Of a DNA stretch of 64,000 nt, positions 1 to 64,000 are shown one piece after another. The stretch covers positions 310,001-374,000 of the forward strand of contig CANLSF010000001.1 in the NCBI GenBank assembly GCA_947493695.1, given 5' to 3'. The notes under the pieces are model-generated. The model saw only the letters and a list, made by a program, of their open reading frames with translations, searched no databases and was not told the DNA's origin. The position numbers and the translations under genes are program-made. The stretch is from an uncultured Kiloniellaceae bacterium. GTDB lineage: Bacteria > Pseudomonadota > Alphaproteobacteria > Kiloniellales > Kiloniellaceae. Numbering within the stretch: the first letter of the stretch is position 1; each line of letters opens with the position of its first letter.

Positions 1-623
1 ACGTCATCTACGACGCGCTCCGGGATGCGATCATCCGGGGTGAAATGGCGGAAGGCGAGACGATCCGCCAGGAAAGCGTCGCGAAGCTCTTCAGCGTCAG
101 TCGCATTCCCGTCCGTGAAGCGCTCAAACGTCTGGAGGCCCAGGGCCTGGTGACTTCGGTTCGCTACAAGGGTGTGGTGGTGGCTTCCATGTCGCCCAGC
201 GAAATCGCGGAAATATTCGAGTTCCGCGTCCTGGTCGAATCCAAAGTCGTTGAATATGCCGTCGAAGCCATGACACCCGAGTCGTTGGAGCTGGCAAAAG
301 GCTATTGCGAAGCCTTCGCCGAGGAGACCAATCCCGCCAGATGGGGCGATCTCAACCGCCTGTTCCATTCAGCGCTCTACCGGGACTCAGGTCGGCCCTA
401 CTACCTGGAAATCGTTCAAAGCGCCAACGACCGGGTCGAGCGTTATGTTCGCGCCCAGCTCGATCTGACCGAGGGCATGGCCCGCGCCAGACGCGACCAC
501 GAAGCTATTCTGGAGGCCTGCTTCAAGCGCGACGCCCGCAAGGCGGTCAACCTGACCGCCAGCCACATCCATAATGCCGGACAGGCCCTGATCCGCTTCC
601 TGCAAAAGCGTAGTGAAGCTTAA
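1..623 (+). CDS. GntR/FadR (FCD) family transcriptional regulator, 5' end cut by window
   Basis: Reading in frame from base 3, the protein starts inside the winged-helix domain (VIYDALRDAIIRGEM, then a recognition helix with SRIPVREALKRLEAQGL) and continues into an all-helical FCD ligand-binding domain containing FEFRVLVES and a C-terminal DHEAILEA helix. The true start lies left of the window. Regulators of this family bind small organic acids and usually repress nearby catabolic genes. Its stop codon overlaps the stop of the convergent TPP-enzyme gene by 4 nt, so the two genes share an end, not a promoter. The target cannot be told from this window. Confidence 0.93.
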   Translation, partial: VIYDALRDAIIRGEMAEGETIRQESVAKLFSVSRIPVREALKRLEAQGLVTSVRYKGVVVASMSPSEIAEIFEFRVLVESKVVEYAVEAMTPESLELAKGYCEAFAEETNPARWGDLNRLFHSALYRDSGRPYYLEIVQSANDRVERYVRAQLDLTEGMARARRDHEAILEACFKRDARKAVNLTASHIHNAGQALIRFLQKRSEA

Positions 624-2170
624 GGCATAATCGCTTCAATGAGGTAAGGCCGCTTCTCGGCAAAGCCCCGCTGCAAGGCTGCCGTCAGATCTTCGACCGT
701 CTCCACGGCTTCACCTGCAACTCCGAAACCCTTTGCAAGGTCTACCCAGCCAATGGTCGGACGCCGCAGATCAAGCATGCCAAGCGCATTCTTGCCCACC
801 GACTTCACACCGACGTTCGCCATCTCGCCCTTCAAGATCCGATACTCCCGGTTGGCGAAAATCAGCGTCACCACATGCTGTTCCTCACGCGCCTGGGTCC
901 AGAGAGCCTGTAGCGAGTACGCGCCGGAGCCATCGGCCTGAAGAGCCAGAACCGGCCGGTCCGGACAGGCCGTCGCCGCACCGGTGGCCAGCGGAAAACC
1001 GCCACCGATCGCACCGCCGGTGAGTTGCAGCCAGTCATGAGCCACAGCGCCCCGGGTAATTCCGTCCAGACTTCGACCCGATGTAATCGCCTCGTCGATA
1101 ACAATCGTATTTTCCGGCAGGGAGCGAGCGATCACGGCGGCAGCCGCATCGGGTGTAATCGACCCAGTCGGTGCGTCGGGTAGGGCGAGCTCGGTGACAG
1201 GAGCTGCCATATTCTGCGCACCAAGAGCCTCGCAGACCGCCGTAAGCGCCGCCGGAATATCCTGGCGAACAGAAGCGACAGGAATGACCTCACATCCTTC
1301 GGGGAACACTCGGCTTGGCTTCCCGGGATAAGCAAAGAACGCGACCGGCTCATCCGCACCAAAGGAGAGAACCACCTCGAACTCAGCCAGACGCGCGAGC
1401 GCAACATCGACCGGATAGGCGATACGCTCGACCGGCACCCGCCCGGCACCACGCATGGTGCGGCGATTGCTGGTCGGCGCGAATAGTTCACAACCGGATA
1501 CCGCTGCAATCTTCCCGGCAAGCTCCAGATTATCCGCCATCAGCGCCTGATCGCCCAGTAACAGCGCGACCTTGCGCCCACTGCGCAGCCAATCGACGGC
1601 GGAGGTAATGGCTTCTTCGATTGGCGCCAAAGGCTTGGGTGGTTCGACTGGGGACGCAGGCCCCGTTGCATCACTCCAGGCGCAGTCCGCCGGCAGGATC
1701 AGAGTGGCGATGTGCCCAGGTGCCTGTTTGGCCGCAGCAATGGCTTCGGCGGCGTCACCAGCAACACGGTGCGACGTTTTGCTGGAGCGCACCCAGTCCG
1801 ATACCGGACGCGCAATGCCCTCGACATCGGATGTCAGCGGCGCATCGAAGTGTCCATGATAAGTGGCATGGTCTCCGACGACGTTGACGACCTGCGAGCG
1901 CGCCCGCTTCGCGTTGTGCAAATTGGCAAGGCCGTTACCGAGACCAGGTCCCAGGTGCAGCAGGGTCGCGGCGGGTTTTCCGGCCATCCGCGCATATCCG
2001 TCCGCCGCTCCGGTGACGACGGTTTCGTGCAAACCGAGGACACACTTCATGTCAGGATGTTCATCGAGCGCTGCAACAAAATGCATCTCGGAGGTGCCGG
2101 GGTTGGAAAAACATACATCAACCCCTGCCCCGAGCAGGGTCTTCACCAAAGTCTGCGCGCCGTTCATCAC
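620..2170 (-). CDS. Acetolactate-synthase-like thiamine pyrophosphate enzyme
   Basis: The 516-residue protein has the three-domain layout of the IlvB/benzoylformate decarboxylase superfamily. The N-terminal PYR domain carries the conserved catalytic Glu near residue 49 (GLHETVVTGAADGYARM). A central Rossmann-like domain follows, and the C-terminal PP domain carries a TPP/Mg motif (ADGSGAYSLQ ... FANREY). It would decarboxylate a 2-oxoacid and may ligate or reduce the product. At 516 residues it is shorter than typical biosynthetic IlvB, and no small regulatory subunit gene is adjacent, so a catabolic role is more likely than valine synthesis. The substrate is not determinable from sequence. 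A LacI regulator gene lies upstream on the same strand after a 114-nt gap. Confidence 0.88.
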   Translation of the reverse strand: MMNGAQTLVKTLLGAGVDVCFSNPGTSEMHFVAALDEHPDMKCVLGLHETVVTGAADGYARMAGKPAATLLHLGPGLGNGLANLHNAKRARSQVVNVVGDHATYHGHFDAPLTSDVEGIARPVSDWVRSSKTSHRVAGDAAEAIAAAKQAPGHIATLILPADCAWSDATGPASPVEPPKPLAPIEEAITSAVDWLRSGRKVALLLGDQALMADNLELAGKIAAVSGCELFAPTSNRRTMRGAGRVPVERIAYPVDVALARLAEFEVVLSFGADEPVAFFAYPGKPSRVFPEGCEVIPVASVRQDIPAALTAVCEALGAQNMAAPVTELALPDAPTGSITPDAAAAVIARSLPENTIVIDEAITSGRSLDGITRGAVAHDWLQLTGGAIGGGFPLATGAATACPDRPVLALQADGSGAYSLQALWTQAREEQHVVTLIFANREYRILKGEMANVGVKSVGKNALGMLDLRRPTIGWVDLAKGFGVAGEAVETVEDLTAALQRGFAEKRPYLIEAIMP

Positions 2171-2284
2171 CTAGCCATCCTCACCAAAGTTCGAGATTGT
2201 GATCGCTCTCGAGCGGAGCGATTAAGTTGCTGCCTTCGCTTATGCATCGCTGCTGCGCTCAAGGCAAGGACAGCCACAGGCGAT

Positions 2285-3301
2285 TTAGCGCGGAAAAGGG
2301 TTGAGTTTCTTCGGAGTCGAATCGCGTACAACCAGGCGGGTTTTGATGCGATGAATCCGAGCAGGCAGATCCGGTTGCGCCAAGCGGGTTTCCAGCATTT
2401 CGATAATCGTGTCGACAATCTGGGCGACCGGGTAATCAATTGTGGTCAGGCGGAAATTCGGCCAGGACGCCAGTTCCGTATTGTCGAAGCCGATCACAGC
2501 AACGTCCTCCGGCACCGAAAGGCCGAGGGCGGCTGCGGCCTGGAGGACGCCGATGGCCGCCATATCGTTGATGCAAAAGACCCCATCCGGGCGATCGGAT
2601 CCCGACAGCAGTTCCATCGCCACTTCGAAACCGGTCATCTCCTCCGACTGTCGGATCTTGGCGGCGACAGCAAGTTCCCTGCCCGCCTCCCTGAGGGCAT
2701 CTTCCAGGCCTTCCCGGCGCTCCTGATCGGAGAAGGCATAGTAAGTGCCGCCGATATAGGCAATACGCCGGCAGCCGGAACGCATCAGAAGCTCCCCGGC
2801 CATCCGCCCGCCACCTTTATTGTCGGCCAGGACACTGTCGATCCCCGGTGAGTCGATATTGCGTCCACTGAGGATTACTGGAACCCCCAGTTTTGCGCAC
2901 TTTAGACAAGCTTCACGGGTCATGGTTCCAGCAGCAACAACCGCTGCGTCAACCTGGTAATCAAGCGCGCCCATCAGTTCGTCGTCAATGGCTCCCAGAT
3001 CCACGACAGGTGTGAGCAGCAGTTTCTTTCCACGTCGCGCCAGATGATCGGCCAGTCCGTCCACAAGCGCTGCGTCAAATACATTGGAAGTCGCCCCGAT
3101 GACCAGAGCCACCAGATTCGTTTGCGCGTTGATCATGCTGCGCGCGAGCGCATTGGGCCGATAGCCAAGCTGATCGGCCGCCGCCATCACCTTCGCACGC
3201 ATGCGCGGCGAAGCGCTTCCGTTGATGGAGAGCACGCGCGAAACCGCGGCGATGGATACCCCTGCCAACTCGGCCACATCCTTGATGGTCGCGCGTGCCA
3301 T
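2285..3301 (-). CDS. LacI family transcriptional regulator
   Basis: The N-terminal LacI helix-turn-helix is clear (TIKDVAELAGVSIAAVSRVL, with hinge region LGYRPNALARSM). It is followed by a periplasmic-binding-protein-like effector domain with the usual VIGFDNTELASW near residue 270. Its length of 338 residues is normal. It is likely a repressor of sugar or organic-acid genes. It lies just upstream of the TPP enzyme on the same strand, so it may control that gene and itself, but no operator was identified with confidence. The 114 nt between them hold no obvious terminator. Confidence 0.94.
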   Translation of the reverse strand: MARATIKDVAELAGVSIAAVSRVLSINGSASPRMRAKVMAAADQLGYRPNALARSMINAQTNLVALVIGATSNVFDAALVDGLADHLARRGKKLLLTPVVDLGAIDDELMGALDYQVDAAVVAAGTMTREACLKCAKLGVPVILSGRNIDSPGIDSVLADNKGGGRMAGELLMRSGCRRIAYIGGTYYAFSDQERREGLEDALREAGRELAVAAKIRQSEEMTGFEVAMELLSGSDRPDGVFCINDMAAIGVLQAAAALGLSVPEDVAVIGFDNTELASWPNFRLTTIDYPVAQIVDTIIEMLETRLAQPDLPARIHRIKTRLVVRDSTPKKLNPFPR

Positions 3302-3521
3302 AATTCCGTTCAGACTCTTTACTGCTTGCGAAACAGAAAGCCGACCTTATCGACAAGCCCGCACAAAGGGAACACGAAGCTTTGAAAGAGCAAATAATGG
3401 GCAAAAACAGAAGTTCTCTACGAAACCTGGGTGTGGCGAATGAAGTCCAAAAAGCATCTTGGCAATGCACCTTTCGCCTTCACCCGCCACGCCTTTTCGA
3501 TATGCGCGTGCGCAACGATAG

Positions 3522-3914
3522 TTAGGACTTAGGAAGATCGATAATGATAAGCACTGCGGGTTGGTCACTTGCATTCTTCACCCAGTGCTCCGTATCAGCC
3601 GTTTCGTTCCAGGTTTCGCCCGCCTTGAACGTCCGTTTCTCGCCACTACGGATTTCCACGATTTCGCCGCGCTCAACATAGACGATACCGGGGCGCATCG
3701 CGTGAGAATGCAATGACGTTGCACCACCGGGCTCAAAAGTGACCCTGCGGGCACGCAGTTGATAGTTGGACATTACAGGTATCTGCGCAGCCAGTTCGTG
3801 TGCCTCTAGCGCGACAGCAGACAAGCCGTGTGTTTTCTCGGGGGCTTTCCCGCTTGCGAAGGCGGGAGACGACATGACGAGTGTCAGAAGTGCGATAAGA
3901 GCGGTCTGTTTCAT
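3522..3914 (-). CDS. Exported small cupin-domain protein
   Basis: I chose the ATG at 3914 because it opens directly onto a Sec signal peptide (MKQTALIALLTLVMSSPAFA), giving about 130 residues. An upstream in-frame ATG at 3965 would add 17 non-signal residues. The mature part is one cupin barrel with metal-ligand-type motifs: SLHSHAMRPGIVYVERGE holds two His and a Glu, and a later His lies in DTEHWVKN. Such proteins are periplasmic metal-binding cupins of undefined substrate. The gene is divergent from a LysR regulator 105 bp away, an arrangement that suggests direct control. Confidence 0.85.
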   Translation of the reverse strand: MKQTALIALLTLVMSSPAFASGKAPEKTHGLSAVALEAHELAAQIPVMSNYQLRARRVTFEPGGATSLHSHAMRPGIVYVERGEIVEIRSGEKRTFKAGETWNETADTEHWVKNASDQPAVLIIIDLPKS

Positions 3915-4019
3915 CGTTTTAATCCATGTTTGGGTTCGAGATATCCAAAAACTAGGTATTGCCAATCCGATTGAAAATTGACGATATTTGCGCAGAGCTT
4001 GTGCAAAAATGATCGGGCC

Positions 4020-4937
4020 ATGTCAGACTGGAGTGATCTTAAATATGTACTGGAAACAGTACGGCGTGGCGGAATAAGCGGCGCAGGACGTGCACTGGGC
4101 GTCAACCACGCAACCGTGTCGCGCAGGATAAACGCCGCCGAGCAGGCCATCGGCACCCTGCTCTTCGACCGGCTCCCAGGCGGTTATGCGCCGACGGAAG
4201 CGGGCCTAGAGGCCGCGCGAACGGCTGAGTTGATGGAGAAAGCCGACGCTGACTTAAGCCGTGCTATCGGTGCACGGGATCACAAAATGAGTGGCCCTCT
4301 GACCATCACGGCTCCGCAGTTGCTGCTGGAAGGCGTCTTGATGCCGATTCTTGAAAAATTTCGTACGGCCAACCCTGCTGTGAAACTCACTGTCCTGGCA
4401 TCCGCAGACATTCTAAATCTGTCGCGCCGGGAAGCGGACGTCGCGGTTCGGATCTCAAACAACCCCGTCGAAACCCTCTTTGGTGCGCGCGTCGCGGAAC
4501 AGCGTGTGGCGGTTTATACCAACCGCGAATATTTAAAACTGCAAGGCAGCAACCCAGGCAAAAGCCTGAACTGGATCATGCTCCAACACTGGTCTGAAAT
4601 TCCGTCTGACATCACATCTGTTTGGCCGGAGACAAAGATTTCCCTAACCCTCGACAACCTCGGAGCGGTTCGGAGTGCCATTCGCGCCGGTGCAGGGGCT
4701 GCCCGCATACCCTGTTTTCTGGGCGAAGAGGACCCGGACCTGGTGCGTCTGCCACACCTGCCAACTTTTCCTTACTCAAATATCTGGGTTCTCACACACA
4801 ACGACCTACGGCGCGTTAAAAGAATTGGAGCCTTTATGGAATTCATAACAGCGCGCTTGAGAGCACGGCGGGGCCTGTTCGAAGGATTGCCTCCGCACGC
4901 CGAACAAAAAAACAGCACGCGAAGCCCTTCGAACTGA
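4020..4937 (+). CDS. LysR family transcriptional regulator
   Basis: The start at 4020 (MSDWSDLKYVLETVRRGG) is preferred over the ATG at 3978 because it begins exactly at the LysR winged helix; the HTH reads GRALGVNHATVSRRINAAE. The C-terminal part is a type 2 periplasmic-binding-like effector domain (PLTITAPQLLLEGVL; ADVAVRISNNP). It is about 305 residues, normal for the family and closest in feel to the subgroup that regulates neighbouring enzymes or transporters. It diverges from the cupin gene, its likely target, and converges on livF. Confidence 0.93.
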   Translation: MSDWSDLKYVLETVRRGGISGAGRALGVNHATVSRRINAAEQAIGTLLFDRLPGGYAPTEAGLEAARTAELMEKADADLSRAIGARDHKMSGPLTITAPQLLLEGVLMPILEKFRTANPAVKLTVLASADILNLSRREADVAVRISNNPVETLFGARVAEQRVAVYTNREYLKLQGSNPGKSLNWIMLQHWSEIPSDITSVWPETKISLTLDNLGAVRSAIRAGAGAARIPCFLGEEDPDLVRLPHLPTFPYSNIWVLTHNDLRRVKRIGAFMEFITARLRARRGLFEGLPPHAEQKNSTRSPSN

Positions 4938-5028
4938 CGTCCGAAACCTCCATCCTCAATCACAGCGAACTGCACATACTGCAAAGGTTAGCCGCTGCGG
5001 ACCCCGCGGCAGCCCCAGGCCCAGATCT

Positions 5029-5793
5029 TCAGATCGCGAGGTATTCCTGGCGCAGGTCTTCGTTGTCGAGCACTTCCTGCGCGGTCCCGTCGAAAGCCAC
5101 TTGGCCCATATCGAGAATAATCGCACGGTCCGCCAGATGCAGCGCCGCAATCGCGTTTTGCTCAACGATGATCGTCGTCAGGCCAAGGCCTTTGATCTCT
5201 TCCAGGATCCGCTCGATTTCCTGCACGATCACCGGTGCCAGGCCTTCGTAGGGCTCGTCCAGAAGCAACAGCTTCACGTCCCGCGCCAAAGCCCGCGCGA
5301 CAGCCAGCATCTGCTGTTCGCCGCCCGACATGGTGACACCTTCCTGCTTACGCCGTTCGGCCAAACGTGGAAAGTGCTCGTAGAGGCGTTCGATCGACCA
5401 GCCCTTCGGCTCAGCAATCTGTGCCAGCTGCAGGTTTTCCTCGACGGTCAGGCCGGGAATGATCCGCCGGTCTTCCGGCACCAGTCCAACCCCGAACTGC
5501 GACGCCTGATAATCGCTCATTTCGTGAAGCGGCTTATGGTCCAGCCAGATCTCACCGTGCGTAAGCTGCGGGTCCGACATACGGGCGATGGTCCGCAGAG
5601 TGGAGGTCTTGCCCGCACCGTTACGTCCCAGAAGCGCGACGATCTCGCCTTCGCGAATGTCAAAGCTGACACCCTGGACGATATAACTCTCGCCGTAATA
5701 GCCGTGAATATCCCAGCAGGAAAAGAATGCCGGGCCTTTGGCTTTCTCTGGAGCTGCCGTGGTTTGCGGCGCTGAGGTTTCAGTCATGCTCAT
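5029..5793 (-). CDS. livF: Branched-chain amino acid-type ABC transporter ATP-binding protein LivF
   Basis: This is a 254-residue ABC ATPase with Walker A GRNGAGKTS, signature MSGGEQQMLAVARAL and Walker B LLLLDEPYEGLAP. The LivF branch is recognisable from the short C-terminus and the order of genes. Its ATG overlaps the livG stop as ATGA. It energises import by the LivHM channel in the inner membrane. An N-terminal extension of about 25 residues rich in Ala, Thr and Pro precedes the domain. Confidence 0.93.
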   Translation of the reverse strand: MSMTETSAPQTTAAPEKAKGPAFFSCWDIHGYYGESYIVQGVSFDIREGEIVALLGRNGAGKTSTLRTIARMSDPQLTHGEIWLDHKPLHEMSDYQASQFGVGLVPEDRRIIPGLTVEENLQLAQIAEPKGWSIERLYEHFPRLAERRKQEGVTMSGGEQQMLAVARALARDVKLLLLDEPYEGLAPVIVQEIERILEEIKGLGLTTIIVEQNAIAALHLADRAIILDMGQVAFDGTAQEVLDNEDLRQEYLAI

Positions 5794-6545
5794 AGGTGCG
5801 CCCCTCCCAAGTAGGCTTCCTGGACCCGTGGGTCGCCCTTGATATCCTGCGGCGCGCCCTCGGCGATTACCGTCCCTTGCGCCAGAACGCTGATCTTGCT
5901 GGCAAGCGAAAAGACCACATGCATATCGTGTTCGATCACGATCTTGGTAATCCCGCGCTCGCCGATCCGCTTCAGCAGATCGATGGTATTGTTGGTATCC
6001 GCGCGCGACATGCCTGCGGTCGGCTCATCAAGCAACAGCAACTTTGGTTCCTGGACCAAGCACATGGCCAATTCAAGGCGGCGCTTGTCGCCGCGCGACA
6101 GGCTGTCGGCGTGCATCTCCCGCTTTTCCACCAGCCCGACATCATCCAGGATATGCTCGGCCTTTTCACGGATCTCTGCCGCCTGATCCACCCGCCCCCA
6201 GGCGTTGACGGTGTAGGCGCCATCGCGTTTGGCCAGCGTCGGAATCATAACGTTTTCGATCAGCGAGAGATCGCCAAAGATCTCCGGTGTCTGAAATACG
6301 CGTGCCACACCAGCCTGATTGATCTCATGCGGCGCGATACCCAGCAGCGAAGTTCCGTCAAACATCACCGAACCGGTATCGGGCTTCAAACGTCCGACAA
6401 AGCAGTTCAGCAATGTGGACTTACCGGCACCGTTCGGGCCGATGATGGCGTGCACGGCCCCTTCTTCCACGTCGAGATTGACGTTGTGCAGGGCCTTCAA
6501 TCCGCCGAAGCTTTTGTTGACATCCTGAACCTGGAGGATTCCCAT
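5790..6545 (-). CDS. livG: Branched-chain amino acid-type ABC transporter ATP-binding protein LivG
   Basis: The 251-residue ATPase has Walker A GPNGAGKST, Walker B LLLLDEPTAGMS and H-loop EHDMHVVFSLA. The signature motif reads LSRGDKRRLELAM instead of the common LSYGxQR, a variation seen in the Liv/Urt group. It pairs with LivF and docks on LivHM. It sits 14 nt downstream of livM in the same leftward operon. Confidence 0.92.
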   Translation of the reverse strand: MGILQVQDVNKSFGGLKALHNVNLDVEEGAVHAIIGPNGAGKSTLLNCFVGRLKPDTGSVMFDGTSLLGIAPHEINQAGVARVFQTPEIFGDLSLIENVMIPTLAKRDGAYTVNAWGRVDQAAEIREKAEHILDDVGLVEKREMHADSLSRGDKRRLELAMCLVQEPKLLLLDEPTAGMSRADTNNTIDLLKRIGERGITKIVIEHDMHVVFSLASKISVLAQGTVIAEGAPQDIKGDPRVQEAYLGGAHL

Positions 6546-6559
6546 TTTTACTTCCTCCC

Positions 6560-7705
6560 CTATTCCGCTATCTGCGGTTGATGTGAAGTGGCGCTCTTCT
6601 TTTCCCGCTTTTTCAAAACGTAAGCGCGAATTCTCTGCGCACCTTCAACCAGTCCGCCGGGCAGATAGATCACGATGACCATGAAAAGAAGACCGAGTGT
6701 GAGATGCCAACCCTCGCCGACGAACAACCCGACGACCGACACCACCACGTCCTGCAGCCCATCCGGAAGGAAAGCGAAGATGTTGTTCAGGGTAGATTCG
6801 TTGAAGGCGGAGAAAATGTTTTCGAAGTACTTGATGATGACCGCGCCCAGCATCGGCCCCAGCAAGGTGCCGACACCGCCCAGGATCGTCATCAGCACCA
6901 CCTCGCCCGATGCCGTCCATTGCATGCGCTCCGCACCAGCTAGTGGATCAGTTACCGCCAGCAAAGACCCGGCAAGACCTGCATACATACCCGAGATCAC
7001 AAAAGCGGTCAGGGCGTAAGGACGGGTGTTGAGACCAGTATAGCTCATCCGGTTCTGGTTGGATTTGATCGCCTTCAGCATCATGCCAAAAGGCGAGCGT
7101 GTGATCCTGAGCGAGAGATAAAATCCGATGATCAGCAGGACAGCGCAGAAATAAAAACCGCTGTAGCCGCTCATGGCGATACCGAAGAAGTTCGTGGAAG
7201 GAATACCAGCTCCCACCTCAACGAACATCGCGTCCACAATACGCGGATCACTCTTGGCAAGTTGCAGACCGGTCTCGCCGTTGGTAATCGGCGTGAGGAC
7301 CGAATAAGCGAGGTTATAGGACATCTGCGCGAACGCGAGCGTCAGGATCGAGAAGTAAATGCCGGACCTGCGCAGCGAAATAAAACCGATCAGGAAGGAA
7401 AAAGCCCCTGCCACCAGTACGGCGAAGATCACCGCAGGCACGACGTTCATGCTCAGCAGCTTGAAGGACCAGACGGCGGTGTAGGAACCGACCCCCAGAA
7501 AAGCTGCGTGTCCGAAGGAAAGATAGCCGGTCAACCCGAAGAGGATATTGAAACCGATCGCGAAGATGCCGAAGATCGCAAACTTCTGCATCAGATCGGG
7601 ATAGCTTGCCCCGATCGGCATCAGCCAGATCGGCATGGTCAGAATGGCCAGGGCGAAGAGCCCCATCATTACGTTGTCATTTTGTGGTGTGATCTTACTC
7701 ATCAT
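6560..7705 (-). CDS. livM: Branched-chain amino acid-type ABC transporter permease LivM
   Basis: A polytopic inner-membrane protein of 381 residues with LivM landmarks: [20 protein letters not shown] near residue 60 and a C-terminal [18 protein letters not shown] coupling segment. A charged tail ([10 protein letters not shown]) follows the last membrane segment. Two consecutive ATGs at 7705 and 7702 could start it. The gene begins 3 nt after the livH stop, so the two are co-translated. Confidence 0.92.
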
Positions 7706-7708
7706 GGC

Positions 7709-8725
7709 TTAGTTCTCCATCACGCCCTTGCGGCCCAGAAGACCGCGAGGACGAACAAGAAGGATCACCACGGCGACGAGATAGATAATGATCTGATCGA
7801 TGCCGGGCAGGATGCTTTTGACTTCATTCATGGACGCAAAGGACTGCAGGATGCCAAGCAGGAAACCTGCGGCGACTGCACCGCCAAGCGACCCCATGCC
7901 GCCAACGACAACCACCACGAAGGACAACACCAGGAAGTCCATCCCCATGTGATAATCCGGCGGCAGGATCGGCGTGTACATCACACCGGCGAGACCTGCG
8001 ACCACAGCCGCCAGACCGAACACGATCGAAAAGCGGCGCTGAATATCGATCCCCAGCAACCCAACCGTTTCACGGTCCTGCATGCCTGCCCTGACCACCA
8101 TGCCGAAGGTCGTAAACTGCAGAAAGGAAAAGACACCGGCAATAACCACTGCGGCGAAAGCCAGATAGATCAGGCGCCACCAGGGATAAACCACCGTATT
8201 GCCCAGGCCGAGCCAGGCGCCGATGTTGGCGCTGCCGGCAACGACGTCCGGCGCGGGGGTGGGAATGGGGTTCGCGCCGAAGTTGGCCTTCACCAGTTCC
8301 TGAATGACAATTGCCAGACCGAAAGTGACCAGAATCTGCTCAGCGTGTGTCCGCTTGTAGAAGCGCTGGATCAAACCGCGCTCCATGACCAGGCCAATAA
8401 TCAACATGATCGGAATGGCCAGAAGGATCGAGATCGGCACCGAATAATCGATGATGATCGTACCGGTCTCACCGAACCAGGTCTCCAGATAGGGAACCTC
8501 TTTATAGGCCTCGAAAAAGGTGATGCTTTCGTCCTTCACCTTGACCGAAATCGTCAGAAGTTTCTGAACCGTCACCGCACAAAATGCGCCCAGCATGAAG
8601 AGGGCGCCGTGGGCGAAATTCACCACCCCGAGAGTGCCGAAGATCAGGGTCAGTCCAAGAGCAATCAGCGCGTAGGCGCCGCCCTTGTCCAGACCGTTCA
8701 GAAGTTGGAGCGCTAATGTGTCCAT
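7709..8725 (-). CDS. livH: Branched-chain amino acid-type ABC transporter permease LivH
   Basis: A 338-residue hydrophobic permease with LivH features: LNGLDKGGAYALIALGLTLI at the start, GVVNFAHGALFMLGAF, and the coupling region VVVGGMGSLGGAVAAGFLLG. An insertion of about 30 residues after the second membrane segment (around VKVKDESITFFEAYKEV) lengthens a periplasmic loop and is longer than in E. coli LivH. It is the first gene after the stem-loop that separates it from the binding-protein gene. Confidence 0.92.
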   Translation of the reverse strand: MDTLALQLLNGLDKGGAYALIALGLTLIFGTLGVVNFAHGALFMLGAFCAVTVQKLLTISVKVKDESITFFEAYKEVPYLETWFGETGTIIIDYSVPISILLAIPIMLIIGLVMERGLIQRFYKRTHAEQILVTFGLAIVIQELVKANFGANPIPTPAPDVVAGSANIGAWLGLGNTVVYPWWRLIYLAFAAVVIAGVFSFLQFTTFGMVVRAGMQDRETVGLLGIDIQRRFSIVFGLAAVVAGLAGVMYTPILPPDYHMGMDFLVLSFVVVVVGGMGSLGGAVAAGFLLGILQSFASMNEVKSILPGIDQIIIYLVAVVILLVRPRGLLGRKGVMEN

Positions 8726-8884
8726 GACCGTCCACCCGAAGAACGTAACGATTGTTGTCTAGTGCGATACCTGCGGACCCGCTCCGCGCACCTTCGGCGT
8801 CCTGATTCTGGAGGCCGGCGGTTGGAGATGAAATCCCGGAGAGTATCGCGGCTTCCGGGAAGGCAAGTTATGGTCCGATTGGCG

Positions 8885-8917
8885 ATCCCGTGGAAGGCAG
8901 TTTACCTTCCACGGGAT
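8885..8917 (-). promoter_or_regulatory. Intercistronic stem-loop after the Liv-type binding-protein gene
   Basis: A perfect 13-bp stem (8885-8897 with 8905-8917) closes a 7-nt loop, 26 nt past the stop of the binding-protein gene. No U-tract follows on the leftward transcript, so it is better read as an mRNA 3'-stabiliser or partial attenuator that lets the binding protein be made in excess over the permease than as a full terminator. Confidence 0.75.
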
Positions 8918-8942
8918 GACCGTAACAAACAGCGACTTCGGA

Positions 8943-10286
8943 TTAGACCTCGTAGGGGCCCAATTCACCGCCGAAGATGCTGGCGTCGTACTCGACCTGA
9001 CTGCGCGGCACTTCCTGCACCACTTCGAGAAGATCGAACTGACTGGTTGGATTGTCGTTGCCCTTCACGACCAGCACATCCTTGAAGCACTGGTGATCTT
9101 CAGCACGATACAGCGTCTTGCCGTTGCCCATACCGTCGAACTCGAAGCCTTCGAGTGCCTTGATGACTTCCGGCGGATAGAACGTACCGGCCATCTGACA
9201 GGCATTGGCATAGAGCAGGGTCTGGACATAGCAGGTGTGCGCGGCCTGCGACGGCGGGAAGCCGTATTCCTGACCGAAGGACTTGACGAAAGCCTGAGAG
9301 CCCGCGTCCTGCAACGACCAGTTCCAGTTCGTGGTACCAAAGATGCCTTTGATGTTTTCGCCGGCCCCCTGCGCCATGAGGCGGGAGTACAGCGGAACAA
9401 CGATCTGGAAGTCCTTGCCGTTGACCTGCTTGTCGCGCAGGCCGAACTGAACCGCCTGGGTCAAGGAGTTGATCATGTCCTTGCCGTAGTGGTTCAGGAT
9501 CAGCACGTCGGCACCGGAGTTCAGAACCGGTGTGATGTACTGCGAGAAGTCACCGGCGCCCAGTGGAGTCTTGACCGCATTGGCGGTCTGCCAGCCGAGG
9601 CCTTCGGTGGTGTTCTTGATCGACTCTTCCTGGGTCCAGCCCCAGGTGTAGTCTGCAGTCAGATGATAAGCCCGGCGTTCCTTGCCCATCTCAGATTCGA
9701 GCACTGGGCCCAGTGCGGCACCCGACATATAGGCATTGAAGAAGTGGCGGAAACCATAGCGCCGCTTGTCCTTACCAGTGGTGTCGTTGGAGTGCGTCAG
9801 GCCGTTCATGAAGACGATGCCCATCTCCTGCGCCAGCGACTGCTGCGCAATGGCAACGCCGGAAGACGAACCGCCGGAGTACATGATGACACCGTCTTTT
9901 TCGATCATACGCTTTGCGGATGCACGTGCAGCGTCCGACTTGGTCTGCGTATCACCTGTGACGTAAACCACTTTCTTGCCCAGGACACCGTCGCCCTTAA
10001 GCGCAAGTGGCTGCATGGTGTTCAGCAGTCCGCCGTCACCCTCACCGTTGATGTGCTTGACGGCCAGTTGGTACGCACGAAGCTCGTCGGCGCCTTCATC
10101 GGCATAAGCGCCGGTCTGCGGCACGTTAAATCCGAAAGTAACTGTACCCCCGTCGCCCGGATTGTTCCGGAAGTCGGCACCAAATACATTGCGCATGAAG
10201 AAGGTCGGGGCTGCCAGACCGGCGGCCAATGCCGTTCCGCCCTTCAGTACGCCGCGCCGACTCACACCTTTTTTGATCTCGTCCAT
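8943..10286 (-). CDS. Tat-exported ABC transporter substrate-binding protein (Liv/urea/amide type)
   Basis: The ATG at 10286 is preferred because a GGGAG ribosome-binding site lies 6 nt upstream; an ATG at 10331 lacks one. The roughly 447-residue protein begins with a twin-arginine signal (SRRGVLKGGTALAAGLAAP), then a periplasmic-binding-protein type 1 fold (VTFGFNVPQTGAYADEG; GGSSSGVAIAQQSLAQE). It delivers the ligand to LivHM. The family includes receptors for branched-chain amino acids, urea, amides and aromatics, and the ligand is not evident here. It heads the five-gene operon and diverges from the PccR/ScfR-like regulator. Confidence 0.9.
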   Translation of the reverse strand: MDEIKKGVSRRGVLKGGTALAAGLAAPTFFMRNVFGADFRNNPGDGGTVTFGFNVPQTGAYADEGADELRAYQLAVKHINGEGDGGLLNTMQPLALKGDGVLGKKVVYVTGDTQTKSDAARASAKRMIEKDGVIMYSGGSSSGVAIAQQSLAQEMGIVFMNGLTHSNDTTGKDKRRYGFRHFFNAYMSGAALGPVLESEMGKERRAYHLTADYTWGWTQEESIKNTTEGLGWQTANAVKTPLGAGDFSQYITPVLNSGADVLILNHYGKDMINSLTQAVQFGLRDKQVNGKDFQIVVPLYSRLMAQGAGENIKGIFGTTNWNWSLQDAGSQAFVKSFGQEYGFPPSQAAHTCYVQTLLYANACQMAGTFYPPEVIKALEGFEFDGMGNGKTLYRAEDHQCFKDVLVVKGNDNPTSQFDLLEVVQEVPRSQVEYDASIFGGELGPYEV

Positions 10287-10515
10287 AGTGTTCTCCCATA
10301 GTCGTCTTGTTTTGACGCTGAACGAAGCCATTCAGCGATCGCCAGCCGATGCACTTGGGGCATCTATGGATCATCATGAGTTAGAAAAGTCAAAACGACA
10401 ATAATATATTGATACTATTGAATTTTTTTGTAAAAATTTATAATATGTTGATGCAAGGTTTGTAAATTCTTTATCTTGCGCTGCACAAATATGAAAGAAT
10501 TGAGGCTGTTAGACC

Positions 10516-12084
10516 ATGGCGCGGGCCCCGATCGGATTGAAATTACGCGAACGCCGCAAGGCCCTGGGCGTCACCCAGACAGCCCTTGCGGCAAAGGTCG
10601 GCGTGTCGCCCTCATACCTCAACCTGATTGAAAGCGAGAAAAGGAACATTGGCGGCAGTCTGCTGATGCGTCTTGCCAGCGAGCTCGAGATCCAGTTGGA
10701 AGAACTGGATGGTGCGGCGGACCGGCGTCTGATCGACGACCTGGGTGAGATCGCGGCTTCCCCGACATTTCAGAACCTGAAAGTCTCTCCACAAAGCGCG
10801 AGCGAGCTGGTGGGCCGGCATCCGGAATGGGCCCGGGCATTGACGGTGCTTTATCGGACCTACATGGACCGGGATCAGACGGTGATCGCCCTGGCGGACC
10901 GGTTGAACCAGGATCCCTTTTTGGCAGCCGCCGTCCATCGCATGCTGACTAATGTATCTTCCATCCGCTCGGCGTCGGAAATTTTGGAGTCCGTCCCCGA
11001 CATTGAACCGGACCAGCGTGAACGCTTTCATAACATCCTGCTTACCGAAAGCGACCAACTCTCCAGTGTTGCGGAAGGTCTCGCCGCCTTTTTCGATAAG
11101 GGTGTTGCACCGACCAGGTCGATCTCACCGAACGAAGAAATCGACGATTTCCTGCAGGAGCACCAGAACTACTTCCCGGAACTGGAATCCGCCGCCGAGG
11201 TATTGGCGAGCAGTCTGCAGCTCAGGGAACAAGGTATTACAACCGCGCTCTCCGAGCTGATCGAGCAACGTTACGGTGTTACCATCACCTACGCCGCACC
11301 CGGATCGAAACCCCAAGCAAATCAGACCTCGCTGAAGGGCGTAGCGCATGACAAGAGAATGGTTCTGGCCGAAGCCTTGCCCGGCCCCACCCGCCGTTTT
11401 CTACTCGCACGCACAGCAGCAGAACTGGCGCTCGCCGAGACAATTGACGAGATCATTGAAAAAAGCAGCGTTCTGACCAGCGCAGAGGCCCGGCGCCGGG
11501 CGACGCGGGTGCTGACGTCCTACTGCGCCTCGGCCATGCTCCTGCCATACGACCGCTTTCTGGAACAGTCCATCAAGCTACGCTATGACATCGAACGTTT
11601 GCGCCACAGCTTCGATGTGAGCCTTGAGCAGGTCTGCCATCGACTCATCACTCTGCGCAAACCCGCCGCCGAAGGCATTCCCTTTGCCTTCATGCGTGTG
11701 GACCCTTCAGGCTACGTCTCCAAACGCTATGCCCTGCCAGGATTGCCAATCCCACGCTATGGTGGTGCCTGCCCGCTCTGGCCGGTTTATCGGGCGTTTC
11801 AGACTCCGGGAATGGTCAATTGCAATCTAGCGGCCTTTCCCAACAATGACCGTTTTCTCTTCGTCGCCTGCGCCGTGGAAAAGGGCGCCAGCGCCTATGG
11901 GCAACACCGTCCCCTCCTCTCCATCATGCTGGCATGTGAAGCCCTTTATGCGGATCAGACCGTCTACGGCGACACCCTGAGCACCGGCGCCAGAGACCAG
12001 GCGCTCGCCGTGGGACCGACCTGCCGCCTCTGCACACGCGAAGACTGCGGCCATCGTCAGGAAGATCTGATCGTCGCAACGTGA
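10516..12084 (+). CDS. PccR/ScfR-like short-chain acyl-CoA-responsive transcriptional regulator
   Basis: The 522-residue protein has an N-terminal XRE helix-turn-helix (residues 8-62; GVTQTALAAKVGVSPSYLNL). A middle region resembling the IrrE N-terminal-like domain follows, then a C-terminal domain with paired cysteines near the end (CRLCTREDCGHR). This layout is that of the RamB/ScfR/PccR family, which in alphaproteobacteria controls propionyl-CoA and other short-chain acyl metabolism. Upstream bases are very AT-rich and contain TTTGTAAA at 10459-10466, one mismatch from the TTTGCAAA motif reported for PccR, so autoregulation is possible. It diverges from the Liv-type operon. Confidence 0.87.
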   Translation: MARAPIGLKLRERRKALGVTQTALAAKVGVSPSYLNLIESEKRNIGGSLLMRLASELEIQLEELDGAADRRLIDDLGEIAASPTFQNLKVSPQSASELVGRHPEWARALTVLYRTYMDRDQTVIALADRLNQDPFLAAAVHRMLTNVSSIRSASEILESVPDIEPDQRERFHNILLTESDQLSSVAEGLAAFFDKGVAPTRSISPNEEIDDFLQEHQNYFPELESAAEVLASSLQLREQGITTALSELIEQRYGVTITYAAPGSKPQANQTSLKGVAHDKRMVLAEALPGPTRRFLLARTAAELALAETIDEIIEKSSVLTSAEARRRATRVLTSYCASAMLLPYDRFLEQSIKLRYDIERLRHSFDVSLEQVCHRLITLRKPAAEGIPFAFMRVDPSGYVSKRYALPGLPIPRYGGACPLWPVYRAFQTPGMVNCNLAAFPNNDRFLFVACAVEKGASAYGQHRPLLSIMLACEALYADQTVYGDTLSTGARDQALAVGPTCRLCTREDCGHRQEDLIVAT

Positions 12085-12225
12085 CCGCTATACCTGCGCT
12101 AATGCTGTTCCAGCTCGACCACGTTTTTTGGGGTCGCGCGCAGAACTCCGGCACAGCCATCGACTAAAAGCCCCCAACCGATCAAGATCATCGAAGTTCA
12201 CCGATCCTCAATCCAGCCCCCCCCA

Positions 12226-13173
12226 TTAACCCATATCACGCTCGACAACGCCGGTGAGACACCCGACGGCGCCGGCAGCTTTGCGGAGTTCGAACATGGG
12301 GGTTTCGATAACCTCGATACCAAGATCTTCATACCAATTGCGTGTAAGGTCATTGCCCCCGGGCATGAGGATCTTCCCCGGCCCCAGTGTGACGAAATTC
12401 AGCGCCCGGTTTGCCTGCGCGGCATCGACATCCGGAAGGAATTCCACCCGGAATCCCTTGTCGCGCAACAAAGTAACGGCGGCATGCGGCGTCCGGCGTG
12501 GCCAGGCAATTGCCAGATCCCGGTCGGCGATCCGCATCATGCCCATCAGATGCATCGTTCCGTAGGGCATATCGACGGCGGTCAGGTTAATCCCGATATC
12601 TCTGCAAAGCTGTTGTATCTGCTCTATCGCCGCCTGATTGGTCCGAAGCCCCCGCCCGATGATCGCATTCCCGGCGTCCAACCAGATAAGGTCCGCGCCT
12701 TCAAAGGTGGCGGAGCCTGTGAGGGTTCGAAGAAGCGGCACCCGCGCGGCTGCCAGGGCCTGTGCGGTCGCAACCTCCTCACCTGCCCGAACGGTCGAGG
12801 CGGGCCGCGCCAGAATGGCGCCCTGGGGAGTCATCACGAAAAGGTCCGCGCAGAACATCCGGTTCGGAGTCGGTGCTTCCACCGCCGGTGTGGTCAGAAC
12901 TTCGACCCCGGCATTTCTATAAGCCTCTGAGAGCTGATCATGCTCATCCTGCGCCCGTGCGAGATCCAGCGCCTCCAGCTGCTGCGCGGCGTTGAAGTCA
13001 TTGACCGCGATCTCACTTCCTGGCCTGCACAACAACACAGTTCGAAGCTGCCGCCACTCACTGTCGATCCCCCCGCGCCAGAGGGAACCGACCTCCTGGT
13101 CATGGCGTGCCGTGCGCTGCGACCAGCCGGAACCGCCGTAAGCGGCACTGTTGAAGCTTGAAGCGTCGGCCAA
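12226..13173 (-). CDS. Amidinotransferase/dimethylargininase-fold hydrolase
   Basis: This 315-residue protein belongs to the arginine deiminase/amidinotransferase superfamily of guanidine-modifying enzymes. Visible catalytic elements are the acidic motif FEGADLIWLDAGN, a His in YGTMHLMGMM and a C-terminal nucleophile Cys in AGAVGCLTG, with substrate-loop PTPNRMFCADLFV. It would hydrolyse a guanidino compound such as arginine or methylated arginines. The exact substrate is uncertain. The first 30 residues are not part of the fold. The gene stands alone, convergent with the PccR/ScfR-like gene. Confidence 0.85.
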   Translation of the reverse strand: MADASSFNSAAYGGSGWSQRTARHDQEVGSLWRGGIDSEWRQLRTVLLCRPGSEIAVNDFNAAQQLEALDLARAQDEHDQLSEAYRNAGVEVLTTPAVEAPTPNRMFCADLFVMTPQGAILARPASTVRAGEEVATAQALAAARVPLLRTLTGSATFEGADLIWLDAGNAIIGRGLRTNQAAIEQIQQLCRDIGINLTAVDMPYGTMHLMGMMRIADRDLAIAWPRRTPHAAVTLLRDKGFRVEFLPDVDAAQANRALNFVTLGPGKILMPGGNDLTRNWYEDLGIEVIETPMFELRKAAGAVGCLTGVVERDMG

Positions 13174-13471
13174 GTTCCTACTCCCGGTTTCTGCCCGATG
13201 TGAGCTGAGTGAATACCCAGACTTCCATGTCTACAGCCTGTTAACCCGGGTGTGGAGGTTTTTCATAAAACGCTATCTCTATCGATTGCTCGGGCCACCG
13301 CATCAGGCGTTCGGTGGAACCTCACTTTAAGCATCACCCGAATCTCGACCGATCCTGGATCAGGTCCAGGGTCGATGCAGAGAGATGTTTCTATTGTCCG
13401 TCTGACGCAATAGACTGAAAGAAAGGTCGCAAAGGCCTGCTAAAAAAATAAAGGGGATCTGGGGAAACGCC

Positions 13472-13840
13472 GTGGCCACCAAGGTATTGATAGCCGAAGA
13501 CGAAAAGAACATTGTCGAATCGCTGAGCTTTATTCTGAAGCGCGAAGGCTATGAAGTTTCAGCGATTTTTGACGGTGGTCAGGTACTGGAGTCTCTGACC
13601 TCGAGTCCCCCGGATATCGTGATTCTCGACGTCATGCTGCCGCAGACCAATGGCTTCGAAATCCTGAAACAACTGCGTGGCACACCGCAGATTGCGGCCC
13701 TGCCGGTGATCATCATCACGGCCAAGGGCCAGGCCCAGGACCGCGCCACCGCGACCAATCTCGGCGCCGACGTCTTCATGAGTAAACCCTTCTCCAACAA
13801 AGACATCGTGGCCGAGGTCAAGCGCCTCACGTCAGTTTAG
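13472..13840 (+). CDS. Single-domain response regulator (CheY-like receiver)
   Basis: The 122-residue receiver starts at a GTG and has the acidic pair EDE at residues 9-11, the phosphoacceptor Asp in VILDVMLP near residue 52, a Thr in IIITAKG and the Lys of SKPF near residue 107. There is no output domain, so it works by protein contact or as a phosphate relay. No histidine kinase gene is adjacent; the chemotaxis receptor at about 49 kb is distant. Confidence 0.92.
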   Translation: MATKVLIAEDEKNIVESLSFILKREGYEVSAIFDGGQVLESLTSSPPDIVILDVMLPQTNGFEILKQLRGTPQIAALPVIIITAKGQAQDRATATNLGADVFMSKPFSNKDIVAEVKRLTSV

Positions 13841-14076
13841 TATAGCTCTCTTCAGCGTCTTAAGTCGTGACGAAGGATGGCCCCGCCCCTCCCGGCTAAT
13901 CATAAGATACTACTGTTGCAGGCTGGCAAACTCAGTACTGTTGGAAAGCCCCCTTAGGACAGGGTCGCCCTGGAGTTCCCGGCTTATCCACCTCCAGGCC
14001 ACATTCTTCCATCATTTATTCCAAATCGCGGCAACCGGAACCTTTGCAAAAGTGCTGACAACGTTGTGCGGAAAAC

Positions 14077-14976
14077 CTAACGCAATCGGTGCGGCAGAGT
14101 CAGAACGCCTTTGCCATCGTTATTGCCAATGTTGATTAGATCCTCGAGCATATCGTCAATAGGATCTACTCCTTGAGCATCTTCTATCGTCATAGACCCG
14201 GTGGATTGCTCTGTTGCGCCTGGCTCACAGCGAACAACTATCGCCCTTGAACAAAAGTAGCCCTTTCCTTCCGGGTGCTTTCGCATAACCAGAGCACCGT
14301 TCTGGGTGCCATTGAATTTATGCCGGATAACCATAAAGAAAGGGTAGTTGTCATCGCCTTCGTTCCCCACAAAAAAGATGAATGCGCCGACTAGATAGAT
14401 CGCGCCTTCGATGTGTTCAACGTGATTGATTGTCGCTTTTTCCCGATCAACGACATTATATTCAATTGAGAACGATAAGTCGCTGTTTGCAATGTGTTGA
14501 ACGGTCAGATGTCCACGCGCGATATGAAGCTCTGAGTCGCTACAGTCGTTTTCATTGAAGGCATAGCGATATATGTACGCCCCGTCCTTGAAGTTCGCTG
14601 CGATCTTTTCCAACACAGTTTGGTTGGGGTTGGCAAATTTCCTTACCGGATTTTCAGTGTGTTCGGCGAGCACCGGTTCTTTGATGTCGAGGTCGGGAAA
14701 GAACGGAACGATCACATGTTTGAAGAAGGGGTCGGCTAACGTGAAGCCCCTACGCTGCGCGTGATAAGACTCTGAGCACTTTTTAAAGCCATTTGCTTTG
14801 ATGACATCATAAGCCGTCTGATTAAGACTGTTCCTGTTGCCTCTACGCACGTTTTTCAACGTATCCTCAGGCAGTTTCTTTCCATTGTCATACTTCAGAA
14901 AATCAGTGAATTTTGTTCCCTGACAATGGTGCAGATACTCGACAATCTGCACAAGAGTTAGCTGATCAAGATCCAT
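14077..14976 (-). CDS. Unrecognised protein, possible regulator of the adjacent divergent module
   Basis: I do not recognise this 299-residue protein. It has no signal peptide or membrane segment. The first 70 or so residues are helical and basic (VRRGNRNSLNQTAYDVIKAN), plausible for DNA or partner binding. The middle and C-terminal parts alternate beta-type stretches (ELHIARGHLTVQHI; AIYLVGAFIFFVGN; YPFFMVIRHKFNG), suggesting a barrel-like sensor fold. A purine-rich ribosome-binding site precedes the ATG. It diverges from the four-gene unknown operon across a 284-bp gap with inverted repeats, so a regulatory role is my inference only. Confidence 0.7.
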   Translation of the reverse strand: MDLDQLTLVQIVEYLHHCQGTKFTDFLKYDNGKKLPEDTLKNVRRGNRNSLNQTAYDVIKANGFKKCSESYHAQRRGFTLADPFFKHVIVPFFPDLDIKEPVLAEHTENPVRKFANPNQTVLEKIAANFKDGAYIYRYAFNENDCSDSELHIARGHLTVQHIANSDLSFSIEYNVVDREKATINHVEHIEGAIYLVGAFIFFVGNEGDDNYPFFMVIRHKFNGTQNGALVMRKHPEGKGYFCSRAIVVRCEPGATEQSTGSMTIEDAQGVDPIDDMLEDLINIGNNDGKGVLTLPHRLR

Positions 14977-15075
14977 TTACGCCATCCCCCAAATACTTGC
15001 CTATCAGTTGCCTCGCATGAAGGGCGAGACTGTTTGCTGATACCCCGTGACACACGAAGATACGCGTAAATACCC

Positions 15076-15151
15076 TGTTTTACACACAATCGCGAGTCAA
15101 CCGCCGTTTCGGTTGATAAAAGCATCAAGACAGGTATTCGCGTGTAAAACA
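15076..15151. promoter_or_regulatory. Nested inverted repeats in the divergent promoter region
   Basis: TGTTTTACAC at 15076-15085 has its exact reverse complement at 15142-15151. Nested between them is a perfect 7-bp hairpin with a 6-nt loop at 15097-15116 (TCAACCG and CGGTTGA). The region lies between the divergent starts at 14976 and 15261 and could be an operator pair or a small structured RNA. Confidence 0.5.
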
Positions 15152-15260
15152 CGGGCGATTTTTTCCCCCGTTACCTGCTTTTTTAAACTTTAATACTTTA
15201 TTAACCAAACAAGCGCGAAGGAGCCAAAACGCGCGTCAATAAATTCAGAGGAGGAAACAA

Positions 15261-16685
15261 ATGAAGCTCAGGCCAAGGAAATCTCCAGTGCTATCTGACT
15301 GGGCATCGCATGATTCTCTGTACCTGAATCTGGACGTTCCAAGATTGGTGGCAAAGGAACTTGCCAAGGTTTTAGTGAGCGGTAATACGCTGTCTGAAAA
15401 CCCCGAACTGAATGAAGTTTTCAAGACTGTTCGCGGCGCAGCAGCCGATTTCCGTGCTACGACTGATCAGAAGCTGGCAGAAGATACACGCCAGCCCGTT
15501 AGCGACCTCGACAAGGTCCTCATCCGCATCGCTGATGTTCGAGATATCGGGCAGGGCGGCCTACTAGATTTTAGTGCGGCCACCAGTTACTGGGTTGGTA
15601 GCATGGAAGCGGCTGCGTCTCGCTTTGAACAGACGCGTGATCTCTTCCGCATTCATGAGTATCAGTATGGTTCCAATTTGTCGGCTGGTAAAATCCGCCG
15701 GCGTGCCTGGCTCACGTCTCTTCTTTCCGGGGTGGCAGATGGGGCAATCCTCGCTGGATCTCTTATCTCAAGCGGCAATCTCCCCGGTGGAATCGCAGGC
15801 GGCATCGGACTTGGTGTCGCAGTAACCAGCGGAACAGTAATGCTCGGCGCCTCAGCCGGCAGGTCTCTGTCCTTCATTCGCGCCGCTCAAGATGACGGCT
15901 TTAAGAGCGCCCTTCATAAGACCGTCGTTGGAGCCTGCGGTGGGACAGCTGCTTCACTGGCTCTTGCCATGGGCGTTTTACGAGCGGGATGGGGTGGCCT
16001 TACGTCTCCAGGGTCTCTGGTGATATTCGTTGTCAACGGAATCGTCTTTACGCTCAATGCAAGCGCTTGGGCCAGTGTGGCAAAAGAAGATCCTGAACAC
16101 GAGCGGCTCTTAAAGGATCGAGAAACCGCCGAACAGCAGCTGAAAAGCCTGCCATCAGACGCCTACGTTGCATTGGACAAAATTCTCAATGCAGCTTTGG
16201 CCGATCTCGACCGGTTGGTTGAAGATATCAATGCTCTCTATGAACAAGCTCGGAAAGCTCGGCAGTTCCTCAAACTGCGCATTCCGCAATACCTGCGCGA
16301 ACGTGGACGCGCCCGGGCAATCGCCGAAGCTACCGTTGCCAGAGGTTTCAACGAAACTATCGCGCAATTGGAAGGACGGGCGTTGCTTCCTGAATACATG
16401 CAAAACCCTCCAGGCTTCGAGCGCGACTGGGCCGAACCATCGCCCATCGCTCTGGAGGATTATGAGGCGAGATTTGCGCTAATCGAAGAGGGAATCTCGA
16501 AAATGCAGCAGAGCGTGGCAAATATGAAGGACGAACTCCGCAAATCTCATGCAAGCAGTATCGAAAAAATTGACGCGGCGTTTGACGGCCTAACGCGTCA
16601 ACTCCGGATCAAGACGGTTTGCGCCAAGACACTGGCGTCTTCCGGTCAAGAGGAGTTCTTTTTTGTTAACGCGGGAGGACAGTAG
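15261..16685 (+). CDS. Unrecognised membrane protein with C-terminal coiled coil
   Basis: The 474-residue protein starts after a strong GGAGG site. It has a soluble helical N-terminus (1-145), four predicted membrane segments at about 150-171, 174-198, 220-241 and 250-274, separated by short basic or Gly-rich loops, and a long charged helical region from about 278 to the end, consistent with coiled coil. There is no signal peptide. The four-segment core is rich in Gly, Ala and Ser. It is the first gene of an operon with three genes for a vWA-like and two exported proteins, and its stop is 1 nt from the next start. I cannot assign a family. Confidence 0.8.
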   Translation: MKLRPRKSPVLSDWASHDSLYLNLDVPRLVAKELAKVLVSGNTLSENPELNEVFKTVRGAAADFRATTDQKLAEDTRQPVSDLDKVLIRIADVRDIGQGGLLDFSAATSYWVGSMEAAASRFEQTRDLFRIHEYQYGSNLSAGKIRRRAWLTSLLSGVADGAILAGSLISSGNLPGGIAGGIGLGVAVTSGTVMLGASAGRSLSFIRAAQDDGFKSALHKTVVGACGGTAASLALAMGVLRAGWGGLTSPGSLVIFVVNGIVFTLNASAWASVAKEDPEHERLLKDRETAEQQLKSLPSDAYVALDKILNAALADLDRLVEDINALYEQARKARQFLKLRIPQYLRERGRARAIAEATVARGFNETIAQLEGRALLPEYMQNPPGFERDWAEPSPIALEDYEARFALIEEGISKMQQSVANMKDELRKSHASSIEKIDAAFDGLTRQLRIKTVCAKTLASSGQEEFFFVNAGGQ

Positions 16686-16686
16686 C

Positions 16687-17559
16687 ATGGTTGATTTTCG
16701 ACACACATCAACGACTGCGATCAGTCGTTCCGGCAAGAAGCGCTCAGTGACTCCAACCGGTTTATCGAGACGAGAGTTGCTGCTTGCCGCATGCGCTTTT
16801 GTTGTACCGACGGTCACAATCACCGCCGTTTTTGGGTCCGACATTATCACCGATGCCGTTGAAAGCGTGATCCCCATCGGCCAGAAGACAATTCATATCT
16901 TGTTGACGGACCCAACAGACTTATTGGTCACAACCGCGCGTCAGAAAGCTGAGGTGCTGCGGATACTCAAAGAGGACCAGAAACGGCTCTATCGTCCTGG
17001 CGACCGGGTGCTTGTAGCGCGCCTGACAAAAACGCCCCATCGCCCGGATGAAGTAATTTTTGACGATGTAAGTCCGGGAAATGCTGACAGCGCGAATCCT
17101 GTCTTCGAAACGGCAAGCGAGCTGGAAAGAGCCTGGAGTAAGTTTGCGCCTGGATTTTATGCGGCTATCGAATCCGGACTCGACCCGATGAAACATCCCG
17201 AGCAGACACCTTTGTTCGAAGCCATCGAAGACCTCCACAGTTATGCCCTCCGTCAGATCGGGCCAGACGACAGGGTTCGCGTCTGCATAGTAAGCGACCT
17301 TCTCGTCCATGTTGATGGTGGATTGTCGATGTACCTATCGCCCGGTCACCGGCAACACCCATTGAGTCTCCACGGAAAGGCCAGCCTGGAGCGAAAAAAA
17401 ATGCCGAATACGAGGGTTGAATTTCTTGCCATCGAGCGTCGAGGGCTTCGCTCGCGGATGGGTCAAGACATGTTTGTGGCCCAAAGGGAAATTTCAGACT
17501 GGATGATGGAGTACTTTGAAGAGAGAACGCAAAACACGGTTGGAGTTACATGGCTATAG
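16687..17559 (+). CDS. Membrane-anchored vWA-like protein of unknown function
   Basis: The ATG at 16687 is preferred to an upstream TTG because GGGAGGA lies 7 nt before it. The roughly 290-residue product has a basic N-terminus and one hydrophobic segment near 32-52. That segment opens with SRRELLLAAC, which resembles a twin-arginine motif and even a lipobox, though the spacing is short for both. The rest has strand patterns like a von Willebrand A fold (KTIHILLTDPTDL; PLFEAIEDLHSYAL; VRVCIVSDLLVHVDGG). The canonical DxSxS is not intact. It is likely anchored with its domain in the periplasm. Confidence 0.75.
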   Translation: MVDFRHTSTTAISRSGKKRSVTPTGLSRRELLLAACAFVVPTVTITAVFGSDIITDAVESVIPIGQKTIHILLTDPTDLLVTTARQKAEVLRILKEDQKRLYRPGDRVLVARLTKTPHRPDEVIFDDVSPGNADSANPVFETASELERAWSKFAPGFYAAIESGLDPMKHPEQTPLFEAIEDLHSYALRQIGPDDRVRVCIVSDLLVHVDGGLSMYLSPGHRQHPLSLHGKASLERKKMPNTRVEFLAIERRGLRSRMGQDMFVAQREISDWMMEYFEERTQNTVGVTWL

Positions 17560-17675
17560 CGTCGCCCCCTTGCGAGACCTCGGCAGCACTGGATTTACAC
17601 TTCAGGCGCACACATCGTCGAGGCTCCAGCAACAGGCCTCATACCTAAATCAGGAGTAGCACACAGGAGAAAACT

Positions 17676-18818
17676 ATGTCGGTGAGAACATTGGTTTTGA
17701 CAACTGGATTTGTGGCGCTCGCCACCCTGTCATCTCAGAGCCAAGCCAAAGACGTTTCGCTCTGCAATGGATCACCCGTCAAGGTCTTTACGGCGGTTGG
17801 TTTCAACAGCGGCCAGAAAGCCGTTACGAAAGGTTGGTATTCTCTCTCGCCGGGCAAGTGCCGGACATGGAGCTATTCAGGAACTGACTTCTATTACTAC
17901 GCGGAATCGCAGAGCCGCCTCGCTCGGTGGTTAAATGACGGATCTCCAATGAAGTGGGACGGCTGGCACCGGCGTTGTGTCAACTACGTAAATGCTTTCG
18001 AAAAATATGGCACCGGGAACTGCGACCAAGCACACCGGTTTTCCAAAGTGGTACTTCCGCACGATCAGAATCGCTTCACCCTTTACGAACAGAACCATAT
18101 TGGGGTGCAACTGCAACAAGTTCCCTCGCTACGTCGTTCATTGCTTGGGCGTATGGAATTCGAATCGATACTTCGTTCGAACAACAAACGAGAGGCACCC
18201 TTTCAGTTAGGCATAGGTATCGCGAATCACAGGCAGGGGGTTCGTATCGAAAAGGTCTACGCAGGCATGCCCGCCGAAACAGAAGGACTGGAAACCGGAG
18301 ACGTGATCTCTGCACTCAATGGCTATCGGATCAGAAACGTGAAAGACCTACACTGGATAATGGACAACGTTTCGCTGTTCCAGTCAGAACCTCTTCCAAT
18401 GTCGATCGTAAGAGATGGCCAAAAAGTTTCTGGTGCGATCTCACCGCTCTTTTACGAATTCAATCACAAAGACTACGACCCCAACGGTGGATTTGGAACG
18501 TTCCTGTGGTCCACTGTAAACGGCATAGCTTTTGGCTTTGGAAACGAACTGGGTTGCGGTGCAGCACACGGCTTAGCCGAAGGTATAAGCTCGCTGCTTC
18601 AAGACAGAGATTTCAAAACCAGTCAGACAGCAGACGAAGTCTCTGACTGCTCAAGCAGTCTCAACCGGGAGCTTGCGAAGAACGAGATCCTCTATGAGAA
18701 AGCGGCCACTGCCGGATTTTGGGCAAGCTTACTGGCTCCCGGAATTCCTGCCGGAAAGCTTCTCAAGGCAGGAAAAGGCGTACCTCTGGCAGCGAGGTCC
18801 AGGTTTGTTGCCCGCTAA
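17676..18818 (+). CDS. Secreted DUF1036-like plus PDZ-like protein
   Basis: A Sec signal peptide (cleavage after about residue 24, SSQSQA) leads a 380-residue protein. Residues 25-130 resemble DUF1036: an N-terminal Cys (VSLCNGSPVKVFTAVGF), aromatic-rich GWYSLSPGKCRTW, and further cysteines suggesting disulfides. Residues about 180-265 look like a PDZ domain (GVRIEKVYAGMPAETEGLETG followed by DVISALNGYRI). The C-terminal 110 residues contain a Gly-rich segment (GFGNELGCGAAHGLAEG) and end in a helical hydrophobic stretch. It may be a periplasmic scaffold. There is a 117-nt gap from the vWA-like gene and an AGGAG site. Confidence 0.78.
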   Translation: MSVRTLVLTTGFVALATLSSQSQAKDVSLCNGSPVKVFTAVGFNSGQKAVTKGWYSLSPGKCRTWSYSGTDFYYYAESQSRLARWLNDGSPMKWDGWHRRCVNYVNAFEKYGTGNCDQAHRFSKVVLPHDQNRFTLYEQNHIGVQLQQVPSLRRSLLGRMEFESILRSNNKREAPFQLGIGIANHRQGVRIEKVYAGMPAETEGLETGDVISALNGYRIRNVKDLHWIMDNVSLFQSEPLPMSIVRDGQKVSGAISPLFYEFNHKDYDPNGGFGTFLWSTVNGIAFGFGNELGCGAAHGLAEGISSLLQDRDFKTSQTADEVSDCSSSLNRELAKNEILYEKAATAGFWASLLAPGIPAGKLLKAGKGVPLAARSRFVAR

Positions 18819-18849
18819 CCCAAATATCATCAGCAAAAGGAGTCATAAT

Positions 18850-19341
18850 ATGAAAACGACAATCATAATTTTCGCGCTGGTCTCGTCCTTGACAATTTCG
18901 GGAGTTGCCCACGCAGGGAAGTACGACAAGACTCTCAAAAGCGTTTTTGGTGCTGGCAAAGCGGCCACGTCATTTGCGAAGACAAGCCCCAAGGTTGTTG
19001 GCGTTCAGGCTGGCCGGGCATCAACACAGGCGGGATCATTCTCACGACAATTCAACAGTTCGTCTTCGAGTCTGAAAACCAACTTCAGCAATGCAAACCA
19101 GGCGAGAAGCTACCAGTCGCCAATGCGGGATAGTCTCGGAAACCTTCACAGCGGGACCACAAAGCTAGCAAATAATCCTGGCTATGCTGGGTTCAGGTTC
19201 GAAAGTCGGCAGTTGGTTACGCCGACCGGACAGAAGTACAAAACCACAAACATCATTGATAGTAAGAGTGCCATCATAGCGCCCCAAAGTGGTAAGGGTT
19301 ACCTCACAGGCAACGCTAACACGCGGTTTGGAAAACAGTGA
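18850..19341 (+). CDS. Small secreted Ser/Gln/Asn-rich protein of unknown function
   Basis: The ATG at 18850 follows an AGGAG site and opens a clear signal peptide (MKTTIIIFALVSSLTISGVA). The mature part, about 140 residues, is low in hydrophobics, basic, and rich in Ser, Thr, Asn and Gln, with no Cys. It lies 31 nt after the DUF1036-PDZ-like gene and ends the operon. I do not recognise the family; it could be a secreted substrate or surface component handled by the upstream proteins. Confidence 0.75.
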   Translation: MKTTIIIFALVSSLTISGVAHAGKYDKTLKSVFGAGKAATSFAKTSPKVVGVQAGRASTQAGSFSRQFNSSSSSLKTNFSNANQARSYQSPMRDSLGNLHSGTTKLANNPGYAGFRFESRQLVTPTGQKYKTTNIIDSKSAIIAPQSGKGYLTGNANTRFGKQ

Positions 19342-19654
19342 CAGTGTTGTCAGCTTGACGGGTGGTCTTAGCGCGGGTCTGTTACAAGTGTACCGAACAG
19401 GCCACGATCGTCGCGGTTCGCCAGACCGTCGTAGTTACTTCTTGATCTTGACGGAACGTATTGCAGGGAATGCCGTGATCTGTCTGGCCTTGATAACCAA
19501 AGCATTCAACGTAACTTCATGGACCCCGGCAACAAGAAATAGCTCACCGCCTTCCGGCTAGCCATAGGAAACTACCTCTGGGTGGCCGATAGGAGGTTTG
19601 GGCCGGCACCGCAGAAGATCGATCAGAAGACCTCTGAGGATTTCGTCGGTTTCC
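19342..19654. other. Noncoding gap between unknown module and korB
   Basis: Two convergent transcription units end here. I see no convincing gene, RNA or strong terminator hairpin. Composition is mixed, as expected at the edge of an acquired segment. No att-like direct repeat with the left edge was found by eye. Confidence 0.5.
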
Positions 19655-20653
19655 TCACTCAACCTCCCAGGTTCCGCCGTCGTGCAGCAGCGCTGAAAGC
19701 TCGTCCCGCGAGAGCGTGGTGAAGTGATTGCGGGCTTCCTGATCCGACCCATAATCGTTCACCGGATCGCAATAGAGCACACCCAGCGCCGTGGGCAGAT
19801 CGCCGCCTTCCATCGTCGAAAGCGCGCAGGCCAGCGCCCAGTTGGTTTCGTCGTGGATGCTTGCGAGCTTTTCAGCATCTCCACCGGCTTCGGTCAATTC
19901 CATCCGGCCGTTGCGGCTGTCGAAGACCAACCCCTTGTCGCGTTCCTTACCGAAGACCAGCGGCTCGCCATGGGCAACGCGGACCGTCTTTTCGAAGGAT
20001 TCCGCCTTGGTGGCCATCCCCGCCCAGACCGCATCGTTGTAAACAATGCAGTTCTGGAAAATCTCGACCAGGGACGCTCCCTTGTGCGCCTGCGCGCGGG
20101 TTAGAACCTCCGGCAGATGATCCAGCAAAGTATCCGCCGAACGGGCCACAAAACGCGCGCCTGCGCCCAGAGCCATGAGCGCCGCATTGACCGGACGATC
20201 CACCGAGCCACCCGGTGTCGAGGGCGAGCGGGTGCCGACAGACGAGGTCGGTGAATACTGGCCTTTGGTCAAGCCGTAGATCGCGTTGTTCAAGAGCAGC
20301 AGATTGAGGTCCATGTTCCGGCGCAGGGCATGAAGCAGGTGATTGCCGCCGATGGAGAGAAAGTCTCCGTCGCCGCCGACCACCCAAACATCCAGGTTCG
20401 GATTGGCCAGCTTGACCCCGGTCGCAACCGCGGGGGCGCGGCCATGGATCGTGTGGAAGCCGTAACTGTCCACATAGTAGGGAAAGCGCGCGGCACAGCC
20501 GATGCCCGAGACGAAAACCACCTCGTGCGGCGGACGGCCGATCTTGGCCAGAGTCGCGCGGACCGATTTCAGAATGGCGTAGTCGCCGCAGCCCGGGCAC
20601 CAGCGCACTTCCTGATCGGTGGTGAAGTCCTTCGCGGTCAATACCTGGTTCAT
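19655..20653 (-). CDS. korB: 2-oxoacid (2-oxoglutarate):ferredoxin oxidoreductase beta subunit
   Basis: The 332-residue beta subunit binds TPP and the single [4Fe-4S] cluster: WCPGCGDY gives Cys19 and Cys22, and a third Cys lies in SGIGCAARF. The TPP/Mg motif is VVGGDGDFLSIG with NNAIYGLTKGQYSPTS. With KorA it converts 2-oxoglutarate plus CoA to succinyl-CoA using ferredoxin. It overlaps the korA stop by 4 nt. No delta-type ferredoxin gene is adjacent. Confidence 0.92.
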   Translation of the reverse strand: MNQVLTAKDFTTDQEVRWCPGCGDYAILKSVRATLAKIGRPPHEVVFVSGIGCAARFPYYVDSYGFHTIHGRAPAVATGVKLANPNLDVWVVGGDGDFLSIGGNHLLHALRRNMDLNLLLLNNAIYGLTKGQYSPTSSVGTRSPSTPGGSVDRPVNAALMALGAGARFVARSADTLLDHLPEVLTRAQAHKGASLVEIFQNCIVYNDAVWAGMATKAESFEKTVRVAHGEPLVFGKERDKGLVFDSRNGRMELTEAGGDAEKLASIHDETNWALACALSTMEGGDLPTALGVLYCDPVNDYGSDQEARNHFTTLSRDELSALLHDGGTWEVE

Positions 20654-22542
20654 GACGCGCCTCCTTCGGTCTTATTGATCGCGGCCCTGATCGCCGCCTT
20701 GACGGTCGCGACCTTGAAGGGCTTTCCGGTCATCTGGTTGACACCTTCCGCCGGGATCAGGAACTCCGAACGCAGCAGCCGGCAAAGCTGACCAGAGTTC
20801 ATTTCCGCCACCAGCACATGGTCGAAGCCGCGCAACAGGTCTTCCAGTCCCGGTGCGAGGGGCGAAATGTGACGCAAATGGATATGCGCAACCTCTAGGC
20901 CCTCGTCGAGTAACTCCTTCACCGCCGCATTGAGCGCGCCGTAGGTGGAACCCCAGCCGACAATGGCGACCCGCCCGCGTTCCACGCCGCGCTCGACCTT
21001 GATCGGCGGTAACATCTCGGCGATCCGCGCGATCTTTTCGGTCCGCAGGTCGGTCATGGTCTGATGGTTGTCGGGGTCGTAGGAGATATGGCCGCTTCCA
21101 TCGGCCTTCTCGATGCCGCCGATACGATGCTGAAGCTCCGGTGTGCCCGGGCGGACCCAGGGCCGTGCGAGCGTTTTTTCATCGCGCGTGAAGGGCTGGA
21201 AGTTCTCCGGATCGACCCGGAAGTCAGGCGCGATATCGGGCAAGTCAGCCACATCAGGAATGCGCCAGGGCTCGGCGGCGTTAGCGATGTAGCCATCCGC
21301 CAGCACCATCACCGGCGTCATGTAACGGATCGCGATTGCCGCTGCATCCAGCATGGTCTGAAAACACTCCGCCGGGGTCGCGGGCGCCAGCACCGCGATG
21401 GGTGCTTCGCCGTGACGCCCGTAAAGCGCCATGGAGAGATCGGCCTGCTCGGCCTTGGTCGGCATGCCGGTGGAAGGTCCGGCGCGCTGCACATTGACCA
21501 CCACCAGCGGCAACTCAGTCGAAACCGCAAGACTCAAGGCTTCCGACTTCAGAGCGATGCCGGGACCCGAAGATCCGGTCACGCCGAGCGCGCCGCCATA
21601 GGACGCGCCGATGGCCGCCGTCGCCGCCGCGATTTCGTCCTCGGCCTGGAAGGTCACGATGCCTTTGCTGCGCAGGGCCGCCAAGGCATGCAGCAGGCCG
21701 GAGGCCGGTGTAATCGGATAGGAGCAGTAGGCGACCTTGATCCCGGCGCAACAGGCCGCCGCCGCCAGCCCCTTGGCCATAGCATCGATGCCGGTGATGC
21801 TGCGATAGGTGCCGGGCGCGAAGCTGGCTTCCAGCGGTTGCCCGACCACATCGCGGCCGATTTCCATGGTCTCGCCGAAGGCATGTCCGGCATTGAGCGC
21901 CGCCAGGTTCGCCGCCGCAACTTCGGGAATCCTGGCGAATTTCTCGGTAATCCACTTCTGTGTCTCGGCCCGCTTGCGCCCGAACATCCAGAAGGTCAGT
22001 CCCAGCGCCCAGAAATTCTTGGCCCGGTCGGCGACTTTCTTGCTGGCGCCGGTGTCCGCCACCGCTTCGCCGCAGCGTCGCGCGATATCGATCTTTAGAA
22101 CCTGATAGGTCGCGAGGGTATCGTCCTCCAGCGGGCTGACTTCATAGCCCGCCTTGGCCAGATTGCGCTTAGTGAAAGCCCCCTCATCGAGGATCACCAG
22201 ACCTCCGTCGCGCAGATCCGCCAGATTGGTTTTCAAGGCCGCCGGATTGAAGGAGATCAGCACATCGACTGCATCCCCCGGCGTCAGAACCTTCGGACCG
22301 CCGAATTGGATCTGAAAGGCCGAAACCCCGAACGTCGTCCCCACAGGGGCACGGATCTCGGCGGGAAAGTCCGGAAAGGTGATGAGATCATGACCGCTAA
22401 GGGCGGCGGATTTCGCAAACTCCGCGCCGAGAACCTGGACACCGTCACCGGAATCTCCGGCAAAACGGACAACGACCCGTTCGGGGGCCGCCTGATCATG
22501 GCTTCCCTGATCATCGATTGCGGCTGCGGCCTGACTACCCAT
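20650..22542 (-). CDS. korA: 2-oxoacid (2-oxoglutarate):ferredoxin oxidoreductase alpha subunit (gamma-alpha fusion)
   Basis: At 630 residues this is the fused type. The gamma domain occupies about 20-200 (VVVRFAGDSGDGVQVLGAEF), then the PYR-type alpha domain (CSYPITPASGLLHALA; FQAEDEIAAATAAIGASYGG), then the C-terminal transketolase-C domain (VAIVGWGSTYGALNAAVKEL). A GGAGG site precedes the ATG. It forms the cytoplasmic KorAB complex that can replace 2-oxoglutarate dehydrogenase in the TCA cycle at low oxygen. The 2-oxoglutarate assignment is by resemblance; pyruvate or branched-chain oxoacids are less likely. Confidence 0.9.
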   Translation of the reverse strand: MGSQAAAAIDDQGSHDQAAPERVVVRFAGDSGDGVQVLGAEFAKSAALSGHDLITFPDFPAEIRAPVGTTFGVSAFQIQFGGPKVLTPGDAVDVLISFNPAALKTNLADLRDGGLVILDEGAFTKRNLAKAGYEVSPLEDDTLATYQVLKIDIARRCGEAVADTGASKKVADRAKNFWALGLTFWMFGRKRAETQKWITEKFARIPEVAAANLAALNAGHAFGETMEIGRDVVGQPLEASFAPGTYRSITGIDAMAKGLAAAACCAGIKVAYCSYPITPASGLLHALAALRSKGIVTFQAEDEIAAATAAIGASYGGALGVTGSSGPGIALKSEALSLAVSTELPLVVVNVQRAGPSTGMPTKAEQADLSMALYGRHGEAPIAVLAPATPAECFQTMLDAAAIAIRYMTPVMVLADGYIANAAEPWRIPDVADLPDIAPDFRVDPENFQPFTRDEKTLARPWVRPGTPELQHRIGGIEKADGSGHISYDPDNHQTMTDLRTEKIARIAEMLPPIKVERGVERGRVAIVGWGSTYGALNAAVKELLDEGLEVAHIHLRHISPLAPGLEDLLRGFDHVLVAEMNSGQLCRLLRSEFLIPAEGVNQMTGKPFKVATVKAAIRAAINKTEGGAS

Positions 22543-23110
22543 GAGCAGGCCTCCTTCTCACATCTTTCAACAGCATGCTTTCCACCTCAAAAGCCAGCTG
22601 GCGAACCTTGCAGCGATGCCGTGACCGCCCGACCGGCTGTTCAAATTCCAAATCGCCTGCTCCCTGCGTTGATCCGGGAACACGGCGATATCTTCACCTC
22701 ACTCAATTCTCTCGTTCGCCCGGCCTTGCGGCCTAAGCGACACTTCAGACTTACAAAAACCAACTCTATAGTCAGTTTCGCTCCTGTCCTTGATCCAAAG
22801 CAAGCAACGCCTGTGCAGATCAGCCCCAGCCGCCGCGCATAGAGCGCGCCCTGCAGCCTTTGCAGAGCCAGGACACGAGCAAAACAGCCTCACAATCTCG
22901 CTAGCATACTAATGAGATAAATTACGTCATTCAATCTATATTTTGGCTGTTTTATGGGATTTTTCGAAAAATATGTTTTGCTATTTTTGTGTACGAAATA
23001 CCAAACAACTTACCGATCCCGTAACGAAACACACCACAGTCCTAGCGATCACTCTAAAGTGAAACCGATAATCGCGCGCAGACTGCCAGCCACAGACACA
23101 GGAGTTGGAA
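22543..23110. other. Noncoding divergent promoter region of korA and the glyoxalase-fold gene
   Basis: About 570 bp with no convincing gene on either strand. The part from about 22900 to 23060 is markedly AT-rich, as expected for promoters. A candidate FNR box at 22790-22803 is listed separately. Confidence 0.5.
22790..22803 (-). promoter_or_regulatory. Candidate FNR-type box upstream of korA
   Basis: TTGATCCAAAGCAA differs at one position from the FNR consensus TTGAT-N4-ATCAA. It lies about 250 bp upstream of the korA start, far for a classical activator site unless the leader is long. Oxygen control of a ferredoxin-dependent enzyme would make sense, but the site is short and may be chance. 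Confidence 0.3.
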
Positions 23111-23464
23111 ATGACCGTCAAACGCATCGTCACCAACATCTCGGCCCAAGACGTGACGGCGGCCCATGCCTTCTATCGCGATCTGCTTGGACTGGAAGTT
23201 CTGATGGACCAAGGCTGGATCGTGACCTTCGGATCCGATCAGCGCGCGCAGGTTCAGATCAGCGTCGCCAGTGAGGGTGGGTCGGGAACCGACGTGCCGG
23301 ATATTTCAATCGAGGTGGATGACATCGACGAGACCTACCGCCGCGCCAGGGCCGCAGGCTTTGAAATCACCTATGAACTCACTGACGAACCCTGGAATGT
23401 CCGCCGCTTCTATGTTCGTGATCCTCTGGGGAAACTCATCAACATCATGGCGCACAGTAAATAG
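23111..23464 (+). CDS. Glyoxalase/bleomycin-resistance (VOC) family protein
   Basis: The ATG at 23111 has an AGGAG site 6 nt upstream; an in-frame TTG at 23105 would overlap that site. The 117-residue protein is one VOC module pair: VKRIVTNISAQDVTAAHAFY at the start and YVRDPLGKLINIM at the end, with the metal-ligand Glu in SIEVDDIDE. Function is undefined (isomerase, dioxygenase or binding protein). It converges with the MarR gene, leaving 12 nt between stops. Confidence 0.85.
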   Translation: MTVKRIVTNISAQDVTAAHAFYRDLLGLEVLMDQGWIVTFGSDQRAQVQISVASEGGSGTDVPDISIEVDDIDETYRRARAAGFEITYELTDEPWNVRRFYVRDPLGKLINIMAHSK

Positions 23465-23476
23465 CCAGTACGGACG

Positions 23477-23938
23477 TTAAGCGCCGTAGAGCTTGCGCAG
23501 CAAACGGATCAAGGTCGTGCGTTCCCGGATATTGAGGGGTTTGAGGGTTTCCCTGGAAATCTGCAAACCCAGGGGGATCGCGGCGCAAACCGCCTGCTCG
23601 CCGTTTTCGGTCAGCTCGACAAAGTGTTTGCGTCCGTCATCGGGATCGGGCCGCCTAAAGGTCAGGGAACGTGCGGTGAGCCTGTCGACCACCCCTTTGA
23701 TGGTCGCTACATCCATAGCCGTTTGCCGCCCCAGCTCATTCTGCGGCAACGGCCCTTTCTCATAAAGCTTTGCCAGCACAGCAAAGCGCGTCGGAGTCAG
23801 GTCCTCCGGCATGAGGTCAGCGAAGACGCTGCCGTGTTTCTGAGACGCGACCCGCAGGATAAATCCAATCTGATCCTCCAGGAGGTAGTCAGACAGCGCG
23901 GCATCTTCGTCAGTCGTTCCTGCAGCCTCGTTTTTCAT
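23477..23938 (-). CDS. MarR family transcriptional regulator
   Basis: This 153-residue winged-helix protein has the MarR core: PTRFAVLAKLYEKGPLPQNE, recognition region GRQTAMDVATIKGVVDRL, and wing RRPDPDDGRKHFVELTE. MarR proteins respond to phenolics or oxidants and usually repress nearby genes. It begins only 19 nt after the dhaK stop in the same direction, so it may be the last gene of the large importer/kinase operon, or have its own promoter inside dhaK. Confidence 0.9.
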   Translation of the reverse strand: MKNEAAGTTDEDAALSDYLLEDQIGFILRVASQKHGSVFADLMPEDLTPTRFAVLAKLYEKGPLPQNELGRQTAMDVATIKGVVDRLTARSLTFRRPDPDDGRKHFVELTENGEQAVCAAIPLGLQISRETLKPLNIRERTTLIRLLRKLYGA

Positions 23939-23957
23939 GCTGCTGGTGTTACACCCT

Positions 23958-24950
23958 TTAGACGCCCCACCTCAAGGCCGCCGTATGGACCGGGGCATCC
24001 CAGTAGCCGAGCATCTCGTCATCCACCTTGGTCAGTGTGATCGAGCAGCCCGCCATGTCGAGTGAGGTGCAATAGTCGCCAACCAGAGACCGCGCAATGG
24101 TCAGGCCGCGTTCCTCACAAATCCTGCGCGCAGCATCGTAGACCAGGTAGAGCTCCATCAGCGGCGTTCCGCCCATGCCATTGACCAGCAGCAGCACTTG
24201 ATCGCCCGATGACAGCCCGCCATCCTTGCAGATGGCCTCGATCATCTCGGCGGCCAGCGCGTCGGCCTCCAGCAGCTTCACTCTGCGCCGTCCGGGCTCG
24301 CCGTGAATACCGACCCCCATCTCCATCTCGTCTTCGGCCAGCTCGAAGGTCGGCTTCCCGGCGGCTGGCACCGTGCAACTCGTCAGGGCCACACCCATGG
24401 TGCCGCTCGCTGCATTCACCCGATCCCCCAGGGCCTTGCAGGTTGCCAGGTCCGCACCCGCTTCCGCCGCTGCGCCGACGATCTTCTCGACAATCACCGT
24501 GCCCGCGACCCCGCGCCGGCCTTGCGTAAAAAGCGAGTCTTCCACCGCAACATCGTCGTTGGTCAGCACCGTGTCCTGATCGCCCTCATGCATCTCCGCC
24601 GCCATCTCGAAATTCATGACGTCGCCGGAATAATTCTTAACGATGAAAAGCACACCCGCCCCCGCATCGACAGCCTGTGCCGCCGCGAGCATCTGGTCGG
24701 GCGTGGAGGAGGTGAAAACCTCGCCCGGACAGGCCGCATCCAGCATACCCTGGCCGACAAAGCCCGCGTGCAGCGGCTCATGCCCCGAGCCGCCGCCGGA
24801 AATCAGCGCAACCTTGCCTTTGGGTGTGCCGCCCGCGCGCTGAACGAATTTCGGCTCCCAGTTCACCGAAACAATATCGCTGTGCGCCAGTCCGAAACCC
24901 CGCAGACTATCGGTCAGGGCACTATCGACGGAATTCATCAGCTTTTTCAT
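23958..24950 (-). CDS. dhaK: PEP-dependent dihydroxyacetone kinase, substrate-binding subunit DhaK
   Basis: I start at the ATG at 24950 (MKKLMNSVDSAL): GGAGGA lies 9 nt upstream, whereas the in-frame ATG at 24959 is too close to it. The 330-residue DhaK carries GGGSGHEPLHAGFVGQG and, near residue 216, the His of GIHGEPG that binds dihydroxyacetone as a hemiaminal. With DhaL it transfers phosphate to the ketose. It is the twelfth gene of an operon that begins with an ABC binding protein. DhaK paralogues also act on other trioses or tetroses, so dihydroxyacetone is likely but not proven. Confidence 0.92.
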   Translation of the reverse strand: MKKLMNSVDSALTDSLRGFGLAHSDIVSVNWEPKFVQRAGGTPKGKVALISGGGSGHEPLHAGFVGQGMLDAACPGEVFTSSTPDQMLAAAQAVDAGAGVLFIVKNYSGDVMNFEMAAEMHEGDQDTVLTNDDVAVEDSLFTQGRRGVAGTVIVEKIVGAAAEAGADLATCKALGDRVNAASGTMGVALTSCTVPAAGKPTFELAEDEMEMGVGIHGEPGRRRVKLLEADALAAEMIEAICKDGGLSSGDQVLLLVNGMGGTPLMELYLVYDAARRICEERGLTIARSLVGDYCTSLDMAGCSITLTKVDDEMLGYWDAPVHTAALRWGV

Positions 24951-24992
24951 TTTTTGCATTCCTCCCTACAGGGCAAAAATCAGCCGCCGCTA

Positions 24993-25460
24993 TCAACCGC
25001 CCTCACGCGCAAGAGCGATCATTTTAGCGGCGATGTCCTCAATGGCCTCGGCCAGACGTTCCTGTTTCCCAGGATCTTCGAAGTCCGGCAGTTCGATCAT
25101 GACAATGCGCTTCCCGGAAACCTCCTCGGATTCCAGCGCAGCGGCCTGGTTGGGGTGCGCGATCCGGTAAGCGTCCAGGAAGCCGGCACGCTCCTCCGGC
25201 GAGAAATGGCAGATCTTGAAAATCGAGGCGACATGTGGGGCAGGCAACGGCACACGTAACGCCGGATTGGTGATCTGCGAGACGAAACTCTTATGGGTTC
25301 CCAGCGCCTTGGCAATGCGCTGACGGGTCCCGGAGGGCCGCCGGTCGATGAACTCCCGCAGGATCTGTTTGTAGGTCGCAACGGTCTGGTCCGCTGCAGG
25401 TTTCGCCCCCCCGCTATTGCGGTTGGCTGGCCGGGGACTGGCGGGCTTCGAATCAGCCAT
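24993..25460 (-). CDS. Small helix-turn-helix protein embedded in the dha operon
   Basis: About 155 residues from the ATG at 25460, which overlaps the EI stop by 8 nt (ATGGCTGA). After a Pro/Ser/Ala-rich 25-residue tail, residues about 28-60 look like a helix-turn-helix (RQRIAKALGTHKSFVSQITN). A helical region with SPEERAGFLDAYRIAHP follows, then a strand-helix unit (IVMIELPDFEDPGKQERL). I do not know a named family. It could be an autoregulator of the operon or a sensor of PTS phosphorylation state. Confidence 0.75.
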   Translation of the reverse strand: MADSKPASPRPANRNSGGAKPAADQTVATYKQILREFIDRRPSGTRQRIAKALGTHKSFVSQITNPALRVPLPAPHVASIFKICHFSPEERAGFLDAYRIAHPNQAAALESEEVSGKRIVMIELPDFEDPGKQERLAEAIEDIAAKMIALAREGG

Positions 25461-27057
25461 ACCGCCGCACCGCAAGCTTGACCCGTCCTACCTGCGCAGG
25501 CGCAACCGAAAGCCGCCGCAAACCGCAATCCAGCAGATCGGGTATCCTTTCGGGATCCGACGCCATGTCGCCGCAGAGGCTAACCTCGACGCCCATCCGC
25601 GCCGCAGCCTCAACCGTCCGGCGGATCAGTTCCAGAACTGCCGGATTCTTTGGATTGGCCAGCCTGGTCACCGCGGGATTATCCCGCGCACAGGCCGTGG
25701 TGTATTGAATAAGGTCATTGGAGCCGATCGAAAAGAAGTCCACCTTGAAACGCTCCGCCGTCAAGGCAGCAGCAGGTACCTCGACCATCATACCAATTTG
25801 CGGGCGGGCGTGTGCAACCCCTTCGGCGGCAAGTTCGGATAGGACAGCATTAAGCAGCGCCCGAACCGCGTCCACTTCTTCCGGCACGGTCACCATGGGG
25901 ATCATAATCTTGAGCGGACCAAGCGCTGCAGCTCTGGCGAGCGCACGCAACTGCTGCTTCAGGACCTCAGGCGTTATGAGAGACAGGCGCACACCGCGCA
26001 GCCCCAGAAAAGGGTTACTCTCGTCATCGACAGTCACCCCGGGGATCGGCTTATCGCCCCCTGCATCGAGCGTTCGGATAATCACCGGACGTCCCTCGGC
26101 CCAGGTCACGAGATCACGGTAGACTTCGTACTGTTTTTGCGCGTCAGGAAGCATCCCGTCGCTGAAGAGAAATTCCGTCCGCGTCAGACCGATTCCATCA
26201 CACTGCGCAACCGGCACCTCAGCCAGAACCCGGGGATCGTCCGCGTTGATCAGGATCTCGACGTGCTCGCCGCGCGCCGTGGCTGCAGCCTCGCCAATCA
26301 AAGACCGCGCCGCCGCGTCGTCAGCCTTGCGGGCGTGCAAACGGCCGGCGATTTCCTCAAGGGTCCCGGGTGTCGGTCCGAGGATCAATCGTCCGCTCTC
26401 AGCATCCAGCACAGCCGGGCAGGCCTCCTGCAGTGTCTCAAGCGCATCTTCCAATCCGACCACAAGCGGAATACCGCGGGCGCGGGCTAGAATGGCAACA
26501 TGGCTGGTCGGGCTGCCGCCGCAAAGCGCTGCACCTCGGTAAACGCTCCAATCCAGTTCCAGAAACCGCGAAGGTGTCAGGTCACGGGCAACTATTATGT
26601 CGCCATCCAGTTCGATCCGCGCAGGCTCCTTACCCTGCAGAACGGAGAGAACCCGGTCTCTCAGGTCAAGAAGGTCGTCGGCGCGCGCCCGGAAATAGTC
26701 GTCCTCGCCCTCGCGGTACTCGACGATCTCGCCGTCAATGACTCTCATCCAGGCCTGATCCGCAGGTAGCCCGGTCTCGACAGCGGCATAAACCGGCGCC
26801 AGCAGATCCTCATCTTCGAGAAGCGCGGTTTGAAACTCCAGAATCTCTGCACCCATCTCGTCCTGGGACTGGGCCAGCTTGTCGAGCTGCTCCGAGGCAT
26901 GCGCAATCGCCTGCACGAGCACGCCACGTTCTTCCCCGGGCGACCCCGCAGCCCGATGCACATGCGCTGACGAGACCAATGGCACGGCACGGCCCACAAC
27001 AAGGCCGTCCGCTGCGCAGACGCCTTCAAGAATGCGTTCGCCCGAAGTCTCAGTCAT
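25453..27057 (-). CDS. Phosphoenolpyruvate-protein phosphotransferase (EI) dedicated to Dha kinase
   Basis: From the ATG at 27057 the protein is about 534 residues, near the usual EI length. The phospho-His is in GGSPTSHVAILARARG near residue 186. The PEP-binding barrel shows TRTEFLFSDGMLP, RTLDAGGDKP, and the proton-donor Cys in SLCGDMASDPE. It takes phosphate from PEP and passes it to the adjacent HPr. In E. coli this module is fused into DhaM; here it is a separate gene in the same operon. Confidence 0.92.
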   Translation of the reverse strand: MTETSGERILEGVCAADGLVVGRAVPLVSSAHVHRAAGSPGEERGVLVQAIAHASEQLDKLAQSQDEMGAEILEFQTALLEDEDLLAPVYAAVETGLPADQAWMRVIDGEIVEYREGEDDYFRARADDLLDLRDRVLSVLQGKEPARIELDGDIIVARDLTPSRFLELDWSVYRGAALCGGSPTSHVAILARARGIPLVVGLEDALETLQEACPAVLDAESGRLILGPTPGTLEEIAGRLHARKADDAAARSLIGEAAATARGEHVEILINADDPRVLAEVPVAQCDGIGLTRTEFLFSDGMLPDAQKQYEVYRDLVTWAEGRPVIIRTLDAGGDKPIPGVTVDDESNPFLGLRGVRLSLITPEVLKQQLRALARAAALGPLKIMIPMVTVPEEVDAVRALLNAVLSELAAEGVAHARPQIGMMVEVPAAALTAERFKVDFFSIGSNDLIQYTTACARDNPAVTRLANPKNPAVLELIRRTVEAAARMGVEVSLCGDMASDPERIPDLLDCGLRRLSVAPAQVGRVKLAVRRYG

Positions 27058-27084
27058 GGTCCTCATCACACATCACGATCACAT

Positions 27085-27399
27085 CTACTCGGCATCAAAG
27101 TCGCGCTCGATCAAAGCAACCAGGGCATTGACCGCCTCGCTGGCCTGCGCCCCCTCTGCCCGAACGAAGAGAATTTCTCCACTGCCGGCCTTCAGCTTCA
27201 TCACCGCATTCGGCGATTTGGCATTGACCCACTTACCCTCTTCACCCGCCCGAATCTCGACCGTCGCCTCGTGTGTTTTAGCAAGCTTGGTCAACTTAAC
27301 CGCAGGACGGGCATGCAGTCCCGTTGGATCCAGAATCTTTGCCTGTCCGCTGGCGGCAGGTTGATTGGGATCAGCACTTTCCGCAGGTGCATCGGTCAT
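27085..27399 (-). CDS. HPr-like phosphocarrier protein of the Dha phosphorelay
   Basis: The 104-residue protein has a 20-residue acidic, Pro/Ala-rich N-terminal extension and then a full HPr domain: the phospho-His is His29 in DPTGLHARPAVKL. The usual Ser46-region motif reads VNAKSPNAVMKLKAGSG, in which the regulatory Ser is preserved in position. It relays phosphate from EI to the DhaM EIIA domain. It overlaps the dhaM stop by 4 nt. Confidence 0.9.
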   Translation of the reverse strand: MTDAPAESADPNQPAASGQAKILDPTGLHARPAVKLTKLAKTHEATVEIRAGEEGKWVNAKSPNAVMKLKAGSGEILFVRAEGAQASEAVNALVALIERDFDAE

Positions 27400-27785
27400 G
27401 ACAGAAATTCCTCCGCGGTCGCGCGCACCTCATCCAGACTTCCGCCGCCCGCGGCTTCCGTGGCCGCCATCACCGCGCCTTCAACAATCGGTGCGTTGCA
27501 GATCACGATCGCGTTCTGGCGCTCTTCATCCATCATTTCGATCGCCATTTCGCTATTGGTTTCCGCGCCGCCGAGGTCCACCAGAACCGCCACGCCCTGG
27601 GCGCCGAAGACCGAATCAATCGCGTTGTGAATAGTGGCCACGTCGGTTCCCAGGCCGCCTTCGGCATTGCCACCGCAATAGGCAACCCTGACTTCATCAC
27701 CGACCATCTCCCGCACCATATCCGCCGTACCCTTGGCGACGTTCGGCGAGTGGGACACGATCACGATGCCAACAAAATTCGACAT
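27396..27785 (-). CDS. dhaM: Dha kinase phosphotransfer subunit DhaM (EIIA-Man-like)
   Basis: Starting at 27785 (MSNFVGIVIVSHSP), the 129-residue protein is only the EIIA domain, with the phospho-His at residue 12 in VSHSPNVAKGTADM. GGLGTDVATIHNAI and VAVLVDLGGAETNSE are typical of DhaM. It phosphorylates the ADP bound in DhaL. E. coli DhaM has EIIA, HPr and EI in one chain; this operon has the three as separate consecutive genes. Confidence 0.92.
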   Translation of the reverse strand: MSNFVGIVIVSHSPNVAKGTADMVREMVGDEVRVAYCGGNAEGGLGTDVATIHNAIDSVFGAQGVAVLVDLGGAETNSEMAIEMMDEERQNAIVICNAPIVEGAVMAATEAAGGGSLDEVRATAEEFLS

Positions 27786-27789
27786 AGAT

Positions 27790-28398
27790 TTACTTACCTT
27801 CGATGATGTCACAAACGGCGTGGATCAGCAGTGCCGAGGAGCGCGCACCGGGGTCGAGATGACCCATCGAGCGTTCGCCCAGAAAGGAGGCCCGCCCCTT
27901 TGTCGCCTTCATATCCTTGGTCGATGCCAGGCCCGCATCAGCCGTGGCCCGGACCGCCTCCACGTCAAGGGAATCAGCCGTGGAAAGCAAAGCGGCGACC
28001 GGCAGCAGGACTTCCAGCATGGTCTTCTCGCCACCCTGGGACTTACCCCGTTTCATCACCGCCTCGACACCGGCCTGAAAAGCGCCTGCAAAATCACCGA
28101 GCGAACCCGGTTCTTCCGGCATCGCCTTGCCCATGGCCATCAGCAGCGAGCCATAAAGCGGACCCGACGCCCCGCCAACCGACATCACCAGAGTCATCCC
28201 GGCTTTCTCGAGCGCCTTGCCGTCGGGCAGTTCAGCTATGGTGTCAGCAGCGGCGGCTATGGCTTCAAAGCCACGCTTCATGTTGATCCCGTGATCGCCG
28301 TCGCCGATCGCCTGATCCAGGTCGGTGAGCTCCTCCGCATGGGCTAAAATCTCCGCATGCGTGCGGCTGATCACTGCCTTGATTGTCTCAGGTTCCAT
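27790..28398 (-). CDS. dhaL: Dihydroxyacetone kinase ADP-binding subunit DhaL
   Basis: The ATG at 28398 follows a GGAGG site. The 202-residue helical-barrel protein has the Mg-ADP-binding DLDQAIGDGDHGINM near residues 27-40 and GGASGPLYGSLLMAMG. It keeps ADP permanently bound, receives phosphate from DhaM and passes it to the sugar on DhaK. Its start overlaps the upstream ABC ATPase stop by 11 nt, linking kinase and importer translationally. Confidence 0.93.
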   Translation of the reverse strand: MEPETIKAVISRTHAEILAHAEELTDLDQAIGDGDHGINMKRGFEAIAAAADTIAELPDGKALEKAGMTLVMSVGGASGPLYGSLLMAMGKAMPEEPGSLGDFAGAFQAGVEAVMKRGKSQGGEKTMLEVLLPVAALLSTADSLDVEAVRATADAGLASTKDMKATKGRASFLGERSMGHLDPGARSSALLIHAVCDIIEGK

Positions 28399-29443
28399 AA
28401 ACCGCCTCCTCACTCACGACCGTCTTGACCGGATCGACCCGCTGACCGTCCACATCGAAAAACAACACCGCACCCTCTCGTACGCCGATGCCAATCTCCG
28501 CGCCTTCTTCCAGGCTGGCAGCATCGCCGAGCAGGGCATGCAGGTGTCGCCCCGCCAGTTCAAGCAGAATCACCGTTTCGACTCCCAGGTGCTCGACATT
28601 GACCACCTTCGCGACCGCGCCCTCGCTCTGATTCAGAACAATGTCTTCGGGCCGGATCCCCAACGTGGCCGCCGACGGCGGCACCGATGGCAGATCCAAC
28701 ATCCCCACCGGCATCAGATTGATCTGGGGACTGCCGAGGCGCTGCGCCACATAGACACTTGCGGGCGCCTCATAGACTTCACGCGGTTCACCGACCTGCA
28801 CCAATCTGCCCTCATCGAGCACGCCGATCCGGTCCGCCAGTGTCATAGCCTCAAGCTGGTCATGGGTCACGTAGACGATTGTCGCACCCAGGTCCCGCTG
28901 AATGCGTTTCAGTTCAACCCGCAGGTCCTCCCGCAGCTTTGCATCCAGTGAGGACAAGGGCTCATCCATCAGAAAAACCGTTGGATTGCGCACCAGCGCC
29001 CGGCCAATCGCGACACGCTGCATTTCTCCGCCGGAGAGCGCCGTCGCCGGATTCTCAAGCTTGTGATCGATGCGCAGCAGCTCGGCAATCTCCTGCACCC
29101 GCGTCTTGATCTCTTCCTTACGCAGATTCTGACCTGGTGCCTTCAAAGGAAACGCCAGATTTTCAAAGACGCTGTAATGCGGATACAGCGAATACTGCTG
29201 GAACACGAAAGCCACGTTGCGCGCCGAGGTCGGTGTCTCCGTCACATCCAGGCCGTCTATTAAAACGCTCCCTGCCTCCGGCTTTTCCAGTCCCGCAATC
29301 AGCCGCAGCGTTGTGGTCTTACCGGCTCCGGTCGGCCCCAGCAGCACCACGAACTCACCGTCGTGGACGGTCAGGTCGAGTTCCGCAACCGCCTGCACAC
29401 TGCCAAAGCTTTTGGATACGGCCTTCAGGGCAATTTCAGCCAT
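28388..29443 (-). CDS. Carbohydrate-type ABC transporter ATP-binding protein (UgpC/MalK-like), copy 1
   Basis: I use the ATG at 29443, which has a GGGAGG site; it gives about 351 residues. Walker A is GPTGAGKTT, signature LSGGEMQRVAIGRAL, Walker B VFLMDEPLSSLDA, followed by the C-terminal TOBE/OB region (LGIRPEDIVLNQ). Two different MalK-type ATPases in tandem imply a heterodimeric motor, as in the GlpST glycerol importer of rhizobia. It overlaps dhaL downstream. Confidence 0.92.
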   Translation of the reverse strand: MAEIALKAVSKSFGSVQAVAELDLTVHDGEFVVLLGPTGAGKTTTLRLIAGLEKPEAGSVLIDGLDVTETPTSARNVAFVFQQYSLYPHYSVFENLAFPLKAPGQNLRKEEIKTRVQEIAELLRIDHKLENPATALSGGEMQRVAIGRALVRNPTVFLMDEPLSSLDAKLREDLRVELKRIQRDLGATIVYVTHDQLEAMTLADRIGVLDEGRLVQVGEPREVYEAPASVYVAQRLGSPQINLMPVGMLDLPSVPPSAATLGIRPEDIVLNQSEGAVAKVVNVEHLGVETVILLELAGRHLHALLGDAASLEEGAEIGIGVREGAVLFFDVDGQRVDPVKTVVSEEAVYGT

Positions 29444-30539
29444 GCACGCCTCCCGTGATGAGCGCACTCGCAACCGCCTTGTCGGTCCGGGAATCGAACA
29501 CCACGATCTTTTCAGAGTCGAAGTTCAGACCGACGGTCTCACCATCATTGACCCGCACCGTGTTGGGCGCGCGTACCCGAAGGCGGCCTGAGTCCGTATC
29601 GACCGTAATCAGCTGTCGGGTGCCCATGTATTCGACCGCGAAGACACGCCCGCGCAGCGCACCCTGGTCTGAGATGTGAATGTGTTCCGGCCGCGCGCCC
29701 AGAATGGCTTCAGACGACGTCAGGTCTTCGTGCAGACGCGGAATGGCGATGCGGGATCCGCGTACCTGCACAGCTTCGCTACCAGCATTCAGCCCGCCTT
29801 CGCCTGTGATGAAGTTCATGGAGGGCGAGCCGACGAAGCCCGCGACAAAGCGTGTTGCCGGACGGGCGTAGACCTCCGAGGGCGGCCCGATCTGCAGCAC
29901 CTCCGCATTGTTCATGATGCAGATGCGGTCGGCCATGGACATGGCTTCGATCTGATCATGGGTGACATAAACCGTGGTCGCCTTGACCCGCAGATGCAGC
30001 AGACGCAGTTCCTCGCACATCAGCTCGCGGAACTGAGCGTCCAGCGCCCCCAGTGGCTCGTCCATCAGAAAGGCTTTGGCCCGGCGCACCACGGCCCGGC
30101 CCAGCGCCACCCGCTGCCGGTCGCCACTCGACAGACCGCCCACCGGTGACTCCAGCAGATGATCGATCTGCAGCATGCGCGCGACCTCTTCGGTGCGTTC
30201 GCGCACCTCCTTGCGGGGCCGGCCCTCCATGCGCAGCGGGAAGGAAATGTTCTTGCGCACGTTCATGTGGGGATAGAGCGCAAAAAGCTGGAACACAAAG
30301 GCGATATCCCGCTCGCCGCCGCGCCGGGTCGTCACATCCTCCCCGTCCAGAAAGATCCGGCCCGAGGTCGGCAGTTCCAGCCCGGCGATCATGCGCAGGG
30401 TCGTGGTCTTGCCGCAGCCGGACGGGCCCAGCATCACGAAGAACTCTCCGTCCTTCACCGTGAAGGAAGAGTCCCGTACGGCGGTAAAGTCGCCGAAGGT
30501 CTTGTGCAGGTTTTCAATTCTAATCTCGGCCACGTGCAC
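29436..30539 (-). CDS. Carbohydrate-type ABC transporter ATP-binding protein, copy 2
   Basis: The 367-residue ATPase starts with GTG at 30539, immediately after the stop of the small membrane protein gene; a second GTG is two codons later. Walker A is GPSGCGKTT, the signature is LSSGDRQRVALGRAV (Ser and Asp replace the usual Gly and Glu), Walker B AFLMDEPLGALDA, and a TOBE region (LGARPEHIHISD) follows. It probably pairs with the adjacent ATPase. Confidence 0.91.
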   Translation of the reverse strand: MHVAEIRIENLHKTFGDFTAVRDSSFTVKDGEFFVMLGPSGCGKTTTLRMIAGLELPTSGRIFLDGEDVTTRRGGERDIAFVFQLFALYPHMNVRKNISFPLRMEGRPRKEVRERTEEVARMLQIDHLLESPVGGLSSGDRQRVALGRAVVRRAKAFLMDEPLGALDAQFRELMCEELRLLHLRVKATTVYVTHDQIEAMSMADRICIMNNAEVLQIGPPSEVYARPATRFVAGFVGSPSMNFITGEGGLNAGSEAVQVRGSRIAIPRLHEDLTSSEAILGARPEHIHISDQGALRGRVFAVEYMGTRQLITVDTDSGRLRVRAPNTVRVNDGETVGLNFDSEKIVVFDSRTDKAVASALITGGVHG

Positions 30540-30749
30540 CTACTCCGGAAAATGACTGACGATGACGAAGCCGACCGTACCGGTCAGGATCACCGCGAAG
30601 GAATAGCTGAAGAGATCGATCGAGAAGGGCTGCATCAGCATGAAGATGCCCAGCGCAATCAGGAAGGTCGCAAAGTTCTCCCAGGGTCCGCGCCGGAAGA
30701 AGCGGCTTAGTCCCGAGGGTCCGTTTCGATGTTCGCTCTGCAGGCTCAT
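30540..30749 (-). CDS. Small two-segment membrane protein of the importer operon
   Basis: A 69-residue protein with a basic N-terminus and two hydrophobic segments (ATFLIALGIFMLMQP and FAVILTGTVGFVIVSHF). It overlaps the permease stop as ATGA and ends exactly where the next gene's GTG begins, so it is translated in the operon. Small membrane proteins occur at the same place in some polyol ABC operons, but I do not recognise this family. It may be an accessory subunit of the transporter. Confidence 0.8.
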   Translation of the reverse strand: MSLQSEHRNGPSGLSRFFRRGPWENFATFLIALGIFMLMQPFSIDLFSYSFAVILTGTVGFVIVSHFPE

Positions 30750-31720
30750 TTGCGCACCGCTCCAAAGGTGATGCCCCGCAAAAGCTGATTGCGCAGGAGC
30801 ACGGTGAAAAACACAATCGGCAGGAGAAAGAGCGTCGTTCCGGCAGCGACCGCAGGCCAGTCCAGGCCGCCCTCGCCAATAATGATCGGAATAAAGGGTG
30901 GCGCTGTCTGCGCGTTGCCGCTGGTCAGCAGCAGGGCGAAGGCATATTCGTTCCAGGCAAAGATCAGGCAGAAAATCGCCGTCGCCGCGATGCCCGAACG
31001 CGCCTGGGGCAGCACCACTTTCCAGAAGGCCTGCAGCCGCGTGTAACCGTCCACCACCGCGGCCTCTTCGTACTCGCGCGGGATCTCATCCATGAAACCC
31101 TTCAGCAGCCAGACCGAGAGCGAAACGTTCACGGCGGTGTAGAGCAGGATCATACCCAGCGCTGTATCCGACAGCCCAAGCGTCCGGTACATCAGGTAGA
31201 TTGGAATGGCCACCGCGATGGGCGGCATCATGCGCGTCGAGAGAATGAAAAACAGCAGGTCATCCTTCAGCGGCACCTTGAAGCGCGAGAAACCGTAGGC
31301 CGCGAGCGTACCAAGAAAAACCGCCAGAAAGGTCGAGCCGAAACCGATCACCACCGAATTGAAGTAGCGGTCGAGAAAGCGCGACGGTCCGACGATGACC
31401 ATGTTGCGTTTACGCACAATCTCGTCGTACCAGGTCTCGGCCGGGCCCAGGTTTTCGATGTATTCCTCGGTCTGGCGCGAGCGGGTGGTGAAGAGGTTCA
31501 CATAGCCTTCCATGCTCGGCTCGAAGATCACCTTCGGCGGATAGGAAATGGAATCCGGTGGCGACTTGAGACTGGTCGCCAGAATCCAGACCAGCGGGAT
31601 CAGGGTGATGAGCGCATAGGCGACCACCACCAGTCCGGCGAGCCACTTGCCCCGGCTGGAACTCTCGACCACCGAATGGGCAGTTGTCCCGATGGTACCT
31701 GTTGTCGCGGCGGCGCTCAT
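30746..31720 (-). CDS. Carbohydrate-type ABC transporter permease (MalG-like)
   Basis: A 324-residue permease with about six membrane segments and the coupling motif EAAVVDGYTRLQAFWKVVLP. An unusually long periplasmic loop of about 75 residues between the first two segments contains ENLGPAETWYDEIVRKR. It ends RGITFGAVRK, typical of MalG-type subunits. It overlaps its neighbours by 4 nt on both sides. Confidence 0.92.
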   Translation of the reverse strand: MSAAATTGTIGTTAHSVVESSSRGKWLAGLVVVAYALITLIPLVWILATSLKSPPDSISYPPKVIFEPSMEGYVNLFTTRSRQTEEYIENLGPAETWYDEIVRKRNMVIVGPSRFLDRYFNSVVIGFGSTFLAVFLGTLAAYGFSRFKVPLKDDLLFFILSTRMMPPIAVAIPIYLMYRTLGLSDTALGMILLYTAVNVSLSVWLLKGFMDEIPREYEEAAVVDGYTRLQAFWKVVLPQARSGIAATAIFCLIFAWNEYAFALLLTSGNAQTAPPFIPIIIGEGGLDWPAVAAGTTLFLLPIVFFTVLLRNQLLRGITFGAVRK

Positions 31721-32667
31721 TGCTTCACCTTATTCAAAGCTTTGACATAGATGTTGCCCAGGCCGAAGACCGTGACGAAAAGAATCACCGCGAAGGCAGA
31801 GGAATAGCCGGTCCGCCATTTCTCGAAGGCCTCGCGTTTGAGATTGATCGAGGCGACCTCGGTGATCGAGCCCGGCCCGCCGGACGTCAGTTCCACCACC
31901 ATGTCGAACATCTTGAAATTTTCGATCCCGCGGAACAGCACCGCCAGCATCAGGAAGGGCATGATCCGGGGTAACGTGATGTACCAGAACTTCTGCCAGG
32001 CATTGGCCCGGTCGATTTCGGCGGCTTCGTAAAGGTACTCCGGGATCGAACGCAGACCCGCCAGACAGAGCAGCATGATGTAGGGCGTCCACATCCAGGT
32101 ATCGACGATTATGATCGACCAGGGCGCCAGATCGACCGAGCCGATCATGTCGACCGGCCCGACCGCGACGAAGAGATTGATGATGTAGCTGAAGATACCG
32201 GTCTGGGGCTGATAGAGATAGGTCCAGAAGGTGCCCACCACCGCCGGCGAGAGCATCATCGGGATCAGGATCACCGTGGTCCAGAAACTCGCGCCCTTGA
32301 AATTGCGGTTGATCAGCAACGCCAGACTCAAGCCGATGACAACCTGGATCACCATGGTCCAGACCACGAAGTGCGCGGTCGCCTGGAGGTAGCCCCAGAT
32401 ATCCTCACTGCCCAGCAGACGCTCGTAGTTGCGCGTGCCCACCCATTCGATTGGCCGCCCGGGACGGTTGGCCCGGTAGTTGGTGAAGGAAAGATAGACC
32501 GTCCAGATCAACGGAAAGATGTTGATCGCGAGCAGCAGCAGGATCGTCGGCGAGATAAAGAGCCAGGCAATTGCTGTATCGGAAAGCCCGCGCACCTTCT
32601 GCACGACCACGCCGGGCGTGGCCCTTGCCACGCGATCCGTGAGGCTATCGCTGGGTCGATCCGTCAT
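31717..32667 (-). CDS. Carbohydrate-type ABC transporter permease (MalF-like)
   Basis: I start at the ATG at 32667 (MTDRPSDSLTDRV), with a GGA-type site upstream; the in-frame ATG at 32715 has none. The roughly 316-residue protein has six predicted membrane segments and the EAA loop YEAAEIDRANAWQKFWYITLP. It pairs with the MalG-like permease to form the inner-membrane channel. Confidence 0.92.
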   Translation of the reverse strand: MTDRPSDSLTDRVARATPGVVVQKVRGLSDTAIAWLFISPTILLLLAINIFPLIWTVYLSFTNYRANRPGRPIEWVGTRNYERLLGSEDIWGYLQATAHFVVWTMVIQVVIGLSLALLINRNFKGASFWTTVILIPMMLSPAVVGTFWTYLYQPQTGIFSYIINLFVAVGPVDMIGSVDLAPWSIIIVDTWMWTPYIMLLCLAGLRSIPEYLYEAAEIDRANAWQKFWYITLPRIMPFLMLAVLFRGIENFKMFDMVVELTSGGPGSITEVASINLKREAFEKWRTGYSSAFAVILFVTVFGLGNIYVKALNKVKQ

Positions 32668-32803
32668 GAGCTGCTTCCAGAAGACATAGAGATTCCCTGG
32701 ACCGGCCGGACGCAATGCCCGGCCGATCGAGTTTAGCGCCTCGTGCCTGATCGTTTCATTTCTGTTTCAAAATGAAGCGTGAATCAGCCTCGACACTTGA
32801 GAG

Positions 32804-32823
32804 GAGAGTGCCATTGCACTCTC
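32804..32823 (-). promoter_or_regulatory. Intercistronic stem-loop after the carbohydrate binding-protein gene
   Basis: GAGAGTGC and GCACTCTC form a perfect 8-bp stem with a 4-nt loop, 13 nt past the binding-protein stop and 137 nt before the first permease start. No U-tract follows on the leftward strand, so it likely protects the upstream mRNA segment or partly attenuates the rest of the operon. Confidence 0.75.
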
Positions 32824-32836
32824 GTCAAAATCAGGA

Positions 32837-34171
32837 CTAGAGCTTACCGTCGTCTTCGAAGACTTCGGTCCAGTCGACGACCAGCTTGTCGAGCGCTTCC
32901 TGGGCCGTTCCCTGATCGGCGACCACATAGTCATGCACCCGCTTCTGCATGGATTGCAGCAACTCGGCGTAGGTCGGCTCCTGCCAGAAGTCCTTCACCC
33001 CGTCCATCGCCTTCAGGAAGTCCGCAGCGAAGGGCGCGGTGTTCGGGAAGTTCGGATCGTTGAGCACGTCCACGTGGCAGGAATAGCCGCCCAGGGACCA
33101 CCACTTCTTTTGTACATCGGACTTGGCGAACCACTTGATGTACTCCAGCGCCATGTCCTTCTTGTCGGAATAGGCCACCACCGAGATGCCCTGTCCGCCC
33201 AATGTGGAGGCCGCGACCTTCTGGGAGGGATTGACGAAGAAACCCGATTTGTCGCCGCCCACGTCTTCATCCTTGGCGATGCCCGGGAAGAAGGCAAACC
33301 AGTTCATCTGCATGGCGACCTGACCGGACTTATAGGCGTCCAGATTGGCAACCATATAGGCGTCCGAATGGCCCGGAGGCGTGCAGCAGTCATAGAGGGA
33401 TTTATAGAATTCCAGGGCCTCGGCGGCGTGCGGTGAATTCACGTAACCGGGCATGTCGTAGGGCTTATCCGGGTTTTCGTATTCAAAGCCCCAGGAATAC
33501 ATGGCCGCGGTCACACCCATGGTGATGCCTTCGGAGCCACGCTCGGTATAGATCCCCAGGCCGTAGACTTTTTTGCCGTCGATCTCGCGACCCTGGAAGA
33601 ACTCTCCGATGTGTTTCACCTCGGTCCAGTTCTTGGGCACTTCAAGCTCATGACCATACTTCGCCTTGAATTCTTCGCGCAGTTCCGGACGGGCGAACCA
33701 GTCCTTGCGGTAGACCCAACCCAGCGCGTCGCCCATGGCAGGCAGCGCCCAATAGTTCGGCGTGCCCTTCGGCCAGGTCGAGTAGGCATGGACGGTCGCG
33801 GGCGCGAAATCGTCCATGGAGATGCCTTCTTTTTCGAAGAAGTCGTTCAGCTTGATATAGTGACCGTATGTTGCCGAACCGCCGATCCACTGGCTGTCGC
33901 CGATCAGCAGATCACAGAGTTTGCCACCTGAATTCAGTTCGTTGATGAAGCGGTCCGCAAAGTTGGTCCAGGGCACGAACTCGTAGTTCATGGCGATCCC
34001 GGTTTCGGCGGTAAAGTCTTTCCCCAACTGGGCCAGGGCATTGGCCGGGTCCCAGGCTGCCCAGCAGAGGGTCAGCTCCTTCTCCTGCGCCTGAACTTCC
34101 TGGGTGCTCATTGCCGTCACGGCCGTCACGCTCAGCGCAGCCGCGGCCAGACAGGCTCCAAATCTCCGCAT
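32837..34171 (-). CDS. ABC transporter extracellular solute-binding protein (carbohydrate type)
   Basis: The ATG at 34171 has a GGGAGG site and opens a Sec signal peptide (MRRFGACLAAAALSVTAVTA); further upstream codons are not coding-like. The roughly 444-residue protein is a family 1 (MalE-like) periplasmic receptor (LTLCWAAWDPANALAQLG; TPNYWALPAMGDALGWVYRK). Three or four aromatic residues per motif suggest a sugar or polyol pocket. It is shorter than the rhizobial glycerol receptor GlpV. Lying in one operon with a dihydroxyacetone kinase, it may bind dihydroxyacetone, glycerol or a related triose; that is inference. Confidence 0.9.
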   Translation of the reverse strand: MRRFGACLAAAALSVTAVTAMSTQEVQAQEKELTLCWAAWDPANALAQLGKDFTAETGIAMNYEFVPWTNFADRFINELNSGGKLCDLLIGDSQWIGGSATYGHYIKLNDFFEKEGISMDDFAPATVHAYSTWPKGTPNYWALPAMGDALGWVYRKDWFARPELREEFKAKYGHELEVPKNWTEVKHIGEFFQGREIDGKKVYGLGIYTERGSEGITMGVTAAMYSWGFEYENPDKPYDMPGYVNSPHAAEALEFYKSLYDCCTPPGHSDAYMVANLDAYKSGQVAMQMNWFAFFPGIAKDEDVGGDKSGFFVNPSQKVAASTLGGQGISVVAYSDKKDMALEYIKWFAKSDVQKKWWSLGGYSCHVDVLNDPNFPNTAPFAADFLKAMDGVKDFWQEPTYAELLQSMQKRVHDYVVADQGTAQEALDKLVVDWTEVFEDDGKL

Positions 34172-34647
34172 GTTTTCCTCCCTTGGAGACCGGCTGTTTT
34201 TCTCCCGCTTCGGAGGAAACCCAGGATCGGTCTCTCGTTGATATTGTTTGGGGGGCAATTTTACTGAACTTGCGATGTCTCTTGCGTCGCAGGCCGACGG
34301 CCCCTTCTTGCCGCATTCTGTGCGTCGGCGAGAAAACACTAAACTTATCACTAAACTTTTGTCAAACATGTTCGATCCTGCACCGCAGCATGATTTTGCA
34401 AAAATTCCATTAAATGCGCTAAATTACAGATAGAATCCGGTTGTATCGTGGTAAATTTCCTTTGTTTAGACCTTTGCCTTTTTTAGGCATCAGGCACGAA
34501 TCAGTTTAGTGATTAGACAAAAAGTTTAGGATTCGATCTTGCGTCGCGGAACCAGCACGAAAATGCCGATCTTCATGTGCAGCGTTTACTGCGCGATGAA
34601 TTTCGACCATGGTTCCATCCTAGAATCACCAGTAAGGACTCCCCGGC
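34172..34647. other. Divergent promoter region of the importer/kinase operon and the dehydratase gene
   Basis: About 475 bp without a gene. The centre, 34320-34535, is strongly AT-rich and contains the inverted repeat motifs listed separately. No FNR or CRP box with high match was seen. Confidence 0.5.
34348..34529. repeat. Inverted operator-like motifs in the importer/kinase promoter
   Basis: TCACTAAACTTTTGTC at 34348-34363 recurs in inverted orientation around 34504-34529: CTAAACTTTT is exactly reversed at 34520-34529 and TCACTAAAC at 34504-34512. A further CTAAACTTAT occurs at 34339. Repeated short motifs of this kind in a sugar-operon promoter suggest binding sites for a dedicated regulator. 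Confidence 0.5.
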
Positions 34648-35622
34648 ATGACCACCTCGCCCGTCACCCTCGACGCCATTCAAGGCGCCTTTGCGCGCAT
34701 CAAAGACAGGGTGCGGCGCACGCCACTGCTCAGAACCCGTTTCATTCGCGAGGAGCCGGCGCGCAATCCCATGATGGTCAAGCTGGAATGCCTGCAGGTC
34801 ACCGGCTCCTTCAAGCCGCGCGGTGCCATGAATGCAGCCCTGCAACTCAGCGAAAATGAATTAAAACGCGGTATCGTCACCGCATCCGGCGGCAACCACG
34901 GTCTGGGCGTCGCCTATGCCGGTTGGTCACTGGGCACGCAGGCGGTCATCTACCTGCCGAGTTCAACCCCTGCGGCCAAAGCGGAAAAACTCCGGGCCTG
35001 GGGTGCAGAGGTCATTATCGAGGGCGCGGTCTATGACGACGCCAACGAAGCGGCCCTGGCGCGGGCGGAGCGCGACGGCCTGACCTACATTCACGCCTTC
35101 GCAGATCCGGCGGTGATCGCCGGGCAAGGCACCATGGCCGTGGAGATGCTCAAGCAATCACCGGAGCTGGATGCCATCGTCGTGGCCATCGGCGGCGGCG
35201 GCCTGATCTCGGGCATCGCCACCGCGGCCAAGGCCATCAAACCGGAGATCAAGATCATCGGCGTCGAGGCTGTCGGCGCCCCGACACTCTATGAAAGCGT
35301 GAAGGCGGACAAACTGGTCACCCTCTCTGAAATCACCACCAAGGCCGGCACCCTCGCCCCACGCCGCAGCGCAGAGCCGAACTTCGATATCATCCGCCAG
35401 CACGTCGACGACATTGTTCTGGTGACTGACGAGGAGATGCGTATGGCGGCGCAATGGCTCTGGTTCGAAATGGGTGTCGGTGCGGAACTCGCGGGCGCAG
35501 CCTCCCTCGCCGCCGTCCAGGCGGGCAAGCTGGCCGCCAGCAAAGTGGATCTCTCCGACGACGCCCTGATCGCCACCATCGCCTGCGGCTCGGGCTCGGA
35601 CGGCATCAGCCTTCCGGCGTAA
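34648..35622 (+). CDS. PLP-dependent threonine/serine dehydratase-like enzyme
   Basis: A 324-residue fold-type II PLP enzyme. The Schiff-base Lys is in TGSFKPRGAMNAAL near residue 54; the phosphate-binding glycine loop is VAIGGGGLISGIA; the C-terminal TIACGSGSDG contacts the pyridine nitrogen. It lacks the regulatory ACT domain of biosynthetic IlvA, so it is a catabolic dehydratase or racemase of threonine, serine or 3-hydroxyaspartate type. The next gene starts 1 nt after its stop. Confidence 0.9.
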   Translation: MTTSPVTLDAIQGAFARIKDRVRRTPLLRTRFIREEPARNPMMVKLECLQVTGSFKPRGAMNAALQLSENELKRGIVTASGGNHGLGVAYAGWSLGTQAVIYLPSSTPAAKAEKLRAWGAEVIIEGAVYDDANEAALARAERDGLTYIHAFADPAVIAGQGTMAVEMLKQSPELDAIVVAIGGGGLISGIATAAKAIKPEIKIIGVEAVGAPTLYESVKADKLVTLSEITTKAGTLAPRRSAEPNFDIIRQHVDDIVLVTDEEMRMAAQWLWFEMGVGAELAGAASLAAVQAGKLAASKVDLSDDALIATIACGSGSDGISLPA

Positions 35623-35623
35623 A

Positions 35624-36154
35624 ATGTCAGATGCTCTCGACAGCGCGGTCTTTGAGCGGGTCCTGGAATTCGACGGCAAGACCACCGGCTCGCTCGAGGT
35701 AGCCTGCAAGGCAGCGGGCAAAGACTTCACGGAATTCGAACGCCTTTTGAAATTCGCTGGCAGCGAAGACACGCGCCTGCAGATCGCCGCGACCTGGGCC
35801 CTCCGCAAGCTGCTGGAACTGGGCGCGGAGATGACCGTCGAGCATTGCAACAGCTTCGTAAAGATCGCCGCCGCGCAGACCGCCTGGGAAGCCCAACTGC
35901 ACATCGTTCAAAGTGTTCAGTTTATCCGCAATCAAGACCTGAACGCCCGGCAGCTTGCCGAAATCATCATGCCGTGGCACGCAGCCGAACGTCCCTTCCT
36001 GCGCGCCTGGACGCTGGACGCCGTCTGTCATCTTGCGCAACTGGATGCGGGCCTCAAGCCCGATGCCCGGACGCTTCTGGCCCAAAGCGAAGCGGACCCG
36101 GCCGCTTCCGTTCGCGCCCGGGCCCGCAATCTCCGCAAATCAATGGACCTCTAA
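35624..36154 (+). CDS. Helical-repeat (HEAT-like) protein co-translated with the dehydratase
   Basis: The 176-residue protein has no signal or membrane segment. It consists of paired helices resembling HEAT or Armadillo repeats (TRLQIAATWALRKLLELG; RAWTLDAVCHLAQLDAG; ASVRARARNLRKS), as in protein-binding scaffolds. It is 1 nt downstream of the PLP-enzyme gene, suggesting translational coupling and perhaps a physical partnership. I recognise no named family. Confidence 0.8.
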   Translation: MSDALDSAVFERVLEFDGKTTGSLEVACKAAGKDFTEFERLLKFAGSEDTRLQIAATWALRKLLELGAEMTVEHCNSFVKIAAAQTAWEAQLHIVQSVQFIRNQDLNARQLAEIIMPWHAAERPFLRAWTLDAVCHLAQLDAGLKPDARTLLAQSEADPAASVRARARNLRKSMDL

Positions 36155-36194
36155 GCCGTTCAGGTACAGAGAAGCCGCCGCCTTCCAAAGCTGT

Positions 36195-36959
36195 TTAGCT
36201 CGGCCAGCGGGTCTGGTTCATGCCGCCATCCGCTTGAATCTCGGCACCGTACATGAAGGAGGAATCCTCGGACGCCAGGAACAAGGCGGTCTTGGCCATC
36301 TCCTCGGGACGCCCGGCACGGCCAGCGGCAAGGACCTCACCAAAGACGGCGTACTGCGCCTTGATCTGCTCTGCGGTCATTCCGGTTTTTTCCAGCACCT
36401 GCGTCCTGACGGGACCGGGGCTCAGCACATTGATGCGGACATCGATTTTCGCCAGATCCGGCGTCAGCGAACGGGCGAGCGAACGGATGGCCGCCTTCGA
36501 CGCATTATAGAGCGAAAAGCCTTCCATCCCCATTTCGTTCAGGCAGGAGGAAACCAGGATAACCGATCCGCCTTTTGCAAGCAGCGGCAGGGCATACTGA
36601 ACCGTGAAGAAGCTTCCCTTAACATTGACGTCGAAGACATGATCGAATTCACCTTCCCCGAGCTCGGCAAACATGCCCGGTGGGGCGATGCCCGCGCTCG
36701 CCATGACGATGTCGAGGCGTCCGTAGTCGGCGGCAATGCTGTCGAAGGCCGCCCGCAGAGAGGGCAAATCGCTGACATCGCCGATCAGGGCAGCCGCGTC
36801 ACCGTCTATCTGCGCAAGCGCCTCATCGGCCTTTGCCTGAGTGCGCGCCAGAATGATAACCCGCGCGCCCTGGGCCGCGAATTCCTGCGCGGATGCCAGA
36901 CCGATACCGCTGTTGCCTCCGGTGATGAAGGCAATCTTGTTTTTGAGTCTTTGGGTCAT
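36195..36959 (-). CDS. Short-chain dehydrogenase/reductase
   Basis: A classical 254-residue SDR: cofactor-binding ITGGNSGIGLASAQEF at residues 12-27, VMASAGI, catalytic Ser in LVSSCLNEM, and YNASKAAIRSLARSL with catalytic Tyr and Lys about residue 150. An Arg-type contact (ILARTQAKAD) suggests NADP(H). The substrate is unknown. It is the last gene of the peroxiredoxin-DoxX-SDR operon. Confidence 0.92.
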   Translation of the reverse strand: MTQRLKNKIAFITGGNSGIGLASAQEFAAQGARVIILARTQAKADEALAQIDGDAAALIGDVSDLPSLRAAFDSIAADYGRLDIVMASAGIAPPGMFAELGEGEFDHVFDVNVKGSFFTVQYALPLLAKGGSVILVSSCLNEMGMEGFSLYNASKAAIRSLARSLTPDLAKIDVRINVLSPGPVRTQVLEKTGMTAEQIKAQYAVFGEVLAAGRAGRPEEMAKTALFLASEDSSFMYGAEIQADGGMNQTRWPS

Positions 36960-36961
36960 GT

Positions 36962-37417
36962 TCAGGCTTTCTGGGAACCGCCGGCATCAACAGCTTTTGT
37001 TCTGCCGGAAAGCGAAAAGAGGTTGTCGAAATCACGCAACAGATAAAGGGCCGCAATGGCCGCGAGCATCGGCCAGGCCGCGAAGAACAGAAGGTTGGGT
37101 GACGTCCAGGGGTCCAGGTATTTAGGAAATGACGCAAGGGTCGAAACCAGATGGAAGACAAAGACCACTGCCGTTGTCCAACGCTTCTGGAAACCAACCA
37201 GGAAAGCGACGAGAACAGCCGCCTGAAGGGCCCCGAGTATGTAGGCAGCCGAGGTGCTGAGATCAGACACGCCATAGAAGATCCGAAAGATCGCCGCGGC
37301 GTGATCGGGAAAGAGAAACTTATCGATGGTCCACATCGCCATCACGAGGGTCACACCGAGACGAAGCCCAAGAAGCGACCAGGCTAAGGACGCCTGTGGA
37401 ACGCTGACGGATTGCAT
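36962..37417 (-). CDS. DoxX-like four-segment membrane protein
   Basis: A 151-residue inner-membrane protein with four predicted membrane segments and a DoxX-type first helix (LLGLRLGVTLVMAMWTIDKF). DoxX-like proteins are linked to redox stress. It lies 2 nt upstream of the SDR gene and 12 nt downstream of the peroxiredoxin gene, so the three form one operon. Confidence 0.85.
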   Translation of the reverse strand: MQSVSVPQASLAWSLLGLRLGVTLVMAMWTIDKFLFPDHAAAIFRIFYGVSDLSTSAAYILGALQAAVLVAFLVGFQKRWTTAVVFVFHLVSTLASFPKYLDPWTSPNLLFFAAWPMLAAIAALYLLRDFDNLFSLSGRTKAVDAGGSQKA

Positions 37418-37429
37418 AAAGAACTCCTA

Positions 37430-37960
37430 CTACGCGTGGGTGCCGCGAATGGGGTAGTTGTTTTCGGGATTGCGGATGAAGGTCAGGCCCATCAGCAGGG
37501 ATTTCAGGTCCGGTCGCGCGAAGGGCGCATTGGAGATATCGACAACCTGGAGCTTGCCCTCGGCGTTCACCACGAAAAGGCCCGGCTCCGCGAAGGGGCG
37601 ATCTGTCTCCGCCGCTGAGCGGGGCTGCGAGACGTAGAGACCGAGGGTGCGCATTTGCGCGAGCGTCAAATCATAGCCGACTTCGAAATCATGCCTAACC
37701 TCCGCCATTTGAATCTCCGCCTTCTCCTGCGGATCTGCCGAGACGGCAACCACATCGATGCCCAGGGCATTCAGTTCCGGCAAGAGCGCATTGAGCGCCG
37801 AAAGATACTTGGTGCAGACCGGGCAGTGTTTGCCCCGATAGACGACGACCAGGCGCCAATCATGTCCATGCGCCGGGGCGCCAAGCTCAAGTTCACCTCC
37901 CCCCAGACGGGCGACGTTGATCAGAGGAAAGCCTTGTCCAGCCTCAGGTTTCGATGCCAT
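37430..37960 (-). CDS. Peroxiredoxin-like (AhpC/TSA) protein
   Basis: The ATG at 37960 follows AGGAG; an ATG at 38014 lies inside the operator region. The 176-residue thioredoxin-fold protein has a CxxC redox motif (YRGKHCPVCTKYLSAL) near residue 50, with SADPQEKAEI and the cis-Pro region following. It would reduce peroxides or disulfides. It heads the operon controlled by the divergent TetR gene. Confidence 0.88.
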   Translation of the reverse strand: MASKPEAGQGFPLINVARLGGGELELGAPAHGHDWRLVVVYRGKHCPVCTKYLSALNALLPELNALGIDVVAVSADPQEKAEIQMAEVRHDFEVGYDLTLAQMRTLGLYVSQPRSAAETDRPFAEPGLFVVNAEGKLQVVDISNAPFARPDLKSLLMGLTFIRNPENNYPIRGTHA

Positions 37961-37978
37961 CACGGCGATCTCCTTGTG

Positions 37979-38046
37979 TTTTGTAATGAACGTTATTAAA
38001 TATGACCGCAGCACTATTCAAGGCATTTTGTAATGAACACTACAAA
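37979..38046. promoter_or_regulatory. Paired TetR operator candidates between peroxiredoxin operon and tetR
   Basis: TTTTGTAATGAAC occurs exactly twice, at 37979-37991 and 38026-38038. The second copy continues into an imperfect palindrome (TTTTGTAATGAACACTACAA) that covers the tetR start codon. The first lies 19-31 bp upstream of the peroxiredoxin start. This suits a TetR regulator repressing both itself and the divergent operon. Confidence 0.65.
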
Positions 38047-38638
38047 AAAATTAGGACGACCGGTGGCCTTCGATGTGGACGAAGCCTTACTCGCTGCCGT
38101 GAATGTTTTCTGGGCGAAAGGCTATGATGGCGCGTCGGTGAAAGACCTGACGGAAGCGATGGGGATCAACAGCCCTAGTCTCTATGGGGTCTTCGGCGAC
38201 AAACGCAGCCTCTACCTCAAGGCCATCGAGCGCTACGCATCCAACGACGCCTGTGCGCCCCTGGTCGCCTTTGAGACCGAACCCGAGATCGCGGCTGCCG
38301 TGCGTGCGTTCATGGAAGCCGCCATCGGCTACGCCACCGAGCACGAGAGCGGCGCGCGCGGATGCTTCCTGACCTCCTGCGTCTCGACCAGCGCCGGAGA
38401 GGTGGAGGGCGTCGAACCTCTTCTGCGTCAGGCCATCGAGGAAACGGATGCGCGCCTTGCCGCGCGCTTCGACAAGGAAAAAGCGAAAGGCTGCCTGCCG
38501 GAAGACTTTCCTTCCCTTGAGCGCGCAAAACTCATGTTCGATCTACGCCAGGGGCATGTATTTCGCGCGCGGGCCGGACTCGAACGCAAGAGCATGACCG
38601 GCGATCTGGATCATCGGGTCAGAATGGTTCTTGCTTAA
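38033..38638 (+). CDS. TetR family transcriptional regulator
   Basis: A 201-residue regulator with an N-terminal HTH (VKDLTEAMGINSPSLYGVFG, then DKRSLYLKAIERY) and a C-terminal ligand domain containing Cys (GARGCFLTSCVSTSAG). The subgroup that includes Cys in this place often senses oxidants or electrophiles. Its start codon lies inside the putative operator. A degraded copy of its last 34 codons occurs at 41161-41274. Confidence 0.92.
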   Translation: MNTTKKLGRPVAFDVDEALLAAVNVFWAKGYDGASVKDLTEAMGINSPSLYGVFGDKRSLYLKAIERYASNDACAPLVAFETEPEIAAAVRAFMEAAIGYATEHESGARGCFLTSCVSTSAGEVEGVEPLLRQAIEETDARLAARFDKEKAKGCLPEDFPSLERAKLMFDLRQGHVFRARAGLERKSMTGDLDHRVRMVLA

Positions 38639-38703
38639 CTGGGGAATTCATAAACGGCTATGGTTCTGATCGCCATCCGCACTTGATTTGCGTTAACAGT
38701 AAA

Positions 38704-39570
38704 CTAAGCTGTCCCTTTATCTCTTGCCAAGGTTTCCTCAATAGTTCGAGCAAGAGTCTCCACAGCTAGGGCTGCTTCGCTACTGGCTTCATAGAGTAGG
38801 ATTTCGATCTCGGGCAATGCCGGAAAACCCTCTGCCGGGCCCAGCACGCGAAGCTCCGGGGTCAGGGCGCTGATCGGAACGATGGTCACCGCCAGGCCGG
38901 CCGCAACGGCGACGTTGAGGCCATCCCGGCTTTCGCTGTTGTAAGCATGGCGCCAGCGCCGGCCAGACTCATCAAGCGACGCCAGGGCTGCCTTACGATA
39001 AATACAACCGGGTCCGAAGATCGCCAGCGGCAGAGGATCGAATTCCTCGACGGCCGCACCCCGCGCGACAGCCCAGACCAGGGCTTCGCGCCTGACCACC
39101 CGACCGCCGGTACGACCACAGGCTTGCGTGACAAGGGCAAGGTCGGCTTCGCCCGCCTGAAGAGAATCAAGCGCCTCCCAACTGCGTTCGCAGCGAATTT
39201 CCAGCTCGACCAGAGGGCAACTTTGAGCAAAGCGCGAAAGGATCCCGGGCAGGAAGCACATGGAGGTATCTGTAGCGCTGAAACGCACCCGGCCCTGCAA
39301 GGCATTGCGCCCGAAGGCGGCCAGGGTCAGATCGTTCAAGCAGAGCATGCGGTTGGCGTAGCGGCGAAAAGCTTCCCCCTGCTCCGTCAGCTTCACGATG
39401 CGCTTGGAGCGTTCGAAGAGCTGCACGCCGAGAATCGCCTCCAGCCGTTTGACCTGCATGCTGACTGCGGACTGCGCGCAGTTGAGACGCGTGGCGGCGC
39501 GGGTGAAGTGCCGCGTCTCGGCCACCGCATTGAAGGAGCGCAGAAGGTCGATACTCAGATCAGGGCGCAT
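38704..39570 (-). CDS. LysR family transcriptional regulator
   Basis: The 288-residue protein begins with the LysR HTH (FTRAATRLNCAQSAVSMQVK, near residues 22-41) and has a typical effector domain (GRVRFSATDTSMCFLPGIL; EADLALVTQACGR). It diverges from an MFS transporter gene, its likely target, across 121 bp. Confidence 0.93.
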   Translation of the reverse strand: MRPDLSIDLLRSFNAVAETRHFTRAATRLNCAQSAVSMQVKRLEAILGVQLFERSKRIVKLTEQGEAFRRYANRMLCLNDLTLAAFGRNALQGRVRFSATDTSMCFLPGILSRFAQSCPLVELEIRCERSWEALDSLQAGEADLALVTQACGRTGGRVVRREALVWAVARGAAVEEFDPLPLAIFGPGCIYRKAALASLDESGRRWRHAYNSESRDGLNVAVAAGLAVTIVPISALTPELRVLGPAEGFPALPEIEILLYEASSEAALAVETLARTIEETLARDKGTA

Positions 39571-39592
39571 GATTATGTCATCATTTTTTCTG

Positions 39593-39611
39593 ATTAATAT
39601 ATCATATTAAT
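39593..39611. promoter_or_regulatory. Palindromic operator candidate between lysR and MFS gene
   Basis: ATTAATAT-ATC-ATATTAAT is a perfect 8-bp inverted repeat with a 3-nt centre, 23 bp upstream of the LysR start and 81 bp upstream of the MFS start. The AT-rich dyad fits a LysR recognition site. Confidence 0.5.
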
Positions 39612-39691
39612 GCTCTTTCTTGATTTATAGATCTTTTCTAGAATCCGGTCAATCGCCGCTCATCCTCTGAAACCAAGACCGGAGCTCTCCC

Positions 39692-40939
39692 ATGTCGCGC
39701 CCCCTGTGGATCCTCGTTTTTTGCGCCGGTGCCATCATGGCCATTTCCCTGGGGTTCCGACAAAGCCTGGGCCTGTTCCTCACCCCGATCTCGATGGATC
39801 TGGGCCTCGGGCGCGGCAGCTTCGCGCTCGGCATGGGGTTGATGAACCTGGTCTGGGGCGCGCTATCTCCCATTGCGGGCGCGCTGGCCGACCGCCACGG
39901 CGCGGGCCGGGTCGCAGCGCTGGGCGGGCTTTTGTATGCCGCGGGCTTGCTCGCCTTAACCCTGAGCGGCGAGGGCGGGCAGCTCCTGCTCGGCGGACTG
40001 CTGATCGGGGCCGGTCTGAGCGGCGTCGGCTTTTCCGTGATCCTGGGTACGGTGGGCCGGGCTGCGCCGCCGGAACGCCGCAGCCGGGCGCTCGGTCTGG
40101 CGGCCATGGGCGGCTCGATCGGTCAGTTTGTTGCTCTGCCCTACAGCCACTGGATTATTGACGGCATCGGCTGGCAGGCCGGACTCTTTGTGCTCGCGGC
40201 CACCTGTCTCCTGATCCTGCCCTTCTCGCTCGGCATCGCCGGCACGTCCCAGTCCGCCCTGTCAGCTTCGGCTGGCCGTGAACAAGTGGCGCCGGGTGGG
40301 AACCCACATCAGCTCGCGGGCCAGACCATCAAAGAAGCCTTGCGCGAAGCCTTCGGCGATCGGAGTTTCTGGCTGTTGAACACAGGCTTTTTCGTCTGCG
40401 GCTTTCATCTCGCCTTCGTCGCGATCCATCTGCCCGCCTATCTTGCCGACTTCGGCTTCGCACCCTGGCTCGCGGTAACGGCCCTGACCGTTGTCGGCAT
40501 CTTCAATGCCATCGGCAGCTACGGCTGCGGCCATCTGGGCGAGCACTATTCCAAGAAGAACCTCTTGAGCCTGCTTTACCTTGCCCGCGCTGGCATCTTC
40601 GCGGCCTTTCTACTTGTCCCGACCACCGAAACGACGGTGATCCTCTTCAGCGCGGCTATGGGGCTTCTCTGGCTGGGCACCGTGCCCCTGACCAGCGGTC
40701 TGGTGGCGCAGATCTTCGGCACCGGCTATCTCTCCATGCTGTTCGGCCTGGTGTTCCTGGGCCACCAGTTCGGCGGGTTCCTCGGTGCCTGGCTGGCCGG
40801 ATATCTCTATGACCTGCTGGGTTCCTACGATCTCATCTGGTGGGCCAGTGCTGTCCTCGGCCTGATCTCCGCCCTCCTGCACTGGCCGATCTCCGAGCGG
40901 CCCCTGGACCGCTCGGGACAGCTGGCAACCGCGTCATGA
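39692..40939 (+). CDS. Major facilitator superfamily transporter
   Basis: A 415-residue protein with 12 predicted membrane segments. MFS signatures are visible: GALADRHGAGRVAALGG between segments 2 and 3 and GHLGEHYSKKNLLSLLYL in the matching position of the second half. It resembles monocarboxylate or oxalate/formate-type exchangers (FRQSLGLFLTPISMDLG). The substrate is unknown. It diverges from a LysR gene. Confidence 0.92.
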   Translation: MSRPLWILVFCAGAIMAISLGFRQSLGLFLTPISMDLGLGRGSFALGMGLMNLVWGALSPIAGALADRHGAGRVAALGGLLYAAGLLALTLSGEGGQLLLGGLLIGAGLSGVGFSVILGTVGRAAPPERRSRALGLAAMGGSIGQFVALPYSHWIIDGIGWQAGLFVLAATCLLILPFSLGIAGTSQSALSASAGREQVAPGGNPHQLAGQTIKEALREAFGDRSFWLLNTGFFVCGFHLAFVAIHLPAYLADFGFAPWLAVTALTVVGIFNAIGSYGCGHLGEHYSKKNLLSLLYLARAGIFAAFLLVPTTETTVILFSAAMGLLWLGTVPLTSGLVAQIFGTGYLSMLFGLVFLGHQFGGFLGAWLAGYLYDLLGSYDLIWWASAVLGLISALLHWPISERPLDRSGQLATAS

Positions 40940-41091
40940 ACAGCTGCTCTGCAAGACAATCGCTTGTGAAACATCTGAGCATGGTCTTTATCGCAGCTGC
41001 TCTTACCTTGCTGCTCCTGGGCGCGGTCCAGCTCTGGGCCGTCCGGGGTAACGCGATCCTGCTGGACCTGACCTTTACCGGCTGCTTTTGA
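40936..41091 (+). CDS. Small hydrophobic ORF overlapping the MFS stop (doubtful)
   Basis: A 51-codon frame starts at the ATGA overlap with the MFS stop and encodes one hydrophobic segment (MVFIAAALTLLLLGAVQLWA). Its last 15 codons fall inside a duplicated sequence that recurs at 41784-41832, so it may be a chance frame across a duplication joint. Confidence 0.3.
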   Translation: MNSCSARQSLVKHLSMVFIAAALTLLLLGAVQLWAVRGNAILLDLTFTGCF

Positions 41092-41092
41092 A
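41045..41092 (+). repeat. Direct repeat copy A
   Basis: ATCCTGCTGGACCTGAC and the following 20 bases (mostly identical, ending TGCTTTTGAA) recur at 41784-41832. Copy A sits before a fragment of the AHSA1 gene end, as copy B sits before the intact AHSA1 gene end, so a segment was duplicated and then decayed. Confidence 0.7.
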
Positions 41093-41115
41093 AAAGAAGC
41101 GACCATCCTGATCGC

Positions 41116-41158
41116 CGCACCAGCCCTTGCCCATTCCGTCCATGGCCGCGGCAAAGCA
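41116..41158 (-). pseudogene. Fragment of AHSA1-type gene 3' end
   Basis: On the minus strand the bases encode CFAAAMDGMGKGWC, matching residues near the C-terminus of the intact AHSA1 protein at 41914-42408 (CFAAAMDGMGKGWGGG). The rest of the copy is absent. Confidence 0.65.
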
Positions 41159-41160
41159 CG

Positions 41161-41274
41161 TTCGATTTATACTCGTGGCACGTTTTGCGGGCACGCATCG
41201 GACTGAAACGCAAGCGTATGACGGGGGATCTGGGTCATCGGGTCAGAATGACTCTGGCTAAGAACAGAAGCTAG
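41161..41274 (+). pseudogene. TetR gene remnant (C-terminal 34 codons)
   Basis: The frame reads FDLYSWHVLRARIGLKRKRM then TGDLGHRVRMTLA before a stop. It aligns with the tail of the TetR regulator at 38033-38638 (FDLRQGHVFRARAGLERKSM, TGDLDHRVRMVLA). Everything upstream is missing. It abuts the AHSA1 fragment, so this is a recombination joint. Confidence 0.75.
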
Positions 41275-41317
41275 ACATAACTCCAATTCAATCCCGCAAG
41301 ATCTCTGCTGTGGACTG

Positions 41318-41340
41318 GCGTACAAATTGAGATCTGATCC
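41318..41340 (-). repeat. Dispersed repeat copy 1 (GGTCAGRTC family)
   Basis: Its reverse complement GGATCAGATCTCAATTTGTA matches the copy at 48068-48090 and, more loosely, the GCACAAAA-N-GACCTGACCCC copies further right. Confidence 0.55.
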
Positions 41341-41392
41341 TATCTCTATATATACTCTAAAGTAATGAAGTTACGGCAAGGGCAGTTCGCTA

Positions 41393-41743
41393 ATGCACAC
41401 TATGAAGTCAAAGCTCGGCATCGCCTTATTTTTAATTTTGTTTGGATGTGACAACGGAACAAAAAATACTCACCCGGAAAAAATGAACATTACCTATTAT
41501 GAATCGTTCTACGGTTACTCTCATCCATTAAAACTAGCCACAAAAATAGATAAGGATAAAGCCCTTACCTCCAATTCTTATGTTGTTGGATATTATGATG
41601 ATGCTGGCGTTTTGTTGATTGTAGAAAGGTATGTCGAGGGTAAAGTATTTTTTAGGCACAGTTATTCTTACAATGACGCCGGCTCTCTGGTGGAGAGAAG
41701 GAGTGTCAATGTTGAAGGCACTGTAGTTGTCGAGAAAATGTGA
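41393..41743 (+). CDS. Small predicted lipoprotein with YD-like repeats
   Basis: The 116-residue product (or 113 from the ATG at 41402) has a lipoprotein signal (LGIALFLILFGC) with Cys at about residue 19. The rest contains two related strand units (YYDDAGVLLIVERYVEGKVF and YSYNDAGSLVERRSVNVEG) like the tyrosine-aspartate repeats of Rhs/YD proteins. The gene is AT-rich compared with its neighbours and has a weak ribosome-binding site, suggesting acquisition. Function unknown. Confidence 0.6.
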   Translation: MHTMKSKLGIALFLILFGCDNGTKNTHPEKMNITYYESFYGYSHPLKLATKIDKDKALTSNSYVVGYYDDAGVLLIVERYVEGKVFFRHSYSYNDAGSLVERRSVNVEGTVVVEKM

Positions 41744-41783
41744 CAGTAGCTCTGTGATCGGGGACAAGTATCATGTTGATGAT

Positions 41784-41832
41784 CGGGACAATGCAATCCT
41801 GCTGGACCTGACATCTACCGGGTGCTTTTGAA
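41784..41832 (+). repeat. Direct repeat copy B
   Basis: Partner of the repeat at 41045-41092, lying about 80 bp past the 3' end of the intact AHSA1 gene (which reads leftward). Confidence 0.7.
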
Positions 41833-41913
41833 CAGCATGCGGTCGCCCAGGGGGACGCGAAAGCTGCGTCAGGCAATGACAGTAATGCCAGACCCGACGC
41901 AGCTCGCTTGTCC

Positions 41914-42408
41914 TTATGCCTGTAACTCGGCCAGCAGCTCTTCGAGCAGCGCCATACCACCGCCCCAGCCCTTGCCCATGCCGTCCATGGCAGCGGCGAA
42001 GCAGGCGATCTCGGCCTCGCTCGCTTCATGGGGCACCCACGTCAGGCGCATGGAGGTCTGACCGTTCTCCTCCTCGAAGGTCACGGTGGTCAGCAGCACG
42101 CGCGGCCAGTCCGGCATCATGGCGTTCGGGCTGTGGTTCCATTCCGCGTCGGCGGTGGAGTGCAACCAGACCAGCCGTTCCGGCGGCGTCACTTCGGTAT
42201 ACTCCACCCGCTCGTAGTGAGAATTTCCACCCCACTTCATCTCGTTGAGCCAGAGCCCGCCGGGCTTGACGTCCAGGCGGTGAACGATGGTCTCCACATT
42301 CGGCCCGTACCAGCGCGCCAGCAGCTTCGGATCGGTCCAGGTCTTCCACACCAGCTCGCGCGGTGCGTTGAAGACGCGATCCAGCACATAGGTCGGCAGC
42401 TCACTCAT
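41914..42408 (-). CDS. SRPBCC/AHSA1 domain protein
   Basis: The 164-residue protein is one START/AHSA1 helix-grip domain (VFNAPRELVWKTWTDPKLLA, RWYGPNVET, FEEENGQTSMRLTWV) that binds hydrophobic ligands in a cavity. It is 73 nt downstream of an ArsR regulator gene on the same strand; ArsR-AHSA1 pairs are common and often behave as a sensing unit. Ligand unknown. Confidence 0.9.
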   Translation of the reverse strand: MSELPTYVLDRVFNAPRELVWKTWTDPKLLARWYGPNVETIVHRLDVKPGGLWLNEMKWGGNSHYERVEYTEVTPPERLVWLHSTADAEWNHSPNAMMPDWPRVLLTTVTFEEENGQTSMRLTWVPHEASEAEIACFAAAMDGMGKGWGGGMALLEELLAELQA

Positions 42409-42481
42409 TCTCTCTCTTCCTTTTAGTGGGGCCTTCTATCAAGGCGTTTGCTTCAGCAGCGGACCTAAAGGTCTCGCGCCG

Positions 42482-42847
42482 TCATTTCTGTTTTTTCCGC
42501 TCAGCGTCTTTCAGTTCTTCCAGCAAGCCATCCAGTTGATCGAAGCTCGTGGTCCAGAAGCGCTGAAATTCCTCCAGCCAACTCACCGCCGCCGCCATGG
42601 GCTCGGCCTTCAGGCGCGCAGGCCTGCGCTGCCTGTCGATATCCCGCTCCACCAGCCCGGCCCGCTCCAACACCTTCAGATGCTTCGAGACCGCCGGCTG
42701 GCTCATCTCAAAGGGCTCGGCCAGCTCATTCACCGAAGCCTCCCCCGACGCCAGTCGCGACAAAATCGCCCTGCGCGTCGGGTCCGCCAGAGCCGCGAAG
42801 ATCGCGTCCAGATTCTGGGGTTGCTTCGTATAACCAATTTGTTCCAT
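42482..42847 (-). CDS. ArsR family transcriptional regulator
   Basis: A 121-residue winged-helix protein with the ArsR core (LADPTRRAILSRLASGEAS; VNELAEPFEMSQPAVSKHLK, VLERAGLVERD). No metal-binding cysteines are present, so it senses something other than arsenic or zinc. Its start codon lies in a palindromic site, consistent with autorepression, and it precedes its AHSA1 partner. Confidence 0.92.
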   Translation of the reverse strand: MEQIGYTKQPQNLDAIFAALADPTRRAILSRLASGEASVNELAEPFEMSQPAVSKHLKVLERAGLVERDIDRQRRPARLKAEPMAAAVSWLEEFQRFWTTSFDQLDGLLEELKDAERKKQK

Positions 42848-42861
42848 AACTTATTAGTTAT
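42846..42861. promoter_or_regulatory. ArsR autoregulatory operator candidate
   Basis: ATAACT-TATT-AGTTAT is a perfect 6-bp inverted repeat that overlaps the arsR start codon (42845-42847), the usual place for an ArsR self-binding site. Confidence 0.55.
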
Positions 42862-43274
42862 ATAAAAGATCGAGCTTCGTCAAGGTAATAAACATTCCTG
42901 CGTTCACACCTCTCGATACAGGATATTTTTCCCATCAGCATTCGACAAACTTGTACGACTTTATGCCCTGGGGAAAGGCGTCATGCAGTTGTGCTACTTC
43001 ACTGAAGCAAGACATGGCCTCGAAGCAATACGCGACGGGCAAACGGGGGTCTTCAAGCTCTGCCCGCTCGGGCCGGTAGATTTATCTCCGCCGTAAAAAA
43101 CACAGGCCACGCCATCAATTCACTTAGCTGGAAGCTCGCTGGTGGCGCCACTCTTTTGCAGCGGTTAAGTTATCAACACCCTCGCGAACACGCGGATTAC
43201 AAAGATTGGGCACTGGCAACAGAAACCAGCTTAATCAAAACAGGGACTCCAACAGAAGGCTTGTCGAAGAGAAG
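42848..43274. other. Noncoding gap with a possible gene fragment
   Basis: About 430 bp. A 37-codon frame at 42983-43096 (MQLCYFTEARHGLEAIRDG at the start) looks protein-like but has no upstream signals and no recognisable family; it may be a gene remnant. Confidence 0.4.
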
Positions 43275-44177
43275 ATGAAAGTAACATTGAATCAGCTTCG
43301 CGCATTTATTGTCGTTTCTCGCGAGGGATCGTTTACGCGAGCCGCAGAAATCCTAGATACTTCACAACCTTCGATCAGCACATCAATTCAGCAGCTTGAG
43401 TCGGCCCTCGGTCTGAAGCTATTCGACCGAAGTACAAAGGCGCTTCGCCTCACAAAAGCAAGCAAATCATTTCTGCCGGCCATCGAGCGATTAATGGCTC
43501 AGCTTGATGCGACCTTGTCCGATATTAACTCTGTTGCCGATGGCACGTCAGGCAACGTTGCGGTTGCAGTGCTGCCATCCATCGCAACAAACGTATTGCC
43601 GACGACAATCGCCAGTTTTTCAAACGCGTTTCCCAAAATTCGAATTGCGCTCCGAGACGACAATTCCTGGGGGGTTCAGGAAAGGGTTCGCAACGGCGAG
43701 GTCGATCTCGGTGTGGCAGGACGCACCGAGCATACTGACGGATTGCACTTTGAACGCCTGATCCGAGATCCGTTCGGGGCAGTTCTACATAAATCACATC
43801 CATTGGCGATGGAAAAAGGCCCGATAGAATGGGAAGAGCTCTCAGGCTATCCATTTATTTCCTTTGCCGCGGATACCGGGATCAGACCCCATCTCGATAC
43901 CTTGGAAAACGTTCCGGAAAATATCGCGCTTCCCTGGATTGAAGTTTCGAATATCGCGACTGTTCTGTCTCTGTTGAATGCTAATTTGGGAATTGCCGCC
44001 CTTCCGGAGATGGCTGTGAGTTCAATGATGAGTGAAGTGGTTTTTCGAACCTTGTTAAACCCGCCTCTTTTTCGAGAGCTCTGTTTGATTACGCGGGCCG
44101 ATCGATCACTGTCCCCGGCAGCGACACACTTTGTGCAGCATATGAAAAAGGCCATGCAACCCCAGTGGCTGACATGA
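43275..44177 (+). CDS. LysR family transcriptional regulator of the TRAP-TAXI operon
   Basis: I start at 43275 (MKVTLNQLRAFIVVSREGSF), which begins the LysR domain; the HTH is AAEILDTSQPSISTSIQQLE. The C-terminal domain has a typical RNGEVDLGVAGRTE strand. It is about 300 residues. It precedes the TRAP genes on the same strand by 147 nt, so it may regulate them and itself. Confidence 0.92.
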   Translation: MKVTLNQLRAFIVVSREGSFTRAAEILDTSQPSISTSIQQLESALGLKLFDRSTKALRLTKASKSFLPAIERLMAQLDATLSDINSVADGTSGNVAVAVLPSIATNVLPTTIASFSNAFPKIRIALRDDNSWGVQERVRNGEVDLGVAGRTEHTDGLHFERLIRDPFGAVLHKSHPLAMEKGPIEWEELSGYPFISFAADTGIRPHLDTLENVPENIALPWIEVSNIATVLSLLNANLGIAALPEMAVSSMMSEVVFRTLLNPPLFRELCLITRADRSLSPAATHFVQHMKKAMQPQWLT

Positions 44178-44324
44178 TGGGTTATTTTTGGATACAGAGA
44201 AGCTATTTACTTATAAAAAAATTATATAAATAGGTAATTTTTATTAAATTTTCACATTGTTTGCGTTGTGACACTGATCCCCATGGTTTCTAATTTTGCT
44301 ATTAAACCTAGGGAGTCTTACAAA

Positions 44325-45341
44325 ATGACCATCAGTTTCAAACGCCGGACGATGATTGCGGCTACCGGCCTGTTCACTTTGGCAGCGTCACTGTCTGTCG
44401 GAGCTGTTTCTTATGCGGACGATCCGGAATTTCTGAATATCGGCGGCGGTCCAAGCGGCGGCACATTCAATGTTGTTGCGACCGGGCTGGGTGACTTGAT
44501 GCGCACAGCTTTCCCCGACAGTATCATCGGCGTGCAACCAGGCGGGTCTGGTCCAAACTTGCTGCGTGTTTCTTCAGGCGAAGCTGATTTGGGGATTACC
44601 TCCGCAAGCAATGCAGCTGATGCCTGGATAGGCAATGACCCTGCGACCCCGGACGCACCGATCCAGAATGTACGAGGGTTGATGACATTTTTCCCAAGTG
44701 CAATCCAGATCTGGGTTGATGCGAACTCAGACATCCAGTCCATTGACGACTTGATTGGCAAGCAAATCAGTGCTGGTCAACCTGGTCAAACATCGTGGAA
44801 TGCTTTCACAAACCTGCTGAATGTTCATGGGATGACCATTGAAAACCTGGAAGCAAATGGGGGCAAATTGCATCACCTTAGCTGGAAAGAATCTCAAGAA
44901 GGGTTGCGCAACGGTCAACTTGACGCCGTGATGTGGGTCGCGCTGTACCCGCACTCGACCGTTCTGGCCACAGAAACCGCGCGTGAGATCCGTGTCCTTT
45001 CATTGGATGAGGCTAAAGTTGACAAATATCTTGCTGAACATGGTAGCGGTTTTGAAAAGGTGACACTGCCTGTTGGTCTCTATCAGGGACAAACTGAAAC
45101 AGCGACATCCGTCGGCACTAAAACCTTTCTTTTTGCCTCAAACCAAATGTCCGACGAAATAGCCTACAAGGTGACATCTACGATCTGGAACAACCTCGGG
45201 AAATTCCAGCAGACCCACGCCTTGCTTCAATACATTTCTCCTGAGACTGCAGGCCGCGGCATGCTGGCACCAATTCACCCAGGAGCAGCCAAGTTCTATT
45301 CCGAACAAAATATCCCGATGGACGAGCCTGCTCTTAAATAG
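44325..45341 (+). CDS. TRAP transporter solute-binding protein, TAXI family
   Basis: The ATG at 44325 has an AGGGAG site and opens a Sec signal with a basic N-region (MTISFKRRTMIAATG). The roughly 338-residue protein is TAXI-type: FLNIGGGPSGGTFNVVATGL, PGGSGPNLLRVSSGEADLGI. It delivers an organic or amino acid to a fused TRAP permease by a sodium- or proton-driven mechanism. Ligand unknown. Confidence 0.93.
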   Translation: MTISFKRRTMIAATGLFTLAASLSVGAVSYADDPEFLNIGGGPSGGTFNVVATGLGDLMRTAFPDSIIGVQPGGSGPNLLRVSSGEADLGITSASNAADAWIGNDPATPDAPIQNVRGLMTFFPSAIQIWVDANSDIQSIDDLIGKQISAGQPGQTSWNAFTNLLNVHGMTIENLEANGGKLHHLSWKESQEGLRNGQLDAVMWVALYPHSTVLATETAREIRVLSLDEAKVDKYLAEHGSGFEKVTLPVGLYQGQTETATSVGTKTFLFASNQMSDEIAYKVTSTIWNNLGKFQQTHALLQYISPETAGRGMLAPIHPGAAKFYSEQNIPMDEPALK

Positions 45342-45350
45342 TGCTGCTGC

Positions 45351-45376
45351 GCTCCCGCAGTTCCGGCTGCGGGAGC
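45351..45376 (+). promoter_or_regulatory. Intercistronic stem-loop after the TAXI gene
   Basis: GCTCCCGCAG-TTCCGG-CTGCGGGAGC is a perfect 10-bp stem with a 6-nt loop, 10 nt past the stop and 68 nt before the permease start. No U-tract follows. It likely lowers permease expression relative to the binding protein. Confidence 0.8.
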
Positions 45377-45443
45377 ATTCCATTTCGAAAGCAGGCTTCT
45401 CGAAAAGAGGCCTCTGCCCAAAAAATTTCCTGAATCACATCAA

Positions 45444-47348
45444 ATGCTCAGAGAAGCTGATCTCGTGAAAATCAAAATCGAAACTGTTATTGCGATTTTA
45501 GCGGTTGCAATGGCGCTGTTCCATTTGGCTGTGGCTTCACCATTTGTGCTGATTCCAGGGCTGGTGTTTCGAGGCGTGCATCTGTTGTTCGCACTCATTA
45601 TCGGATTTCTGATCTTCAGACATTCCAGCGCGGGGTACCGCGGGATTTTAGACGGTGCTTTTATCCTTCTTTCGATTACCTGCGTTGGATATCTGATCTA
45701 TTTCCACGAAGAGATAGTTGTCCGTCCTCCCTGGACCCAGACCGCAACACCCGCAGAGTTGTTTGTGGCTCTTGGCACAATTTTCGTCGTACTTGAATTG
45801 ACCCGCAGATCCCTAGGCTTGGCTATCACCGGCTTGTGTGTGGTCTTCATATTCTATGGCTTCATTGGGCCAGAGTTACGCCATGTGGATTTCCTGCGTC
45901 CGCTTGCCCACAAGGGCGTTGGTATCAACCAATTCGTCGACCAGATGTATTTCAGCTTCGAAGGAATCTTTGGTGTGGCACTGGGCGTCTCAACCGACTT
46001 CATTTTCCTGTTTGTGGTTTTTGGCGCGCTTCTGCAGGTTATCGGAGGTGGTGATTTCTTCGTAAATGTCACTAAATCGGCCACCGGTTCGACCCGAGGC
46101 GGCCCTGCAAAAATGGCCGTCATTGCAAGCGCTTTGATGGGAACCATGTCGGGCAGCTCGGTGGCCAATGTCGCTACCACCGGCGCAATCACGATCCCGA
46201 TGATGAAAAAACTAGGGTACCCAAAAGCATTCGCCGGTGCTGTAGAAGCGGTCGCCTCTACGGGCGGACAGATCACCCCACCGATCATGGGAGCCGCAGC
46301 CTTCTTAATGGCGGCGATCTTAGGCATAAGCTATCAGGAAGTCATTACCGCAGCAGCTTTGCCAGCCCTTCTGTTTTTTGTCTCCCTGTTTGTCGCTGTC
46401 CACTGGGAAGCTTTAAAGCACGGTCTTCAACCACTTGAGCGCAGCAAAAAAGGCGCAACTTGGCGCGAGTTTCAGGCCGGTTGGACATTCCTGATTCCAC
46501 TGTTTGTGATTATGACGTTTTTGATCTTGGGCTATACCCCAAGTCTATGTGCATTCTACGGCGTGGTTTCTACGTTGCTGACGCCCTTTATACGCCGCTC
46601 AACGAGAGTTTCACCGAAAGTTCTGGCTGCTGGGCTCGAAATTGGCGCACGCGCAGCGGTCACCGTCGCGATTGCCTGCGCGTCCGCCGGGATCATCGTT
46701 GGCATTGTTCAGATCTCGGGTCTCGGATTTCGCTTCAGCAGTCTTGTGGTCTCATTCGCAGATGGCAATCTTCACATCGCTCTCATCCTCGCAATGATCG
46801 CCGCATTTATCTTTGGTATGGGAATGCCAACAACGCCCGCCTACATTATTCAGGCAACATTGGTCGCGCCTGCATTGGTTGAACTTGGCGCCCAGCCTTT
46901 AGCCGCGCATCTCTTTGTTTTCTACTTTGCGGTTCTTGGGCAAATCACGCCTCCTGTCGCGGTGGCCGCATTTGCTGCTGCGCCTATAGCAGGAGCGAGT
47001 TCGACAGCGGTCGGTTGGCGCGCGTTTGCGCTGGGTATTCCAGCCTATGTGATCCCCTTCTTGTTTGTCGCCAACCCGGAACTCCTGGGCCAAGGGGACT
47101 GGAGTGCGCTCATCTTGGTGCTCGCCCGATCCGGGATGGCCATTGTCTGCCTCTCTATCACAATGACCGGTTGGTTGGGTAACCGTTCGCTCTCCTGGTT
47201 TGGCAGGAGTATTTTGTTTCTGGCCGCCGCGCTTCTAATCGTCCCAAGTCCGCTTCTAAATTTCGCAGCCGTGGCAATGATTATCGCTATCTGGGGCACA
47301 CAAAAATACAGTCGGAAATCTATAGAGAGTCAACACGTTGAGCACTGA
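45444..47348 (+). CDS. TRAP transporter fused 4TM-12TM permease
   Basis: At 634 residues this is the fused small-plus-large subunit typical of TAXI systems. A DctQ-like four-segment part occupies about 1-140, then a DctM-like part with GTMSGSSVANVATTGAITIP, AVASTGGQITPPIMGAAAFL and GMGMPTTPAYIIQATLVAP. A GTG eight codons in (45465) is an alternative start. It lies in the inner membrane. Its 3' end overlaps the RidA-like gene by 11 nt. Confidence 0.92.
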   Translation: MLREADLVKIKIETVIAILAVAMALFHLAVASPFVLIPGLVFRGVHLLFALIIGFLIFRHSSAGYRGILDGAFILLSITCVGYLIYFHEEIVVRPPWTQTATPAELFVALGTIFVVLELTRRSLGLAITGLCVVFIFYGFIGPELRHVDFLRPLAHKGVGINQFVDQMYFSFEGIFGVALGVSTDFIFLFVVFGALLQVIGGGDFFVNVTKSATGSTRGGPAKMAVIASALMGTMSGSSVANVATTGAITIPMMKKLGYPKAFAGAVEAVASTGGQITPPIMGAAAFLMAAILGISYQEVITAAALPALLFFVSLFVAVHWEALKHGLQPLERSKKGATWREFQAGWTFLIPLFVIMTFLILGYTPSLCAFYGVVSTLLTPFIRRSTRVSPKVLAAGLEIGARAAVTVAIACASAGIIVGIVQISGLGFRFSSLVVSFADGNLHIALILAMIAAFIFGMGMPTTPAYIIQATLVAPALVELGAQPLAAHLFVFYFAVLGQITPPVAVAAFAAAPIAGASSTAVGWRAFALGIPAYVIPFLFVANPELLGQGDWSALILVLARSGMAIVCLSITMTGWLGNRSLSWFGRSILFLAAALLIVPSPLLNFAAVAMIIAIWGTQKYSRKSIESQHVEH

Positions 47349-47847
47349 TATCCCCCAACCCGATGTGCCGCCCAGCGCTTGCGTGGACTTAGCGGCAATC
47401 GCTCAGGCTCTACCAGAACCAGAGGAGACTCAGTTCCCCTATGAGCTGCTAACTATCCAGGGAAAAACGGTGTTCCTAGCTGGCCAAATTCCAAAGAGAA
47501 ACGGTGGCTTGGTCTATGAAGGAGTCGTTGGAGAAAAGATCACGGCAGGACAAGCCAATGAAGCTGCGCGCATCTGTGCGGAACAAGCGCTGGCGTGGTT
47601 GAACCGCTCCGCTGGTGGGCTGGAGAATCTTGATCGTTTCTTACGCCTCACTTGTTATGTCGCCCATCAGGACGGGTTTGATGGTATTTCGGAAGTCGCA
47701 AATGGGGCCTCCAGATATCTTATCGAAATCCTCGGCGACAAGGGACGTCACGCCCGCTCAGTCATTGGAGTAAAGAGCTTACCGAGAAATGCGCCCGTCC
47801 TGATCGAGTGTACCGCCGCATTGCGCAACCCGGTTGGAAGTGTTTGA
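47338..47847 (+). CDS. RidA family (YjgF/UK114) protein
   Basis: The gene starts with TTG at 47338 inside the end of the permease gene, with GAGAG upstream, and codes for 169 residues. The RidA core is recognisable (ELLTIQGKTVFLAGQIPKRN; RNAPVLIECTAALRNPV with the conserved Arg-Glu region). RidA proteins hydrolyse reactive imines from PLP enzymes. An N-terminal extension of about 30 residues precedes the domain. Its place in the operon suggests the imported compound is an amine or amino acid. Confidence 0.85.
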   Translation: MSTDIPQPDVPPSACVDLAAIAQALPEPEETQFPYELLTIQGKTVFLAGQIPKRNGGLVYEGVVGEKITAGQANEAARICAEQALAWLNRSAGGLENLDRFLRLTCYVAHQDGFDGISEVANGASRYLIEILGDKGRHARSVIGVKSLPRNAPVLIECTAALRNPVGSV

Positions 47848-48160
47848 GCTTTGTGCGAGTCCCTCGTGGTCGCCATTTGAGTGAGTCACTTACGGGCTTT
47901 CTACGCGCTGAAAATATCTTTGCTCTCCATGCCACGCGCCATCGTCGGCTAAAAAGACGAATGCGTTTGTCGTCTACCTGAACGATTTTTGCTTTCTGGT
48001 TGGGAGTATCGATCAACCGCTTTACTCCGGAATATGGTGGCAAACTGCCCTCGTAGCCCGAGAAAAAGGGGTCAGATCTGAATTTATGCGTCAGCCTTTA
48101 GTGCAACCCGCAGAATTCGAGTCTCTATCCTATACGCCAGTTCCATCATCCCAGCTCGCC
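47848..48160. other. Noncoding gap with dispersed repeat
   Basis: Two convergent units end here. It holds one copy of the dispersed repeat (48068-48090) and no gene I can support. Confidence 0.5.
48068..48090 (-). repeat. Dispersed repeat copy 2
   Basis: GGGGTCAGATCTGAATTTAT at the start of this site is inverse to the copies between 51.7 and 53.7 kb and matches copy 1 at 41318-41340. Confidence 0.6.
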
Positions 48161-49858
48161 TCAGCCCTCGCGCACTTCGTTCAGGAAAGTATCGACCGCC
48201 TGTTTCAGATTGACCGCCTCAACCGACAGGCCGTCCGCCGCGGACTTCATGGTCTCCGCCGATGCGGCAGACTCCTCGGCGGCGCTGCGCACGCTGTCGA
48301 TGTTGCGGGAGACTTCCTTGGTGCCGTTTGACGCCGCCTGGATATTATCGTTGATCTCCTGGGTCGAGGCATCCTGCTGCTCGATCGCCGTCGAGACGCT
48401 GGCGGTCTTTTCGTCCACGGACTGAATCCGACCGAGAATATCCAGGACGCTGCTGGCCGTTGCTTCGGCGCTGGACTTCACGTCCGCAACCTTCTGGGAG
48501 ATTTCCTCGGTCATCTTGTGGGTCTGACCGGCAAGAGACTTCACCTCCGTCGCCACCACCGCGAAGCCCTTTCCGGCCTCGCCGGCGCGCGCCGCCTCGA
48601 TGGTTGCGTTCAGGGCCAGCAGATTGGTCTGCTCCGCCACGTCGTTGATGGAATTGATCACGCTGTCGATCTCATCCACGGCGCTTTGCAGGTCGGTCAG
48701 CTTCGTCTGCGAAGTCTCGGCGGACTGGGCGCAGGCCTTAGCGGTCTCGGCAGTGTCCGACACATTAGAGGAAATTTCACGGATCGAGGCCGAGAGCGCT
48801 TCGGTCGCGTGGGCCGCCGTCTGAACGCTGCCGGAAGCTTCCTTCGAGACGGAATCCATGGCCGCGCTGCGTGAGGTGGTCTGCGCCATAGTGTCGCTCA
48901 AACCGGAGGCAAGGCCCTGCATGTCGACGGCGGCGCGCTCGACGGCGGAAACCACCGAGCCGACACGCTGATCGAATTCGTCGGCCATGCGCGTCATCTC
49001 TTCCCTGCGCTCGGCGGCCTGACGCTCTTCCTTGGATTTCTGTTCTTCCTCCAGGCGCTTGAATTCCAGCGCGTTGTTGCGGAACACCAATACGGCCTTC
49101 GTGATTTCGCCCACTTCGTCCTGCGATTTCACCGGGGGAATCTCGACACTCAGATCGCCCTCCGCCAGCTTCAGCATGTCGCAGGTCAGATTGCGCAGGG
49201 GCATGATCGAGCGGATCGCCCACCAGACAAAGCCGAGGCTGATCAGCGTTGCAATACCGGACAGCACCATCATCATGATCGCAAAACGCGAGGCGACCAT
49301 ATCGACATCGGCGCCGACCATCTGGTTCTTGGCCTCTTCCAGATCGATGAACTGATTAATGCGCGCCAGCCAGGTTACCGCCGCGGGACGGGCGTGTTCC
49401 ATCAGGACACGCCGCGCCTCCTCGCCCTGGCCCGCTTGCTGCAGAGAAATCACCTGGTCGAACAGCGGCAGGGTCTCGGCCTCGATCTCCTTGATCGACG
49501 TCAGGATCCTGCGCTCATCGTCGCCCATCTCCATCTGCGCTTCGAAAAGCGCATCCATGTTCTTCGCAGCCGTCGCGTAATCAGCAGACAGCCGCTCGAT
49601 TTCGGCCAGCACCGCCGGCATTTCGCTTGGGTCCTGCAGCAGGGTCACGTCCCGCACGGAGATCGCCCGATCATGGACAGACCCCCGGAAGTTGATCGCG
49701 TAGCGCTGCTTGACGGAGTTCACATCGTTGATGACGCGCAGGGAGTCATTGATCTGATTGACCTGCGAGATTGCAATCACCGTCAGGCCGATCATCAGCA
49801 GGATCACCGAGCTGAACCCGAGAACCAGCCGCGTTTTGATTTTCATGTCGTTGATCAT
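48161..49858 (-). CDS. Methyl-accepting chemotaxis protein
   Basis: The 565-residue receptor has membrane segments at about 11-31 and 195-217 flanking a helical 4HB-type periplasmic sensor. A HAMP domain follows ([20 protein letters not shown]), then a long signalling coiled coil with the hairpin tip [19 protein letters not shown]. It senses an external or energy-related signal and acts through CheW/CheA. The ATG at 49858 has GGGGA 6 nt upstream. It stands alone. Confidence 0.93.
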
Positions 49859-50025
49859 CGTCTATCCCCAAGCGACTGCAGCCGCATGTCTATCCGTCAG
49901 AACCCGCGGGCAGTCCGCTGAGATCCCCGCACACACCTGGAAGTTTCAGGTGCTTTCGCGATCAGATAGAACTACGAGACAGATCTGAAAGAAGAATTAA
50001 ATTGAGGCAATTGCCCCCTGGATTG

Positions 50026-50262
50026 TCAGTAATCGTGATCAACGATAACGCCATCATCCACATCAATACTGCGTGAACGATCAATTACCCATAGTACTTT
50101 TTGAATATAAATCAGGTCAATTGCAAAACCCCAGTTTAAATAAACATCGTATATATCAAACTGCGATTTAAAACGCGTGACATTGGAAAATTCTATTGCA
50201 AATGCGTAGACATCACGTACGGAATAGAGAGTATTGCGAGCTCCTACATCTATGCCAATCAC
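50026..50262 (-). CDS. AT-rich ORF of unknown status
   Basis: A 78-codon frame starts at GTG with no clear ribosome-binding site. The product is acidic and strand-rich (FAIEFSNVTRFKSQFDIYDV; VLWVIDRSRSIDVDDG), plausible as a small soluble protein or a gene remnant. It is AT-rich, unlike the chemotaxis gene next to it. I cannot assign it. Confidence 0.35.
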   Translation of the reverse strand: MIGIDVGARNTLYSVRDVYAFAIEFSNVTRFKSQFDIYDVYLNWGFAIDLIYIQKVLWVIDRSRSIDVDDGVIVDHDY

Positions 50263-50269
50263 TTAACAG

Positions 50270-50585
50270 AGGACATGCCTTTCGCCGTACAGCCTGCTGC
50301 CTGGCCGCCCCTGAAATCCGCGCCAGGACCGACGCCCACTACACCGCGATGCTTGAGGCCTTCGAGAGCGCGCTCAACAACGCAAAAGAACGTGGCGAGG
50401 TGGCCCAGGATTTCGACACGAAACCTGTCGCCGAATATCTTCTGGCCAGCGCCATGGGCATCCAGGTCTTCGTCCGCAGCCGCGGCAGCGTCTCATCGGC
50501 CAGCGCCCTGGGACGAATCGCTTTGGATGTGGTCGAAGCATGGCAGCGTGACGCTGCAAAACAAAACAAGACCCCGATCAACTAC
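50270..50585 (+). pseudogene. TetR-family C-terminal domain remnant
   Basis: The frame from about 50270 encodes a TetR C-terminal ligand domain (APEIRARTDAHYTAMLEAFE; AEYLLASAMGIQVFVRSRG; ALGRIALDVVEAWQRDAA) with no DNA-binding domain; upstream is unrelated AT-rich sequence. It is GC-rich compared with its surroundings. Its 3' end runs into the tail of the oppositely oriented C58-like gene. Confidence 0.7.
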
Positions 50586-51214
50586 TTGCGCAGCAGGCCA
50601 GCCTCTTTAACAGGAAAATACTTGATGTGGGAAATGTTAAAGCCGAGACGACCATAGCAGTTTTCAAGAACAGACATAAACCGACTCTCACAGTCTACCT
50701 GAACCTCATACCAGCCGACATTGGCGTCGAAAAAATCCATGCGTTTCCCGCGCCTCTTTATTGCGGCGACAGAGTGATTTTGCGTTCTTCCGTTGCCCAT
50801 CGCTCTAAAGGTAATATAGACCGAACTTGGGTTTCTCTTATTGTCGTTCCTCAACCAGACAGTCATGTTGTCTGCGAGATTACCCGGGCAATTAGGTAAA
50901 TCTAATGCCTCTATCAGACCGATAGACTTCAGATAATCCTTGTAGCTGCTTCCAAATTCACTTTTGAAACGGTGCTGACCAATAACACCGCGAATAATCG
51001 CTTGGTCACAAGCTCCATTAAACACCCCGTAGTATTTTAGAAACTGCGCGCTCAGCGCAGCACATGCACCATCCTGGGATGAGACCAGTGCATTATTGTT
51101 TATGTAAGAACCTGCCTTCAACTCATGTCCGTCGAGGTTTCCGATCAGGTTTGTTTGTTTAAATTTCATTTTCTTGTCTGCGTACATCTTCAATGGCTGA
51201 AAGTTGTGAACCAT
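50582..51214 (-). CDS. Putative papain-fold cysteine protease resembling YopT/C58 family
   Basis: The ATG at 51214 follows GGGAGAG. The 210-residue protein has a candidate triad: Cys51 in QDGACAALSAQFLKYYG, His147 in RTQNHSVAAIKRRG and Asp163 in MDFFDANVGWYEV. The His-to-Asp spacing of 16 equals that of YopT (His258/Asp274), and the local patterns match C58 proteases (C-x-x-LS, NH-x-V, FFD-N-G). The Cys-to-His distance (96) is shorter than in YopT. There is no signal peptide. The gene is AT-rich with no companion gene identified. C58 members are secreted effectors or toxin domains; that role here is inference. Confidence 0.6.
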   Translation of the reverse strand: MVHNFQPLKMYADKKMKFKQTNLIGNLDGHELKAGSYINNNALVSSQDGACAALSAQFLKYYGVFNGACDQAIIRGVIGQHRFKSEFGSSYKDYLKSIGLIEALDLPNCPGNLADNMTVWLRNDNKRNPSSVYITFRAMGNGRTQNHSVAAIKRRGKRMDFFDANVGWYEVQVDCESRFMSVLENCYGRLGFNISHIKYFPVKEAGLLRK

Positions 51215-51491
51215 TCGTCTCTCCCATGGCTGCCTGAAACAAAACTCCGAGTCGTCTCCGCAGTGCGGCGTTCTTTCAGATGAATGGGCTCAAAGGGATA
51301 CTTCGTTGCAAATGACCTGAATCACGGCTCCCAACGACGCGGAGCGGGCTCAAGTGACAAGGCACACGCCTTGTACTTTTCGCTGGGTGTTCAGTATGCC
51401 GCAGATGAATCCTCACGACGTTGCGCCCAACCCATGTAAATCAGAACTCTAGTAATCTAAGTTGCTGAGATCTTCCAATATTAGTTTTGGA

Positions 51492-51829
51492 TCAATTGAT
51501 ACAAAAAAAGTATCGCGTACAGACAAGCCGAGTCAGACCCTGAGATGTGCAGAAAGCACCGGCCACTTGAGGCACAAAAAAAGCTTGATGGTGTGGGCAC
51601 CCCTCCTGTGACGTCATCCGTATTCCAGACTGAGGTCAGTGAAAGAACTTCAGTCAAAAAGGAGGAGCGTCCATGGAGTACGATAGCATCATAGGTCCGA
51701 ACTGCTCCTATCATCCTGCACACAAAATTAGACCTGAGCCAGTTCAATCGCCTGGTTTGGGTAATCGTCGATCGGTCCCATTCAATAGCGTCCGCTCGTT
51801 TCTTTTGATGCTTTTTTTGTATCAAGTGA
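51492..51829. mobile_element. MITE-like element with 19-bp terminal inverted repeats
   Basis: 51492-51510 (TCAATTGATACAAAAAAAG) is the reverse complement of 51811-51829 with one mismatch. The enclosed 300 bp encodes no transposase, though AGGAGCGTCC followed by ATGGAGTACGATAGCATCAT at 51663-51692 looks like a ribosome-binding site and start of a lost gene. Size and ends fit a miniature inverted-repeat element; no target-site duplication is obvious. Confidence 0.5.
51718..51748 (+). repeat. Dispersed repeat copy 3
   Basis: GCACACAAAATTAGACCTGA at its start, continuing to GTTCAAT; one of the more degenerate copies, inside the MITE-like element. Confidence 0.5.
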
Positions 51830-52046
51830 TATAATTGTAGTATTGGACAGTTATCGTACCTGCAAATATTATCCCCCTCATTCGGCATGTAAGGTCTCTC
51901 TCAATCCCACCGGCTGGCGCTTTAGCGCAACTCCGATGAGAGGGAAAGTTGGGGCGACCCCAATTTGTATTTCCGTGAGTGACTTACTGATGTGACCGCA
52001 GTTGGAGTTAGGTCTTTATTTATGCATAAATCCGAGATTAGAGTGC

Positions 52047-52068
52047 GCACAAAACAAGACCTGACCCT
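52047..52068 (+). repeat. Dispersed repeat copy 4
   Basis: GCACAAAACAAGACCTGACC, identical over 20 nt to the copy at 52656-52684. It lies 62 nt upstream of the PEP-CTERM-type gene. Confidence 0.65.
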
Positions 52069-52129
52069 ACAGAAAACAGTAAAACGAGTAGCTACCGTAG
52101 CGGCGAGTCACACACACAAGGGTATCACC

Positions 52130-52600
52130 ATGTCTATTAAAATGTTAATCGCCTCGGCGGCTGTAGTATTTTTCACCGCGTTCTCGGGGACATCTGTACA
52201 GGCCGTGCCAATCACCTTGGGTGACGATCAATACCTGATTTCGACTGTCGAAGGCGCTTACAACGATTTGCTACCCGACCTCTCCGACACGCCGTGGTTT
52301 TCTTCGGTCAGCCTTGCACGAAGCGCTGTTGAGCAGGCAGTTCTCGGGTCTGACGTGCTATTTTCGTTTAGCGCGGGTGGTCAGTTCGGGATCGGCTACA
52401 CCCGTCTAACGAGTAACGGCGGGACAGCCTTTTTCTATAACCGTCAGCTCTTCGATCTTCCATTTTTTACAACGCGAAATACCTTTGCTGTTGCGTCACT
52501 GGTATCGCCGCCAACCCAAGTACCTGCACCCAACACCCTTTTTCTAATACTGAGCGGCATGGGCTTAATGCTTTTTGCCGGTCGATTACGGCGCGCCTGA
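52130..52600 (+). CDS. Secreted PEP-CTERM (VPAP-type) protein
   Basis: The ATG at 52130 has an AAGGG site and opens a signal peptide (IKMLIASAAVVFFTAFSG). The 156-residue product ends with VPAPNTLFLILSGMGLMLFA followed by a basic GRLRRA tail, the tripartite sorting signal recognised by exosortases. The middle part has no Cys and looks beta-rich. Such proteins are surface or exopolysaccharide-associated. No exosortase gene is in the window. Repeat copies flank it on both sides. Confidence 0.78.
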   Translation: MSIKMLIASAAVVFFTAFSGTSVQAVPITLGDDQYLISTVEGAYNDLLPDLSDTPWFSSVSLARSAVEQAVLGSDVLFSFSAGGQFGIGYTRLTSNGGTAFFYNRQLFDLPFFTTRNTFAVASLVSPPTQVPAPNTLFLILSGMGLMLFAGRLRRA

Positions 52601-52655
52601 TGAGACTATAGGCAGAGTCAGGTCTCGAATTCTGCAGAACACATCTGTACTCGAC

Positions 52656-52684
52656 GCACAAAACAAGACCTGACCCCGTTCAAT
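52656..52684 (+). repeat. Dispersed repeat copy 5
   Basis: Begins GCACAAAACAAGACCTGACC and continues CCGTTCAAT. An inverted, partial copy lies at 52614-52635, so the two could pair as a hairpin just past the PEP-CTERM-type gene. Confidence 0.65.
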
Positions 52685-52784
52685 AGATTTAGTTCCATTA
52701 GTTGTGAAAATGACCATTTTTGAGCGAGGTCATCCTACTAAACCTGATCCAGATCACTCCAGGTCGTCTGCCCCGATCGCGGTT

Positions 52785-53060
52785 TCACTTCCGGGAAAAG
52801 AGTTCCTTCGTGAAATCGAGACCGCAGCGGGAACATTTCCGGCGCGGCCAGCTGGTTTCGATAATGCTGTTCAGTTTAAAAACTGACCTCCCGCATTCGG
52901 GGCACTTGATGCCGCCCCAGCTGAAGGAAAAAATGAATAAAATAAAAAACGCGGCAAGAAAATACAGAATGTTATCCTGATAGGCCGAGACGAACAAACC
53001 GCCGAAAGCGATAAAAGAGGAGGCAAATACCAAACTCCAGGCAGCTCTGTATATCGTCAT
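52785..53060 (-). CDS. Small membrane protein with zinc-ribbon tail
   Basis: The 91-residue protein has two hydrophobic segments (SLVFASSFIAFGGLFVSAY; ILYFLAAFFILFIFSFSWGG) and a cytoplasmic zinc ribbon with CPEC and CSRC pairs. The layout resembles small host-protection or stress proteins. The family is unknown to me. It lies in a run of small accessory genes. Confidence 0.7.
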   Translation of the reverse strand: MTIYRAAWSLVFASSFIAFGGLFVSAYQDNILYFLAAFFILFIFSFSWGGIKCPECGRSVFKLNSIIETSWPRRKCSRCGLDFTKELFSRK

Positions 53061-53180
53061 ACGTTACGGGTGACTTTCAGTTCGCGAAAAACTCAAAAAT
53101 TATAGCCTGAATGACAAAAAAATAGGAATCCAAAAAGTGAAACCAAGGCTCCATATGTTCATAGCGCGCCAGGATATAGC

Positions 53181-53204
53181 GCACAAATTCGGACCTGCCA
53201 CCGG
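53181..53204 (+). repeat. Dispersed repeat copy 6
   Basis: GCACAAATTCGGACCTGCCA at its start, 20 nt before the immunity-like gene. Confidence 0.6.
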
Positions 53205-53223
53205 ACACTGAGATCATATTGAG

Positions 53224-53634
53224 ATGACCATCGAGATCTACATAAACTGCGACGGAAACCCGGATAAACCTGAAGTGCAGATTTCAGGGTCGAAAAAAGC
53301 CTTGAAAAACTTTGGTGTGCTTCTAAACACGACCGAAGATTCGTCAAGACTGGAGCTCCCGACCTGCAATGACGAGCACTATCCAGTGCCCTTACGAAGC
53401 ATCGTATACAGTGTACGTGAAGCCAAAGAAGACTGGGCTTACGTTTCTATCAACAAAGAACAGCTCTATCTTACCGGGACAAAGCACACCTTCAACAAAA
53501 TTGGCGACTCGTTGTTCAATTTTTTCGATGAAGATGCAGAGGTAGGCGATCATTTTCATCTGGATTATTACGAAGGCAATGACGTGTTGGCCAAAACCAA
53601 TTGTTACCTAATTTTTGTGTGCGATCGCCAGTAA
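53224..53634 (+). CDS. Imm32-like immunity protein candidate
   Basis: The 136-residue soluble protein has a strand-helix start (EVQISGSKKALKNFGVLL) and a C-terminal strand unit (HFHLDYYEGNDVLAKTNCYL), a pattern I associate with the Imm32 family that neutralises polymorphic toxins. The resemblance is by eye. It has two Cys and no signal peptide. No toxin gene is adjacent. Dispersed repeats lie immediately upstream and downstream. Confidence 0.55.
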   Translation: MTIEIYINCDGNPDKPEVQISGSKKALKNFGVLLNTTEDSSRLELPTCNDEHYPVPLRSIVYSVREAKEDWAYVSINKEQLYLTGTKHTFNKIGDSLFNFFDEDAEVGDHFHLDYYEGNDVLAKTNCYLIFVCDRQ

Positions 53635-53658
53635 CTGCTGCCTGCTTCAATCATCAAT

Positions 53659-53684
53659 GCACAAAATCGGACCTGACCCCGTTC
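53659..53684 (+). repeat. Dispersed repeat copy 7
   Basis: GCACAAAATCGGACCTGACC at its start, then CCGTTC; 24 nt after the immunity-like gene. Confidence 0.65.
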
Positions 53685-53899
53685 CTACCTCAATTCGAAA
53701 AACGCAGCTTCGTCATACACTGAACAATACCTCACACGTGCAGCCTCAAGCTTAATTTTCTTTGAGTTCATCGACGCGTGCCTCCAGGGCAAATCCTGAC
53801 AGCTAAATAAAAAAGTGAGGTCATGTTGAGTTAACCCGATTATACGTCTTGAATGATGGGATCATGTGTGGAAGGTCCGATCAAACCTGTCAGCGCAAG

Positions 53900-54271
53900 T
53901 CAACCTGCGACAAACCATGCACCCGCGCTTGTCTGTCTTGCCGACACTATCAAGAATTTGTCCAGCTGTGGTTCGTCGGCCCAGATAAAAAATTTAGAGC
54001 CATCGCAAAAGATGAAAGTCGCTCTCGACATTTCCTCGTTCGTTTCCAAAAGAATATCTTTTAATTCCTTCTCTAGAAAATTCCACGATTGGCGAGAAAA
54101 TTCTTCACAAGCATCAAATTTATTTTCTAGTTAACTAGAAAAACAATAAGCTGTGCTGACATGCAATGCCTTATAATCTCCATCGACTTTTCCATAGAAT
54201 TCACATGTGTATGTCGAGCTCGAAAACCTGCAACTTTCGAGTCTAAACCCAAATAGAGATGTAAGATTCAT
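53900..54271 (-). pseudogene. Small protein gene interrupted by an in-frame stop codon
   Basis: Reading leftward from an ATG at 54271, preceded by GAGGACAGG and starting 9 nt after the LRV gene stop, the frame codes MNLTSLFGFRLESCRFSSST and on to codon 46. It meets TAA at 54131-54133, then continues in the same frame for 76 protein-like codons (KFDACEEFSRQSWNFLEKEL; ATFIFCDGSKFFIWADEPQ) to TGA at 53900-53902. The stop lies in the middle of a perfect 20-bp palindrome. Either the gene is dead by a small change or the stop is read through. Family unknown; a small immunity-type protein is plausible. Confidence 0.6.
54123..54142. repeat. Perfect 20-bp palindrome at the premature stop
   Basis: TTTTCTAGTTAACTAGAAAA is fully self-complementary and centred on the TAA codon of the interrupted gene. 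It may be the scar of an excised element or a real dyad. Confidence 0.7.
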
Positions 54272-54280
54272 AACCTGTCC

Positions 54281-54691
54281 TCATTTTGTATTTGGCGTGG
54301 ACGCCAGCTTGTCCCTAGCCACCTCTCGCACATAAGGTTCAGGGTCTTCGCACAGCAGCGTCAATACATCTTCCGGAACTTTTGCATTGCGCGCAATCGA
54401 CAGCCTTACACCCTCGTCAGGATCGCCTGCGAGTTTCACAAAAAGCTCTCTGTCCAATTTGCGTTTGGACGCAACGCCTCCCCGAACCGCTGGGTCGGGG
54501 TCACCTGCAAGAACGCGGAGGATCGTGAGAGGGACGGTTTTGTTGCGCGCGACCCAAAGTCTCATATCGGGATAGTGTGAAATAACTTCCATCCACACCG
54601 ACTCACTTGCTTGCTCTGAAGCAGCTCGATTGTATTCCTCTGGCTCTTCACTGGCTCTCAAACTGACAAATTCATCGGCGGAAAGTATCAT
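54281..54691 (-). CDS. Leucine-rich-variant (LRV)-type repeat protein
   Basis: The 136-residue soluble protein has three or four 24-residue units of the LRV type: RLWVARNKTVPLTILRVLAG, VRGGVASKRKLDRELFVKLA, VRLSIARNAKVPEDVLTLLC. Such alpha/310-helical solenoids bind other proteins. It is followed after 9 nt by the interrupted gene in the same direction. Function unknown; LRV proteins often occur among immunity genes. Confidence 0.75.
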   Translation of the reverse strand: MILSADEFVSLRASEEPEEYNRAASEQASESVWMEVISHYPDMRLWVARNKTVPLTILRVLAGDPDPAVRGGVASKRKLDRELFVKLAGDPDEGVRLSIARNAKVPEDVLTLLCEDPEPYVREVARDKLASTPNTK

Positions 54692-54726
54692 CTACAACGT
54701 ATTCCCCTAGAGACTTTCTGCTCTCT

Positions 54727-55011
54727 TTAAAACCAAGCCTCATTCATTTCCTTCAGGAACGTTTCGGTGATATTGAAGTCAGACGCATCACCGATCACAC
54801 TGTCAATACCGCAGTGGGGACAGAGCGCAGTCTGCTCCGAAACAGGTCCGGAAACATCGACCCACTCACGGATTTTTTTGGCTTGAAAGATCCGCTTACA
54901 ATAGAAGCATCCACACAGAATACTCTCTTCTATCTCTTTCCTATGGTAGATAGATTTTTTGTGCGCCACCTTCAGCCAATGATCTTCCGGCAGATCTGAA
55001 ACCTTTTCCAT
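54727..55011 (-). CDS. Small zinc-ribbon cytoplasmic protein
   Basis: A 94-residue protein with two metal-ligand pairs (GCFYCKRIFQ and ALCPHCGIDSVIG) and a C-terminal helix ending LKEMNEAWF. This belongs to a widespread uncharacterised zinc-binding family that I have seen described only as cytoplasmic protein. It is upstream of the LRV gene in the same direction (35-nt gap), so the three leftward genes may be an operon. Confidence 0.7.
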   Translation of the reverse strand: MEKVSDLPEDHWLKVAHKKSIYHRKEIEESILCGCFYCKRIFQAKKIREWVDVSGPVSEQTALCPHCGIDSVIGDASDFNITETFLKEMNEAWF

Positions 55012-55118
55012 TTTGACGATATCGCTCTAGTTTGTGACCGTTACTCGAAACACGCTTTGAGTAGGGTAAGCTTACGCACTTCAACTCAATCCGCAACCAC
55101 AAGAAACCGGCGAAGAGC

Positions 55119-55448
55119 ATGTCTGAACAGCATCTGAAGGATCTGCGCAACGCGTTGGAACGGGCGCATTGGCGCGTTGTGGACGAGCTACCGGGCGATG
55201 ACTACCGTATTTGCGCCGTTTGGATTATCGCAAGACCCGACGGCTCACATCGCCTCGCGTTGAACTTTGACGGATTGGACGACCTACGAAGGCTTCCGAT
55301 CGAAGAGAGCTATGGCTGCGAGTTGGGAGAGTCCTACAAGGTTTCCCTATACTTCGCGCGCATATCGAGATCCTGGAAACCCGGCCTTGCAGAGTTCATC
55401 GAACAGCTCAACGCGTACGCCTCAAATCACCCTACCCCTTCACCCTAA
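55119..55448 (+). CDS. Small soluble protein of unknown function
   Basis: The 109-residue product has helix-strand patterns (HLKDLRNALERAHWRVVDEL; AVWIIARPDGSHRLALNFDG) and a C-terminal helix EFIEQLNAYASNH. The shape is like small immunity or ligand-binding proteins. I recognise no family. It converges on the dehydrogenase gene with a 17-nt overlap. Confidence 0.6.
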   Translation: MSEQHLKDLRNALERAHWRVVDELPGDDYRICAVWIIARPDGSHRLALNFDGLDDLRRLPIEESYGCELGESYKVSLYFARISRSWKPGLAEFIEQLNAYASNHPTPSP

Positions 55449-57882
55449 CCATCCCCGGATCGTAAAGCGCCGTCACCCCCACCTTGCACTTGACCCGCTC
55501 GGTCGCGACCTCCAGCTCATAGTCCCCCGACAGCACAAAATCCCGATCCACCCCCTCCGGGTTCCGCACATAGCCATAGCCAATCGAAACCCCCAGCGTA
55601 TGACCAAACCCCGCTGAGGTCAGCCAGCCCACGCGCTGGCCATCCCGGTAAATCGTCTCCCGCCCCAGCAGCACAACATCCGGGTCCTCGACGGTAAAGC
55701 ACGCCAGCATCTTCTTCACGCCCTCGCGGCGTTGCGCCTCGACCGCCGCCCGGCCTTTGAAGTCGATATTCTTTTTCAGCTTCACCGCCCAGCCCAGACC
55801 CGCCTCATCCGGCGTGTGGTCGGGGCCGATGTCGGAACCCCAGGCGCGGTAGCCTTTTTCCAGGCGCAGGCTTTCGATGGCGCGGTAGCCGGCGTCACGC
55901 AGGCCGAACTCCGCACCCGCTTCCATTAGGGTGTCGTAGACGCTGGTGGCGTATTCCACGGGCAGATGGAGTTCCCAGCCCAGCTCACCCACATAGGTCA
56001 CGCGCAGGGCGCGGACCGGGCAGCCGGCGATGCCGAGGGTCTGCATGCGGCCGAAGGGGAAGGACTCGTTACTCAGGTCGTGCCGGGTCACCCGACCCAG
56101 GATGTCGCGCGCCTTGGGGCCCATCAACGAGAGCACGGCATTGGAGGAGGTCACGTCGACAAGCTGCGCGTTCTTCCCCGCCGGAATGTTGCGGCTGATC
56201 CAATCGAAATCGTGGGTCGCGAAGCCGGTGCCGGTGACGATGTAGTATTCGTCTTCCGCCACCCGCGCGACGGTCAGGTCGCATTCGATGCCGCCCTTGT
56301 CGTTGAGCATCTGGGTATAGACCAGCGCGCCAACCGGTTTGGCCACATCGTTGGCGGCGATCCAGCTCAGCGCGGCCTCGGCATCCGGGCCCTTGAGCAC
56401 GAACTTGGCAAAGGAGGTCTGGTCGAAGAGCACCGCCGCTTCGCGCGCCGCCTTGTGCTCCCGCGCCACCGCGCCGAACCAGTTCTGGCGGCCGAAGCTG
56501 TAGACATCTTTCGGCGCTTCCCCGGCCTCAACGTCCGCGTACCAGTTCGGGCGCTCCCAGCCCAGCTTCTCGCCGAAACAGGCGCCCTTGGCGGCCAGAC
56601 GGTCATAAAGCGGCGACTTGCGGCAGGGCCGCCCGCTGTCGTGTTCCTCGTGCGGCCAGGCCATGGTGTAGTGCTTGCCGTAGGCCTCCAGGGTGCGGGA
56701 CCGCACCCAGTCCGTATCGAAGTGCGGCCGCCCGAAGCGGCGGATGTCGGCGGCCCAGAGATCGAAGGGCGGTTCGCCCTTGTTGACCCATTCCGCCAGC
56801 GCCATACCCGCGCCGCCGCCCGCCGCGATCCCAAAGGCATTAAAGCCCGCGCCGACATAAAAGTTCTTCAGCTCCGGCGCTTCGCCCAGAATGAAATTAC
56901 CATCCGGGGTGAAGCTTTCGGGGCCGTTGACCAGCTCCTTGATCCCGGCGGTCTCCAGGGCAGGCACCCGACCAAGGGCGAGTTCCATCAACTGCTCGAA
57001 GTGATCGTAGTCGGAGGTCAGCAGGCTGTAGTGAAAGTCCTCGGGAATGCCGTCCATCGCCCAGGGAATGCCATTGGGCTCGTAACCGCCCATGACCAGC
57101 CCGCCGACCTCCTCCTTGTAGTAGGTCAGGCGGTCCGGATCGCGCAGGGTCGGCAGGTCCGGCGCGACACCCTCGATGGCTTCGGTGATCATGTACTGAT
57201 GCTCGACGGAAACCAGCGGCACATTGACCCCGACCGTCGCCGCGAAGTTGCGCGTCCATTGCCCGGCACAGCAGATCACCACTTCACACTCAATGCGCCC
57301 CTGGTCGGTGACGACGCCCTTGATCTTGCCCTTCTCCACATCGATGGAGAGCACCTTGGTGTCCTCAAAAATCTTCGCGCCGGCCATACGCGCGCCCTTC
57401 GCCAGCGCCTGGGTGATGTCGGAAGGATTGGCCTGTCCGTCGGTCGGCAGGAAGGCCGCGCCGACCAGATCATCGACGGTCATGAGCGGCCAGAGATCCT
57501 GCGCTTCCTTGGGGGTCAGCAATTGCATGTCCAACCCGAAGGAGCGCGCGGTCGTGGCCTGGCGTTTGACCTCGGTCCAGCGTTCTTCGTTACAGGCAAG
57601 GCGCAGGCCGCCGTTCATCTTCCAGCCGGTGGCCAGTTCGGTTTCCGCCTCCAGGCGTTTATAGAGCGCGACGGATTCCCCCAGCAGCTGGGTGATGTTG
57701 GCGGAGGAACGCAACTGCCCGACCAGCCCGGCGGCGTGAAAGGTCGTACCCGAGGTCAGCTTCTTGCGCTCCAGCAGAACCACCTCGCTCCAGCCCAGCT
57801 TGGCCAGATGATAGGCGGTCGAACAGCCAACGATACCGCCGCCGATGATGACCGCTTTGGCGCTGGTTGGAAGTGAACTCAT
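55432..57882 (-). CDS. FAD/folate-dependent dimethylglycine or sarcosine dehydrogenase
   Basis: The 816-residue protein is a two-domain oxidase/dehydrogenase. The N-terminal DAO-type FAD domain begins VIIGGGIVGCSTAYHLAKLG, with TSGTTFHAAGLVGQL (His for covalent FAD is plausible at this position). A C-terminal GcvT/aminomethyltransferase pair accepts the methyl group on tetrahydrofolate (LLGRETIYRDGQRVGWLTS). It would demethylate dimethylglycine or sarcosine, products of glycine betaine breakdown. It is the last gene of the betaine operon and starts 9 nt after the phosphotransferase stop. Confidence 0.9.
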   Translation of the reverse strand: MSSLPTSAKAVIIGGGIVGCSTAYHLAKLGWSEVVLLERKKLTSGTTFHAAGLVGQLRSSANITQLLGESVALYKRLEAETELATGWKMNGGLRLACNEERWTEVKRQATTARSFGLDMQLLTPKEAQDLWPLMTVDDLVGAAFLPTDGQANPSDITQALAKGARMAGAKIFEDTKVLSIDVEKGKIKGVVTDQGRIECEVVICCAGQWTRNFAATVGVNVPLVSVEHQYMITEAIEGVAPDLPTLRDPDRLTYYKEEVGGLVMGGYEPNGIPWAMDGIPEDFHYSLLTSDYDHFEQLMELALGRVPALETAGIKELVNGPESFTPDGNFILGEAPELKNFYVGAGFNAFGIAAGGGAGMALAEWVNKGEPPFDLWAADIRRFGRPHFDTDWVRSRTLEAYGKHYTMAWPHEEHDSGRPCRKSPLYDRLAAKGACFGEKLGWERPNWYADVEAGEAPKDVYSFGRQNWFGAVAREHKAAREAAVLFDQTSFAKFVLKGPDAEAALSWIAANDVAKPVGALVYTQMLNDKGGIECDLTVARVAEDEYYIVTGTGFATHDFDWISRNIPAGKNAQLVDVTSSNAVLSLMGPKARDILGRVTRHDLSNESFPFGRMQTLGIAGCPVRALRVTYVGELGWELHLPVEYATSVYDTLMEAGAEFGLRDAGYRAIESLRLEKGYRAWGSDIGPDHTPDEAGLGWAVKLKKNIDFKGRAAVEAQRREGVKKMLACFTVEDPDVVLLGRETIYRDGQRVGWLTSAGFGHTLGVSIGYGYVRNPEGVDRDFVLSGDYELEVATERVKCKVGVTALYDPGMVRVKG

Positions 57883-57891
57883 CTCAATGCC

Positions 57892-58785
57892 TCACAAATT
57901 TTTAAATGACTCGAACGCCGTCTCGTAGCGCGCCAGATTCTCGGCGCTGTAGGCGGCATAGTCGAAGTCGAGTTCGGAATGGATTTCAGAGACCATGGAC
58001 CACATGGTTTCCCGCAACAGCGATGCACACTTCATGGCCTGATAGCGGTGCCAGAGCGCGTCGTTCAGGGGTGTCTCGAAGTAGGCCTCCAGCAGCCAGC
58101 GCTCCTGCGCCTCCGCAAGGCCGTTATTGGAAGCCAGACCGCCAAGATCGAAGAGCGGCGAATTAAAGCCCGCGTAATCCCAGTCGATCAGCCACAGGCG
58201 CTCGCCGTCATCCAGCAGGTTGGCGGGCAACAGGTCGTTATGACCGAAGACGATCTCAACCGCCCCAACCGCCGCCTCCAACCGGTCCGCCGCCACCATC
58301 AGTTCGGGCAGCTTCGCAAGATAAGCTGAACCACCCTCCCGCAGGGTCGCGGTATAATCCCGCACCACATGAAAAACCCAGAACATCAGCGCGGCACCGC
58401 GCAGATGCTGCGGGATCTCCCGGTGGCACAGCCGCAGCAGCGGCACGATCCGCGCCAGCATCTCCGGGTCGCACACGGCGGCCTCGTCCAGCGGGGTGGA
58501 GGCGATATAGTCCAGCACCAGCACGCCCGGTTCGTGGTGCACCACGGCGGGCGAAAGACCGGCGGCATGGGCCGCGCGGCTGGCCGCCAACTCGTTGAAG
58601 CGCATCACCTGATGGACAGGGATATCGTTGCCGATCCGCACCACGTAGCGCTTACCCGCATCCTCAACCAGGAAGTTGAGGTTGGTGATACCGCCGCTCA
58701 AAGGCTCCGGGTGGACGGCTCCGGTCCAGATCGACAGGTCCCTGGCAAGTTCCAGGGCGGGGGTATTGTCATCGATGAAAGTCAT
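57892..58785 (-). CDS. Choline/ethanolamine-kinase-like aminoglycoside phosphotransferase
   Basis: The 297-residue protein has an APH/choline-kinase fold: nucleotide loop EPLSGGITNLNFLVEDAGKR, Brenner motif FGHNDLLPANLLDDGE and metal-binding LIDWDYAGFNSPLFDLGG. It would phosphorylate choline, ethanolamine or a similar alcohol. Its position between a betaine-type permease and dimethylglycine dehydrogenase suggests the imported substrate or an analogue is phosphorylated. It is 29 nt from the permease gene. Confidence 0.87.
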   Translation of the reverse strand: MTFIDDNTPALELARDLSIWTGAVHPEPLSGGITNLNFLVEDAGKRYVVRIGNDIPVHQVMRFNELAASRAAHAAGLSPAVVHHEPGVLVLDYIASTPLDEAAVCDPEMLARIVPLLRLCHREIPQHLRGAALMFWVFHVVRDYTATLREGGSAYLAKLPELMVAADRLEAAVGAVEIVFGHNDLLPANLLDDGERLWLIDWDYAGFNSPLFDLGGLASNNGLAEAQERWLLEAYFETPLNDALWHRYQAMKCASLLRETMWSMVSEIHSELDFDYAAYSAENLARYETAFESFKNL

Positions 58786-58814
58786 GATCTTTCCTCTCCT
58801 GGTCTTTCCCGGTG

Positions 58815-60863
58815 TTAAGTCTCAAGCCCCAGCCGCGCGCGGGCATTGCGCGCGCTGGCAGCCAGAATGCGGTCAAGAATGATGGCGATGGCCGCGACCG
58901 ACAGCCCGGCGATGATGCCCCGCCCGCTGTCCGCCTTGGTCAGGGCGATGTACACCTCCTGCCCGAGATCCCGCGTACCCACCAGCGCGGTGATCACCAG
59001 CATGGAAAGCGCCAGCATGATGGTCTGGTTCAGGCCCAGCAGAATCTCCGGCAGGGCCAGCGGCAGCTTGATTTTGCGCAGCAGCTGCCACCGCGTGCAG
59101 CCCGACACGATGCCCGCCTCGATCAACTGCGGCTCGATGCCGCGAATCCCGTGGGCGGCGTAACGCACGGCAGGCGCAAGCGCATAGAGCACCACCGCGA
59201 TCATGGCGGAAAAATCCCCGACCCGAAACAGCATTACCACCGGGATCAGATAAACGAAGCTCGGCAGGGTCTGCAGGGTGTCGATCACCGCCGAGACGAT
59301 GCGGTTGGCCCGTTCGTTCTCCGCCGAGAGGACGCCAAGGGGAATACCGATCAGCGAGGCGAGCAGAACCGACACGCCGCAGAGATAGACGGTGGTCATT
59401 GCCTTGCCCCACAAACCGTTGGCGGCAATGAAGAGCGTCAAACCACCCGCGAGCAGGGCCAGACGCCAGCCTCCGAAGCGCCAACCGGCCAGCGTGATGA
59501 TTGCGACGCCCCAGGGCCAGGGAATGCCCAGCAGGAAACGCTTCACCGGCAACAGAAGATAAGTCAGCATAAAGGTCTTCGCCGCCTCGAACTGGTCGAA
59601 GAAGTTCACATTGATAAACTCCACCAGATCCGCCCAGAAGGGCCCGGTGGTCAGGGTCAGGCTCGCCGGATAACTCTGCGCCGCAGGCAGCATCAAACCG
59701 ACAAGGCCGGTGACGAGTGCAACGGCAAGAACCGTACTGCTCCAGGGGTGGCGCTTGACCAGGCCCGCTTTCTGCAGGCTTTCAATCTCATCATGGGTCG
59801 GTGTGGGCCGGACCGCAAAGGCCTGACTCAAACGGTCCAGCGCAATCGCCATGACCACAATGGCAATGCCCGCCTCCAGCCCCGCGCCGATATCCAGGCG
59901 TCTGAGCGATGACAGAACCTCGAAACCCAGACCGCCCGCACCGATCATGGACGCGATGATCACCATATTAAGGGACAGCATAATAACCTGATTGACCCCG
60001 ACCATCAGGCTGGGGGCGGCAGCCGGCACCAGGACCTTCCACATCATCTGCCGCCGGGTGCAGCCGACCATGGCACCGAACTCGCGGATCTCGGTCGGCA
60101 CGCCCTGCAGTGCCAGTGTGGTCACCCGCACCATGGGCGGCATGGCGTAGATGATCGTGGCGACCAGCGCCGAAACCGGCCCGAAGCCGAAGAGAAAAAG
60201 GATAGGAACCAGGTAAGCGAAGACCGGCACGGTCTGCATCAGGTCCAGGATCGGCCGCAGGATCCTGTCAAACAATGGCCAGCGGTAAGCGCCGATCCCC
60301 AGCAGCAGACCGCCCGCCACGCCGATGGGCACGGAGATCAGGACCGAGGCCAGCGTCACCATGGCGCTGTCCCACTGCCCGAAGACCGCGAGATAGAGGA
60401 AACATCCACCGACCAGCGCGGCGAGACGCCAGTCCTTTGCGACCCGGCCAATGGCGACCACCACCGCGATGATGGCGATCCAGCTCAGCGACGGTGCGAT
60501 CTGCGAGGCTTCGCTGCCGACCCCAACCACGAAGCCGTCGATCACCGCCGCGCGCACAAAGTCGTAGGGCAGCTCGATCAGCCAGGCAATGCCGCGGGTG
60601 AACTCCTTGAAGGTGAAGAGACCGAAGCTGGCATCCTCGACCAGCCACTTCATGGCGTCGCTGATGTCCCGCTTGAAAGGCAGCCGCCAGCCGGCCGGGT
60701 ACTTCATGATCCAGCGCGCGTCGAGAGCCTTGGAAAAATCCCGGCCGTAGCTGGAGAAAATCCAGGTCATGGCAAAGAGACCTAACCAGAGAGGCGCGCC
60801 GGTCAGGCTGATGCCCGCAGACCTGACCTCTGGTGAATGCTCTCCTGCGCCGACCTGACTCAT
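58815..60863 (-). CDS. Tandem-fused glycine betaine/proline ABC permease (ProW-like)
   Basis: At 682 residues this is about twice a normal ProW. Two complete permease halves are visible: PTEIREFGAMVGCTRRQMMW (EAA-like loop of the first) and PQLIEAGIVSGCTRWQLLRK (second), each in a set of about six membrane segments. The two halves would form the whole channel in one chain. It overlaps the ATPase stop by 4 nt. The N-terminal 110 residues are extra. Confidence 0.91.
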   Translation of the reverse strand: MSQVGAGEHSPEVRSAGISLTGAPLWLGLFAMTWIFSSYGRDFSKALDARWIMKYPAGWRLPFKRDISDAMKWLVEDASFGLFTFKEFTRGIAWLIELPYDFVRAAVIDGFVVGVGSEASQIAPSLSWIAIIAVVVAIGRVAKDWRLAALVGGCFLYLAVFGQWDSAMVTLASVLISVPIGVAGGLLLGIGAYRWPLFDRILRPILDLMQTVPVFAYLVPILFLFGFGPVSALVATIIYAMPPMVRVTTLALQGVPTEIREFGAMVGCTRRQMMWKVLVPAAAPSLMVGVNQVIMLSLNMVIIASMIGAGGLGFEVLSSLRRLDIGAGLEAGIAIVVMAIALDRLSQAFAVRPTPTHDEIESLQKAGLVKRHPWSSTVLAVALVTGLVGLMLPAAQSYPASLTLTTGPFWADLVEFINVNFFDQFEAAKTFMLTYLLLPVKRFLLGIPWPWGVAIITLAGWRFGGWRLALLAGGLTLFIAANGLWGKAMTTVYLCGVSVLLASLIGIPLGVLSAENERANRIVSAVIDTLQTLPSFVYLIPVVMLFRVGDFSAMIAVVLYALAPAVRYAAHGIRGIEPQLIEAGIVSGCTRWQLLRKIKLPLALPEILLGLNQTIMLALSMLVITALVGTRDLGQEVYIALTKADSGRGIIAGLSVAAIAIILDRILAASARNARARLGLET

Positions 60864-61933
60864 CCCGAAACCTCACGGCCAACCGGGTCACGACCGACCA
60901 GAACGTCGATCACAGCCTGCCGGTCGATGCTGCCGATGGCCTCTCCCGCCTCCATCACCCGGAAGGGCGCATTCGCTGCCTCGATCTTTTCGGCAATGGC
61001 CTCGATCCGGTCGCTCGCCTCGACCTCGCCTGCGCAAACGTTAGGTGCCGGTCCACCGGCCATCACGCTGGGCGTCATCACGCTGCGCGCGGTCAGGATC
61101 TTGGCGCGGGGAATATGCCGGGTGAACTCGGCCACGTAGTCCGTCGCCGGGTTCAGCACCAGTTCCTCCGGCGTCGCGGTCTGGATGATCTCGCCATCCT
61201 GCATAATGGCAATGCGGTCCGCCAGCCTGATCGCCTCGTCGAAATCGTGGGTGATGAAAACAATGGTCTTGTGCAGCATCGACTGTAGTCTCAGGAACTC
61301 GTCCTGCATCTCGCGGCGAATCAGCGGGTCCAGCGCCGAGAAGGGCTCATCCAGGAACCAGAGGTCCGGCTCCACCGCCAGCGAGCGAGCAATGCCGACC
61401 CGCTGTTGCTGACCGCCGGAAAGCTCGCGGGGGAAATAACTCTCCCGCCCCTTCAGGCCGACCAGCTCGATCACCTCGCGCGCCCGCGCTTCCCGTTCGG
61501 CCCGCCCGGCACCCTGAACCTCGAGCGGAAACGCCACGTTCTGCAAGACCGTCAGATGGGGCAGCAGCGCGAACTGCTGGAACACCATGCCCATCTTGCG
61601 GCGGCGCACCTCGATCAGTTCGCGTTCGGGCATGCTCAGCAAGTCGCGGCCCTCGAACAGGACCTCGCCAGCGGTCGGTTCGATCAGGCGCGAAAGGCAT
61701 CGGACCAGGGTCGATTTTCCCGATCCCGACAGACCCATGATGACGAAAATTCCGCCCTCGCGGATTTCCACATTTGCGGCCCGCACCGCACCGATCAGAC
61801 CGGCGGCCCGAATCTGCTCTCCCGAGAGTTCCAGATGTCGTTCGCTGTGACTTTTCTGTGTCATAACGTTTTTGACATCGGGTCCGTAGAGCTTCCAGAC
61901 CGAACGACAGGCGAGCTTTACCGGCTTTTCCAT
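60860..61933 (-). CDS. Glycine betaine/proline ABC transporter ATP-binding protein (ProV-like)
   Basis: The ATG at 61933 has GAGG upstream; an earlier in-frame ATG at 61975 overlaps noncoding sequence. Walker A is GLSGSGKST, the signature LSGGQQQRVGIARSL and Walker B LWFLDEPFSALDP. The C-terminal 100 residues occupy the position of the CBS region but look degenerate (KILTARSVMTPSVMAGG), so osmotic gating is uncertain. About 357 residues. Confidence 0.91.
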   Translation of the reverse strand: MEKPVKLACRSVWKLYGPDVKNVMTQKSHSERHLELSGEQIRAAGLIGAVRAANVEIREGGIFVIMGLSGSGKSTLVRCLSRLIEPTAGEVLFEGRDLLSMPERELIEVRRRKMGMVFQQFALLPHLTVLQNVAFPLEVQGAGRAEREARAREVIELVGLKGRESYFPRELSGGQQQRVGIARSLAVEPDLWFLDEPFSALDPLIRREMQDEFLRLQSMLHKTIVFITHDFDEAIRLADRIAIMQDGEIIQTATPEELVLNPATDYVAEFTRHIPRAKILTARSVMTPSVMAGGPAPNVCAGEVEASDRIEAIAEKIEAANAPFRVMEAGEAIGSIDRQAVIDVLVGRDPVGREVSG

Positions 61934-61985
61934 AGAGACCTCGTGACCTGCCGAAAAAGGACCCCGGCAGATCAATTTATACCCC

Positions 61986-62019
61986 GAGGCTGCAGGCAGA
62001 ATACACCGCCTGCAGCCTC
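61986..62019 (-). promoter_or_regulatory. Intercistronic stem-loop after the betaine binding-protein gene
   Basis: GAGGCTGCAGGC and GCCTGCAGCCTC form a perfect 12-bp stem with a 10-nt loop, 16 nt past the stop of the binding-protein gene. No U-tract follows. It probably stabilises the upstream mRNA segment or lowers expression of the rest. Confidence 0.8.
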
Positions 62020-62035
62020 TTCGAACATCAGCTAA

Positions 62036-62989
62036 CTATTTGGAAATCCAGTCACTCCAGCGGTCCTTGTTGGCGTCCATCCACTCCTTGACCACGCCAT
62101 CCAGGTCCTTGCCGTCCAGATCGACCTTGGTCACCATGGCGCCCATTTCATCGTTCTCCACATGGAACGCCTTGATCGCCTTGTGCGCGCCGGGCCATTT
62201 GTCCTTCACGCCGGACCAGGAAACCTTCCAGATCGGCCCGCGCGGCTTCCCGCAATCGTACGCCATATCGGGATTTATCCCCGCGGATGGGTCCTGGTAG
62301 CATTCCTTGGAATACTCAGGAAATTCAACCCACTCGCCGTCGAATTTGAAGGGTGCCCAGTGTGGGGCATAAACCCAGAGCACGATTGGCGCCTTACGCT
62401 GATAGGCCGATTGCAGCTCTGCAAACAAGGCCGCATCGGTCCCGGCGTGGATCACCTCGAAATCCATCTCCAGGGCCTCGACCCGCTCATCATCAAAGCC
62501 GCCCCAGGTGACCGGAGCCCCCAGATAACGGCCATTCGGCGCGGTTTCAGGGGTAGCAAACTCCTCGGCGCAATCGTTCAGCGCCTTCCAGTCCGGCAGG
62601 CCGGGACAGACCTCTTTCATGTAGGCAGGATACCACCACTCCTCGACCGCGAGCATGCCGGTCTCGCCGAGGTTCTCGACGGATCCGGTCGCGACCGCCT
62701 CATCCATGGCTTCGCGGCCTGTGGTTTCCCAGATCTCCATGGCGACATGCAGGTCACCGGTCTTCAGGCCCGCGAACTGCGCGATGTAGTCCGCCGTAAC
62801 ATATTCAACGTTGTAACCGCCCTCTTTGAGCACTTCGCCCATGATCTTGGTGGTCAGCAATTGACCAGTCCAGTCATGCAGGGTCAGTTTGATCGGATCC
62901 TGGTTTTCCGCGGCATTGGCCGTGAGCGTAAGCGGTCCGAGATAGACGGCAGCCGAAAGGGCCGCAATCAGCGATAGGCTTTTTTTCAT
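62036..62989 (-). CDS. Glycine betaine-type ABC transporter substrate-binding protein (ProX/OpuAC-like)
   Basis: A Sec signal peptide (KKSLSLIAALSAAVYLG) leads a 317-residue OpuAC-type receptor. Trp and Tyr residues of the quaternary-amine cage are in LTLHDWTGQLL, AVEEWWYPAYM and VWVYAPHWAPFKFDGEWVEF. It heads the operon with ATPase, permease, phosphotransferase and dehydrogenase. The ligand is most likely betaine or choline, given the catabolic genes. Confidence 0.92.
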   Translation of the reverse strand: MKKSLSLIAALSAAVYLGPLTLTANAAENQDPIKLTLHDWTGQLLTTKIMGEVLKEGGYNVEYVTADYIAQFAGLKTGDLHVAMEIWETTGREAMDEAVATGSVENLGETGMLAVEEWWYPAYMKEVCPGLPDWKALNDCAEEFATPETAPNGRYLGAPVTWGGFDDERVEALEMDFEVIHAGTDAALFAELQSAYQRKAPIVLWVYAPHWAPFKFDGEWVEFPEYSKECYQDPSAGINPDMAYDCGKPRGPIWKVSWSGVKDKWPGAHKAIKAFHVENDEMGAMVTKVDLDGKDLDGVVKEWMDANKDRWSDWISK

Positions 62990-63243
62990 CTTTGGAACTC
63001 CCCGTTCTTTTTAACGCGTTTCGTGCTGCCTTTTCCGCAGCGCCCGTCCCTTCCATCGGCCTCATCACTTATCGACTTCAGCATTGGCGGAGCCAATCAG
63101 ACGGATACAACTTCCCCTTCATCATCCATCATTTCTCGGCAGAATCCACATATATCCGCAAATTTTGTTGACTTTTGTGGTTTATCTGAGAGTTTTGCAC
63201 AGTAAGCAGTCATTTTATCACAGCTCTGAGTTCCGGAGGAGAG

Positions 63244-64000
63244 ATGGGCCTCGCGCAATCCGAGCCACGCTCAAAGACCACGACCGAAAGCTCACCGGAA
63301 AAGCGCCCGGAAGCCCGCGCAGAGTCACGACGCGCAACCCAGCGCGAAAACGAAATTCTTCAGGAACTACGGCGTTCAGGAGGTTCCAGCAGGATCCAGA
63401 ACCTCGCCGACCGCCTGAAGGTTTCAGAAGAAACCATTCGCCGGAATCTGAAGTCCCTCGCCAGTGACGGCCTTGTGCGCCGGGTACACGGTGGTGCGCA
63501 CCTGCCCGACGCCCGCAGCGAGGCCAGCTTTCAGCAGCGGGTCGATGAGAATCCTGTCGCTAAGCGGCGTATCGCTGAAAAGGTCGCGGAGATCATCGAA
63601 GATGGAGATTCGCTCTTTCTCGACATCGGCTCGACCACCTCCTACATCGCCCAGGCGTTACAGCATCGCCGGGACCTTTTTGTTGTGACCAACTCCGTCT
63701 CGGTCGCCCACACCCTGGCCGCACGCAACGGCAACCGGGTCTTTATGGCCGGTGGCGAGCTGCGCGCCCACGACGGCGGCGCTTTCGGCGTGGAAGCCAT
63801 TGAATTCGTGCGCCGCTTTCAGGTGGAGTACGCGGTTCTCTCGGCGGCAGCCATCAATGCCGCCAGCGGCTTCATGCTGTTCGACCTGCAGGAAGCCGAG
63901 TTCTCCCGCGAGATCATGCGCCGCGCCAAGACGAGCATCGTTGCCGCCGACAGCTCGAAGTTCGACCACCGCGCCCCCATATCCGTCGACGCACCATCGC
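63244..64000 (+). CDS. DeoR family transcriptional regulator, 3' end cut by window
   Basis: The ATG at 63244 follows GGAGGAGAG. The first 35 residues are a polar, basic tail. The DeoR HTH follows (RIQNLADRLKVSEETIRRNL, then LASDGLVRRVHGG) and the sensor domain, a sugar-phosphate isomerase-like fold (FLDIGSTTSYIAQAL; VVTNSVSVAHTLA; VAADSSKFDHRAP). It continues past the right edge. DeoR regulators sense phosphorylated sugars or glycerol phosphate. It diverges from the betaine operon across 254 bp. Confidence 0.88.
   Translation, partial: MGLAQSEPRSKTTTESSPEKRPEARAESRRATQRENEILQELRRSGGSSRIQNLADRLKVSEETIRRNLKSLASDGLVRRVHGGAHLPDARSEASFQQRVDENPVAKRRIAEKVAEIIEDGDSLFLDIGSTTSYIAQALQHRRDLFVVTNSVSVAHTLAARNGNRVFMAGGELRAHDGGAFGVEAIEFVRRFQVEYAVLSAAAINAASGFMLFDLQEAEFSREIMRRAKTSIVAADSSKFDHRAPISVDAPS

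Follow-up and report, generated by a model that had tools for sequence, protein, structure and literature searches.

The dihydroxyacetone kinase DhaKLM of Escherichia coli is driven by the phosphotransferase system (PTS). Its DhaM is one chain of 472 amino acids, and its locus carries the regulator DhaR and no importer among the annotated neighbours. Besides, there is the single-chain ATP-dependent kinase DAK, which contains a Dak1 and a Dak2 domain, and other members of the Dak family phosphorylate erythrulose or apulose. Dihydroxyacetone is usually held to enter Bacteria by diffusion or through facilitators. For glycerol an ABC importer, GlpSTPQUV, is known, with two MalK-type ATPases, two permeases and a small membrane protein as in the locus described here. 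Already in 2008 separate genes for Enzyme I (EI) and HPr were reported to share an operon with genes for dihydroxyacetone kinase in Mesorhizobium loti and Bradyrhizobium japonicum, in a paper in which the word ABC does not occur (PMC2405797); these clusters resemble the EI-HPr-dihydroxyacetone kinase half of our locus. The genes blr3566-blr3577 of B. diazoefficiens USDA110 were found together 4.2- to 24.3-fold up in a blr7984 mutant in a microarray study of 2016 and were interpreted as ABC and PTS sugar uptake (PMC5017801). Furthermore, the accessible parts of two reports on Haloquadratum describe a PEP-dependent dihydroxyacetone PTS linked to uptake, but in these parts an ABC importer is not named (PMC5023246; PMC5496347). 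Within the accessible text of the open-licence papers searched, no ABC importer for dihydroxyacetone is named.

The locus lies in a window of 64,000 nucleotides, the whole stretch of DNA that was analysed, from an uncultured Kiloniellaceae bacterium. Open reading frames and profile matches of the window confirm twelve minus-strand genes in the order proposed by an earlier note made from the letters alone (Table 1). The remark that most of them are joined by overlaps of 4-11 nt barely holds: with the chosen start codons 6 of the 11 junctions overlap (4, 4, 8, 11, 4 and 8 nt), and the remaining five are gaps of 169, 0, 4, 18 and 33 nt. The reading frame of the binding protein opens at 34369, and the start given in Table 1 is the best one, located ahead of a signal-peptide-like stretch. 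A TTG frame at 30520-30879 is in a different frame from the small membrane protein, which gave no match in Pfam (E ≤ 0.001) or NCBIfam. With an SBP_bac_1 protein, BPD_transp_1 permeases and TOBE-bearing ATPases, the importer belongs to the MalE/MalF/MalG/MalK-type carbohydrate ABC importers.

Table 1 Genes of the importer-kinase operon in their order along the minus strand (window coordinates; NCBIfam scores in bits with the cut-off of the model)
Gene product	Coordinates	Strand	Profile match or remark
Solute-binding protein, MalE-type, 444 aa	32837..34171	-	SBP_bac_1
ABC permease A (ORF opens at 32715)	31717..32667	-	PF00528, BPD_transp_1
ABC permease B	30746..31720	-	PF00528, BPD_transp_1
Small membrane protein, 69 aa	30540..30749	-	membrane nature judged by eye
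MalK-type ATPase 1	29436..30539	-	PF00005, PF08402, PF17912
MalK-type ATPase 2	28388..29443	-	PF00005, PF08402
DhaL, nucleotide-carrying subunit	27790..28398	-	TIGR02365 221.7, cut-off 138.3
DhaM, EIIA-Man domain only	27396..27785	-	TIGR02364 139.8, cut-off 98.25
HPr phosphocarrier	27085..27399	-	TIGR01003 60.9, cut-off 47.9
Enzyme I	25453..27066	-	TIGR01417 376.2, cut-off 341.7
Small HTH protein, unnamed family	24993..25460	-	proposed PTS-linked regulator
DhaK, substrate-binding kinase subunit	23958..24959	-	TIGR02363 483.3, cut-off 406.25

Judged by its predicted proteins, the second half of the operon encodes a putative PTS-dependent DhaKLM kinase, as DhaK, DhaL and DhaM score above their cut-offs and all parts of the chain PEP to EI to HPr to EIIA are present. 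The residues G57, H60, K108, D113 and H219 of DhaK align with G53, H56, K104, D109 and H218 of the E. coli protein, which we take to be the catalytic His and Asp together with pocket residues; the same five positions are kept in 17/17 further Dak1 domains. Likewise, D28, D33 and D35 of DhaL align with D30, D35 and D37 of E. coli. The earlier claim of a complete PEP relay is borne out at the level of genes: EI comprises the N-terminal, the mobile and the PEP-binding domain (PF05524, PF00391, PF02896), and the phospho-histidines of DhaM, HPr (H29) and EI (H189) align with H9, H169 and H430 of E. coli DhaM, the EI part of which aligns over 182 columns only. In contrast to the fused E. coli DhaM, the relay is here distributed over separate chains, and unlike in single-chain DAK the Dak1 and Dak2 domains are encoded by separate genes and accompanied by a PEP relay. 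It is plausible that the relay is private to the operon, although the genome encodes another EIIA-Man and additional proteins of the EI type.

The gene set as such is already in print, since by annotation blr3566-blr3577 comprise this set of twelve in identical order, an orthology that is based on gene order and annotation and not on sequence comparison with USDA110. New are the counts of the importer-Dak linkage, the exchangeable kinase module and the connection of the HTH gene with DhaM. Relatives of the locus were taken as the best 80 of 211, and for this reason the sample leans toward the window's own type. In 66 of the 80 the available sequence extends 9 kb or more beyond the binding protein in the downstream direction, and of the 14 shorter ones 13 are untypable. 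A further 17 loci were picked by hand, partly to represent other kinase types, and two repeats (L104 of L071, L114 of L021) were removed from the 79 typed loci and from the tree. Typing followed BLAST rules, type A being defined by the presence of DhaM or EI and the absence of a fused kinase; the 72 loci grouped with type A in one count include partial and untyped ones. The window's PTS type accounts for 55 of the 66 loci, and the search for the same gene order in other genomes that the earlier note had called for yielded the complete set of twelve, with order and strand unchanged, in 43 of these 55, a conservation beyond chance. Among the other 12, six are without one gene in the available stretch (DhaK in L013, EI in L041, L046 and L051, the HTH gene in L065 and L066), whereas DhaK is inverted in five and moved in one. 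The binding proteins of 36 aligned relatives share 68-97 % identity with that of the window, as expected for one ligand, and the 69-aa membrane protein is present in 79/79 typed loci. A spread beyond the proteobacteria is not claimed, for a bin such as L026 ('Anaerolineae') is nearly identical to the alphaproteobacterial L018, with branches of 0.003.

A Dak-family kinase (Dak1) is located less than 10 kb from the importer in all 18 importer genomes of a class sample (289 genomes) and in all 25 genomes of a phylum sample (398 genomes) with an importer of at least 65 % identity; the genomes are not independent, and hypergeometric values were not taken as proof. Dak1 itself occurs in 29/289 and 67/398 genomes, counted in a search in which no more than 5 or 7 candidates per genome were scored, so that one of the two kinases of G571 (L113) was missed. 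Around six paralogous importers of the same build, with binding proteins 44-45 % identical, the 14-18 kb opened in each case contain no Dak, DhaM, EI or HTH match (0/6). Thus the co-occurrence elsewhere, on which the earlier note had staked its claim, was found, and the claim was not refuted. In all 79 typed loci a Dak-family kinase is present, and in 64 of the 66 loci that reach 9 kb its genes are downstream of the importer (55 PTS, 4 both, 4 DhaL-DhaK, 1 ATP-type), in the other two divergently upstream.

However, the importer does not depend on the PTS relay proposed along with it as a partner, since it also adjoins, at the same place, a single-chain ATP-type DAK (type B), both systems, or DhaL-DhaK alone (type D). 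No PTS genes are near the importer in type B and type D loci, and two genomes of the DhaL-DhaK kind are without EIIA-Man and EI. As an ATP-type kinase can replace the PTS set, the constant element should be the Dak substrate and not the phosphoryl donor. The regular occurrence of the importer beside some form of the kinase suggests that it feeds this kinase. The opposite reading, two adjacent units without functional link held together by common descent, could appeal to kinase sets without importer (L116, L117, L120). It is nevertheless highly improbable in view of the linkage (18/18 and 25/25 versus 0/6 in the paralogues), the short gene overlaps, the exchange of donor modules at one site and the co-induction of the like-ordered B. 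diazoefficiens cluster.

On balance, the operon probably serves to scavenge dihydroxyacetone or, with less likelihood, another short ketose similar to it. Its binding protein would capture the ligand in the periplasm, and the permeases with the two MalK-type ATPases would import it. DhaK would then bind the imported ligand and DhaL hand a phosphoryl group to it, DhaL being recharged from PEP via EI, HPr and DhaM, all encoded in the operon, while dihydroxyacetone phosphate would enter central metabolism; for ligand, direction of flux and the job of the HTH protein this scheme is our inference. A fructose-bisphosphatase-like gene after the importer in Hahella (L037) was counted in favour of dihydroxyacetone. 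Some Bacteria excrete dihydroxyacetone and it stimulates respiration in brines, according to the accessible part of PMC5023246, so that active scavenging would make sense. Against this ligand, the nearest binding proteins of known structure mostly contain di- or oligosaccharides, an odd size for a C3 compound, although the ligands were read from titles, in which those of 5iai, 5ci5 and 4rya are missing. Structural neighbours were dismissed as not decisive for the ligand.

The same neighbours would fit the import of a larger sugar, polyol or glycoside, which a dehydrogenase together with an isomerase or aldolase would degrade to dihydroxyacetone, to be trapped by the kinase. Genes for a PF01261 isomerase and for an oxidoreductase of the Gfo/Idh type are present near 15/79 typed loci, partly with LacI regulators (counted anywhere in the available stretches, which differ in length). 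The pair may also sit elsewhere in a genome, as a PF01261-like gene, judged by eye, is found beside another importer (L107) in this one. Yet the pair is missing near 64/79 loci, where the Dak-family kinase is always there, and an enzyme on which the pathway depends should be linked just as strictly; we regard this reading as quite unlikely. Unlikely, too, is another Dak-family substrate, for example D- or L-erythrulose or glyceraldehyde, imported and phosphorylated by the kinase. The operon of L069 includes a gene resembling those for ketose 3-epimerases, which, together with the isomerase and dehydrogenase genes, hints at a larger sugar, a polyol or a C4 ketose, and the ATP-type kinase of the type B locus L067 scores below the glycerone kinase cut-off (489.6 vs 574.95). 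On the other hand, the PTS-type DhaK exceeds the DhaK equivalog cut-off and keeps the E. coli residues, and most operons, including that of the window, are without an enzyme for a C4 phosphate.

Of the ligands named in the earlier note, dihydroxyacetone, glycerol or a related triose, glycerol is unlikely because the genome has a separate glycerol-type locus. In this locus a glycerol-3-phosphate dehydrogenase above its cut-off is accompanied by a regulator of the DeoR family, by DUF2160 and by an importer with two ATPases; its parts are 29-36 % identical to those of the window, the binding protein 29 % over part of its length. Import of glycerol, followed by oxidation to dihydroxyacetone through a dehydrogenase and phosphorylation, would agree with the GlpSTPQUV-like build and with an iron-containing alcohol dehydrogenase gene (PF00465, below every NCBIfam cut-off) about 1.2 kb behind DhaK in the type D locus L098. 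In contrast to the glycerol importer, the small protein of the window has no DUF2160 match (Pfam, E ≤ 0.001), the one match of the genome falling outside the operon. Neither glycerol-3-phosphate dehydrogenase nor glycerol kinase was found in the operon, in the MarR and oxidoreductase genes that follow or in two genes ahead of it. We therefore consider glycerol import very unlikely.

More tentative, and somewhat short of probable, is a broader picture: an importer made for dihydroxyacetone, one lineage in the proteobacteria down to streamlined genomes of 1.4 Mb, may have had its kinase repeatedly swapped between PEP relay, ATP and both. DhaL would have been re-tooled for ATP in PTS-free loci (GGASG to GGSSG), and an unnamed HTH family would answer to the PTS relay and be lost with it. 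If dihydroxyacetone is indeed the ligand, these natural donor swaps beside one importer offer a clean test of the reasons for paying with PEP or ATP, and the HTH gene would be a new PTS-linked regulator accessible to experiment.

The HTH protein gave no Pfam or NCBIfam match at E ≤ 0.001, XRE and lambda-repressor-like regulators included. We propose, on the basis of association, that it is a PTS-linked regulator, which would read the state of the DhaM/DhaL/DhaK relay. A role as regulator of the importer was considered and dropped in favour of the DhaM relay, since the gene is absent from 16/16 non-PTS loci and present behind DhaM in G043, where there is no importer. Two DhaK-DhaL-DhaM sets show no HTH match, that of G170 with a fused DhaM-HPr-EI and that of G094 with a DhaM below the cut-off. 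The association comprises only six independent switches (sign test, p 0.031-0.0625). In the class sample of 289 genomes, with at most 13 candidates scored per genome, it occurs in 10 of the 11 genomes with a DhaM above the cut-off and in none of the 278 others; the HTH gene follows DhaM and not the importer.

The operon is real and widely kept. It is read here as a single importer whose dihydroxyacetone-kinase module can be exchanged and whose HTH gene is tied to the PTS. The earlier note had described twelve same-strand genes in the order binding protein, two permeases, small membrane protein, two MalK-type ATPases, DhaL, DhaM, HPr, EI, HTH protein and DhaK, and all twelve were found on the minus strand, the small membrane protein having 69 aa. 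Overlaps of 4–11 nt, claimed for most junctions, are present at 6 of 11, the remaining ones being gaps of 0–169 nt. DhaL, DhaM, HPr, EI and DhaK exceed their NCBIfam cut-offs. DhaM consists of an EIIA domain only, and EI possesses the N-terminal, mobile and PEP-binding domains, whereas in E. coli DhaM the EI portion aligns over just 182 columns. In alignments with E. coli, the five DhaK positions examined (G53, H56, K104, D109, H218), three aspartates of DhaL and the phospho-histidines of DhaM, HPr and EI are all retained. Among the best 80 of 211 relatives, the MarR-type gene behind DhaK clusters only with genes of the loci L002 and L003 and thus lies outside the conserved operon; the PALP-family gene clusters only with L002–L004.

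Features of the window and of related loci (L-handles) with their coordinates
Feature	Sequence	Coordinates	Position and remarks
Twelve-gene operon	window	34171 to 23958	minus strand
MarR-type regulator	window	23477–23938	same strand as operon, 19 nt behind DhaK
2-oxoacid:acceptor oxidoreductase, two genes	window	19655–22542	behind operon; alpha 20650–22542, beta 19655–20653
PALP-family gene	window	34648–35622	divergent, in front of binding protein; resembles threonine/serine dehydratase
Ketose 3-epimerase-like PF01261 gene	L069	15723–16568	inside operon, between ATPase 2 and DhaL
Iron-containing alcohol dehydrogenase	L098	13484–14647	about 1.2 kb behind DhaK, convergent
Class 1 fructose-bisphosphatase-like gene	L037 (Hahella)	15811–16851	usual site of kinase genes

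Parts of this arrangement are already on record. In the accessible part of PMC5017801, blr3566-blr3577 of Bradyrhizobium diazoefficiens form a like-ordered twelve-gene cluster (binding protein, two permeases, small hypothetical protein, two ATPases, DhaL, EIIA, HPr, EI, hypothetical protein, DhaK), and mutation of blr7984 raises all twelve 4.2- to 24.3-fold. For M. loti and B. japonicum, an EI-HPr-kinase cluster was described in 2008 (PMC2405797), in whose available text a word search finds ABC nowhere, and the accessible part of PMC8632152 lists blr3566 among nodule genes. Hence the gene list is published and the function of the operon is not on record; the literature searched does not spell out its logic of one importer, exchangeable kinase modules and a PTS-tied HTH gene.

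Linkage of importer and kinase in other genomes, which the earlier note had proposed as a check, is complete in both samples. The binding protein (E <= 1e-120) occurs in 18 of 289 class genomes, each time with Dak1 less than 10 kb away on the same contig, and Dak1, linked or not, occurs in 29. In the phylum sample (E <= 1e-100) it was matched in 26 of 398 genomes, 67 of which carry Dak1; the match is at least 65% identical in 25, and these are linked to Dak1 in 25/25. Four importer genomes are common to both samples, giving 39 combined. Six further matches (L108, L109, L111, L121–L123) are only 44–45% identical, and five of the six are second copies within these genomes. They belong to importers that are built alike and also contain the small protein. 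None is linked to Dak1, and the 14–18 kb around all six contain no match (E <= 1e-3) to DhaK, DhaL, DhaM, HPr, EI, the HTH protein or the single-chain kinase, nor any Dak-family gene.

The kinase module itself varies. Among the best 80 of 211 relatives, a set weighted to the window's own type, 66 include 9 kb or more of downstream sequence. The window's arrangement with the PTS relay (type A) stands in 55, of which 43 match the window in gene order and strand for all twelve genes; an ATP-type kinase plus PTS set (type C) in 4, DhaL and DhaK alone (type D) in 4 and the ATP-type kinase alone (type B) in 1. In two loci the kinase genes lie divergently upstream (L037, where it is a single-chain kinase, and L070). 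Type B was found on annotated plasmids of Ruegeria, Alloyangia and Rhizobium acidisoli, type C on one of Phyllobacterium. Mapped onto a quick binding-protein tree, the type label has to change 11 times or more, so that modules have been exchanged repeatedly.

Two 1.4-Mb type D genomes (L098 and L099; 99 and 94% complete) gave no match to EIIA-Man or the EI C-terminal domain, both found in the other five of seven genomes tested; their DhaL-DhaK therefore cannot use such a relay. The DhaL of both carries GGSSG, as do 7/7 motifs found in type B and 7/8 in type D. GGASG was found in 58/58 motifs from the 72 loci assigned to none of types B, C and D (partial and untyped ones included) and in 2/2 of type C, the pattern giving no result in 15/72, 1/8 (B) and 5/7 (C) loci. 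The sole type D exception, L100, has EIIA-Man and EI elsewhere in its genome, and L110 carries GGSSG although its genome has both. The change from GGASG to GGSSG would permit ATP exchange.

Since the Dak fold is the importer's constant companion whatever the donor, the ligand is most plausibly the substrate of the kinase. The substrate of the E. coli DhaK enzyme is dihydroxyacetone, and the PTS-type DhaK exceeds the DhaK equivalog cut-off. Glycerol is unlikely in this genome because a separate locus has an importer of its own together with DUF2160, a glycerol-3-phosphate dehydrogenase (798.7 bits; cut-off 360) and a DeoR-family regulator that scores slightly below the GlpR cut-off. Several findings speak against a simple answer: solved structural neighbours of the binding protein have mostly di- and oligosaccharide ligands, a PF01261 isomerase and a Gfo/Idh gene lie near 15 of 79 typed loci (without repeats, partly chosen to represent other types), and L069 and L098 carry the epimerase-like and dehydrogenase genes listed above. 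The ligand may instead be another short ketose. The operon is of moderate interest, which would become high if the binding protein proves to bind dihydroxyacetone. In L024, L027, L031, L036, L039, L094 and L098–L100 the isomerase and oxidoreductase adjoin the importer, in part with a LacI regulator, and may form a linked sugar pathway.

A DhaK-DhaL-DhaM cluster with the HTH gene stands without importer in L116 (survey genome G043). The operon of L026, from a bin labelled Anaerolineae, is almost identical to that of the alphaproteobacterial L018, and this bin is probably misbinned.
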